In this document: positions 1 to 64,000 of the stretch, one piece after another | How positions within the stretch are numbered: the first letter of the stretch is position 1 | How the letters are laid out: every line of letters begins with the position of its first letter | Assembly (NCBI RefSeq): GCF_910592395.1 | Contig: NC_088318.1 | Coordinates: 17,732,349 to 17,796,348, forward strand | DNA length: 64,000 nt | Reading direction: 5' to 3' | Source: Lineus longissimus | Taxonomy: Eukaryota > Nemertea > Pilidiophora > Heteronemertea > Lineidae | Made by a program: the position numbers and the translations under genes | Notes under the pieces: generated by a model | Told to the model about the DNA's origin: nothing | Databases searched by the model: none | Seen by the model: only the letters and a program-made list of their open reading frames with translations

Positions 1-2994
1 TGTCACTTGCTTCATTCGTTAAACTTCATTTCTGCATATGATAGTGGGATGAGAGCATAAAAGTCCACATCCATGGTGTCACTGGCGATGACTGAATGAA
101 CCAAAATACCACCGAAAAGAATATCAACTTTGCCATACGCTTGAGAGGCCCTGAATCATCGTTAAGTGCATGTTAAGCTATCAAAGCAGATGAATTGAAG
201 ATCCAAAACTCTCGGAGAATTTCTACGGAATTGCCGCCACGGCTTTTAGGATCTTTTAGCGCAATGTGTCTTTGTAGAAACCGCTTTTAATGAGAACAAT
301 GCTGCCGACTGAGTGGCCCTTCTAGTTCAAGAAATAATGCGTAAGGGCGTTTCACCGGGCGTTTTATCATATTCGTTCGCTTGGTTAAAGACGGCACCCA
401 AACATCTTGTCTTGGGAAGGTGCGGGTAAAATACGGAAGCTGTTTTCCTCTCCGATGCTCTGTTATCTAATAGGATTTGGGACACCTTAAATTTGGTCAT
501 ATGGTAAATGGATAAATCCGATTCTTACTCATCCTGGGGTGAAATGTCTTTGTCACTGAGTATGCGCGACAGAATGTTGCACATGGCCCGGGACGCATCA
601 ACAGGGTTCGGTCAATCTCTCTTAACGAGTCTGTTTTTTGCTGGGTTTTCTCTGCATATTCTCCCAGCATTCGTTCGTGACATTCTCTAAGGCTACGTAT
701 CATCTTTCTCATAGCGGGGACGAAATGTCTTACCTTGTCATAATACGTGTATATAAAGGAAGATTGAATAAGACTTGTGTTCATTCTTAATTTCCAGATT
801 AATCATCCGATTACGCATGTGCATGAATAAGTGTCCATTGGTTCTGTATACTGACATCTGCCGACCGTTAATTCAAAGGCCTCCAAATAGCATGATCTTC
901 TTTCTGGCAAACAATTGCTGCCACTGCGAAGAAACTGAATGATTCCAATGTTCAATTCTCTGATAAACATTAAATCGGTTGCCCCCTCTTCATTTTGTCT
1001 ATGATATGCGCCGATTAAAGATAATTAGCTGATGAGCACGTTGATGAGTTTTTGATAGTCTTTGCTAATTACCGGGCGGAAGATTGAGAGAGTGGTGTCG
1101 TGTGTTGATCATCGAATCAACTCGCATAAAGATCGGAGGTAATTGAACAATCACGAGCCCTAAAAATCGCCGGCACGGGACTCCGAGAAAATAGCATGCA
1201 AATGGCTGACACTGGTGCAGATAATGATGAAAGGAGGGGACAAAATTGGCCCAAGGATCAAAAGTAATAACCCAAAATGATGACAGATCGACAAGTGTCG
1301 TGATTGCCGCTAGATAGACCCATCGACGGCAGGAAATGCGCTGTTTCCAAGATGGCCATCAAAGTCACGTGACATGATGCTTTGTTTTTGTTTCTGCTGT
1401 CGTCTGCTGCAATCTATCTTCATGAAGAAAGGGACACTTCCCATTTCTGGTGAATTATGGAAGTAATTTTCCATCCAACTGAAACTTCAGCTAATTTGTC
1501 AAAGATATAGGATGATGAATAAGAGTTTCTGTCACAATGGCACGCATCAGTAAATCTCACACTTTGTGAAAAACATGGCCGCGGGAACTGTACCAATCTC
1601 GAGCTAAATTGCCGAGATTCATCTTAATCGCAGATTAATTCACTCTGCTGCTGATGGTACTAACTCCATCCAAGATAACTAAAGTTTCGCGGCTAACTGA
1701 TCACTAGAAATTTTAAAGAAATTAAAGAGGGAAGGAACATCAGCTGTAAATCGTAAACCGCCACGGAGCCGGTGTAACGTTTTTGAGATTCCGTTTCTGA
1801 GTGTTTTCCCCACCGTATGGGAACGACGAAAGACATATTGTTTTTCTCTGTTCTCCCTGTCGAAAGGTGATGGTCTCTCTCGTCAGACCACTCCACCATG
1901 CACCTTAAGGCTTTTTTTAGCTGAGAGCTCTATCGGGTCGATAAAAGATGACTTAGACTCTAGTCTCGTCTGCACCAATTCGAAAGAAAAATTGCTGGAT
2001 TAGCCGGTTAATTAGTCTGCCAAGACAAGGCCAGGGTTACAGCCACATCCCATTGATTACCGATAACCAATTAACTAATTGACATGTCCTGTCTTAGTGG
2101 TCATTAAGATGGACTTTGACCAAGGGGCCAAACTAGACTGTGGTCAGAAGTGCAAAAGCCTAACATGAGACGGGCTGTCATCGACCGAAAGAGGAGCGGA
2201 TACACCGCCAAGGACACTGAAGGACAGATAACGCCAACTTTGAGTACTCTCGGCAATACCAACAGGACTTGCGGTAGTTTAGTATCAATACCGAAAGAAC
2301 AGCATGCACTGTTGTATCTGAGGATTTCAAAACTTTCAATATTAGAAAATGGTGTGACTCTACGCATAACACCTGCAAACAATGAAAAATTGATTCAGAG
2401 AAAGTAAAACTGTCCTCGATTATAGGGCATTACTTTCTCCACTTATCGCAATGAAATTATGATTCTAAATTTGTGTTTGATACTGACTGCGAACATGTGT
2501 TTACGTGGAATCGTATTTTTAGTCATAACACTCATCAATGAATCAGTTCTTACTATTCTCCATAGACATGGTCGAATGATTCAACGAGCATCGCTGACTC
2601 CGCTACGGAGGACTTATGTCCTGCAGGCTCCGTGTGTGGAGTTGCTGTCAATCAAATTTGATTGACAGCTAGATATCGCAGACGATCTGACTTTATGACA
2701 CCATTTCCTTCTGAGAAAATTAGATTGTTTATGAATTGTCACCTCTGTCTACTCGAATCATTGTTGAATTCGAGACACAGGGAGGCTATGATGCGTTCTC
2801 AATTTAGTACGGTATAGAGATATTGTATAAGCCATTCGACTATTTTATATGATCCCACAATAATTGGTAGACATATTTGATCGATCGATTTGACAAACCA
2901 TCAAATGCAGGCTACACGACATATTCTAAACAGGTCGTCTCAGTTGGCACTGCAATGCGCTGTACTCATTTGACATACGAAATGAAATAACATC

Positions 2995-3036
2995 GTGGTG
3001 GTGATGGTGGGGGTGGTGGTGGTGGTGACCACCACA
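2995..3036. repeat. GGT-rich trinucleotide microsatellite
   Basis: An interrupted run of GGT units ending in GGTGACCACCAC, so its 3' edge can fold back on the GGT tract. No coding context is apparent. Confidence 0.8.
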
Positions 3037-3485
3037 TCCTGATCAAACCATGACCAAAATATAGCAGGTATTGCCTGTCGAGGTAAGCAGAGAAAAATAC
3101 TATCCGATTTCCAGGCTCTTAAATAATGTATCAAGCCAGGGGAACCTCAGTTGAAATTGAGCTGTAACATGTTCCTGTTTCGCCGCTGAGATGATGTTTT
3201 GTTAGGATAAAAAGCTTGATTCTGACATTGAGACATTGGGTGTACGATCACAGGATGACTAGTGTGCTACGCTGGTCGCCAGGTGATATAAAAACAAAAG
3301 CTATGAACAGGAGAAGAAATACGATTGCTACACATCCAGTCTGGGCAAGAAATTAAAATAACAATTGAAGGAGGATGTCTCTTTTCTATCAGAAAGTGTG
3401 CACGTAGAAGTTATTGTGGAGTGCTCGCAAAGAAATTGTCGGACCAAAAATAGATTATGCCAGTCCGAAAATGGATCACTTGTGT

Positions 3486-3511
3486 CCGACAATAGATAAC
3501 ATTTGTCGGAG
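3486..3511. repeat. Short inverted repeat (TCCGACAA...TTGTCGGA)
   Basis: Eight-base arms TCCGACAA and TTGTCGGA flank about ten bases. Related GTCCGAC/ TCGGAC words with the string AAAAATAGAT recur at about 3,438, 3,466 and 4,133, suggesting a decayed repeat unit rather than one isolated hairpin. Confidence 0.4.
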
Positions 3512-6069
3512 AAGAGAAAGTTCTCAACCGCATTCCAATACTAAATTGTTCAGTCAATATATACAGTGGTGAACCTCTGGGGACGAGAATCTTTCGAGGT
3601 ATTGAGCCTCAACTTCAACCGTGTCTGCTTGTTTATAAAGTCAGCTTGCTAAATAGACGAATCGGACTTAAAACAACAGAGCTAACGATTTAACAATAAG
3701 CGCTTCATTAGCTACCCTCATCATTACATGGTAGGGATATTGAGAAACTATTTATCGATTGTAAAAACTCAATGTATCAAGAGTAAATACGAATCATTTG
3801 TCTAGTAAGGTGAGAGTTTATTGAAGACACTATCACAACTAACATTGGGGAAAGTAGCCTCCGTGAGCGGGAAAGGCTTGGAGAAGATCGACAAGGTGCA
3901 GAAAATTCGAAAACCAATGTACTGGCTATGTTGTTAACAAATGCAGAAAAGGGTACTGGTCGTTTATTTCGTTCCATTCGAGGGAAGATTGGTAAATTTC
4001 TTGAACATATCGAAACGTATGGAGCAGGAAATGATCTAGACAAGATGGGAAATTGACTCGACAAAGGCTTATTTCCGACGGCTGGATTCCTTCTACACCA
4101 GAAATTCTGACCATTTCGTGTTAAATTTTAAGTGTCCAAAAATAGATAGTTTCCGTCCGACTATTAGGATGATTTCATCCGACAATCGAATTTGCATTAA
4201 TCGATTCAAGAAGTTTGTGATTGATAACACGACGGCGTAGGCTGAACTTTCGTTGTGGTCATTCTAAGGCGCACTGGCCAGCGATCACGCTAGCAAATCA
4301 ATTTACTGAAATGATTCAGAACACATCCAAAACTTTCTTCATTGTTTTGTAGTTTGGGGTGGTATGATCACCTGCAAATCGAATGGATCACCTATCAAAC
4401 TCTGGTATGCTCACTCACAATCTTGGATGGAGAGCAAGATGTGCATACATTCCTCTTCTTCCCGATTCCATGTGTTTCGATATTATTGGGCCAATTATTC
4501 ACACCAATTATGTCCGACAAATTCCTTGTCTAGGTTTATATTAGGACCCCTGCGTGCTGGAACGGTCAGACTCCGGCAAGCGCTCCACGCGGCCTGATCA
4601 AGTTTTATCTTGTTTCGATTTGTTGTCGGCCCACCTAACTTGATGTGAGATACAATTTATCAGAAAGGCTAGAGTTGCTTTCTGAGTGACTTGGGCCAAC
4701 AATGAATGTACGTCATGCTACGACCCCAGGTGATTGTCAACTTATCAATTGGCGTTTCCATCACATAACATGATAAAGTAAAATATGAAACCAAGCGCGG
4801 CTGGGATAGTTATAGCACGTGCCTTGTGGCAATACGGAAAGTTGAGTATGATCGGATACTGCGTAAGATAGAAGGCATATTTTCTTTAGTTCGGCGCGGA
4901 GATTTCTTTAAAATGGAATTGATAATCATGGGGGGAAAATGTATCTTTCCTCCTGGACAACACTGTTGAAGAGGATCCCTTCCTGTTTTGAATGAATTAT
5001 GGTGTTACGTTTTTGTGGTGACATTCACGATCTTTTGTTAGCCAATGTACTTACAATTTGCACTCGAGTACGAAATAAAGATAACGATGATAATTTAAAG
5101 CTTTACCTCCTTCGTCTTTTACGGAACGTTTCGTTTTGCACAACACTGTATAAATGCACCTGTTTTTTCCTCGACGCAGCACGTTTTTAAGCTTTAACCT
5201 TTGTTTCCCGGCGTGGCTGATGGAAGTAATGGAATCTCCCTCACCTCACCATCTCACTGTTCCATTAGACGCTTCGATTTAATGATGTACAGGTGCCAAG
5301 GATCAAGTACTACCGATACTTAGTTATTTTTGAGAAATGCCTTTACACATGTAAATCATCCGCACAGTGCTAATAGGAACCAAAATGACGCCGTTGGTCA
5401 TTGATGATATTGGCTACTTCAAGGTGTAAACTATGATCTGATTCTAATTTCGACAGCAATATCTTGTTGTTATTATATTGGTGGAGCTTTTTTCTTTTGA
5501 CACACACGTTGGCGGCCTTTTGCTTGTAAATACAGCAGATTTGGGCAAATGTATATCTAGTTAACTATCATGCATTTCAAAGAAAAAAAGTCTTTAGTTA
5601 AGCCTAACATAAAGCAACAGGCTTGGTTTCTGTGTATCATGCCTGAATTTTCTGATTATGAATCAATTGTTCGTTATTGACATGTCTAGGTTTGGCGATG
5701 AAATCTGTCAAACACACCTTGTCATTATCCCCAATTTAGGTGGCGTGGAATGACCCTTCCTAAGCCAAACTACAACTATTCTGCCAAGCTCAACGCCAGT
5801 TCCGCAGCTACTTCGAGTTTGATTGAAGGATAAACTACGAGTCAGTTCATTTTCTATTTGTGGCTTGACCTCTGGCGTCATATTCTGAAACAGAGTATAC
5901 GCTAATGATGATTGCTGATGAGCAGTTTACTAATGAGGCAAGGTAATCCTTTGTTTCCAACCTGGATTAGTATATAATCAGATTGAGCCAGGTGATAGGT
6001 AACATTCTCCTAATGCACCTGCAGCAACCAACTAATGCACCTATTCATCAGTTTGTCTTCACCAAAGAA

Positions 6070-6312
6070 AAAGCGAAATGTAGGTCAACATATCATACTG
6101 TTGCGTTTTCCAAAGTGCAGGACTTTCCGATGGAAAAAGGAGGTTCCGAGCGAAATGTAGGAGAATCGGTCAACTGCACAAGGAAAGTGGAGTTAAATGA
6201 AAAAGGCCGACGGGTCATACTGGCTGTTATTAAAATGAAGGTTTAGAGCGAAATATAGGTCAAGATTTCATACTGCAGAACTTCCATGTAGAATGTAGGT
6301 CAAGCAGTCATA
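6070..6312. repeat. Degenerate direct repeats
   Basis: The phrase GCGAAATGTAGGTCAA followed by a TCATACTG-like string recurs at about 6,073, 6,149, 6,245 and 6,293 with irregular spacing of 50-95 bases. No open frame spans all units and the function is unknown. Confidence 0.5.
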
Positions 6313-9300
6313 TCAACGATAGTTTGTATGAGAACTAATTTTATTCATATAATCCTGCCCTGCTTCCTGATAGACAGCGAAGGTACGGCCACATTGGGCC
6401 AACCAAACACCCATCACCACACCCACACCATTCGCATCATAACGATATAGGTTGACCATGTATGTTTTCCCAAACTTGTAATCACTCATAATGATAACCG
6501 CTTTAGTTGTTGTCAAAAAGCACATCAATTGCTTCCGTGGAAAGCGATGACAGGAAGAACTTCAAACCATTTTCAAATAACATGACAATAACGCCATCCT
6601 TTCAACTGGTGAAGGGTTGACACTGCTTGTTTCTGCCTTTCACTATCAACCGTTTGGCTGTCAATTTTTTCTTTGTGGAGATTCGGAGTTTAGGGTATGG
6701 AAAAAAGAATGGTAACTGGCACACAAAGACAGGAACCATTGAGTGACATCTTTTGTAAACATGGACCCGAATCGTTTCTTTGTGAGCCCCGTTGAGGTTT
6801 AGTTAACCATGTTTAACGTTTAGCGCGAAATCTTTAGAACATCGGACTGAAAAAGTGCAACATCATTCGCGTCTTGCCGCATGAGTTTAATTGAAAAATC
6901 ATGAACTGTTCTGGAGGTCTATTGACTCAACAAACGGGGTCCTCTGCAAAGTCGAATAAGGCGCTGAAAGCAGCGAGGAGACCGATGAGATGTAATTGCC
7001 GAGCCATACAATCTCTCATCAATAGGTTACGTGGTGCGCCTGATGACTTCTTTATGTCCTGTATTCGTCCGCAATTTGGGGTGGGCTTCTCATCAACGTC
7101 CAACAATGGGGAGACGCGGGATGAAATGAGTGGGGAGTTCCATCCCAAATGCCAGTTTCCCGTACCCAATCCTGGGCGAGGTTTAGGCTTTGTCAGCCTG
7201 GAGTACAGGAATCCGGCCTATTATTTCTATCCTGATTGCAGGGATCTTTACCGGAGTTTGGACGCTCAGCACTCTCGTGGCCGCATGCCACCTTACTTGG
7301 GAAAGAAAACAAGCGGACGGGTGGAATGTTGGTGAGTGTAGACGCTGCTGAATATGAAATGAGGTTTTGGCTCCTTATCCACTAAGTCAACAAGACCGAT
7401 CAGGGGAAGATCAACCTGGCTTGGTGGTAACAATGGGGTAGAAGAATCCTTACATTATGTTGCCATCATATCGGGGGTGAAATCACAGTACGAGTACCTC
7501 GAGACGGGTGCAATGTAGGAACAGGATCCTTACACCATGTTCACAATGACCAGAGGAAGTGCAAGTTTTATTCAGCTGTCAATCAACATGTACGTTTAGG
7601 GTTTGGATAGTGTTTGTCATTTTCACAGCAAGGAAAACAAAAGACATCAAAAGGGTGTCATAAGAATCTTCAAAAAATGTATCCCGTTTGACGTATTCGT
7701 TTCTATTTTACGTATGATGTAAGGTAATTTCTGCGGCCATACGTTAACTTTCTGACCGATAATCATATCGACGCGGTCGCGGCATTTGGCCGGTTGGGCG
7801 GCAGCGGACGGAGGCCACCGTGAGTGAAGCCAGGCTAGCGAGTAATGATGATGATTGCAATGCGTGGGTCATTTGTCCACCTCATCAACTGACCACTGGG
7901 ATGTTGGGTGTTCCATTGTGAGCACACGCTGGTCACCATTGATGGGCACAAGGCGGAAAATGATGACATTCCAGAGGTGTGAAGTTGATGGAAGCCACGG
8001 CCATCAATGATCTTTATGACTGGACCCGTTTCGATAGGTTTTTTTTAATTTCTCTTATATATACAGGGTGAATCGCATACCAACAATGATATCAACAATT
8101 CACGCAGAGTTTTACTTGTTCCTGTGCGACAGAACGCAAATAGAGCGAAATTCGAGTCGAAACAGTCTTAGTGTGCGAAGTTCTTTCTCAACCAATTTCG
8201 AAATACGAAGTCTAGGACATTGCTGCACGGATCCAGCAGCTACGAGATCGTCATAATTCTTTCGTACACGATCTTTATTTTCGCTTTCCACGGTAAAGTA
8301 AGCAAGTAAACAAAATAAAGAGTAGATAGTTAATCCACCTCGGTGATGGAAGGTTCGATTGGCTAGATGACGCGATCAAAGGCCCGGAGCGCTATGGTTT
8401 GGTAAGATGCTGGGTGGAGATTGACCATCTCAACCACAATCACTGCCAAGCAGCCTGGCTAATCAGTGTTTCTCGAAGTGCGGTACCGTTGTGCCTCAAT
8501 TCTTCCACCTTGGGAACATAATATAACGTAAAAATATGCAATACTGTGTTTATCGTGGAGGACTTGTCAATTCAACATTTTAAACAGTTCCTCGATTGAA
8601 GATGATTGGTTTCTTTTAATAACATACACTCGTTAAACAAAATTTAAAGAGATTGAAAAAAAAGGATGCCAATAAGTCTGAAAAGTCCCTTCTTATTGCA
8701 TGGACAATCAGCGCTGCAATCACAAAAAGGCTGTGACCTGAAGCGGTTTATTTGCATACTCTTGTGACAGACAAGTCAATATTTTTTGGTTAACTGCCTG
8801 GCTTGCCTAGTTCGAAAACAATGGGCCACACTCGCCTCGCACACGACCCTTTCACTCGAGTAGCTGCATTGTCATCCTCCAAATGGCAGCTGCTCGCGTA
8901 ATAGTGATGTAACAACCGACTGAACGCGGAATTTCTGCCACCCTGATTTGGAAAACGCTTCGCATATTTCTGACTTTCAAAGGCGAAAAACATAAGGTGA
9001 TATGGTGGCGTGCGAATATCCAATCAATTGAAATCATTCAACTGAAAGGTGGGGAAGGACACTCTTTGGGCAAGCCGTTTGTTCACTTATACAATGAATC
9101 TGTACATTCTTTCAAAAAAAATCTGAAATCTTTTTTCTTCACATGAAACCTACTCTTATGAAAGAATCCTGGTTTCCCACATTGGAGTGTTCATGTGAGG
9201 AACATAGTATGCATGGTAGTAACCGCCATCTGTTCAAAGCAAGTGTAACCAACGACGGCACACTCCATTATCACTGGTTTGCGTAGAAGTATGGCTCATT

Positions 9301-9354
9301 TTGAGATTGCGTGCGAAATGTCCCAGCGCATGCAAGGACATTTCAAGCCAGTTC

Positions 9355-9430
9355 AGAGTTACCAAGTGGCACCGGCGGGGTATCGAACCTGAGCCGGTGT
9401 GCCACTACGCTCCATGTGTAATGCGGATCT
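9355..9430 (-). repeat. tRNA-derived SINE fragment
   Basis: Read on the minus strand, this has a clean box B (GGTTCGATACC) preceded by AGCGTAGTGGCACACCGGCT, which resembles a tRNA D-arm and anticodon region. The acceptor stem does not close, so it is a SINE head or tRNA pseudogene rather than a working tRNA. Confidence 0.5.
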
Positions 9431-10072
9431 ATAGCTCATATGCTGTGATATGTGGAAAGACTCGGGACAAGGATTATCACGGCTTGTGTCAATTATTTTG
9501 GTTGAATGGCGATAATATCACAAGCACTGTACGAGGCACCCCTCAAGCATACTTGGCGGATTTAAACCCAACCAATACAGTTCTCTAACACCACCTTCCT
9601 AGACTTTATTTGTTCAGGCTTAACTATATTAAAACTGAAGAAACTTTGCATTATGTACATGTACACACTTTTTACTTTTCTCTCAAACTGTAATAGAGAC
9701 GTAACCATACAGGACACCGAAGGTACGTTGCGGTAGCTGAACTTCTAATTTGTCCTCTCGTGAAATTATCGTTCATTTCCAATGTCCTCTTTTTGATTAT
9801 CATCATCAATATTGTCATGACATCGTTTAATATAGATAGATATAGAGTTTTGAGTATCGTAACTATCTAGAGTTTTGAACTCCTATGATTTAAACGTACG
9901 GGTTGTCTTGTGTCAACGAAAATTGTCAAGTATACACAGTGATAGATAGATTTTGGGATGAAAACCCGCCTCTTTGATTCGTACAATTCGACAAGAAGTT
10001 TGAGAAGATAAAATGGAACTACTTATGATAGGAAAATAACCTTTGTTTCCATTGTTAGTTTTCTAGAACAAA

Positions 10073-10390
10073 ATGCCAGCAGAGAAAGCAGACGACCAAG
10101 CCACTCATGAAGATATATATAACGAAACGTTAGTGAAGACACCAGCGTCCCCCAAGGCAGTTCGACGGAAAAGTCTGACCATGTTGAACGGCTACCAGCG
10201 GCACTACACGGGCATTATGGTAACCTGCAGAGAGCAACAAAAAGCGGCGACGAAACGACTGGCGGAAGTGAAAAAGCCTGTTGCAGATTCAAAACGAGTG
10301 CAAGAAAAGGATATCAAGGGGAAGTTTGGAAATCTGGTTAGTTACCAGTGGAATGCTAATGGGAGGTTGTGTCATGGCTTCAAATGGTGA
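10073..10390 (+). CDS. Possible coding exon, unknown product
   Basis: A 105-codon frame opens with ATGCCAGCAGAGAAAGC and encodes a hydrophilic, Lys/Arg/Glu-rich protein (PADEKADDQ-like start, KSLTMLNGYQRHYTGIM and RLAEVKKPVADSKRVQEKDI within). It follows a plausible acceptor (GTTAGTTTTCTAG just upstream) and contains a plausible donor after GKFGNL (GTTAGT, about 10,336). That would make it one exon of a multi-exon gene, but I found no partner exon between it and the aquaporin. I do not recognise the family. It could equally be a chance frame. Confidence 0.25.
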   Translation: MPAEKADDQATHEDIYNETLVKTPASPKAVRRKSLTMLNGYQRHYTGIMVTCREQQKAATKRLAEVKKPVADSKRVQEKDIKGKFGNLVSYQWNANGRLCHGFKW

Positions 10391-11210
10391 TTGGCACTTT
10401 CGGTGACTCTTCAGTGACTTTGTTCGGCTAACCTGCTTCTTTGGACTAATTCAACTGTTGACACCAACTACGTTACTAGGTTAGCTCTGCATAAAGCCAG
10501 GTGGATGCGTCTTGTGATCTACTCCGAGTATACGCGCCGAAGAAACTGCAGAGGAATATACGATGAAACTCTCTTCTTATAGGAAACGGATGTCTTAAAT
10601 GAAAAACACAACTTAACATAACTACTGAAAACAGTGTGTACTCAGCGGATACGATTGATAGCTTTAATCAGGTGGTGTTGGTCAAACTCTCTCAAAAATG
10701 TTTGCGACTATCTGATAAAATCCGTTGGAGTTCTTTTAATTGCGCCTCCTCTGTCTTATAAGAAAGAAGAAATGTCCTCTCTCCTTTTTACAAGGAATAG
10801 TCCTTGTGGTTACCTGTAGAAATGCCCATGTTTGATACAATAAAACCATATTATTATATCATTACCATTTTTTAAAGTTTGTGTGAGCGTTCTGGGCTGA
10901 ATGCCCAATTTACCTCGACGGAGCCTAATTTCTGACCTAATTCGTGACGCCGGTTCGACCCACCAAAGCTTTTGGGGCGAACTCTACACGGTGGCCCAGA
11001 AAACCTGAAGTATGACATTACTTATTCATATTACGCAACTCTTGAGTCAAGTTTCAGTTCATTGACCAATACCAGGAGAACACAAACCACCCCAGGTGAT
11101 GACGTAACATAATCCATGCATTCAACGATTAGTTTTTGGCTGGCGTGCCTTATGATGACTGCGATTCGTTTTAAAACATATTGAAGTGCGGTGAATCCTC
11201 GTGCATTGGA

Positions 11211-11310
11211 CGTGTTGGATTGATCTGGTGACTCTTAGTGATATATTGAACATGTTGGATTCTTCTGGTGAATCGAAATGATATATTGGGCATATTGGAG
11301 TGATCTTTGG
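11211..11310. repeat. 40-bp tandem repeat, about 2.5 copies
   Basis: Units begin at 11,211, 11,251 and 11,291 with CGTGTTGGAT, CATGTTGGAT and CATATTGGAG. Each runs through a TCTGGTGA... segment to GATATATTG. The period is exactly 40 bases with roughly 75-80% identity between the first two units. Confidence 0.7.
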
Positions 11311-13220
11311 TAAGGCCTAAAGGACATGTATAAGCTCGTAGTAATGATAGCGAGTGTGACAATGCTCTTGGATTGATATTCAGGATTGAAGTTGATTTTG
11401 TGCCAGGGTAGTTGCTAGCTAGTCTATACATTACAGGTCAAAATATTCTTGGTCTATGTGTATTGGTACGAATGTAATATGATAGGTAAAATGGTGCAGT
11501 TGTTCGTAGTAGGCCTATGGTTTTAAGGACATCTTTAAGTGCATTCAGTGCACCCAATTATGTAAATAAACTGAAGTTTCCGTTGATCGCTCACATCACG
11601 GATGTAGTGCTCCATGATTTGTGACGCTATTTTGTTCACGTTCCAGGTGGGGCCCACAAAGTTCTCTCTTGTGCAACAACGGTATAGGTTTGCTGGTCTG
11701 TACTACGGAGTGAGTCAATAAAAACTAGACTTGACAGAACGTCAATATATACCATAGCTATGGAAAGGGAGATTTGAAGTCATCATCAACTCCTGAGATC
11801 AAATTACATGTACCTCTGACACCAATTGTCTTCATTTTGGCCACCAGGGGAGACTTGAAATGATCTTCACTGCCAGTAAGTCAGCATGAGCAGTGTGTAA
11901 ACGCTCCTGGCTATTGTGTCCATATTGTACATGAAGAACACCAGAGTGACGCACGTGTAAGTTCCTCGTTGATGAAAACACAAACACCCTAATGTATTCA
12001 CAATCAATGATTCAATGAAAATCGCCCCATCTCTGTCAGATTGATTTTATATACTATACAATCATGTAAAATGCATCTGTTGCAGTTGGGCCTGGGGTTT
12101 TGTTGGACTAAGACCAATGCGTTCAGCATACTGATATCAGTATTTCCATCGGCAGTTACATTACATCCATATCTATGATAGATTTGCACAATAATGTACA
12201 ACACATATGTGGCCAGACCGAGACAGTTTTTCCTTTTTGAGAGAAAAAAGCTGGTCATCAGTAGAAGACAGGATGAAGAAAAAACGCCCGGAACCAATAA
12301 GTATTGCTTTTGATGGTCCCGAGAGACAACTACATGTAGTTCGAAGAAGTCTATAAAAATGGAGCTACCTCTCCTTCAAGTTAGCAACACCAGCTTTAAA
12401 GTGATAGTTCAGGGCTTCGGCAAACAGATCAGCTGCATGTCCAGATCCGGGGCATGAAGCATTCATGTATATGCGAAACCCTGCACGAGTATATACCTGA
12501 AATTAACAGACTCATCAGTGCACAGCAGCAGCTGTTGGTTAATGTGTGAGACTACGTTCTCCTTTAAGACATTGCAACAATACTCGGCAAGTATAGTATT
12601 TCATTCGAAGCGTCTTAGATTACCGTTGGTATATTATCGCGTCACGTAATCCCAGTACACCACTACCTGACTCCAAAGTCATAGGGCAGCGTTAGTAAAT
12701 GCATATGACGCAGAGAACCTTTAGCTGGTCGAGGTGACTGGTCTCCTGGATTTCCCGCGTTAGATATCGGCTCCACGCGTCTTGTACTCTTGACAGTATT
12801 TTCTTAATGGCAAACGTCGGAATATGACCACTTAATGGTTTCAAGAAGGTGAACGGATAGACTCGAGAAACTCCAATTCTGGATTAAAATTAGTGTTAAT
12901 CATGGCCTATTCTTAGCGGAATAGAAGAAGTGATTTAAAGGTTTTAAGCATAATCAAATGGGGAGGTGGACAATGTGGCCTCAAGTGTATATCTCAACGA
13001 TATTGTGCCAAATTTCTGACATAAGTCAATGATAACAATTGAGGATAAAAGTTTGACATGCGTGTATATGTTTGTGTCATCTAGATAGTAAACGTAAACA
13101 CTCATACATAAAGTGCGTCGTCTCTAATCGATTTTTTGGGGCAAAAGTTCATACTAAAATCGGGGACAGATAGCGGTTTTATAAGCTCTCTCTCTAACGG
13201 GACGATCATATAGACACCAG

Positions 13221-16200
13221 ATGCCAGAAGAGACGTGTTGTACGCGCTTCTTGCGTAAGGCCATGTCGACTAGCGTAGATGACTTAAGGAACCCCCTATT
13301 TTGGCGGGCATGCGTCGGTGAGTGTCTGGGGACTCTATTCCTAACTCTAGTCGGCTGTGGGTCGTGTATAGGATGGGACGACAGTACCCCGACGGTGGTG
13401 CAAATTGCCCTGGCGTTTGGGTTAAGTGTGGCGACCATGGTGTGGTGTTTAGCGGACAGTAGCGGTGGTCACATCAATCCTGCTGTGACTATGGGAATGT
13501 TAGTGACAAGAAAAATATCAGTGGCAAGGACTGGGTTTTATATTCTCTCGCAGTGCGGGGGTGCAATCGTGGGCGCTGGAATACTCAGGGGCATGACGCC
13601 ATTTGAAAGGGTTGGAGCCCTTGGCCAGACTCTTCTAAACACGGGTATGACACCGGCGCAGGGATTCGCTGTGGAATTCATGATTACAATAGTGCTGGTG
13701 TTCACGGTATTCTCGACGTGTGATGGGACGAGAGACGATCTCAAAGGGTCGGGACCACTTGCTATAGGATTATCTGTTACGATGTGTCATCTTTTTGCTG
13801 TAAGTATACCTTGCCAGTTATAAACTTTATGACACTACTTGTCCTATCAATGAAGAAGCAGAGCCAGAATTGTTAGATAGCTTATACGGTCGATGGTCTT
13901 GAACCCGCGAGCTTCTGATTGGAAGTGGGACGCTCTTTCACTGTATCACCGCGCTTCCCATGGTTGCATCAAATCAAAAATATATAAGGCGGAGAGATTA
14001 ATACGTTTACCTTGCCATCAACATTGCTCAAGTGATCAATCAGTTTGAATACCAGGCACGAGTTGGGTGAACTTTTATTAGGCCGTCCGATATGAGGGTT
14101 TCAAATCTGGACAATTTATAAAATAGTTTTGCATAGAATGTGCGAGTAAAATGACATTATCCTGTTACTCCAATGCTTGATAAGACTATCGTTCATTTAT
14201 ATAAGTACGTCACCATTCAATATCTAGAAATTGGGATATATGATATCAACAGGGTGACATGACATGGATAAAATGAGGTTTAGTGTGGCCTTCTGCTATT
14301 GTCAGTCAAACACTTACGACCCAGCATAACGACTTACAACCGCATAAAGGTTTATGAGTGGCCCGATTTAAAACCAATGTCATTTTCATTACGCTGCCAT
14401 TGCTGCATGTATACGAAATGCAGTTTTCGAGGCTAACACTGCCACATGTTAGGCCTAATGGAAGTCAGGTAAATATCATGTCAGACATGAGTACTTACAA
14501 TATATGTAACATTAGTTTTCGACGGCATTTTTCCTTGGCAGCAGGTGCTATACAAGCATAACCCTGTGTATACCAAAGCACAGCTGAACAACAATTTCCT
14601 TTTTGCCATGATTGCTTCGTCGATAAACATTTGAAGGCCGGATACATTACACAGGGTGTCCCAAGACGAACTTGGGTTATGTCAATGAAGACTATTTTCA
14701 CACCCAGTACAAATGACCCATACGCTTACTTTTTAGAAGAAATCGAAGGAATTCTTCCGAAAAATCTGCACATTTAAGCGCTCAGCTCAGTAGGCCTGCG
14801 TATCATAATACGGAAACGACCGTTCATGCAGGTAACTATGGTAGGCTATACTCCGCCATTCAGCTCTAGCTCCGTGAGACTGTTAAAGAACATTTTGGCA
14901 CATTAGACCCCCTGAACACCTAATGTCAAGTTTATGATAAACCTGTTTCATGGCTATTTAAACCCTTGCCATAGGCCCTTAAGGTCTCCCGCGTTGACTT
15001 ATGTACTGGTGTAAGTATTGGACAAAACAGTTCAGGGAACGTGGCAGGTCCAACACAATATTGTCTAACCTGTCAGCAGTTCATGTCGCCTTTAAATCGA
15101 TTACTATACCCCTTTGCACAATTTACATGTTTTTGCAAGAAAGCCAGAAGTTGTTGGGGATTACAAACATAACTCAAGACAACCCGTGTTGGTTTGGAAG
15201 TAGATAGATTCATCACAGGAAGTACACACACTTACATACATATCAAAAGATGAGAGATTGTGCGAATGCCAAAACTCTTTTAATGAGACACTTGAAGTAC
15301 TCATATAAAGCCGCTTGGCCAGTTATTGCAACTTTTTAATCAATATTTTCAATGGCCCTTCGTTTGTCCCTGTAACGTAAGTACCAGTACATACATTCCA
15401 GAGCACAGAAAATGCGAGTTGTGTCAGAATTGACTCCAAAGCCGAGAGATGCCGAGGATGCCATATGATCCGTTCATATCTCAGTGATACTGACATTATA
15501 TAGTTAAGATTACCTCGAATATAATCCATTTACACAAATTGAAATATAAACCATTTGAAAATAAAGCTAAAGTTTCAAATTCAGATAATAGTAACTTTGG
15601 TGTCCTCATTAAATATCACATCATGTTTCGCTGCATTCTAAAATTGAACGGGTTTTCGCGTGTTGAGGTTGGTTTGTCATCATTTGCATGTTGATTTCAC
15701 CATCAAATCCGGCCCCTTTGAGACTTTGAGTATTCTAATCCTCTGTTCCAAAAGTGATATACATGTATTGTCATGATTGTTGTGGTATATCCGAACATCT
15801 AGTCAACTTTCATCCAGCCTGTTGTTTTTCTTGTCATTGTTTCCGAGAGGACTTGCTTCAGCGACGCATGATAGTCCGTGTCGTCATTGCTTCAGTTTAA
15901 CCCAAATAGTGGTGAGTTTATCTCTGGGTCTCAGTATGTTTGCACACTTCTCCCTGGGTCAGATTGGGCCCCATAATCTTTATTTGATTAGTCATCTCCA
16001 TCACTGATTGGTTTCAACACGGGTAGTCTGGCTATTGGAAGGGCAGAGTCACTGACCATCATCCATAAGATTGGGAAGTGCTACAAGCCAAGAGGCGTAA
16101 ATAACGGAGTCATTCGTTATTCGTTCCCTAAATAATAGATGGGAATGGGACCACGAAGGCTTATCTTGGTCTTCCAAGGTGACATGATCCATCAGAATTA

Positions 16201-19200
16201 CTTTGCGAAAAGCCCCATTATTCAGCCATTACCAGCTTCGGAAAGCGGAGAGATAATTAGTGTGGGCCCATTTGGTGATATTAGCTTCATGGTGCTCAAG
16301 CTACCTACTGTCGGAAACATTTTGTTAGTCATTGATGGCCAATATACGATGTGACTGGAAGAGCAGAACATGAAATACTCGTGGCTCTATCAGGTGGATT
16401 TTGATGGGGATCCACACTCCAGATACTTCTTGACAGAATGTGAGAATTTGGGTCGTTATGATACACATTGAATATTTTGTTGTGGTTTGCCGATATATAT
16501 GTGCACTCCCACGAGTCACTTCCATCACTTTTGTGTCTGGTTACCGTACTATATCCGACCATGTTTATTACGTCTAATTACATGTACTTGAACCGCGCCT
16601 CTAAGATCAACCTTCAGAAAAAAAGTATATCATGCGACCGTGAAAATGCCAGGAAAGCCTTCATTTCTAAGAGGCACTAATACCTCTCTGGCTAAAATCA
16701 AAATGGCAATATTACTTGACATTAGCTGGACTCGAAACATTCTACATGTATATCATGATGTTGACAAGAGCAATTTGTTTCGCCATTTTGGTCAAATATC
16801 GGCTGCCAAACACTTACACGTGCTTTCCTAATACGACGCATTGTAGAGTGTAAGTGATGGTTTTTGGTATAAGACCAGGCAAGCCCGGTGTCTCTCACTT
16901 TGGGCTGTATACGGACGACCATATCGATTGCTGTGGCAAACCGCAGCAGCTACGACAATAGTTTATGATGAAGCTGCATATGACGTTTCTTGCTAGTAAT
17001 TATAACACGATCTGTCAGACACCAAGGCCCAAGAGGTTAAATGATATCCGTAGTAAACTCTGAAGCTCATACACTACTTGAGTACTAGGCTGTTGGTCTG
17101 ACAAGTGGAGCCATCGAGGCTGCCCACACCTCTCCCTCGGGGCGTTTCATCGGGCCTGATCTTAGAGTCGGCTGGTTACTCGAAGGTCTGATAGAGCGCT
17201 AATCACATTGAGTTCGCAAGACTGGTTACTCGAAGGTCTGATAGAGCGCTGATCACATTGAGTTCGCAAGGCTGGTTACTCGAAGGTCTGATAGAGCGCT
17301 GATCACATTGAGTTCGCAAGGCTGGTTACTCTAAGGTCTGATAGAGCGCTGATCACATTGAGGTCGCAAGGCTGGTTACTGTAAGGTCTGATAGAGCGCT
17401 AATCACATTGAGTTCGCATCACTTTATCTACATGTACCTTTTTAAAAAGAATCAAAATTCAAACCAATTGTTCATATGTCAGAAGTGCGATGTCAAATGT
17501 ATGCTTTACCTTGTATTTTGTATGATTTTTTCCATAAATCCTATCATTGGAAATGCACTTACATTGTATATACATGTTCATATTCTATGTCTCTTACACC
17601 CCTCAGGCAAATCAAGAATAAGCAGGCCATACTAATAACTTCGTGTCGAAGTCATGCGGAAACTTCCCACAGCAATCAGTTTTAATTTGCCTCTAGACAT
17701 GTCCTCAGGACGGTAATGAGATTTAAATTAGTTTTCACATCAAAATTTCAAAAAGGAGCAAATAGGATTTCTAGCTAACTACATTTTGTATCCTTGGCGA
17801 AAGGCACGGTTAGTTTCTCGTATCTGTGTTCATGATAAGGACGGCTTTGGCTTTGAACCTGTCAAGAAAAGTCTAGCTACTTCGTATTTGTAAAATCTCG
17901 ACTCGTGTCATCTCTGCCTTGAATTTGTTACACTGTGAGATAGAAGAGAGACGTTTTTCCGACTTTATTCAACATACTCAGCCCCATCTGTCTCCTGCCT
18001 ATAGCCTCTCTTATGAATTGTATCTATTTACCAGGAAATCTTTGGCATCCCTACATTGGCACGATTATAGTTGATCAGTGCTGGGTCAGGAGAGGACATT
18101 GTGTAGTGCTTTTTGTATCATCCTTGATTGAGACTCAATATGGCTTAGTTGGCGTTTGTCCGTCTCTATGACATCACCCATAATCTGACGCAGTCCCGTG
18201 ATTCTGATCACGTGACCACTATAGTCGTTGATATGAGCACTAACGTCAGCGGTGTCGTCATCTTGAAGAACAAGCCCGATTGGAAAGAAGAAGTTGTCAG
18301 AAATCACGTGGTTACGAATGATGGGAATACCACGATAAATGTCATCCGACAACTTGATTGGTTGGCTCAGATAGATCACTTTGAAAGGATCAGCTTTGAC
18401 CGCTACAAGGTGGGCTTTGTAGCGAAGTTCCTCAGTCATCGGGTCAATGAATTGTGAATGTGTGAAAGTTATGTAATAAGGCCATTCGTAAAGCGCTAAC
18501 GGCGTCCCACCGCGAAGGTGATCCTCATTGCGATCAAATTTATATTCAAACGCCCCCCGTTGGACGTACACAAAATGACACTTTCCCGCCCGTTTGCCTT
18601 CAAGCCAACAACGTAAAACTCGCAAAGGATCAAATGAATAAATGAAATGCAATTCGCCATCTTTTACAAATGGACTCCAGTTGATCTCAGTGGTCATCAT
18701 TTTAAAGCCCGGTATGTCAAGTTCTAGCAAGCTGTTATCGAAAAAACTCCAAATATACATGTGTCCTTCGACTTTCCTGTTTTCCTTGTCCTGGACTGCC
18801 GCAAACTTCCAAATATGGAAGAGAAGAAACACGTGACTTTCATTCAAACGTACTAACCTTGGATCCATTGGACCGTCTGTTCGATACAGTTTTATACGAT
18901 TAAATATACAGTTTGTTGTCGTGGGTATTCCAAGGATGGAACCCTTTGAACGAGGTTTGTAATTTGCGTGCAAGTGTTGGTAAAACAGGTAATTTTCAGG
19001 CCATGTGTTTAAGGTTTGTCTATCCTCGAGGAATCTTCTCTCTGCCCCGCTGTCCCAGATCCGCTGGACGAGTATGTAACCGCCATCGTGTTCCAAAATG
19101 GCCGCCCCGGTTGCTCGATATGAAGTCACGTGTTCTGCATCGTGAAGCATTCGACGAAACGAGCGCTGCGTTGCCTCCGACAAATTGCGGACAACTTCCG

Positions 19201-22200
19201 TGCGAATCTGATGAAAGGTGAGCTGGTACTTTCTCCGGGCGACTGTAAACATGGTGCCTTTCAGTAACTGTCGTCTGCAGAAATGTCCTTGTGTGCATGC
19301 GTCACTCTTCCGCTCTGCCGTCGAATATCCATCAAATGTCGCAGACCCGTTCGATATACTTTCTAATTTCTTGGCTAAAGCTTGTATTTCATTTAGCGTA
19401 CCGGTAATATTTCTAAATCTGGCTAGCCTCATAGTTCCGTTTGCCATCATCCTCAGTCTATGCAGAGTCATGGATTGTAGTTCGTCTCTTGCGATCGAAT
19501 GTGTGACAAGTTCAGAAGGAGTAAATGCCAATTTACCTTGTTTTCCTGCGATTGTAATATCTTCTCCTTTTCCCGAGTCATTTCCACCATCTCCTAGCGT
19601 TAGCTCAGGCGGTTGCTTTTGTATCTGCTCTGGTTTTCTATTCCCTCCATGTTGAAGAACCAGGTTTCTGTCGAATTGAATCCTATCATCCCGGGCTGAT
19701 CGATGTAACTTAGAAGCTTGCCGGAATGCGACTATCACAATGCTAGCTGAAATCAACAAGATGGCTGCCAAGAAGAATCTGTAAAGTTGGTTCATGTTGA
19801 GATGAGAACTGCACCGGGCAGGGTCTACGAAGTCTTCCACAAAGGGTGTTTTTGCTCAAGGAGGCAGATTTTGCGTTATGGGAAAAAGGTGTGGAAAACT
19901 ACTTCCTCTCTGCTTGGTTATGAATACAATGTTTAAATGTACAAATGATTCGATCGTTTATCAAACACTTGAATGTGTGAACGACTGTGAAAGTTTCTTC
20001 CATGCCAGATCCGCGAAATACAGCAATCACAGAAGTTGTCAAACGCATCACAGAGTGAGAGAACAAGATCGAGAATATGCTTACACTGTGAAGAATGTGC
20101 ACGGAGGTGAAACCAAATGTTCTCCATGAGCGGTTGAACTTGATATAGTGATCGCATGATGCTTCTTCCAGTGACTTAACATGCAGCCAGCTACATTGAC
20201 CAAGGAAATAATACAACGAAACTTGGTTTGTCGTTTCTGACCAAAATATAGATGAAACGATTCGTTGTCGGAGATACAGTCAAACTTCTAGTTTCTGTTG
20301 TGTGTGTAGAATTCCTAGACACGGACAGCTTGAGACAATTACTCTCAATAAAACGCATTAGGCCTAACTGTCGTCGTGATGCCATCTTCACAGAGAAGTT
20401 AAAGTGAATATAAAATTGTACGATTACAAATGTTTTCGACACCATGATCCTTGCTTGTATCATATCGATTTTAACTGGTAATTAAACTTCACTTGTGAGA
20501 ACTCCAACGTTAGCCTACTCAATGTGTACACACATTTGGATTGGTGTCGTTGAAAAACGATGGTATTTCAGTTGTGACACGAGAACAAGGATAACTTGTA
20601 CTTTTCGAATTTAACGTTGAAAAGCTCTAAACAAGTGAAGAGCTTCCCGTTACCAAGGTCCCCGTCGTTCGCACACAACATCTCCCCCGGCCATCTCTCC
20701 CTGTAATCCGTTATTTCAGGTTACCAGAACGTTAGCTTGACTTGAGAGGATGGTTCCCCATGTGTATTAGTACAACGAAAAATATGAGACAGTATGTGTC
20801 TGATATACAAATGCAATATTTACTGTATACAGTAGCGAGCCATACGACGTTGCCTGTATCAGGTTTATTTACTCGGTTTGAATTCTCTATTTGCTGTAGG
20901 AAGCAACCTCGTGCTAGCAGGTTGCTACATATAATTAGTTGTTGCCAATAGGTTATCAAAATCCTGCGTCAAGATCGAAGTACAAGATTCTTTCTCCTCC
21001 GAATTTATTTCCGTGGCCGTTGCAAATGTCATAAACATGACCCGTATTGTTATTTGCGGCTTACATACCGATTCCAACATGCCCCAGAGCAACTGCTAAG
21101 ATCCAATTATAGCCTCATAATACAATCATCGTTGAAGATGCATCTGTCATGGCATGATACTCAACTCTCAAGTTATAGATAGATAAACATCTTCAATCTT
21201 TGTGCGATCTCTTCCGTCAACAGGATTAGTAAATCATAATGTATAGGTCGTATTCCTGGAAGGTTTTGGTATCTTAACTCTATGATGTTGAAATTTGGAA
21301 GTGGCTTTTGAATGAGCGTCTACTTTACTGGTTTCAATTGACGTCTACTGGCTTGGATTTTTTGATTACCAACCACTTGGACTGAGGATAGTTTTCCACT
21401 GCGGGGACTGCAGCGGGCAAAACTCCTAAAATAAGTCGCAATAGGCCTGTATGCTTTTTCGGCAATACGGAAATTTCTGATGGCGGCGAGTGGAAAGGAA
21501 AATCGTTTTTAATTGCCTTTTTTCGCCGCTTACTCGTGTGCTTGAAGAATTTCATGAACATCCCACTCAAATCATGATCATGACAAGGAAATTAAACCAT
21601 GAAGCACTGAACCAAATAGGCAAAAACGATGATGTAAGTGAAATGCACTGGTTGATATCAAATTATTTCATCTAAAGCAATTAATAAGAGTTATAAGTAT
21701 TTGATTACTTCCGTTTGCTACGCAATATGGTGGAGAGAATTCGAAGTAGAATTAACAACAATAAAAAAATCCGTTCCTGGAATGATATGTGCCGATACCG
21801 CTGTGTAAAGGAACAAGGAATCCGGCGTAGAAACTTTGTGTTTTTCTGACAAATCCATAGCTTTCCTATACACTTCATAGTGTTTTCAACGCCAAAGACT
21901 ACCTTTCCCACGTTCATCATAATTTTTACCAGTGTCAGTTTGTTCCCATCGCCAACAACCTTCGTAATACATCGCCTTCATATCAGCTGTCCACTACAAA
22001 AATTTACAATATGCACTCAAGCCGGTGTGCATACTCCACTAACCGCGGTATTCTGATCTCTCGTCCACTGCATCTTTCCCAGGTGCGAAAACTTTGATAG
22101 ATCTCGTTGTCGTATTTACAGTTGTAACAATTCATGTTTTTTCCCCTAAATACTACCCGAATACTACCTCAGGCTGTCTTCTCCATGCCATCAGTTCGCT

Positions 22201-24913
22201 GAGCACCGGGGAACATGTTTCCGAGTTATTCCCCTTAACTGCACTTCATGTGCACAGTGATGGTTGGTTTGCTGCCACCACCACTTGACATCCCTTTTGA
22301 CTATTGCCAGTTAGCTGCCTGCGCAAACACGGAAGATCAAAGCACGAACACTCTCTGATGTTGCTGCCAATGGTGAGCGACTGGAAGTGCCACAGGAATA
22401 ATGAGCTGGCGGTCTGGGGAAAAGTAAAAATTTTTATATTTCATAACGTGCATATAGCCCTGGTATAATTATAGCCTCAGTGTGGTGCATTGATTTGTAC
22501 CACCAGTTCTTTTTAACACTGTAGGGGCCACAATATTGTACCCACCTTACCTTATTACTCGAAAATTGGATGACTTGCTTTGCAATGGTTGACCTTGGGC
22601 GTTTTCACCGATCACCATCATCAAGAAGAATGGTTCAGTTAGTATGCCTCGCATGAACTGACCTTAAATCAGTTTGATTGCCTACTGTATTAAATTGACG
22701 ATCGATTCCTTTTCAATATCGTATGATCTCAAGGAAACCGGTAAATTCTTATCTCATTCAGTCTTTAAATCTCCATCATTGGAGCGAGCGCGATAGATTT
22801 AAGGGAAATAGATATTGGTGATTTCAATCGAGAGCGAATGTTATTTGGATTAAGAATCCTAATGAATCTTTCCATGTAGTTTCGGTCCTAGTATGTATGA
22901 ATTATCTGAATCTAAAGCCGTCTAGCTGTCGCTGTACGCGACATTATTTTTTAACACGAATTTTAAATATCTGCAGCTGGTATGTACAACTTCCTGCTTG
23001 ACAAGCATTCCCTCTTTGATGTCAGTCTCAAAATATAAGCAATTCAATTAGTGCAGCATGATCTATAAGGCATGTTGACTTAATATACTATTTGCACAGA
23101 GAACACTTCTCCTTTGAGTGCCAGCGGGAGACGTAAGCCAAACACAAGTCAAACAGAGGTCTTCTTCTTCAGCGTTCGCTCCACACTTGGAGATGACTTT
23201 CTCCAGGGAGCATTCCTCCTCCTAAGGCGGGATAAGTGTTTTACGAGCCACTACGACGATGAGGTGCGAATTGGGACTATTGGCCTAACGGCTTCGTCTT
23301 CAGTGGAGTCCATCCCATCACAGCTTGTTTGATCAACGACCAATTATGAGTTTGCTCATACATGCACCTAAAGGCTATGAATTCTTGCTGAAGACATCAG
23401 TCGCTTTTTACTCTCGATTCCAAAGGCCATGAGAAGCCCATCCTACATAATCTTAGGCATCGCCTACCACGATTCCTCATACTTTGCCGATGGTATGAAC
23501 AAAGCCTCCATCTTCGTTGCTGATTGCTCTGTGGACAAAGACATCTCTATGTGTCCTTGAACTCTGGGCTCGGCTAACTTGGATCTCAGCTGACGCGCTA
23601 ATCCCGCTTCCAACCACTTTTTCTGTCGTAGAAACAACCACACAGACCGTCATACATCGACATCATCTGACCAATCAACTTAGGTGATCAAGCAAGAACA
23701 GAGAGAGAACTCATTTGTTCATTACTCTCGCTTTGTGGCGCATCCCTTGCGATACCTTGGACACAATAAGGCAAAAGGTGATAAGATACATCTTTGATTG
23801 GCTGCTTAGCAAATGTGACGAGGTTTCGTTAATTAACACAAGAAGTCCTTCATTAACCCACAACATTGATTGTGGAGGAACTCTTTTTCATTACTCTCCC
23901 TTTGAGGCGCATCGCTTGTTCTATCATGCAATTGATGGTGATAGAAGGTACCTTTGATCTGATGCTAAGCAATTGTTGAGGTCTCTTTCGAGGATGCCAC
24001 AACAACTCAGCAATATTAACCTTTCTTTTTGTAAGAGCAACACATCCGACATGATTTGTGTAAACGTGGCAGCAATCCAACCTTGCGTCAGGAACTGGCG
24101 GAGGCGCCATGACTTGGGACGAGGCGGTCTATGAACACACATAAATGCGTCAATAATCGACACTTGGCCAGCTGGACAGACTTCTGGCATGTCCGGTCGA
24201 TCCATACCCTGCCGTCCGGATAGCCCGGAGTAGCTATTAGGCCTCATTTACTGGACCCGACAACAGCTGCTGCAGCTCGTTATCGCATAGTTAAGGAGTA
24301 CGATTGAATACGTTACGATATTTATTGTTAGCAAACGTTATTTGGCGATCAAGACGCCTGTCGTATGCGATGTGAATATCAGCAGAACAGTCCTAGTCCA
24401 AGCTTTTGGCAGCCGCCAGTCGTACTCTATATATATTGTAAGAACTAACATGGACTGTACTGCTTTTTTCTTCTCACAGGTGAAGTTTACTGGTTCAAGC
24501 ATGAATCCTGCTAGAAGTTTTGGACCAGCCGTTATCAATGGGAACTGGAAAGACCATTGGGTAAGTATAGATACATGTATCTCAAATCTTTCAATATATC
24601 CAGGTGAATCTGGCGGCCTTTTACTTCCTTCAAGAGTCTACAATGTAAATGTTTTATGCTTCTACCTTTGGCCGTATCACGAAATACACCCAATCTTCTC
24701 GTCTTTCAGGTATACTGGATTGGTCCTCTCTTGGGCGGCGCTGTGGCTGCCATTCTCTACGAATACGTCTTCGCTGGAGATGCTACTCTTAGTCGAGCCA
24801 AAGGTTACCTCTTAGCAAGTACGGGAACCAACAGCGACAAAACACCACGAACAATCGATCATCAACGAAAAGATGACATTGAAGTCGTGGAGGAGAAGAC
24901 CTCTACAGTCTGA
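13221..24913 (+). CDS. AQP: Aquaporin, AQP1/AQP4 class water channel (3 exons, 287 aa)
   Basis: Exons are 13,221-13,799, 24,480-24,560 and 24,710-24,913, all joined in phase 0 across GT-AG introns. The product is a six-helix plasma-membrane water channel with both pore loops: GGHINPAVTMG (NPA at 86-88) and GSSMNPARSFGPAV (NPA at 202-204). By alignment with AQP1/AQP4 from memory, the aromatic/arginine filter is F67, H180, S199 and R205, as in water-selective channels (AQP1 has Cys and AQP4 Ala at the third place). Downstream motifs NGNWKDHWVYWIGP and YEYVF also match AQP4. The C-terminus ends in TSTV, a class I PDZ-ligand pattern. A second in-frame Met (M15, 13,263) follows a Cys-Cys pair, recalling the AQP4 M1/M23 isoforms. 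Intron 1 is about 10.7 kb and carries a complete gene on the other strand. The 5' UTR and promoter are not resolved. Confidence 0.93.
13886..13960 (-). repeat. tRNA-derived SINE fragment in aquaporin intron 1
   Basis: The minus strand reads GCGCGGTGATACAGTGAAAG (box A-like) then, about 30 bases on, GGGTTCAAGACC (box B-like), with a possible anticodon stem CTTC/GAAG between. The ends do not pair into an acceptor stem and no CCA-proximal structure is seen. It is therefore a SINE head or tRNA pseudogene. Confidence 0.5.
17171..17420. repeat. Minisatellite, 5 copies of a 50-bp unit
   Basis: Units start at 17,171, 17,221, 17,271, 17,321 and 17,371, each beginning (G/A)CTGGTTACT and ending TTCGCAAG. 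They differ at only a few positions, for example CGAAGG/CTAAGG/GTAAGG and GCTAATC/GCTGATC. The period is exactly 50 bases and the units abut without spacers, so this is not a CRISPR array. It lies in aquaporin intron 1, about 670 bases beyond the 3' end of the nested gene. Confidence 0.95.
17964..17969 (-). terminator. Polyadenylation signal AATAAA of the nested gene
   Basis: TTTATT on the plus strand is AATAAA on the minus strand, about 120 bases beyond the stop codon of the nested single-exon gene. This is a typical distance for a short 3' UTR. Confidence 0.5.
18086..19840 (-). CDS. Type II membrane protein with GH130-like glycoside phosphorylase/mannosyltransferase domain (584 aa, intronless)
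   Basis: One uninterrupted 584-codon frame. A hydrophobic segment at residues 22-39 after a short basic tail indicates a type II anchor, typical of Golgi glycosyl enzymes. A stem with several NxT/S sites follows. From about residue 240 the sequence resembles the five-bladed propeller of GH130 and related mannosyltransferases: DPRLV (326-330, the family's catalytic Asp region), EINWSPF (385-391), SFDPLRVL (402-409), RGGTP (443-447), a FTHS segment (459-462), FPIGL (519-523) and INDYSG near 537. Family members phosphorolyse or build beta-mannosides; the animal substrate is unknown to me. A second Met at residue 16 (19,795), immediately before the anchor, is an alternative start. The gene sits wholly inside aquaporin intron 1 on the opposite strand. 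The lack of introns, in a region where neighbours are split, suggests retroposition or transfer. The family call is from motifs only. Confidence 0.75.
   Translation of the reverse strand: MEDFVDPARCSSHLNMNQLYRFFLAAILLISASIVIVAFRQASKLHRSARDDRIQFDRNLVLQHGGNRKPEQIQKQPPELTLGDGGNDSGKGEDITIAGKQGKLAFTPSELVTHSIARDELQSMTLHRLRMMANGTMRLARFRNITGTLNEIQALAKKLESISNGSATFDGYSTAERKSDACTQGHFCRRQLLKGTMFTVARRKYQLTFHQIRTEVVRNLSEATQRSFRRMLHDAEHVTSYRATGAAILEHDGGYILVQRIWDSGAERRFLEDRQTLNTWPENYLFYQHLHANYKPRSKGSILGIPTTTNCIFNRIKLYRTDGPMDPRLVRLNESHVFLLFHIWKFAAVQDKENRKVEGHMYIWSFFDNSLLELDIPGFKMMTTEINWSPFVKDGELHFIYSFDPLRVLRCWLEGKRAGKCHFVYVQRGAFEYKFDRNEDHLRGGTPLALYEWPYYITFTHSQFIDPMTEELRYKAHLVAVKADPFKVIYLSQPIKLSDDIYRGIPIIRNHVISDNFFFPIGLVLQDDDTADVSAHINDYSGHVIRITGLRQIMGDVIETDKRQLSHIESQSRMIQKALHNVLS
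19841..23700. other. Aquaporin intron 1, distal part, no gene recognised
   Basis: No recognisable exon. The 500 bases upstream of the nested gene presumably contain its promoter, but no clear TATA box was found. Scattered TAGGCCT words occur (for example about 20,358 and 21,443). A 44-codon frame at about 23,429 and a 72-codon frame at 23,114 show no convincing homology. Confidence 0.5.
23709..23990. repeat. Diverged direct duplication, about 110-120 bp
   Basis: The segment from about 23,709 to 23,830 (TCATTACTCTCGCTTTG, GGCGCATC, GATACATCTTTGATTGG, GCTTAGCAAATG) recurs from about 23,879 to 23,986 (TCATTACTCTCCCTTTG, GGCGCATC, GGTACCTTTGATCTG, GCTAAGCAATTG). The copies are tandem and clearly diverged. 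Confidence 0.65.
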
Positions 24914-26065
24914 CTAGGCGTAGACAATAACGCCGCATGGCGGCATTTGAAAAATTCAGGTGTTTGGAGTAAAAAGAACAGCGACTGCAGTCAGTCCGAC
25001 GGTGGTTGTATGTCGCGGGTGCCCGCATGGAAAAGTAGCCCCGTACGTAGGCTAAGCGGTGTCAGCAATAACCATTCAGATCAGAGGTCTACATGCTCGA
25101 AAAGTTCGCCTCCACCTTGGACAGAGCGGGTGGATACGGTCTCGGATCGGATTGGTTCCAACCGTGCCGAGAGTTCATGTGACTCCGCGACGGAGCTTGT
25201 GAATTTAAACAGTCCAGGGCAGAGTCTGAAAAGCTCCAAGAGCACAGAAGTAGAAATATGTGTGTAATCAGTGTTCCATAGAAGGGCGCTTTTGTATGAG
25301 AAAGCGATGTACATTTCAAGGAATCAAACTCGCACTACGAGTTCAGTAAAAATGGATTTAGCCCACTTTTTCTCATAGACTTGCAGTACATCCCCGCTAC
25401 GCGAAGCGAACGCCGGTCTCATTGTTCGACCTCCGAATAACGTTGTCAAACAATGTGATAGCCGTTTCACGTTGACGTTTCGGGGGCTTTCCGAAAACTC
25501 CCGATATGTTTAACTTTCCGTTCATTACTAGGATATATACACGAGTGTACATATTTACCAACAATTCCAATACAATTGTGATGTCATGATTTTTCCATGA
25601 TTGAAATGAAACCATGTGTCAGAAGATTGAGTTTCTCCATGATCGTTCCTCGAGTTGAAATTGGAGTTTGCAATGCATCAAAACGATTGTACGGCCTCGA
25701 GATTTTTGAATCAACCGTCTGTGTTGACCATGTATTCGTTCTTGTTTGTAAATAATGATTCTTCCACAAGTAAAATCCTTACTTCCTTCCTTCCTAAATG
25801 TTCACGCTGGTCACGGCAGAAGTCTCGACAATGTCAGTTTGAAGCATGACTGTCCGTGACATCGCCAAGAAGGCAAGGCTGCAACATACCGGTAGACAGG
25901 GACGTAGTGTAACCGACCTGACCTTGTCAATAAGTTCATGCTGTTGAATGATTAGTGTCCTGGACAACGAGGTCAGGCGGCAACATGACAGTGTTCTCTT
26001 TAACCCTTGCACTACCGCAGGGTTTTTGAAGTCTACTGTACCCTGGCGGCCCGACCCACTATATA
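24914..26065. other. Aquaporin 3' flank
   Basis: Probable 3' UTR followed by spacer. No gene is recognised. A long imperfect inverted repeat (CCGACCTGACCTTGTC at about 25,913 against GACAACGAGGTCAGGCGG at about 25,963) precedes the MITE. Confidence 0.4.
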
Positions 26066-26490
26066 AGTCGTACTTCCACCTATCAAATCCCCGTGTCTTT
26101 TGCGCTTACACCTATGAATTGCCGTGTCTAAATAGACCCGTGTGTCAAATCCCCGTGTCTATTAGCCCCATCGAGCTCGATGGGGCTAATCGGGGGCTAA
26201 TTTAGACCAGTGTTCAACACGGGTTTTTTAATAAATTCTGAATAGACGCGGCAATTGCAAGTTCTTCGATCCGGCGACAGATGGCGCGGTGTAGTTGCCT
26301 CGGTATTGCGCCCCCTCCAACGGGAAAGGAACACAGGAGAGCTCCCTACCTACAGCGCACCTGTCGCCGGGGCTATTAACCATTATCTAACACAACTGAT
26401 AGGTGTAAGTGCGCCGCGGGTTTTTTGACACACGGCGAAGACACGGGCCTTGAAAAAACACGGGGTTTTATGACAGGTGGAACTACGACT
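26066..26490. mobile_element. Palindromic MITE, about 425 bp
   Basis: Terminal inverted repeats of about 34 bases: the left end AGTCGTACTTCCACCTATCA...CCCCGTGT (26,066-26,099) matches the reverse complement of the right end ACACGGGG...TGACAGGTGG...TACGACT (26,457-26,490) with few differences. Sub-terminal segments also pair: GCGCTTACACCTAT on the left with GATAGGTGTAAGTGCGC on the right. No transposase is encoded. A TA-rich flank on the left (ATATA) suggests TA-type target preference, but no exact target duplication can be named. Confidence 0.8.
26161..26190. repeat. Perfect 30-bp palindrome inside the MITE
   Basis: ATTAGCCCCATCGAG is followed immediately by its exact reverse complement with no loop. 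It would extrude as a cruciform or fold as RNA; GGGGCTAAT is repeated once more just downstream. Confidence 0.95.
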
Positions 26491-26499
26491 ATTGACCGG

Positions 26500-26877
26500 A
26501 CGGCCTTGATCCCAACTTTGCTTATGAAGTTGATAACTGGTTAGAATTACTCAATCTTGGGGACGAGGGAATTTCACCAGTCTCCTCTATTCATTCATTA
26601 GAGAGACTGGTACTTGACGGCAATTCACTCGTCATGAACTCGATTTGGGGGCGTAAGCTTCCAGTGTCCGGTCACGTGGGTAACCTCGATCCAAGCCAGA
26701 GCACTCGGTATGACAGAGCACCCACTGTATGCACTGAAAATGTATGGCTCACCTCGGGTAAATCAACGAGGCTTCCTCGGCCCTCCGCTGCGCGGCGGAT
26801 CGGGTCGAGGTCACCCAGGACGGCCTTGATCCCCACTTGGCTCATGAAGTTGAAATAACTCAATCTTGGGGACGAGG
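26500..26877. repeat. Direct repeat pair of about 60 bp next to the MITE
   Basis: ACGGCCTTGATCCCAACTTT...ATGAAGTTG...ACTCAATCTTGGGGACGAGG at about 26,500-26,567 recurs at about 26,819-26,877, with one copy 9 bases shorter. The left copy begins ten bases after the MITE end. The 250 bases between hold no gene. Confidence 0.75.
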
Positions 26878-29800
26878 TCAGCATTGACTTGTGCAGTGCT
26901 GCCATCTCGTTTTTTTAGGTGTAACCAACCAAAGGTAAAGGGGGCCTGCGGGCAGGAGCACAGTGGCTCATTTGGCCAGATTGTGACCTTACAAAAAACG
27001 TCAGGCTTTGACATTGTGCCCTCGCCAACACCGACAGACTTATACGTTATTGACAAGGTCTTCTAGTCAAATCTCTTCATCAAAGAAACAACTAAAACAA
27101 ATTTGTTCATCTCGTTTATTTAAAATTATTGCTGAAAAGAAATGCACCAACAACATTATTAATCTTCAACCAATCCAAGATTTGCTTCTCCTTGATCCAT
27201 TACTAGATCACATGGCTGAATGCACATCATCTTGATCTTCCAGGTTCTAGGCAATGTGGCTGCAACAATGGACATCTCAAGAACTGGAAGATGTCTTCCA
27301 GGGTAGAATACACAGCCATCAGGAATGTTCAAGTGTTGAAATGGTACAAGTACTAGGGTTCTTAAGCCACTGCTGCACTAGTGGGGATACATATAGCTAT
27401 ACAGGATTTCTGTGACTGCTTCTTGGTACATATGCGACATTACCTTCATCTATTCCGGCGGTTTCCAGTTAAGCGAGGGGGAAACAAGGTCTGCCATCTC
27501 ATCAACACAATTTAGTTATAATTTTGTCAAGGTTCAGGAAATGCGAAGGGAAACTTGCACTTCCCAATACCTTAGATAGATTAACCTCGCCATAAAATAG
27601 CCCTACCATCAATATCAACTAACTAATTGACCTTAACTACTGGACAAGCACACCTTGTTTCCCCCTCTTACTATAAACCAATCGGGTAGCAAGGATCTTC
27701 TTCTTCCAGCCTATTCAGTTCCCGTTTCATGGTATTATGATGTGGCATCCGAGTGACTACAGGATTGGCCTCACCTAGAAAAAAAAGGCTGGATAAGTCT
27801 CCAAAACAAATTTTATCAACCTACCACCAAACCCTCATTCAGGAGACTTGGCCAAAACAGGATAAGGCATGACGAGATAGTCAAAGTATCAATCTCTCCT
27901 TTTTCAGGCCGAGGGATGCACTCAGTTCCTGTTCGTTAGTTCTGAGAGATGACTTAGAAATTCGGGAAATGTGCGAGTAGTAAATTACCAGTCTGCTTGT
28001 GTACCATGCACACACACAAGTGATCCACCAGGCCAATACCGCCGAATATCTATCAAACCTGAAGAAAAGAATAAAAATATTTACATGTTAAGACGACGAC
28101 AATGGTACAGCCCCTAACCCAAACACCTCAAGAGTACTGTTTCATCAGTTTCCAGTCATGATGTGCCCAAACAAAGGTTCCATATTCAATTACTGCAAGT
28201 TAAGGTACCTCTTTAAGGTTTATATCTAATGCAGATCCCACATCCCGAATATACTTTCAGAAACAACTTCAAAGTCAAAGAACCAGGCCTAAAAAGCTTG
28301 TCGTAACCGGTACACATCGATGTTTTTACAAGGTTGGACAGTGAAAATGTGATGGGAGGACAGATTTCCTCAGTAACATACATGTAGCTGAAAAGAATGA
28401 TTAACTTGCTGTATAAAACAAATAGTTTGTTCTGCAAAATTGATCAAGTAATAACTTCTCGTTTGATCAGCAGCGACAATTATTGCCGACTCTCGGGTTT
28501 GACTGACATGAATGCACCTGCATTGCACGAGTTTCATGTAACCTCACTATTGGCTCACTAAACCTCTTTCAACATTGAAGCCTTTTAACCACCTGAAATA
28601 AAGAGGCAAACAGCTTGTGATGATATGAGCGTTTAAAAGAGTAAGTTTGAGCCATTATTGTAGCATTACCCAGTGTGAATCAGTGTACCGCAGTGAACTC
28701 TCTCCAAGCGAAGAAGTCGTTTTTTGGCAGGCCACACCAGGAAATCTACATGTACGATTCCTGCGGACTCAAAAGTAACCGACAACTCTGAAAGAAGATT
28801 GAGAAATGTAAGTGACGATCGGAAGATTTTACAGAGAATACACAAATCACATTTCTATATTGTCTATTTATTGAAGATTAAATGATATTTCATGATACAA
28901 AGTACTATAATATACACACACTGATCAAGTTGCCTTATTGAAGTTTGCAAAGGTCTACAGAAGTTATGTAACTGCAGAGCACCTAAGCCACACTATGGAA
29001 GAAAAAAATCTTCAATACTTATACATGTTTGTTACAGACAAGAATATCCTTGAAAAATTAGAGAACGTTTGCAACCACCTTTGATTACTCTGGTGAAATC
29101 CATCACCAGGACTATTACAATATAGTAATGTTAGAAAGTTAGATAAACATGTACAGGCCAAAGTACTTTTTCCCCCAACAAGATGGGTCAAATGGCACAT
29201 ACATTTATAGCTGCTATCAAAATAATCTATCTTCTCACACACACAACAGGACAAGTAACCAAGTACTCTACTAGATCTAATAATGTTCATGTTCTTTTTT
29301 TAAATGCAATTCTTTGAGAGAATGATTCATGTACAAGTGTGAGAAAATATTTATGAAATATCTAAACAATTCACCCAAATACATGTAGTAACCAGCTTTT
29401 ATCATGCAATTTTATTCAGTTTATACTCATGTTTACGAAATACCTTACTTATTGCTTGGTACATAGTGTAATTCCTACCCACATGTACTTCCCATCCAAC
29501 ACGGTGCAAGGGTCATTCCCGATACTCTTCAAATGAGAGCAGAACAGTTGAAAGTATAATAGTACAGCAATGAGTTTTGAAGGAGGTAAAGAAGTTGAAC
29601 AAATGATACATGTAGCTGAGTTTACTCGTCAGACTTCGAAACCCAACAACACTCTCATACCCCATATAACGATAGAATTCAACCCATACAGAATGCCCAG
29701 ACATAGGTTTTAAATCCAACTATCTTGAAATTGTTCCTCTATGTATTCATTGAAGTATCGTACAGAGAAACACATCTGCATCAAGGAGAGCTTCAAGTTC

Positions 29801-31338
29801 ATTCTGCCAGAATACGTGGAGCATTGGAGCCTATTTTGAACTCTTGCAAGGGATACAGTGCAGTACCAATGTCAGTTTCAAGAATATCTCAAAGCTTTCC
29901 TCAATACAAGATTTTCTCTTTACAGTACCTTTCAGCATCCAACTTCTTTACCTCATTCTTATGCGTCAATAATTTTACAATCATCTTTCAGATGGTAACC
30001 TTTCATAGTGTGTCTACCTTCTTCATGCCGCTTATAGTTTATACGCTATTGCACTACTCCAAGCTGATTCGTGTCGTAGTACCATCAGCAGCACACAGAT
30101 GGCGTTTTTTCTGGAATAGGAGAACAGAACGATATACTAGACCCAGAACTTAATCTCGTTAAAGAGTTACAATATCCATCTTCGGTTAATCTCTGCATGT
30201 CTTTAACACCATCATGGCAATTCCTTCATTTTCAACTTCACAACAGCGGTTAGCACAATCAAATATTATGAGGAAATTCAGGATACAGGAGAATACAAGA
30301 TAAGCCTTTACCTAGCCTGAAGCCTTTTTGCCCCTACTCAATACAATAGCGGAGCTCAACTAATGGCTTCACAGAAAAACAACACACATACTGATTCCAC
30401 TTTTAGTCGCAGATAGATGGCTTCAAAAAAGCTTTAAGGAAGATGAAAGCTTCCCAAAAGTGAATGACACCGACAAACGCAAGCTACCTGACCCGAGCAT
30501 TGGAGACTTTAGGAATGGATTACTGCCTTTACTCCATGGACAGATATGATGCAGTCTCCAGGACGGGATAATTTACAACAACGTCGGCATACTTTTGTTA
30601 AACTCCATTCCTGACCCTTCTTGTCGAGATCGAGTCAAAATTGAAAACAATTTACACTAATCTTGGAACCCTTTCCATGCAGATTTCAAACAAAAACTGC
30701 CCAACTTTCCCTCCCCATCTTGTGGTTGGTGAATCATTTTAGCCAACCGTGCACCTACACAGTCTTAGACAACATCACTCTAGTAATATAATCCAAACTC
30801 AACTTCATTCTGCATGGAAAGGATATTAAATCAACACCACCTTTGCTTTACCTGTATCTCATATTTTTGAGAGCCGACTATATATATATTGGCACAGACA
30901 TAAATGAGCTACGGCATACAGCAGGCTAACTGAAATACAATCAACAACACTAAAGATGCACTAAAATAGGCCATTTCAAATTCCTGATTGAGCAGTCTTA
31001 TTCTGACAGGTGTACCATAATAGAATCAAAGCGGCTCGACATCTACAGTGCTACGTGAGAACTCATTGTAATATCATAATGCAGGGTTCGATTTTATTTC
31101 ATTGTTCGAATCCAAATACCAAAATCTGGACATACAAAAGAGGCAAGAGTATATATTGTCCGCGAGCACTAAATCAACAACTGGCAGTTGTATTTGGTTG
31201 AATAACAGTGGAATGTTCAGTACTACATCTGCCTGACCAACCAACCGGATGTCATATGACAATGACCTAAGGCTTTAAAAATCGAACCCTGTGAGGGTAA
31301 GAATTCTATGGTCAAACCTGTCATTCCACAGATGTCCC
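26878..31338. other. Spacer and probable PRPF4B 3' UTR
   Basis: No exon is recognised. For the minus-strand PRPF4B, AATAAA signals (TTTATT on the plus strand) lie at 31,093-31,098, about 240 bases past its stop, and at 28,867-28,872, which would give a 2.4 kb 3' UTR. The open frames on either strand here have no domain and overlap one another. The rest is AT-rich unique sequence. Confidence 0.5.
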
Positions 31339-38125
<6,787 letters not shown>

Positions 38126-38907
38126 TTTGAATCGTCTCTGCGGCGCACTGATCACAGGTGATTGAAGGTGTTTAATGTAAGAGGACCTTTCGCAAAACAA
38201 ATGTATCTTCATGCTGAGCTGTTGGGACATCACATTTTAAAATACTTTGAAATAAGGTATTATGATTTTCCTTATTGTTCACGATTTGTCAAAGAAGTTG
38301 CCTTATTGGTTAGTAAAGAGAGAGAGAGAGAGAGAGAGATCTGCCTCCACGTCCCTGTGGAAAACAATTGATGCAACTTGGTTCAACATAATTGAATCGC
38401 TGCAAAACCGAACAGGGTCTCGTGCGATGACATCACAGCGGTATCCGGGCGTTTCGCTCCCTGACCATTTCGCCCCCAATCCTTTCGCTCCAACATTTGC
38501 ACCAGTTCATGAATCCTCCCATTGCACAATCAACCCCACCAAGACGGGATATGGTTTACAAGAGGTTATAATATGCTGGTTCCTGATGACTGTCAGCATT
38601 TGATATTACTCATGTTGATATTAGCTTATCTTGGAGATGCACACCGCTTACAGCTGGCTCGGATCGGGACCGAAATGTATTCCACACGTACCCCGGGTCT
38701 GCCCCGCCAGCATCGACGGAAGGAATATGGGCGACACAGTCAAACTTTGGCGCGTAAAGAGGGATGATGACGTAATCAGAGATTCACTGAAGTCTAGCAA
38801 CTTGATGAAGAATAACGCATTTGCGAAGTGTTGTCAACATCAGGAAGCTGAGATTTTGACAGTGAAAACTTTTATTTTGCAAAATAATCAAGGCGAAGTC
38901 AATGAAG
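38126..38907. promoter_or_regulatory. Putative bidirectional promoter between PRPF4B and GABARAPL2
   Basis: About 780 bases separate the two divergent start codons, including both 5' UTRs. It contains an AG dinucleotide run (38,317-38,339) that could serve as a GAGA-type element, and repeated TTTCGC(T/C)CC words at about 38,450-38,485. No clear TATA box is seen on either strand, as expected for housekeeping genes. Confidence 0.5.
38317..38339. repeat. (AG)n microsatellite
   Basis: About eleven uninterrupted AG units within the PRPF4B/GABARAPL2 intergenic promoter. Confidence 0.95.
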
Positions 38908-40682
38908 ATGAAATGGGCATTCAAAGAGGAGCATTCTCTTGGTAATTAGGGTGTCTGAAATGTCATCGGGACATCAATTGACCGGGATATAAGTGGCATT
39001 TAGATTTCAGCAGGCTAGTTGACTGTACTACAACTTTACAAGTCAAGTGACGTGTATTAGCATGATTTATTGATTAGTGTACTGTTACTGTTACTCTGTA
39101 GCATGACTGGACTGGAGTGTAGGCCTACTTACAGTTTTATGCATCACAGGCCACTGAATCAAATGTCAGTAAGGCAGGGGTCATAACATTGTCAAAGGGT
39201 TTGGGCAGAGGAGGCAGCTTTCAAAATAAAAAATTGTCATTTGGGATTCTGGCTTAATTCTGCATTCTCCAACTTAGGCTGCAACCAACAGCTCTAGGCA
39301 GAGTCAGAGACAGAGAGAGCAGATCAGATATAAGGATCTCTGCTAGTGCATCTGGTTGTGTTGGAAGGCTGGGGCATTATAGCAGGGGGCAAATACCCCT
39401 CATTTAAAGTCACAAAAAATAATATACAATACTGTATGTTTTTATCATCTTGTTCATTTACAGAGAGCAGATGTCAAGAGTCTGCCAAGATCAGGGCAAA
39501 GTACCCTGATCGCATACCAGTAAGTATCTTGCTGCTGTCTGTCCAATTCCAATTATAAAACTTGTGTTATCAAAACCCTCTGAATTGTCATTCAGGGAAT
39601 TATAAATAATGTGTTGAAAAGGCTGATCTTGCATGTCAGCCTTTGTGTAATAGATAAAGCTCAACTGGCTTAACAACGAATCCTTTTGGAAAACTCTTTT
39701 AAAATTGAGTTGTATTCATTTTCAATGTGATTGCCATTCAGGTTGTCGTAGAGAAGTCACCGAGATCTGTTATACCTGACATCGATAAGAGGAAGTTTTT
39801 GGTCCCAAGTGATTTATCAGTTGCTCAATTCATGTATATTTTACGGAAGCGAATTCAACTCCCAGCAGAGAAGGCATTCTTCCTCTTCGTCAATAAAGTT
39901 CTTCCTGCAACAAGGTAGGTTTTAAGTGTCTTGCTCAAATCAAAATTTTTCATTTGTGTTGAGAAGGGTAAAGACTTACTTGCCATCCTAAGTAACTTGC
40001 AGAGATAATTATGCTAAAATATTTTTCAAAGTGGGTCAATTAGTTTTACAGTCATGTTTATTATATGCTATACCATCTTGTCGGTTCTGGATAGGATCAG
40101 GATGGTGACCAATTCTATTCTGATCTTTTCAAAAATGACTTTGAAACCTTGAGAGCTTTGTTTCAAAAGAGCGATCACTTGAAGTGACATTCAGGGTGAC
40201 TGTACAAATTAAGAAATGTTTATCTGAAAGGTACATCTAATCTTTCACGTTCTTGACTAACACTGTCTTATCTGACTCATAACAATAACATATATCTGGT
40301 GACCGTGACCTCCTATGGTGTCACACTGAAAGTTTTTGTGTGAAGTCCAAATAGTCTGTGATATTCAACTCTTATATAGAATTATTCTAATTACAGAGTG
40401 AGTCATTTAAATGAAACATATGGTTGTTTTATTGTGCGTTCCTGAAAAGAAACTTGGAGGCCTCCCAAAATTACATGTACAATGATGTAGGCCTAGTCTA
40501 ATGGACTTAACTTTAGAAAACACCAAGGAAGAGGTTAAGTGTTCAGCATTCTTCAAGTATCCTGTCATGTTTTGATATTTGTTGACACTTTCAGCGCAAG
40601 TATGGGAACGATCTACGCGGAACACAAAGATGAAGATGGTTTCGTTTACTTTGCCTACAGCGGAGAAAATACATTTGGATAG
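38908..40682 (+). CDS. GABARAPL2: ATG8-family ubiquitin-like protein GABARAPL2/GATE-16 (4 exons, 116 aa)
   Basis: Exons: 38908-38941, 39464-39519, 39742-39914, 40595-40682. The protein is conjugated to phosphatidylethanolamine on autophagosomes and Golgi-derived membranes. It shows the family's N-terminal helices ([12 protein letters not shown]), [12 protein letters not shown], the ubiquitin fold with [27 protein letters not shown] and [10 protein letters not shown], and [18 protein letters not shown] chose the ATG at 38,908 because it gives the family's MKW start and has A at -3. An in-frame ATG six bases upstream has T at -3 and would add Met-Lys. The striking point is the end: TTTGGATAG places the stop directly after Gly116, so there is no C-terminal extension for ATG4 to remove (human GABARAPL2 has one extra Phe). 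Confidence 0.93.
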
Positions 40683-40727
40683 GACTCAAATCAGGACTAG
40701 GGAGACATCATCATCGACGGTGGTGGT

Positions 40728-40745
40728 GGGGGGGGGGGGGGGGGG
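40728..40745. repeat. G18 homopolymer in the GABARAPL2 3' UTR
   Basis: About 18 consecutive G residues preceded by GGTGGTGGT, 45 bases after the stop codon. Run length may be unreliable in the assembly. Confidence 0.85.
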
Positions 40746-41598
40746 CTGGACAAGATATATCTGCCAGTACCTCAGTGTCCTTCACCTTTGTTTTGAACTT
40801 TGTATAATTATTTGTAAATAGGCAAATGTTAAAATTGTATTCATGGTATTCAAGACTTTGGATGTATTGCTCAATCATACTCCTTTGAAGAATTTGAATC
40901 AGTGCTGCAGTTAGCTTAAGTTCGAACAATATTTTGTGTCCAGTTAAACATGCACAGGATGAATAAGTAGGCCCGGTACCTTGGTTACTGCTATGCTTGG
41001 TTACCTTGGTTACTTATCAATGCATGACCAGATACAAAGTCTAGGTCCGAGTTCTGCCGACCGAGTTCTGATTCAAAGGTCTTGAAGGAGTAGTTGGCTG
41101 TATTTTTGCAAATTTATGCCATGCATTGGTTGTTTTCAAAAACACTCCAAAAACTGCTGGTTTTTATGGGAATTCTGGTTAAAATAAGTTGTTGTCATCT
41201 TCCTATATTTGGTCCATTTGGGCTGAGGTGTGTGAATGAGTTGTTGTAGTGCATACCAACATGTGTGAGTACATGACGACAGCCTTAAACATATTGGCTA
41301 CCAGCCATGTCTCTTGAACAATACTGGTGCACTAAATGTGTTTTCAAAAGCTGTTGTGATCTTGGTCAGAAAATGTACATTTGCATACACTTTGGGCTGA
41401 CATCTGCCCAAGAACTCAGTCATCCTCCTCACCCGTCATCATCTAAAGACACTTCTCCTTTCATTTTCTGATCAATGTATACAAAGATTGCTAGTTCCAC
41501 CAATGTGAAATAGTTTATGCATGTGACTGCTTGCACCATTACATAGTAAATATTTCAGTTATACTGGACAATTTCAGATTTACTTCATTATATTTATA

Positions 41599-41604
41599 AA
41601 TAAA
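41599..41604 (+). terminator. Polyadenylation signal AATAAA, probable GABARAPL2 3' end
   Basis: AATAAA in an A-rich context, followed within 30-50 bases by a GT-rich tract (GGGTTTTCGTTGTTTGTTG). This implies a 3' UTR of about 0.9 kb. Confidence 0.6.
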
Positions 41605-41649
41605 AAAATTGCAAAACTTACATTTGGGTTTTCGTTGTTTGTTGCGTCT

Positions 41650-42619
41650 CTGTTCAATTTGAAAATGTGGATGAAAGGGGCCTCGTCGACTCCCCTTTCA
41701 ACATCCTATTCCTACAGTCTATTTTCTGTGAAATTCAACATTTTGAGCTAAACCAGTTACCCATGCACTTGTCCCCCCTGGAATATTGTTTTCATTCGAC
41801 TACAGCAGGTTCATTGGACACAACATCTGTTCAGAAATCCCCAAATTTGCCGAAGACAGCCCCGAATTCGTGCAGAATCCTGTTGCGGCGAACCTGGAAT
41901 TCATTAAAATATCATTAACGACGACCACCGATGAGATTGAGAACAAAAGCGACTTTTTCTCCTCATAAAAACACTGATTTCACCGGATCTTTTTGATACG
42001 ATTTGTAAAAAACAGTGACTTACTTATATTTAAATCGATATTTCCAATTAGCAACACGAGAATCTTGAAACATCCGCTCCAGATGTCCCATGTGAAGCGT
42101 GTACGTAAGTGTAGTGTTCCCGTTTGTCATGTTTTGTGTTCATCATCATCATGCTCGTCTATCGTTTCATCCATCCAGGTCCCTGAATGCTAATTAGCGG
42201 GATTATCGGGCTAAACAATGGGATTAGCTAGGAAATAATATATAGGGAGTTCCATTGCACGAGTGACCATGATGATCATCCGACATCATGGCATTGGCAG
42301 GGCCGGGTCGGGTCGGGTACACTGTGACTCCATCATCATAATCATGAAATTAATCATATGTTCCCGTTCTTGAACTTGAGGGTCCTCAATGACGATAATA
42401 TTAAGAGTATAGTATTAGTTAAGACCCCCAACTTGGGCCAAGCTTCCTTCAGTGGTCTGTGGTTCTCACTATACACACAGGCTAAGCAATAAGAAGGATT
42501 GACCGCCGGCCGGCCGTGCAGCTTGGCTAAACTGCTATTCTTGACCTTATTAATTCGGTAGACTGTATGTGCACAGTTTGTTCTACTTAAGTCTCTTTAA
42601 ATTTCTAAATCCATTTCAG
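41650..42619. other. Spacer and 5' flank/intron of the zinc-finger locus
   Basis: No domain is recognised. The acceptor CCATTTCAG ends at 42,619, so at least one non-coding 5' exon of the zinc-finger locus lies upstream and was not found. A short upstream ATG (42,628, ATG-CAC-TAG) precedes the main start. Confidence 0.4.
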
Positions 42620-42643
42620 GGAAAGCAATGCACTAGTTGACTG

Positions 42644-44312
42644 ATGATGAAGGACAGCACCATGGCAACGCCAGAGTCTACAGAAGAGAAGAGCAGCCCC
42701 TTCCAAAACATGCAAACAGAGCTGCATTCTAAAGGAGCCGTGCTGACCAAGGCGTGGTCAGATCTATTCAGTTTCATCACAAATTACCAGTGTGAGCTGA
42801 CGGTCAAAGAAAATGCTGTGGAAATTGCTGAAAGAGAAATTGAAGTGCGCAGAAAACAACTTGAGGAAATGAAGCCAGCAATGAACTGTGGTAACGAAGA
42901 GATCGAGAAGTTACAAGATGAGATTCAGCTGAAGGAAAGTCGTTTAAAACTTTCACAATCAGAACTTTCAGCAAGAGAGCAAATGTTGAAGCAATTGCAA
43001 TTGGATTTGAGTTGCAACAGAGAACTTTCAGAGAAGTTGAGATGTGAACTTTTAGAAAAGCAATCAGAACTGATGCGAAATTGTAGTGATTTAGAACAAT
43101 TGAAATCTGAATTGGTTATCAAACAAGAACAGATTCAGATTAAGGACAATTTATTAAAAAAGATGCAGTCTGAGATGATGAGGGAGAATGCTGAGTTAAA
43201 GGAGCAGTTGGAGCTGGAGAGACGGACTCTTGAATTGGAGCGAAGATCACATGAACAAACAAAGCGGATTCTAAGTGAAAACAGAGGAAAATCGGTAAGT
43301 GCTTTCTTACCTGTCACGTTCGATTTAGAGGTGAGATCAAATCCCACTCAGGAGCCTCATAGCCTAGTGGTTTGATAACTCTGCTGGCTACCACACAATA
43401 GGGCCCCGGGAAGAACCCAGGATTGTATTTCTGGATGAACCAGCATGGCTCTGGTGTCTATACCAGGGCAAGCTAAATATCCTACCAAGTGACTGACAGA
43501 TGGTGGCACTTGCCATTGTAGAATGTTGTTAATGTAATGGACTTGGCATTGATTGCTGCCTATTTTGATCCCAGTCAGTGTCAGACTTTGTATTTCAGCT
43601 TAAAAGTTTGTCTTTCTAATTGCTCTTTCCTCTATTTCAGAAATCGTATGGTGCTGGTCCATCTCAGAGTGTGATTGAGATACCTGATTCTCCACCAACG
43701 TTAGATCTGTCTGTTGAACAATCAAATTACGGACTTGCAAACATTATCTCAATGACAGAGGCACAAACGAGCCGCTCACAGTCAATGGAGGACATTTACT
43801 CGGGAATTCGGGTTTCCCTGCCCAACGCAGAAAGTGCATTATCACGGATGGCAGCTTTGAGCAGTGGTCCCTTGTCTTCACCACATACTCCTGATACTGC
43901 TATGCCCAAACATCATCATACACAATGGAGAGCAGAGTCACCAACAATAACATCTCCACGATCAAAAATTCCAAGGCAATCTCCATCATTGTCACAAACT
44001 TTACCTCAAAGTGATAGTTTTACACCCACTGGTGCTTCAAACATGAGCGATGTGTACTTTCCACTGAGTACATCACAAGAATCTCATAATCAAAGTGGTA
44101 TTGACACTTCTAATTCAATGTTTGACACTGACATCAAGATGCATGGTCAGATTTCAAGTGCAATGCCTGGGACTCCAAGTTCTGGGACCAGTGATAGCTG
44201 TCAAGCTGCCCCTGTACCAATCTCTGGGCCCATTCCCTCTGGGGCCATGTCACCAGTTAGTGGTTTCGGTATGCCATTCGGATCGTTACAACAAGAGGGT
44301 CCTGATGGAAAG
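42644..44312 (+). CDS. Constant region of a multi-isoform C2H2 zinc-finger gene (2 common exons, 441 aa)
   Basis: Exon A (42,644-43,294, 217 codons, ending SENRGKS) and exon B (43,641-44,312, 224 codons, starting KSYGAGPSQ) join in phase 0; exon B also leaves in phase 0 at GPDGK|GTAGGC. Residues about 45-215 form a long charged heptad-like coiled coil (for example EAREIEVRRKQLEEMK-type segments, then LELERRTLELERRSHEQTKR), probably a dimerisation domain. Exon B is Ser/Pro/Gln-rich and disordered, beginning with an acidic-hydrophobic SVIEIPDSPP motif of SIM-like character. It contains no zinc finger and no BTB domain. Nine zinc-finger exons downstream can each accept it. Reading on past the exon B donor gives 39 more codons to a stop at 44,432, a possible finger-less isoform. 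I do not recognise an orthologue. Confidence 0.85.
43352..43445 (+). repeat. tRNA-derived SINE fragment, family 1
   Basis: GGAGCCTCATAGCCTAGTGG (box A-like), then ...CTCTGCTGGCTACCACACAA and CGGGAAGAACCCAGG (degenerate box B), in the intron after exon A. A second copy of the same family lies at about 55,160. Confidence 0.55.
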
Positions 44313-45239
44313 GTAGGCATCCGTTTTGTTCATCAGATTAGTGAGTATCAAGAGTTTCGTATTGGTGACTTGACCCAGCTTATCACTTACACCAGGCCTG
44401 TCTGCGCGATTGGCCTGAGTCACACAGCTTAGAAAACTTGGCTTTTATAGCACAATGCATAAAACATTGCATGTGCACTCATTAATACATAGGAGGGTGG
44501 TGAGGACTTCTCAAAAATGAATTTAAAGGTAGGATCCCAAAATATTTATCAGAAAGATAGGTTCTTCGTCACCAGATACAACACTGCTGATGCTCTGAAT
44601 GGGATGTGTGACCACATGGACAAAATTCCACCTGAAAATTGGGTTTTGAATACACATCATTTGTTATTTTTGACTTTGAGACTGCAAATTCAAAAAATTG
44701 GCCTTAGTGTTCTGACCTGACATCAGGGTCGAGCTGGAACCTTGATGGTTTGAATGACTGAACAATCAGAATATTCATCAGATACTGAATCGTATTTTTG
44801 ATCTGTTTCATGAGGAGCACATCCTATTTAACACACTGCTTGAAAATGTAGGTATAGAGTTCACTTGCAAACACCTCGAGGTAATTCACAAGCACTGTTG
44901 GTGCCGATTAGCTGCTAGGATTAGTGAAATTGAGTTGGTTCTGGAATTTTTAAGAGCTGGGGGCAGAATTTCTACAAGATGTAGGTTTCAGTTTTTGGCT
45001 AGGTTGAGTGAAATTCAATTGGCTTTAGCAGTTATGTCATTCAAGTTGGTTTGAGAATTTTAGAGAAGGTTCCAGGATTTGCTTCAGGCCATGCTACATG
45101 TACAAGTTTCCACTAGAATGTTCTCAGAGTGATGTGACATCATTTGAGTCATTGGAATGTCGTAGTGTTATCCTGTTGTTTTGCTTAGTAATGTTCCATA
45201 TGGTGAGACTGACAGCGATTAGTACTCAACGGCTTGGGA

Positions 45240-45840
45240 GAAGATGATATACTGAGATAGTCAAAGGTCTGCTACTCAATATAGAACCCATCTCCGAGAA
45301 AGAGCTTCAGGAATACACAGACGACTTTCGCCGAGTGTTTAGGATTGAGCATTTAAACTATGGGCAAGTTGGCCGAGGTCAACTCGCAAGATCAAGTGGT
45401 GGAAATAGTGACAAGACTGCCATTGTTAATGCAGTTAAGTTGGAGATATGAGGCCCACAAAACCAAGCAAACTTTCAGATTTTGCCCTGAATTCGAGGAT
45501 TTCGTCATTTTGTTTGACTCAGTTTCTGGTGAGGAAAACAATCTAGTGTTCGGCAAGCAACAGATCAAGGAAATTATCGAACATTCTGTCAGACGAAGAC
45601 TGGAGTCAGCTTAGCGGTTCAAGCAACCAGCAAAGATAGCCTGGCAACTAATGCATTCAAGATGGTCAGGAGCCGTCAGGACAAGCCTGCTGACCGATAC
45701 GTCATCTAAGTTACGTAAATGTCTGATTTACAGCAAGGATCATGGAGTTGCAGCCTGCCCCTAGTTCAAGGCCATGTACCCCATGTGCCTCGAGGTACTA
45801 GTGAAAGAGAAGTGGATGATGTAGACATTTATGTCTCTCT
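45240..45840 (+). mobile_element. BEL/Pao retrotransposon gag fragment, decayed
   Basis: An 84-codon frame at 45,360-45,614 carries the DUF1759-type gag signature: a leucine-rich LP..(M)QLSWRYEA segment, then PEFEDFV, then ENN.VFGK. About 90 bases after its stop, another frame holds a CL..SKDH....C pattern and F-K-A-M, the usual zinc-knuckle-like region that follows DUF1759, with in-frame stops. No LTR, protease or polymerase is seen here. It sits in the intron between exon B and the first zinc-finger exon, in the sense orientation. Clearly non-functional. Confidence 0.65.
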
Positions 45841-45908
45841 TAGACTCAAAGTCTTCGGGGTCTGGCAGAGAATCTAACAGTAACCGTCCACTGTTTTGTA
45901 TTTTCCAG

Positions 45909-46169
45909 GAAGGTCACCCATTCCAGCCTCTCAGACTGGGAAGTACAAAATGGCCGCCTGGGAATAGTTCCATGACATCAAAACACATATATAAAAGATC
46001 CCACACAGGAATCATGTGCTCAGTTTGTGGCAAGCCATTTGCCAGTAAGAGTGCTTTAAAAATTCACTCTCGGAGTCATACTGGAGAGAACCCCTTTTCG
46101 TGTCAATATTGTCATCGCACTTTTAGGCATAAACAGAATCGAGATGTGCACCAGTTCAAGCATATGTAG
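45909..46169 (+). CDS. Zinc-finger cassette 1 (alternative terminal exon, 86 aa)
   Basis: The acceptor TTTTGTATTTTCCAG ends at 45,908; the exon starts in phase 0 with [10 protein letters not shown] and ends in TAG. It has two C2H2 fingers ([13 protein letters not shown] and [13 protein letters not shown]) joined by an HTGENPF-type linker; the ten residues before the first finger contain SHTG, a remnant of a lost upstream finger. AATAAA follows at 46,411 and 46,636. Confidence 0.82.
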
Positions 46170-46727
46170 AAACTGTCATCTTTGTCACAGTGGCAGTGAT
46201 AATGTTGGAAGACATTGTCTGGTACGTGTAGGAAGTTCCAAATGGGAAGTTAAAAACCAGAGCCGCATGGTTATGATGGTGAAAATCTATTTTCGTGATT
46301 TTCAAAATCTCATGCACACAAGTTTACAGGTTTGATTCTATTGCTGTTCTCTGTGACAAACGATTGTACCTGCAGACAAGCAGTACATGTACATGTTTAG
46401 TTGAAATAGTAATAAAGATGTGTTATAATGTTGTCTTTGCTGTTGATGTGATTTACATAGCCTTCAATGGCATCCCCAACTCAATTTCAAACCATTTTGT
46501 TTCACTTCAATTCATTGTGGTGATCACTTTAGGCAGGGGTACAACTTCTTCAGGATTTTTCCCATCCCAAATTTTGGAAAACCAGCAGCCGGTTTAATGT
46601 GAAATGCATTTTTGCATTATTGACCTGATGACCTTAATAAATACACTCTTATAAACGCTCTGCAATTACCATTATGGACTGTGAGTTGTAGATTTTGAGT
46701 AAACATTGGTTTCGTTTTGTCTTGCAG

Positions 46728-47060
46728 TCAAATGATGACCTTGCAAAGCCATCAATGAGCGGAACACCATCGCAACAACCCCGATTCAGTTGTGAAATCT
46801 GCGGACACAAGTACAATCAGCAGACAAACTTGACACATCACATGAGAAAACATACTGGACAACGCCCTTATAAATGTAATCTATGTGATAAAGCATTTAG
46901 TCGGAAGTTTGTTTTGGATAGGCATTATCTTGTTCATTCACCAGATAAGCCGTTTAGATGCTCTAGTTGTGGGAAAGGATTTCGACAGAAGCATGATTTT
47001 ATTGTGCATCAGGTCTCGCAGCATGCTGAGGCATTTATGCAAAATAAGGATGGTGTGTGA
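46728..47060 (+). CDS. Zinc-finger cassette 2 (alternative terminal exon, 110 aa)
   Basis: The acceptor TTTTGTCTTGCAG ends at 46,727; phase 0 start SNDDLAKPSM. Three C2H2 fingers: CEICGHKY..HMRKH, CNLCDKAF..HYLVH and CSSCGKGF..HQVSQH (the last with four residues between the histidines). The first linker is HTGQRPYKC; the second, HSPDKPFRC, departs from the TGEKP consensus. Ends in TGA. AATAAA lies at 47,085, only 25 bases after the stop, with a polyadenylation-like context. Confidence 0.85.
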   Translation, partial: SNDDLAKPSMSGTPSQQPRFSCEICGHKYNQQTNLTHHMRKHTGQRPYKCNLCDKAFSRKFVLDRHYLVHSPDKPFRCSSCGKGFRQKHDFIVHQVSQHAEAFMQNKDGV

Positions 47061-47319
47061 TCACTTCCACAGTTGGTATCAGACAATAAACGTGATAAAA
47101 CGAAAATGTTGAATTGACTTCAATATTTGCTCTTACTGTGCCTGTGGCTGTCAAGGCTGGTCAGGCTATAGGCTTTCTATTCCTCAGTTTGAACTTCCAC
47201 ATTTCTCAGTTTCACAGACGTAGTCCAGGAATTTTGAAATATATATAGCATTTAAGGATTCTGCTTCCCATACAAACAACTGCTGAGGAAAAACTAAAAC
47301 TGGTGCTCTTTCTTTACAG

Positions 47320-47607
47320 TCTGCACTCAATGACAACAATAAAGATGCAATTGGAGATAATCCACTTCAGTGCAGGATATGTGGCATCATCTCGCAACAT
47401 CGGCTAAACTTTGAAAACCACAGGAGGACCCATACCGGCGAACGGCCATTCGTATGTCAATATTGTGAGCGAACATTCGCAAGGAAGGACGTCATGAAAA
47501 GACACTATCGTATTCATACTGGGGAAAAACCATATGGGTGTGAGAAATGTGGCAGGTGGTTCTCGCAGAAAGGCTCACTTACTGCACATGGGTTGACACA
47601 CGTGTGA
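47320..47607 (+). CDS. Zinc-finger cassette 3 (alternative terminal exon, 95 aa, no internal start)
   Basis: The acceptor CTCTTTCTTTACAG ends at 47,319; phase 0 start SALNDNNKDAIGD, ending HGLTHV then TGA. Three C2H2 fingers: CRICGIIS..HRRTH, CQYCERTF..HYRIH and CEKCGRWF..HGLTH, with HTGERPF and HTGEKPY linkers. The exon has no useful internal start codon, so it is easily missed by start-based gene finding; it makes sense only when spliced to the constant region. AATAAA at 47,862. Confidence 0.85.
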   Translation, partial: SALNDNNKDAIGDNPLQCRICGIISQHRLNFENHRRTHTGERPFVCQYCERTFARKDVMKRHYRIHTGEKPYGCEKCGRWFSQKGSLTAHGLTHV

Positions 47608-47904
47608 GGTTTTGAGAAGATAAACCTGGTGGATGTGACAAAGACATCATGAAAAAAGGTGGTCAATGATTCTTGCACCTCATTTGTCATACGTGTACAC
47701 ATTTGGTGCTCAGAAAGTCATTTGCCCATTCTAATTCTTCATCTCAATTGAGCAGTTTAAATCTCTGCTTGCTGCGATGGGTATGTTTGTTTTGGTGTTG
47801 GTCTGTACTGGTCTTCCTAGATAAATGATGTAAAGCTGCACCTGGCCAGGTTTTGTTTTCAAATAAAAACTCTCCCTCAGACAGTGTACCTCTTGTTCTT
47901 GCAG

Positions 47905-48210
47905 CCTGTGTCCCTGAAAGAGTCACATGGCCCCCGAGGAACATTCACGCAAACCACAAACCCCTTGCAATGTTGTGTCTGTGGAGCTGTCTCAACCCAG
48001 CCTGGCCACCTGAAGGTTCACATGAGGAAACACACAGGAGAACGGCCATATAAATGTAAAATGTGCCCCAAGGCTTTCACAACGAATGGAAATCTTCAGA
48101 ATCACATCCGAGTTCACACGGGAGAGAAACCGTTCAGTTGTAAAATATGTGGGAAGAGTTTCGCTGTTCAGTGCAATTTGAGGAGCCATCAGATTACACA
48201 CATGAAGTGA
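47905..48210 (+). CDS. Zinc-finger cassette 4 (alternative terminal exon, 101 aa)
   Basis: The acceptor TCTTGTTCTTGCAG ends at 47,904; phase 0 start PVSLKESHGPRG. Three C2H2 fingers: CCVCGAVS..HMRKH, CKMCPKAF..HIRVH and CKICGKSF..HQITH, with canonical HTGERPYKC and HTGEKPFSC linkers, ending THMK then TGA. No AATAAA was seen before cassette 5. Confidence 0.85.
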   Translation, partial: PVSLKESHGPRGTFTQTTNPLQCCVCGAVSTQPGHLKVHMRKHTGERPYKCKMCPKAFTTNGNLQNHIRVHTGEKPFSCKICGKSFAVQCNLRSHQITHMK

Positions 48211-48497
48211 TTGAAACGCCTTTGATGCTTATGTGGTCATTCTGATATCCGGGACTATTGGATTTATTTGATTCTAGTGGATTAATGGACAGTTGAACCT
48301 CTTGAAGTGCCTCAACTTTAGATGTCTAAGGAGTCTGTCAGGAATGGATTGGTGAGAACTAAGACCTTATCTGTTTTGTTACTTCAGTTATTGGAAAAAT
48401 AACCAGAGTCACAGTTCGCAGAAAGAGGGTTAGAATGTTATTGGCATCTGACTTTTTGTCAACACCCTGTACAACTGAGCTATGCTTTATCTTACAG

Positions 48498-48722
48498 GAA
48501 CAGATATATCATGAAAACCGAGAACATGTAGAAGATAGATCACCAACTGGCTTTCCTTGTCCAATATGTGGTGTCACCATTCGGCAACGCTGTCATCTAA
48601 AAAGGCATATGCGGTTACATTCGGGAGAAAAGTTACATAAATGTCCAGAATGTCAGATGGGGTTTGGAAGAAAGGATCAGTTCCGCATGCACATGTTTAA
48701 AAAACACTATGGAAAAGATTGA
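48498..48722 (+). CDS. Zinc-finger cassette 5 (alternative terminal exon, 74 aa)
   Basis: The acceptor TATCTTACAG ends at 48,497; phase 0 start EQIYHENREHVED. Two C2H2 fingers: CPICGVTI..HMRLH and CPECQMGF..HMFKKH, linked by HSGEKLHKC, ending YGKD then TGA. No AATAAA was seen nearby. Confidence 0.82.
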   Translation, partial: EQIYHENREHVEDRSPTGFPCPICGVTIRQRCHLKRHMRLHSGEKLHKCPECQMGFGRKDQFRMHMFKKHYGKD

Positions 48723-48963
48723 ATCATGTATGTACCTACCTTTTGTTCTGGTTTTCAGTGTAGCCGGTCTTAGTTGGACCAAACCTCAAAGTCAAACAGG
48801 TCTCGCCCAAAATACCTTTCCTACAAGACAGCAATGATTCATGTCTCCATGACAACCTTGACAATGGTCTTTCTCCTTTTTCAGTCAAGTCAAAAATGAT
48901 GCATCGATTATCGAATACTTTATCAATGAAGTAACAAAGACTCCATTCCTTTTTATCTTGCAG

Positions 48964-49296
48964 GCAAATATCTTCTTACTACCACAGGTCAAAGGAGAGA
49001 GCAATACGCCAGGAGGACTTCTTTGCCGATTTTGCGGTGCCGACTTCGGAAAGAGTCGTTGGCTTTATGAATACCACATGAGGAAACATACAGGAGAAAA
49101 ACCATTTACATGTGAAATCTGCCAGAAATCGTTTGATATCAAAGGAAATCTCAAAGCTCACATGCGTATTCATACAGGAGAGATGCCATACAGGTGTCCT
49201 ATTTGTGAAAGGATGTTTAGGCATAGTTGTAATTTGAAGGTGCACATGCGTGGTGTGCATTCTGACATATTGGACAAACTGTCAGGACTGCAGTAG
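48964..49296 (+). CDS. Zinc-finger cassette 6 (alternative terminal exon, 110 or 102 aa)
   Basis: Two in-frame acceptors lie 24 bases apart: TTTTTATCTTGCAG (exon from 48,964, ANIFLLPQVKGE) and TACTACCACAG (exon from 48,988, VKGESNTPGG). The second gives a leader more like the other cassettes; the first has the better pyrimidine tract. Three C2H2 fingers: CRFCGADF..HMRKH (13 residues before the first His), CEICQKSF..HMRIH and CPICERMF..HMRGVH. Ends KLSGLQ then TAG; the last coding bases are part of a duplicated 47-bp segment. Confidence 0.83.
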   Translation, partial: ANIFLLPQVKGESNTPGGLLCRFCGADFGKSRWLYEYHMRKHTGEKPFTCEICQKSFDIKGNLKAHMRIHTGEMPYRCPICERMFRHSCNLKVHMRGVHSDILDKLSGLQ

Positions 49297-49372
49297 GAAC
49301 TTGGGACATTCGAGGTGGTGTGATTTCTGACATACTGGACAAACTGTCAGGACTGCAGTAGGAACTTGGGAC
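49261..49372. repeat. 47-bp direct repeat spanning the cassette 6 stop codon
   Basis: TCTGACATA(T/C)TGGACAAACT and the following 27 bases occur at 49,261-49,307 and 49,326-49,372 with one difference. Weaker partial copies (TCTGACATACTGACTTCCTG at about 49,439) follow. The first copy encodes the last residues and stop of cassette 6. Confidence 0.9.
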
Positions 49373-49602
49373 TTTTATGGTGTGCATTCTGAATTTCCTG
49401 ACTACATGTAACTGTCAGGACATTTCTTGTGTGCATTGTCTGACATACTGACTTCCTGTATATTTAGAGAAAAAGTTACTTTACAGTGATATCATTGTCT
49501 GTTACAGCTTCATCACAGGTTGGATTGAATACTTATTCCCCGTTTGTCGAACAGTTGAGTAAATATCTAAAAATCTGAATGGAACATTTTTTGTCATTAC
49601 AG

Positions 49603-49917
49603 ACTCTTTATGAAGTTCCACAGAAGGTTCCAGCAAGTGCTAACGTTCGATTGAAATGTCATGTCTGTGGTTCTACTGTTTCCTCGACGACTAACTTGAA
49701 GTCTCACATGCGACGTCATACAGGAGAAAGACCACATAAATGTCCATTTTGTGCGAAAACTTTCAGTGCTGGCTACAGCCTGACAGTGCATGTCCGCACA
49801 CATACGGGAGAAAAACCATTCAAATGCTCTTATTGTGACAAGAGGTTTACTCAGAGTACACATCGAAAATCTCACATGGTGGTCCACTTTGATAGATCCC
49901 CTGCTGATTCATCCTAA
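49603..49917 (+). CDS. Zinc-finger cassette 7 (alternative terminal exon, 104 aa)
   Basis: The acceptor TTTTTTGTCATTACAG ends at 49,602; phase 0 start TLYEVPQKVPAS. Three C2H2 fingers: CHVCGSTV..HMRRH, CPFCAKTF..HVRTH and CSYCDKRF..HMVVH, with HTGERPHKC and HTGEKPFKC linkers, ending SPADSS then TAA. AATAAA at 49,964. Its first finger, lacking the usual Phe after the second Cys, resembles the first finger of cassette 4. Confidence 0.85.
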   Translation, partial: TLYEVPQKVPASANVRLKCHVCGSTVSSTTNLKSHMRRHTGERPHKCPFCAKTFSAGYSLTVHVRTHTGEKPFKCSYCDKRFTQSTHRKSHMVVHFDRSPADSS

Positions 49918-50028
49918 AGGGATGTCTTAATTTTGATGGTTTTTATGTCATTTTTATGATATGAATAAAACGAATATTATCATAGCAACACTATAGCGTT
50001 TATTGTTTTTTTCTTTCATATTTTACAG

Positions 50029-50391
50029 TTATTGCCCACCATCACACAAAGTTCTGTCAGCCTGACAATGAGTCAAGAAATCGTGCCAACTCCCACAAAT
50101 GTTGAAGAATTATTTCCTCCTCAGAATCAAGCAAGTTTTCTTCAAAATCAAGGAGATTATACTCAAGGAACGGTTGATTATTACAGAGGCAGTGTACAGT
50201 CTGTCCAACCTCCACGAGGTAGTTCTAACAAGTGTGAGATTTGCCAGAAGACATTTACGACCAAAGGTGGTCTGACTGTACACAAGAGAATACACACTGG
50301 AGAGAAACCATTCAAATGCAAAGTGTGTGGAAAAGCTTTCTCCCAGAGTTGTAATTTGAAGGGGCACATGTTCACACACTGGAAAATGTAG
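50029..50391 (+). CDS. Zinc-finger cassette 8 (alternative terminal exon, 120 aa)
   Basis: The acceptor CTTTCATATTTTACAG ends at 50,028; phase 0 start [14 protein letters not shown] longer leader (about 68 residues, Gln/Asn/Ser-rich) precedes two C2H2 fingers, [13 protein letters not shown] and [13 protein letters not shown], joined by HTGEKPFKC. Ends HWKM then TAG. AATAAA at 50,667. Confidence 0.85.
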
Positions 50392-50794
50392 CCAGCATGT
50401 GCTCAGGGAGGGGGTGAAAGAGGAGAAGACCTTGTGTGTGGAATGGGTTTCTCTTGAAGCTGTGACCTAATGGGGAGCTAAGGCAGGGTCTGGGGGTCAG
50501 TTTGGAAGTCTAGAATGTGCAGTAGTGCCGGGGTTGGGCATCAGACTTGTTGCAGAAATGCTTTCTCTCAGCCATCATTTGTGACGGCACATTGTTTACT
50601 CCCTGGGAAATGTGTTCTAGAAGTCACTGCTTGTATCATACAACTATTAAAAGGATTGTGAAGGTGAATAAATGTTTATAGTTTATAGAAATTGCATTGT
50701 TAGTTTTATGTGAAGTTTCTGGAGTGGAGTGAATTTGATACCACTGGTCTTCTATGCATGGATGCCAATCTTTTCATTGACACCAAGCATCCTT

Positions 50795-51065
50795 GGTTGT
50801 GACGATGTCCTCACAGGCTATGGATTGGTTGTGACGATGTCCACATATTACATAGATTGGTAGAGATGGTGTCCTTCCATAGTTTGGACTGACACAGATT
50901 GTGATGTTGTCCTCACATGATATTGATAAATTGTGATGTTGTCTTCACAAGATATGGGTCGATTGTCATGGTGTCCGAGACAAGATATGGACTGGTTGAG
51001 AGAGTGTCCTCTCGTGGCACAGATCAGTTGTGATGGTGTCCTCTCTGCTTGAATGGACTGGGATA
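50795..51065. repeat. Degenerate tandem repeats, about 40 bp, between cassettes 8 and 9
   Basis: Seven or so imperfect copies of a unit containing (G)ATTG(G)TTGTGA(C/T)G(A/G)TGTCC followed by TCACA and an ATATGG/ATAGATT segment. Spacing is irregular, roughly 35-50 bases. No open frame is shared. Confidence 0.6.
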
Positions 51066-51383
51066 TGGATTAGTTAAGTGCCGTGAAATGGTCTAGATCC
51101 CCAAGATGATGCTTCTACCGAGCTGTGGGGCTCCGTCACAACTACAGAATGCCTCTGTTCAGTTTTACGGACAGACATCGTATTGGATGACAATATCCTT
51201 TGAGCACAAATTTGGGCCGAGGGGTAAAGCTAAGGTTCTTGATGTAACCGACAGTCACCACCTTGGTGTCACTAAAAGTGTATGGCATTTGGCACATATC
51301 ATACACACACTAACAACTGATGTCCTTCGATGGTTTTCATTCATTGAAAAATCTAACTGTTGTGTATTTTCTCCTCTTTCCAG

Positions 51384-51500
51384 ACAACTTCAGGAAGCAG
51401 CAAATGTTCCCGTGATCCTTGGAAGTGTTGCATCTGTGGCTCCACGTTCTCGAAGAGTTCGAATCTGCTCTTCATCCATCTTTCCCTCCACATGAGGTGA
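51384..51500 (+). CDS. Zinc-finger cassette 9, single atypical finger (38 aa)
   Basis: The acceptor TTCTCCTCTTTCCAG ends at 51,383; phase 0 start TTSGSSKCSRD. One finger, CCICGSTF...HLSLH, has 13 rather than 12 residues between the second Cys and first His. The frame ends HMR-TGA, but the bases ATGAG|GTGAGC form a strong splice donor overlapping the stop, so the exon could instead be internal and join something downstream. AATAAA at 51,621 supports a terminal exon. It could be a decaying or an incomplete cassette. Confidence 0.6.
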   Translation, partial: TTSGSSKCSRDPWKCCICGSTFSKSSNLLFIHLSLHMR

Positions 51501-51626
51501 GCACAATGGCCCTGGCCATTTCATTCTGGGACAGAAGTCACCCAAGCAACTGTGTGAAAAGTTATGTCCATTTTCTGATATTGTAACAAGGCAGTTACAA
51601 TACAGAATGATCAAATACAGAATAAA

Positions 51627-52882
51627 ACTAAAAGGTTGTAAATATATTACTTTATCTTTATTTATGATATCTGAAGCATTTAAATGGTATCACAATCATT
51701 CACACAATAATTATCATCATCAAAAGCTAAAACAAAACAGAGAATATCTTGCCCATATGGAGACAATTATAGCAAGACTAGTGTACAGTTTTGTCTCGAC
51801 CCAACATAAGCCTACTGTCCGACCCCCAGCTATATGTATCTGCCAATATTTTGGGCGGGACACATGGGGTCTCTATCTTAACACGACAATTTCAAAGTTA
51901 TCCCGGTCTAACTGAGACAAATACTACCGGAAATACAGCATCACTCAGTTGACCCTTGTTACAGAGATGGCTCTGGAGAACCCCTAAAGCTGTGGAATAT
52001 GCATTCCACGTATCATGGAGTAGTATTGTTTACATAATCAATACTTTCAATGTGATATTACTGTTGCACCAAAGCTGCTTGAAATGACCCTCAACTGGAG
52101 GCAAATCATTAATGAAAAATAGCTACAGACGTTCTCAGAAGATTCAAATTAAGTACATAATTCCAACATTCATCATGACTAAAGGATCAACGGTCCCAAA
52201 CATTTAATTTCTGCAGCGATTCGGTTTTTCACCAGACTGCTGAGACAACATCAAAATAACATCAAAACTCAGTGTAAAATGCAATGATATGAATTGAGCT
52301 TGTTCATGTGTGGTCTTAAATGTAAAACATGACAAAGAAGGATTTTCAGCCTATGGCTTTAGGCCTATCTCCACATAAGTGTTTCATTATGCATATCAAG
52401 CACAAGTTAATTGTTTGTGGGCAACATGGCATGGCCATAACATGCGACATGAAACACTCTGTGGAGGTAGGGCCTCCTTGTTGAATGATCAGTTGGTAAG
52501 AAGACAATTGAATGGCCATAAGTACATGTCAACTGAAATACTACAAATAATTTGAGAACTGCATATACGATGTATAGCACCACAAAGCATGTAAGCACAA
52601 GCTAAACTGTCCAAAGCCAAGGGTGATATCACATTTCGAGGCTCGGAAAAGTACAAATTGCTCCAGAAAAGGGCGACATTTTCTTTATTACATGTCCATG
52701 CCAAATATGCAACAGCAAGTTGCCGATAAATTCACAACTTTTCAAAGTTCACAGCACCTATCCAACCCATGAGCAGTTCCTATGTAAGTAATGATGTTGC
52801 CCTCGTAGGTGACATCTTTGTTTGTCCTATGAAGTGCGGGGACTTGCAATGGTTCTGAAGCCGCACAATCTCCTCGTAGCCT
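51627..52882. other. Convergent spacer between the zinc-finger locus and MROH1
   Basis: No gene is recognised. For MROH1 on the minus strand, AATAAA signals (plus-strand TTTATT) lie at 52,684-52,689 and near 51,657. The zinc-finger locus ends at AATAAA 51,621 on the plus strand, so the two 3' ends may be under 1.1 kb apart or may overlap. Confidence 0.55.
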
Positions 52883-55800
52883 CTAGAAGTCATACAGTAG
52901 ACTCATAGCCTCTGCCGCTTTGCATCGCACAGACAGGGATTCATCCTTCAGGAGGATTGTCAAAGCTGCAAAGAGAGACTGAAAGGTAAGCTCTTGACAG
53001 GACAATGTGAGATAGTTACCTTGAAAGTCTTTATGACTCATATTACGAAATTCTAAGGTGATCAACGTAAGGGATACCACTAAATCTAGATGCTTTGAGA
53101 TCTGTCTGTGAAATTTTTATTCTACGTATAACACTTTCCATTTTGTGATAAGCTTTTATTTTGGATACACTACACCTACCTCCACAGACGTGCTCCTTCG
53201 AGATGCTTCCATATTTATCTTTGGGAAGATTACCCAGCAGAAAGCCTGAAACAGAAGGAAATTCACATGATTTCTGAGTGTCTGGTACCAACATATTGCC
53301 TATCCACTATTGGGTGGTGTAATCTTCCTATACTCACCTACAAACATTGCAGCGTTGCTCTGAATCTCGGGCCACAAACTCTTGAAGAAGGATGCGCTGC
53401 CCATCACATAGAAGTTGACCTTGTCAGGGAAGTCACGGATCTGAAAAGGATGGACGAGTGGATCAGTCAGAAGACATTTAGAAATTCGGCCCTCAGTAGA
53501 CAGAGTAAGTAGTAGCAGTAGTTCAAGCTCATTTGTTTAGTCCAGGAGCGGGGCGCAATGCTGGTGGTTTTCCATAACCCAGATTCATAAATAATGACAT
53601 TGATTGACTTTGGTGCTCTCCAAGGGCCTAAAGGTGTTTGATGGCAAGGTTGCTCCCCTCAAGTGTTAAAGTCAGTTTGTCCCTACCTGGCACCAAGGGA
53701 AAACAGCGCAATGTTTTTCAACTCCTTTACACTGAACATGCCAAAGATGAGACAGGAGATGGAAACTTACTATAACCTTGGAAAGGTCATTCATGAATTC
53801 TCCATAATGCAGATGGGCGTTGTCCAAGAGGAACTTCTGGAACATGTTGTTGATGTCATCTGAGGCGATCAGAGGGCCAAGCAGGCGCAGAGCATATTTG
53901 CACGACTGAAACAGAAAAATGAATACATGTAGTAAAACAATCAGTGCAATGCTGCCAGGCCATTGAGGGCTTAGGCCAAGAAAGAAGGAGAAGACATTGT
54001 GTCTCTTACCTTAGTGACCTCCGTATCTGGATCATTCAGATGCATCAACAGACTGATGAAGTTGGTGTGGATCTGCTCCAGGAACGGCGCCTTTGATGGT
54101 CCGTCACCAAACCGGGACAGGTTGCCGAACAAGGTGAAGGCAGCGGCTCGTACTGCATCTTTGTCCTGAAACATCGACACAAGAGTTAACCCTAGAGTGC
54201 CAATAAAAACTCTCCCGTCCTTACTAAACATCTCTTCAACTCCGTTGGCACATACACGGCATAGCCTGACTTTTAAATGTTATCAAAACAATCACACTCT
54301 CACCTTCTCAAAGCAAGGTCGTATCCTGAGTGCCACATTGATAAGGATTGCACGTATGTTCGACTCATCAATCTGCGAGAGTATCTTGGAGAGTCCACTC
54401 ATCGCCTCCAGGGTGATGTCATCCTCGGGGTCTTCCTTATCGTCCATACCAGCCATCATCGCTGATAGGACAGTCGTTGAGAACTTCTGCACCTGAAAAA
54501 GTTAGCCAGAAGTGAGAATATATAGTTAGCAAGAAATGAGAATATATTATCTTAACAACTTTTGCTGTTACAGATCCATCGAACACACACATCCCCGGTA
54601 ATAGACCTACCTGTTCCGCTCCAACACTGGCCACATTACCAAGGCCTCGAATACACAACATCCTGACGACTTGGTTGGCATCGACGAGACGTCCCAGCAG
54701 GCTGTTCATGAGTAGCTCAACCAGGGTCATATCACCGCTGCATCTCTGGTTGATAAGCTGAAACAGAAGCACTTATAGTCAGAATTTGTTTTTTTCGATT
54801 GCAGCCAAGTACAACGTCATTTCCAAATTTACCAAAACATTTACGGTCCATCTTGAATTTTCATCAGTTATATTTGTGGGAGTGTGGCTTTAGAGTCTTA
54901 ATCAACGTGTCTTGCCACGCCATCATTGGCTTTCCACAATGATATGTTCAAACAAGGCTCATACATACCTCAGCAAAGAATGCAGCCACAACAACTCGTT
55001 GGTTTTCATAAGGACTTGATAATATGCAATTCAGACTCGCCACAATATTGGACATTTGTGCGGCCTCAAATTGCGAAATCGCCCTGCAAGAAAGACGAAT
55101 CATAAAGACAATGGAAATACTTGTCTTTACCAGTTTGAGCACGACACAGTCCGAAGTCCTAAGGAGCCACATAGCCTGGTGTTTAACGCTGCTGGCGACC
55201 ATCAAAAACCTATTGAATGTTAATAGATTTTCAAAAGAACTATCAATAGACAAGATGGTAATGGGAATGATCTACCTGGCTAATACTGTGTAGGCTTCCT
55301 GATACTTCTCTTCATCTTCAAATGCCTCCCACGCTCCTTCCTGGTCCAGCATGTCCAACACCTCATTGGCTCCACATCGAGTCAGAAACTGGTGGAACGA
55401 CTCGACAACTATGCTGAAAAAGTTAGGAATGTTAGATATAAGATTGATCATGAATTATCTAAAATTGTATGCATTCAAGGTACATGTAGTGTGACTGCCA
55501 AGTTGATCCTGGAAATTGCTTCTATGAAGGAACACATCTTTTTATTTACTTTTTTGTTTCATGCACAAATTGGTCAATGAATACTGGATTTGTGTATTTT
55601 GCTGGGATTTTCCAAAATTACAGCCATTCAACTTACCTGACTGGCTTAAATTTCGCTTCTGCAAAACTAGTGCTCCTGTTTTTCTCTTTCTTGTCCTTCT
55701 TACTTTGCTCTTTCCATTCATCCTAAAAAAGATAACACCACAAATTACATGAACATCACTTGCAAAATGGGCATATAAGACCACCCAAATGGACACCCTC

Positions 55801-58800
55801 ACCTGCCTATATCTAATCCCCTTCAGAAAAGCATGTTAAAGAGAGTGGATAAGCACACTGCATTGCAAACCACATTGAGAGTTATGTTCAACAGCGGTAA
55901 AAGTTATAGTATCTGACGGGAAATAATCAAATCCTAACCTTGATCTTAGGTGGCTTTGTCTCCACCATAGCACCCATCAGTACCACATACATCGAGAATA
56001 AGCGATGGAAGTTTTTGGCCACTTTTTCCTGGGACTCCTCAACTTTGAACATCTGACATAACCCACTGGTTGCCTGAAAAGCACGGACAGAATTAAGATA
56101 CAAAAAGCAAATAAGTAACTTGTCTCTCGCAGGCTTTCAAAGAGACACTGATGAGTGATACTATTTTGGTAAATTTTCAGTGAAAAAGATAACCAAATAA
56201 ACTTGATTAACAGTGGTGAACTCACAGCCAGTGGAGGAATGGTGGCTGTTTTCACGTTCTTCTTCTTGTCTTTAGGATCAGGGCGTTCCTCGTACGGCAG
56301 AGTACGACTCATCATGTCCAGGATGTGGTCAATGATATGCTGTAAGAGCTGACCATCTTGGGCTATCGTCTGCCAGATTTCATTTAAACCTCTGAAGTGG
56401 AAAATCAAACATATCACATGCTAGGGAGGAGTTCTGGCCATTCAAAACCTGAATCCAGGCCCAGCTTGCAGTGAAGAAGACGAATTACTATAGATGACAG
56501 TATTCATGACCTGAACTGGACTGTCCATCTTAACGGTGAATGCTGGAGTGGAATCAAATGCTCAGATTGAGATATTACAGTAAACAACTTACTCGTCAAA
56601 AGGCAGTGGAAATGACATGAGTGTCTGAAGAGCAGGCACAAGGTGATGGGCCGAGAGAACACGTATGGCTCTCAGCGTTCCGGTCCTTGTCTGGCCAAAC
56701 TGGACGTGACCAAGGTTTTCATGCAGAGTACGGATCACCCGGTCGACCTTGGGATAACAGAAAGTTAATAACAGTTGAGTGTCTGTCAAAAAGTTAATTC
56801 AAAGTGTCACAAGGCCATTGCTAGGAAGAGGAGCAAAAACCAAGGGCAGATATGAGTGAACCGTCAGGTAGGCCATTGTGGTTACAGCATCCGGCTTATA
56901 ATCAGGCAGTTGTGGGTTTGACCCTCAGAAGGATCACCAATGTCTCACCTCTGAGTCCTTGTGCAAGAAACTTTACCCTAATTTGCCTCATTCTTCAAAA
57001 AAGGCTTTAGTTTAAAAACTAAAAGACAACTTACATGTTGGAATAATTCTCCACCTCTAGATTTGATGACAGTATTAAGAACAACGCATGCTCCTGATGA
57101 ACTGTGAGACTGCACGTCCAGGAGACCTTCATAGAGGACATCTGTGAAGGGCACCAACTGGTCATGGGGGAGTTTCTTATTGAAAACCTGAAATGGAAAA
57201 CTGTATCATGAAGAATTTGGCAACAACAACTGTGGAGTGTAGTTCACAGTGGGAAGAAAGTGTCTTTTCTCTCCAATACCTATCAGTCTGCCTTACCTTT
57301 GATAAATCAGTTATGACGCTGAAGAGAACATTAGACTCTCCTTTCTTTAACCTTTCCTTCAGTGTTGGCAACGCATCAACCATGGGATCCTTGTGGGCTT
57401 CAGGATGGCCTGCAATCAATAAACAAGTCTGGTGAATCCACTACTTTTGTTCCCAACCATACAGTGCTAAAACATATGTAGAATAGTTGCTCAAGTTGTT
57501 GTGTCAGGGTCTACAATGACACCTTGGGGACTGTGAGAAAGCTAAGAAATAACAAGAAGGATGAGAGGAACATTACCTTCATATCTCTGTAGTATCTTCA
57601 GTATGACCTGGACACAGTCTATGGCCATTTGCCTGACTAGGAGACTAGGATCGGTGCATCGGGGAGCCAGGCGAGCCAGCAGGGCACCTGCATCCGAGAA
57701 ATGCTCAGGCAGCTGAAAAATATGAGAAATCTCTTGATAGAGAGTTTCCTGGCTGCCAGTCAATGGTCACTTGAACACAACTATCAGCTACTGAATGATA
57801 AAGGAATCCACTTAAAGTAACCAATTAACTTCAACTAACTTCAACAAACATTATAACCAATGTAATGAAACTTAAGAACTGGAACAATTCCTCAGAAAGA
57901 GGGACGATACAAGGTCCTAAATAGGTGTTTCTAGCAGTATTTGTGGCAATTATTTTTAAAGCAACGTTCAAGAAGAAGAGGGAGCTCTCCATGTAGTGAG
58001 ATTGGTGCATTCTAAGAAGTACTGGATGAAATATGTCAACCTCATAAACTGTCTGGTAATATAGTTTAGTACTGATAGATTAGATTGGCAGTGGTAGTTT
58101 AGTAAACAACAACAAGTTACTTAAGCACCGGGTGTCACAAGCAAAGTCAGATAAACCAAATTGGGGGTATGCAAATGATCTATAAGCTGCCTCTGAACCA
58201 GTTGCTGCTGACCTCAACACCATCTGCACCACACGCCACAAGTTACAAATGACAACTAAAAATCAAAATACAATGAACACACATTTGTACGTACACCTAA
58301 AACGTAAATGTATATCTGTTACGAAAAGCTCCAAATAGATGAGAGAAAAGAAGCAAAACTCAGCCACCTGCCAGTCAAACGGTACAATAAACTCCAAACT
58401 TATGGTCATATTTCAATTTTGCCTCATCACAACTGTGAGAAAAACTGTTTAAAACTTGATGGTTACACTACATCAGTTTTTTTCAAATCAGATTCATAAA
58501 TGGACGCATAAGGTTGGAGTTTGCTGTGTTAGTAAGTACATGTATTGGGACTAAGGACTTACACGGTCTGGAGTGACGGATGTCATCATTAGCTATCAAC
58601 AAAATGTAAACATATCAAATAAGGGAATTTGAAAGCACGAATATGAAATCAAACTTCCACACCTGTGGCTGTGACATGTCACAGCAGGAATAACCAGAGT
58701 GATTTGACATATCTTGTGAACTGTTCTTGCATGTCTTATGCATTTCGGCAAGTTTGGACTTGCTTTCTATTCCGGTACATGTATCATATCGAAATGTCAA

Positions 58801-61800
58801 AAGGCACACTGTCCAGCGTCACGGCAATGAAGCAAAGTCTGAGAGCAGTATCCACGGCCCGAGAAAATACCTTATGAAATAGATCAGACTGAAATTTAAG
58901 TAGTTTATTCAAAACGACTTACCCCCACCCCCATTTTCATGTTCTCCAGGTAGGTGTTCAGTAGTGTGTGCATGCCCGTCATGGCCCGGTCTCTCTCATG
59001 GTCATTCACACTCAGAAGCCAGGGTGTTAAATGCTGAAAATAACAATGAAATAATGCTTAGTGAGGACTTACTAAGGAGGGTGATGGATGGGGAGGGGAG
59101 GGTATACTGAAGGCTCTGTAGTGTACAATGGACAAAACATTTGTCCAACACATGTAGTGTATCTCCATGGTATCTCGCTGTACACCTGTAGTGTACATCG
59201 ATGTATGCAGCAAAGTTTCCTACATTAAAGCTCTCATTTATTTCTGAACCATGAATGCATTCTTATTTCAGCCTTGAGAGCCCACACAGTCATCAAAAAC
59301 CAGAAGTCGAGTTAACTTCCTTACCTTTGTTATTTCCTCCAGGCCACTAGGGGTTGTATCCTTTAACAGCAACTGACGTAACAAGTCATTCAAGGCTTCA
59401 AGTGTCGCTTCCATCAATACCTCCTTCTCAAGATGCTCATCATACGATTCCATCTCCTTGGCTTTCTTGGTCGGGATGCCATCTGGTGGCAGTTGGTAGA
59501 CACAGTCAATGGAGGTTTTCATTAAGTCGTACACATCTGCCTCATTAAGTTTCGGGTCCAATTTACTGAGCACTGTTAAGGTTATTGATGCTTCTAAACC
59601 TTGCAGCCTAGCAGGAGATCAACAAACCCCATCCTTGGGGGAACACTTGGCACTAATGACCGAGCTCGTGTTGAGTGTGTGAGGAGAAGAGCATATGACT
59701 GACTCTGATATTCAAGAATGAACGAACCCCTGGCCCTGAACAATGTTAACGTTAAGGGAAAACAATCAAACTCAACAAAAGGATACACAAGTGTAGCACA
59801 GGCCGCTAGCGCTAAAGCTCTTGTCTCCGATGTCAGAGCATGGATTGTTTCAGACTTAAGGTAATTCGTTAGGTATGAAAGTAGTTCGCCCCTCTTGGAG
59901 AAGATGTGTTGGGTCTGTAGATGGGTCGGATGGAGGGCTTTCCCTATCAGGTCAATGGCTCGGATTAGGTTCTGCTTCACGGATATATCCTGAAATAGTT
60001 AATGAAGGTATCAAGAATGCATCTTGCAAACTGATAACATTCTCAGCTCACCCATACTTACATGTACATGATAGTGAGATTTTGCAAGCCTAGTATGTTT
60101 AAGTTATATCTTGTGAGCTTCTAAAATCGTCAAATCAGAATATCACATACATGTTGTTCTGCAGAAGAGATCATGACAAGCAGCTGAACAATTTTGTGAA
60201 AGATTTCAAACTTACTTTGACTGATGTGAAGTGAGGGTTGATAGTCCTAAGGATGCTGGCTTCTATTCTAGAAACGATCAAGTTGGGAGGTGCATACAAA
60301 GTAACATAGCCATAGCACAACATCAGTGTCGATTTCATTTGTTCTGTTCCTGCATCTCCTGAATCTTTGAGGTCCTGAAATAGAAACTCATTGTATCAAT
60401 ATAAAGCTTTAGATAATGCCAGACCGTCACTCATAACAACTACAGATTTCCTGCATAGATGATAGAGCTGAAATTTAAGCAAATTGAATGTTTGAAGTTC
60501 AGCTTATTCAAGACAAGGGCTGTGGTCTCTATTTGACGTTAGTTGTGGAATAGAAGTTTAAACGAAAGCTAAAATCTACCTTGAAGAATCCCATGATTCC
60601 ACTTGATTTCCTCGCTATGTCTGTCCTGGCCACGCCCTCCAGTTTCGTAAGGACTGTATCAATATGTGACGAGGCAGCAAACCCCATCGATATTGCACAG
60701 CCCTCCCGCTCCACCTGACTACTGTGTTTCACAGTGCTGAAGACCAGGTCCAAAGTTTTGCTAACGAAGTCTTTCTTGGTTGACTTTCGCATCACCACAC
60801 CCAAACACTTATAGAGGAAATTCTGGAAGAGCAGAACCAAAATTAACCTTTGGTGGCTTCTTTTTCTGCATTCAGTCAGCCTTTCACTTCATTGTCAGAG
60901 GAGTCAAATAGACAATTCTTTTGACAACAATACGTATATGACAAACAAGAAAGAAAACCAACCTTCTCTTCAGGCGCGTTGTAGTACAGTTGGATCTGTT
61001 CACCCATCGACTCCCCAAGCTCGCACACCCAATCCTCACTGTCAACTTCATCAAGAGACTTGGATAACATCTTCAGTAATAAATCCTCCCAGTTTTTCTG
61101 AGACCATTTTGTCTCATCCTCAGCAGCATCTGGAGTAAAAGTAACAGGCCTATATAACGATGGTCAACATAATCAGCTTCCTTTGCATCTTTTGACCCAG
61201 CATCTCATTAAAGCCGTGAATCCATCACTCGGGAGGTCATGAGCTTATCAAGTGATGCTTTAAGCTTTGCAATTTTTTTACCTGGCCAACTGAAACTTCT
61301 TCAATGGACCACGATATGAACCATGGCAAACCCACAGATATATTCCAGTCAAACATTGAAACTATAGAATCCATTCTTGAATTTCAACGCAAGTTTCACA
61401 TCAACGTGCTTACCTTCTAAGAACTGGATAAGCTTTGGAATGACAGTGTCCCATAATACAACTAGATTTTCATGAAGGTTTGGTGACAAGGCTTTCATGG
61501 CTTCCAAAACATGAGGCCCTCGGTTGTTACCAGTTAGAGGACAGCCTACCATCACCTAGAAAATGTGGGAAACATGACACGTAAACATCTTGAGGAAACT
61601 GAATTTCAGGTTGAAAGATCAGGTTGGTGGAGATATTCATCAAGACAGAATACTCACCATGAACCTTGAAATCAATGCTGTGGGTTTTGGAATGTTTACT
61701 GAAAAACAAAATGTTTGAATAAATTTAGTACTACATATTAAACTTGAAACAGATTGGAGAGATTGCCCATTATTAACACATAGATTTTGGCATCTTCACA

Positions 61801-64000
61801 CATTCAACACCCTGGAGAATCCGTTCAGAAAGCAGAAGAAGTAAGTCAGAAGCCCACTGCCCCATATGTCAACTTTTCAAGTCAGAATTCTCTATGAAAG
61901 AAAAGATTGTTTCTTTCCCTACCTTGTGTTTCGAAATCTATCATATAATCCTCTGCATTCTCATCTCTCTTCTTCCCAGCAAGGAAAGCAATATTCTTGG
62001 ATATTGACGCCATCGCATCGATATACTGCATGGGGACGACACACTCCAGTAGATACGGCCATAACACCTGACAACGAAATACAGGGCAATATGCATTGAG
62101 AGGAGTTTTAAAGTGAATGGAAGGGAAGAACATGTCTGAAAACATCAAGTCTTTTCGAGGCAAATGAGTGATGCTTTTTTGGATACTGAACTTCCATGAC
62201 GACTTTTAGTCAGCGCCGTAACCAGTAGAAAGTGGATATTCTCAGTGAACACCAGAGTTCCATATCAATCATCATACATTCATCGCATCACAAAAACACC
62301 TTACCACTTCCATCCTCTCAACAGTAGTTGACACGAGCTGTAGCACATTTTGACACATCATCCTAAGCTCATCATTTGTCACATATTCTGGATCATTTGG
62401 ACGCTTCGCCTGAAAGTGAAATGAAGTAGATTAGAGATTGACATAAAGAACTTCTTTTGATAACCGATTTTTAAAAATTTCCAGCTGAGATGATATTTAT
62501 TTTCAATGTTTTGACATCCGAGTCAGGAGGTTTATGGGAAACCGCTTCATTGAGAGGTTGCTTTGGCAGCTACTCACCAACTGTTCTGGAGGCAGGGAAC
62601 ACTGCTTGACGATAAACTCCACCATCAGCTGACCACCTTCAAGCTCCAAGTAACCATGGTCTCCCATCGCTATGACAACTTGAGCAAACTTCTTCTTTAC
62701 CTAAAATAGAGATATTAGGTTACAATATCATCCCACAATGTATGCAGCTAAAAAACCCTTGAGAACCAAAATCAGAAGCACTATGTCTGTGTCCGCCCAA
62801 TCCATACTGTTTGAATCAAGATCCTAATAAATACCCAAAACTCTAAATTATGCTGCACCTCTATGGATACAGGACAATATTATATGAAAATAACTCGAGC
62901 TATCTGTATACAGACCTTATTGTTTGTTTCGCCCAACAACATCTTCAGGCCAGACAAGATGAGAGCCTGTTTGTTTTCCATGTGGGGACCTGAAATTTCA
63001 GACCAAAGCACAGATTGATATTTCACCAAAAATGTTGAATTATCAGTATGATTGATTGACCAGACTTAAGATTTGAAAATACGTATTGAAAAGAACCAGG
63101 AATTCAGGCCCTTCGAACTTTAACTATGATGCACCACAATATACCGTAAACACCCACCTGCAGAATTGATGATATGCCTCAGTACCAATAAGGCACCCAT
63201 CTTGATCTTGTCCTGTGTGTTCTCAAGCTTCTGTAAGAGGAATCCAACTATCCGATCAGAAAATGACCTCGCTGAAAAAGATGGAATTTATCATTAATAT
63301 CTTTCGAATCAAGAAATTCAGATACGAAAGGGTGGGGCTCAAAATTTCATCGTTTATTCCTAAGATTGAAGGGGTGGGTATTCTCACACCCCCTACTCCA
63401 ATGGGTAGGAGGAGGACTTAAGGAACTGATATCCTCTACAATGTTTGAAGAATTTATCAGTTTCGAGTGCTAAACAATAATTAGAATAACAAACATATAC
63501 TTACTGAGAACAGCAAAGCAGCGGAGAACTTCATTGTGGTTCTTGATTGACATGGCATTGTTATAATCGGGGGCCTGGCAAATCTGGAATAAATCGAGGT
63601 CAGTGAACATTACACCATCATGTTACAGTATTCTAGTGCCAAGACAGAAAGTCATAGATGAAAATGTTGCTAGCATCCAAAGATATTGCTGGGATACTTG
63701 GGAGAAGCAACTGTAGGGTGAAGTTTCTTACTCAAGGCAAAATGGAAACAGTTCTGTGGTGCTATTGGGAGTTGAACCCATGACTGTAAGTGATGATGTT
63801 ACCTGAGGGAAGAGGTGCTGCACAAGCATCTCTAGTTGTGGCTCGAGGATGGTACTCCCGTCTGCTGTAGCTGCTTCCATCACGCTGCAGAGACCCTGGG
63901 TGATGTGGAATGCTTCGTTATGTTTCTTGTACAAGCCAAGGATGCCAGGGATGAGTCGGGGGAGCTGCTCCTCCAGTTTGTCACGTGTCATGATATGCGT
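52883..64000 (-). CDS. MROH1: Maestro heat-like repeat protein 1 (MROH1), 3' part, 31 exons, 5' end outside window
   Basis: Exons, 5' to 3': >64000-63803, 63583-63505, 63271-63158, 62989-62916, 62700-62578, 62409-62305, 62067-61923, 61698-61658, 61555-61414, 61129-60963, 60822-60580, 60374-60216, 59989-59787, 59607-59325, 59033-58923, 57712-57577, 57409-57297, 57187-57035, 56747-56593, 56391-56226, 56073-55939, 55722-55637, 55413-55276, 55083-54969, 54757-54611, 54492-54304, 54165-54010, 53905-53771, 53440-53338, 53245-53180, 52965-52883. They give about 1,420 codons in one intact frame. HEAT-type helical repeats run throughout; diagnostic stretches include EEQLPRLIPGILGLYKKHNE, DKIKMGALLVLRHIINSA, NKVKKKFAQVVIAMGDHGYL, VDRVIRTLHENLGHVQ, LVDANQVVRMLCIRGLGNVA and PDKVNFYVMGSASFFKSLW. 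Human MROH1 is about 1,640 aa, so roughly 200 N-terminal residues are missing. The family is linked to lysosome/membrane association, with function poorly known. A 30-base extra exon may exist at 58,563-58,592. Confidence 0.92.
55158..55215 (+). repeat. tRNA-derived SINE fragment, family 1, in an MROH1 intron
   Basis: AAGGAGCCACATAGCCTGGT followed by GTTTAACGCTGCTGGCGACC is clearly related to the copy at about 43,352 (GGAGCCTCATAGCCTAGTGG, GATAACTCTGCTGGCTACC). It is antisense to MROH1, and the 3' half is lost. Confidence 0.5.
56868..57003 (+). repeat. tRNA-derived SINE, family 2, in an MROH1 intron
   Basis: The head TAGGCCATTGTGGTTACAGC then ATCCGGCTTATAATC and box B GTGGGTTTGACCC resembles a Met/Ile-type tRNA. 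The body has GAGTCCTTGTGCAAGAAACT and TTACCCTAATTTGCC, like the conserved central domain shared by many animal SINEs. It ends in an A-rich tail. It is antisense to MROH1. Confidence 0.65.

Follow-up and report, generated by a model that had tools for sequence, protein, structure and literature searches.

Loci whose alternative 3′ exons let a transcription factor swap its DNA-binding end are best known from insects, where the shared part carries a BTB domain. In Drosophila, as far as the excerpts available of the relevant papers go, lola is a BTB zinc-finger locus with 20 isoforms, 17 of which have different C2H2 ends (PMC11426971), and it employs trans-splicing beside cis-splicing (PMC11426971, PMC9723646, PMC1947980), while mod(mdg4) comprises four common exons and 31 variant exons, with 27 variants bearing FLYWCH (PMC9723646). 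The locus analyzed here lies in a window of 64,000 nucleotides, the whole stretch of DNA examined. Like lola as portrayed in those excerpts, it pairs constant N-terminal exons with alternative C-terminal zinc-finger exons; like mod(mdg4), Lineus combines one common part with tens of variable ends, some of them also non-C2H2. On the same partial record, lola is a single BTB locus whereas Lineus has a predicted coiled coil and at least 26 loci, and mod(mdg4) has FLYWCH and BTB where Lineus has C2H2 and no BTB; in the Lineus loci read, all of the qualifying cassettes lie on a single strand. Constant 5′ exons with many alternative 3′ exons are present, one of nine junctions being seen, as an annotated protein model; the N-terminal BTB (TTK-type) domain of lola and mod(mdg4) is absent. 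The Lineus locus works like these two but is not a member of their class, and it does so on a larger scale. The KRAB-, ZAD- and FiNZ-zinc-finger families likewise join a lineage-specific N-terminal domain to expanding C2H2 repertoires, in the sections consulted of PMC10547256, but in Lineus it is the alternative exons within shared loci that carry the diversity, and most of them encode few fingers. The literature searched apparently holds no published description of what is probably a large set of DNA-binding proteins with switchable ends. If the reading below is true, it is an independent version in another phylum, with another partner domain and many more loci, implying that the design evolves repeatedly, and it adds one more class of expanding zinc-finger genes that has an N-terminal domain specific to its lineage.

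The reading that we favor, with a probability of roughly 0.88, is that of a transcription-factor locus with alternative 3′ exons and a coiled-coil half, belonging to a family formed by duplication under purifying selection. The constant half would be encoded by exons A and B, and the exon B donor would be spliced, presumably in cis, to one downstream cassette that supplies both the fingers and the stop codon; dimerization would proceed via the constant half and DNA binding via the fingers. Common exon A (42620–43294, forward strand; ATG at 42644) encodes residues 1–217, an N-terminal core and a long helix, between the splice sites TTTCAG/GG (acceptor at 42619/42620, placed from sequence alone) and TCG/GTAAGT (donor). 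Common exon B (43641–44312, forward strand) encodes residues 218–441, which are predicted to be disordered and contain the motifs VIEIPDSPPTLDLS, FPLS, and PVPISGPIP. Translation of A (42644 to 43294) and B (43641–44312) bears out the preliminary description, which had proposed two common exons encoding 441 residues and no fingers. One NCBI isoform model, P0001, begins with MMKDST and equals exon A plus exon B plus cassette 7 letter for letter, six cassettes being skipped; NCBI isoforms are automatic protein models, and the P0001 cluster has 10 member sequences. The remaining eight junctions between exon B and a cassette of the window locus we infer. That alternative terminal exons had been correctly recognized on a common part is supported by P0001, by paralogue isoforms, and by the same geometry in chromosome-5 DNA.

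Nine acceptors sit exactly where they had first been placed, each followed by a phase-0 open frame that runs through C2H2 fingers to a stop (9/9), and a regular expression returned the 22 fingers originally counted, one to three per cassette. All on the forward strand, these are cassette 1 (45909–46169, two fingers), cassette 2 (46728–47060, three fingers, AATAAA at 47085), cassette 3 (47320–47607, three), cassette 4 (47905–48210, three), cassette 5 (48498–48722, two), cassette 6 (48964–49296, three, with an alternative in-phase acceptor at 48988), cassette 7 (49603–49917, three; the sole cassette that an annotated protein shows attached to exon B), cassette 8 (50029–50391, two), and cassette 9 (51384–51500, one, AATAAA at 51621). 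Pfam zf-C2H2 (PF00096) scored above cut-off in all eight cassettes scanned (1–8). A strict C2H2 pattern found no match outside the nine cassettes on either strand of the whole 64 kb; a loose pattern, listed for 40–55 kb, added a few non-canonical matches, e.g., 52693–52770. Only the last cassette was said to have a downstream donor, and under the score weights used, the best donors of cassettes 1–8 reach at most 3.1 versus 4.9 for donors A and B, while the cassette 9 donor AG/GTGAGC, which overlaps its stop, scores 6.3, among the top 6 of 3691 GT sites. Cassette 9 could be a terminal or an internal exon; none of the four candidate continuation exons listed contains a C2H2 finger.

What does the shared half do? 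The structure model, a single chain that carries no information on dimers, predicts a continuous helix of 196 residues (19–214) followed by a disordered tail in which the VIEIPDSPPTLDLS motif is conserved. Together with a 3.5-residue periodicity reached by 0 of 2000 shuffles, this helix supports the coiled coil proposed for the shared part. A coiled-coil dimerization rod with a disordered regulatory tail is the probable nature of the constant half, so that the proteins of each locus would have their partner domain in common and differ in DNA recognition. Neither common exon contains a Pfam family at E 0.1, and hence the common half lacks BTB, which was also absent at E 0.01 from 10 common parts of the family; nor did Pfam find KRAB, SCAN, or ZAD at the N terminus in the common exons and these 10 common parts. 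Matches of Pfam families to the common part were weak, each in at most 2 of 10 members, and were rejected, and the KRAB-like, SCAN-like and similar names given by NCBI seem to owe to the fingers alone. Exon A alone matched no sequence of a solved structure, and the profile gave weak coiled-coil matches to solved structures (best E 0.016), likewise set aside. Outside Lineus, the searches turned up eight environmental fragments and no other relative.

The window locus is the chromosome-11 member of its family in Lineus longissimus, the bootlace worm (Nemertea); its membership in a family of at least 26 loci had been overlooked. The family comprises at least the window locus, 22 chromosome-5 loci known from proteins, and three more known from DNA, and it probably arose through duplication of whole loci and of cassettes under purifying selection. 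It forms a clustered, lineage-specific expansion, and a single 23.9-Mb contig holds 63 of the 64 Lineus clusters. In 15 of 16 paralogous loci with at least two isoform clusters, the isoforms agree completely as far as one junction and then differ, DGK being the last shared residues in 11 of these 15. Within 240 kb of chromosome 5 picked for finger density (200 kb, which contain five loci, and a further 40 kb), a phase-0 acceptor precedes 116 of 136 C2H2 frames. The best acceptor is in phase 0 in 78 of 90 cases in the 200 kb (binomial P=1.4e-25, overstated because duplicated cassettes are not independent) and in 30 of 31 in the 40 kb; 20 of the 105 C2H2 frames in the 200 kb, one of them antisense, fall below the acceptor threshold. 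Qualifying cassettes are co-oriented with the common exons in 85/85 (200 kb) and 31/31 (40 kb), as judged where common exons were seen, those of locus L07 being left out. Acceptors carry T at −5 in 82 of 85 cases, a count partly biased by the pyrimidine filter. Two of 10 representative endings mapped to the 200 kb (P0004 and P0019) use two serial exons, and one-exon endings are therefore not universal; in 6 of 64 Lineus clusters the ending has no C2H2 fingers. Both counts weigh against the favored reading.

These data bear on the idea that each cassette might be a small zinc-finger gene of its own, or a decayed gene copy, lying by chance behind a coiled-coil gene. A methionine stands between acceptor and first finger in window cassettes 1, 2, and 8 (3/9), farther upstream in the same frame in cassettes 5 and 7, and inside the exon in 50 of 85 chromosome-5 cassettes; in cassettes 3, 4, 6, and 9 (4/9) the frame has none before the first finger. 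C2H2 genes also cluster in animals, according to the portion consulted of PMC3701560. However, the presence of exons A and B together with cassette 7 in P0001, the phase bias (78/90), the co-orientation with common exons, and the conserved acceptors (T at −5, 82/85) make such chance placement highly improbable.

Directly after exon B, at 44313–44325 of the forward strand, stands a conserved intronic donor element, GTAGGCATCCGTT (also GTAGGNATC). The form GTAGGNATCMGTT occurs after exon B in the window and in five chromosome-5 loci, GGAAAGGTAGG is confined to exon B ends in the 200 kb of chromosome 5, and GGAAAGGTAGGNATC has 23 matches in the genome, 15 of them on C5, against one for the reversed control. 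A comparable conserved intron element is present in mod(mdg4). Such an element would suit a trans-splicing scheme in which the cassettes are transcribed into pre-mRNAs of their own, as would the extension of cassette arrays over tens of kilobases from exon B: chromosome-5 endings reach up to ~34 kb past their own locus's exon B, and many intervening cassettes are absent from every cluster representative. Trans-splicing is described at mod(mdg4) and lola in the excerpts available (PMC11426971, PMC9723646, PMC1947980). Yet each of the 116 qualifying cassettes on chromosome 5 and of the nine in the window lies on the strand of its common exons, where these were seen, so cis-splicing suffices, and joining in trans appears improbable. 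If the favored reading is true, these loci offer a natural setting in which to study the choice of one donor among tens of terminal exons, and the birth, retention, and loss of cassettes. Docking–selector base-pairing between the intron following exon B and the nine acceptor regions was rejected, its duplex energies being no better than those of random window stretches (rank p 0.11–0.96 for the first 25 nt and 0.13–0.67 for the first 60 nt).

As for the variable ends, the model predicts three finger folds, its finger part matches Zif268 and CTCF structures, and the best 50 of 290 matches in a whole-model fold search are zinc-finger structures, in line with predicted C2H2 fingers of classical fold. 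The -1/2/3/6 quartet is distinct in 135 of 138 canonical fingers. Eight reciprocal cassette pairs, kept at ≥55% identity, which favors conserved pairs, have dN/dS of 0.21–0.58 (pooled 0.35), values that show purifying selection on these pairs as estimated from sequence. Faster evolution of contact residues was not significant (26/64 changed versus 55/176 other finger positions, P=0.22). Could the locus belong to a genome-defense repertoire like the KRAB- or FiNZ-zinc-finger genes, its changing fingers tracking transposable elements and not serving as a developmental switch? Two endings (P0004 and P0005) carry Tc5-transposase-type DNA-binding domains, which favors a defense role; in the sections consulted, C2H2 repertoires that are lineage-specific and expanding are linked with the control of transposons (PMC10547256), and HeT-A is repressed by Mod(mdg4) variants (PMC9723646). 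The short window arrays of one to three fingers, the purifying selection on the eight pairs, and the lack of significant contact-residue acceleration speak against it, and we consider it unlikely, if worth keeping in mind. Building on the favored reading of alternative terminal exons, we tentatively entertain a nemertean form of combinatorial DNA recognition, in which proteins from at least 26 loci, sharing a single coiled-coil partner domain and drawing on several hundred interchangeable ends that bind DNA (125 cassettes were counted in nine loci; the larger figure is extrapolated from finger-dense stretches), might form dimers within and between loci and thereby reach a very large number of composite specificities. 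The intronic element after exon B might steer the choice of ending, and the set could serve cell identity or mobile-element control.

Finally, other signals in the DNA give a mixed picture. In the window, AATAAA occurs more often after the cassettes than expected (7 versus 2.2, P=0.008) and is present in six of nine intervals; after 85 chromosome-5 cassettes it shows no enrichment (17 sense, 28 antisense, 27% expected). Considering the three window intervals that lack it and the chromosome-5 result, own polyadenylation sites are unproven, and as a general rule they are unsupported on chromosome 5. Rfam returned nothing at gathering score in the window, and no tRNA was found there. Upstream of 17 of 85 chromosome-5 acceptors lies AACTGA, which falls between −29 and −34 in 12 of its 18 occurrences, and this motif looks like a branch point common to recent duplicates.

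The window lies at 17.73–17.80 Mb of contig C11 in a genome of 391 Mb; the Lineus longissimus genome note lists chromosome 11 at 19.19 Mb and chromosome 5 at 23.94 Mb (PMC8593623). Translation agrees with the preliminary description in giving two common exons, A and B (donor 44312/44313), that encode 441 residues, and all nine proposed cassettes were found 3′ of them on the same strand (45909–51500, plus), each comprising an acceptor, a phase-0 frame with one to three fingers and a stop, 22 fingers in total; the strict C2H2 pattern has no other match in the 64-kb window. P0001, a RefSeq protein of Lineus longissimus on the 19.19-Mb contig (“transcription factor Sp8-like isoform X3”, cluster of 10 member sequences), has a common part 100% identical to that of the window and equals exons A and B plus cassette 7 letter for letter, so that six cassettes are skipped by the annotation. 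NCBI isoform models usually rest on transcript alignments. Splicing from exon B, proposed for every cassette, has a counterpart in an annotated protein model for one junction, that to cassette 7. The last cassette had been singled out for a downstream donor, and cassette 9 indeed carries a strong one overlapping its stop codon. Separately, a 65-nt tandem duplication (49250–49372) spans the end of cassette 6 with its stop codon, two arrays of 32-nt tandem repeats (50793–50991) lie between cassettes 8 and 9, and the intron 5′ of cassette 1 holds broken frames (44493–45614) resembling, by eye, retroelement gag remnants; three of these frames were scanned against Pfam with no match.

The common half displays a hydrophobic repeat of 3.5 positions, equaled in strength by 0 of 2000 shuffles (P=0.07 for the same test on exon B), and an AlphaFold model built with 21 sequences places a helix at 19–214 as well as three fingers, with low confidence, indicating disorder, across nearly all of 215–453. 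Periodicity and predicted helix fit a coiled coil, in agreement with the shared part proposed earlier. Within exon B, moreover, 18 of 22 Lineus representatives and all four exon B frames from environmental fragments carry the motif VIEIPDSPPTLDLS, exactly or in a similar version; it is reminiscent of a SUMO-interacting motif and of a CtBP-binding PxDLS motif, either reading being putative. The nearest designs are Drosophila lola and mod(mdg4), which feature a BTB domain, whereas no BTB domain was found in the Lineus common part, as anticipated. The literature searched, with subscription papers mostly outside its scope, does not seem to hold an earlier description of this gene family, consistent with none having been known at the outset: papers that contain both “Lineus longissimus” and “zinc finger”, PMC7618685 among them, do not seem to describe it, and the main text of PMC10547256 lacks the words Nemertea, Lineus and longissimus.

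The window locus belongs to a large family. At E 1e-3 the common part matches 65 protein clusters, 64 of them from Lineus and 63 of these on the 23.94-Mb contig, where their member sequences sum to 185. Grouping yields 23 loci, the window included, three of which are divergent (P0053, P0062, P0064). Of the 16 loci with at least two clusters, 15 have isoforms that share one sequence as far as a single point and differ beyond it, the shared stretch ending in ...DGK in 11 of the 15; the exception is P0035/P0049. Across the family, 138 canonical fingers present 135 distinct contact quartets. Endings without fingers occur in 6 of the 64 clusters (P0004, P0005, P0042, P0056, P0061, P0063), and two of them, P0004 and P0005, alternative endings of chromosome 5 loci L02 and L05, bear DNA-binding domains of the Tc5 transposase type (PF03221; E 8.6e-9 and 2.9e-16); here, terminal exons seem to derive from captured transposase domains.

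Finger clusters on chromosome 5 were indicated by a PF00096 genome scan (150 of 3918 candidates scored), and from them 200 kb and 40 kb were selected, a non-random sample. The contig as read has 23,929,194 bases versus 23,943,388 for that of the proteins, hence slightly different assembly versions. The 200 kb hold five loci, and 85 of 105 C2H2 frames have a phase-0 acceptor above threshold (L02, 22; LX, 11; L12, 6; L22, 17; L05, 29), all 85 oriented like the common exons; of the 20 frames below threshold, one is antisense. Phase-1 and phase-2 candidates exist in 34 and 28 frames, the best acceptor being in phase 0, 1 or 2 in 78, 6 and 6 frames. The 40 kb contain endings of L07 plus two additional loci, LY and LZ; all 31 frames there qualify, and phase 0 is best in 30. 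Ten representative endings were located in the 200 kb, eight as one exon and two (P0004, P0019) as two. LX has no cluster representative at ≥97%, nor LY and LZ at 97%; since these three add to the 23 loci known from proteins, the family comprises at least 26. Cassettes counted number 125 in nine loci, window included. Polyadenylation signals are enriched in the window (P=0.008), with no matching enrichment on chromosome 5 (sense 17/85 versus antisense 28/85 cassettes); the chromosome 5 counts, the cassette 9 donor and the six fingerless clusters were counted as evidence against interchangeable terminal finger exons. At 11.40–11.60 Mb of chromosome 5 (G000, L009–L028), LX and L22 are oppositely oriented, as are L02 and L05, and related cassettes form four reciprocal pairs in each case; from their arrangement, both look like inverted duplications of whole loci.

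The loci also share an extended donor element, GTAGGNATC (window 44313–44325), conserved between loci and environmental fragments. In the window, as at five loci, the intron after exon B starts with GTAGGNATCMGTT; in LY it has GTAGGGATCAGTT and in LZ, going by the nearest match, GTAGGGATAAATT. The donor of exon A is simply GTAAGT wherever inspected (four loci). Genome-wide, GGAAAGGTAGGNATC has 23 matches (15 on chromosome 5, one in the window, seven elsewhere) versus one for the reversed control. Near the window acceptors, no pairing partner was found.

Selection is acting on function: matching cassettes as reciprocal best hits (L02 with L05, LX with L22; identity cut-off ≥55%) gave eight pairs with dN/dS of 0.21–0.58 (pooled 0.35). 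Differences within these eight pairs fall on 26 of 64 contact, 55 of 176 other non-structural and 3 of 96 structural finger positions, with no significant excess at contact over other non-structural positions (P=0.22).

Outside Lineus, a profile of ten common parts added only environmental fragments P0066–P0072, and a search with a 67-residue core returned 56 candidates, 45 scoring E ≤10, all Lineus. Since every named match is Lineus, the domain was found in no other named animal by the common-part, profile and core searches, two of which, the broad ones, scored only the ~8000 length-limited candidates sharing most words, so that distant relatives may escape. The eight environmental fragments (P0065–P0072, labelled jgi) are 57–81% identical to Lineus paralogues and comprise four exon A frames, their boundary judged by eye, and four exon B frames, which read through at the same donor position as in Lineus. 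On the exon A tree, P0066 (100/100), P0067 (100/100) and P0068 (96/86) each group with specific Lineus loci on well-supported branches, unlike P0069, which is unplaced. This placement suggests that several loci are older than a nemertean species split.

Among neighboring genes in the window, aquaporin exons (MIP, PF00230) lie at 13185–13823 and 24291–24815, and a Maestro-type HEAT-repeat gene (52883–59998, minus; PF23210, E 4.8e-9 at 59594–59995) is apparently convergent with the finger locus. A 589-aa uninterrupted frame on the minus strand (18086–19855) matches beta-mannosyltransferase (BMT, PF12141) over residues 339–454 (E 4.3e-11), which is unexpected in an animal.
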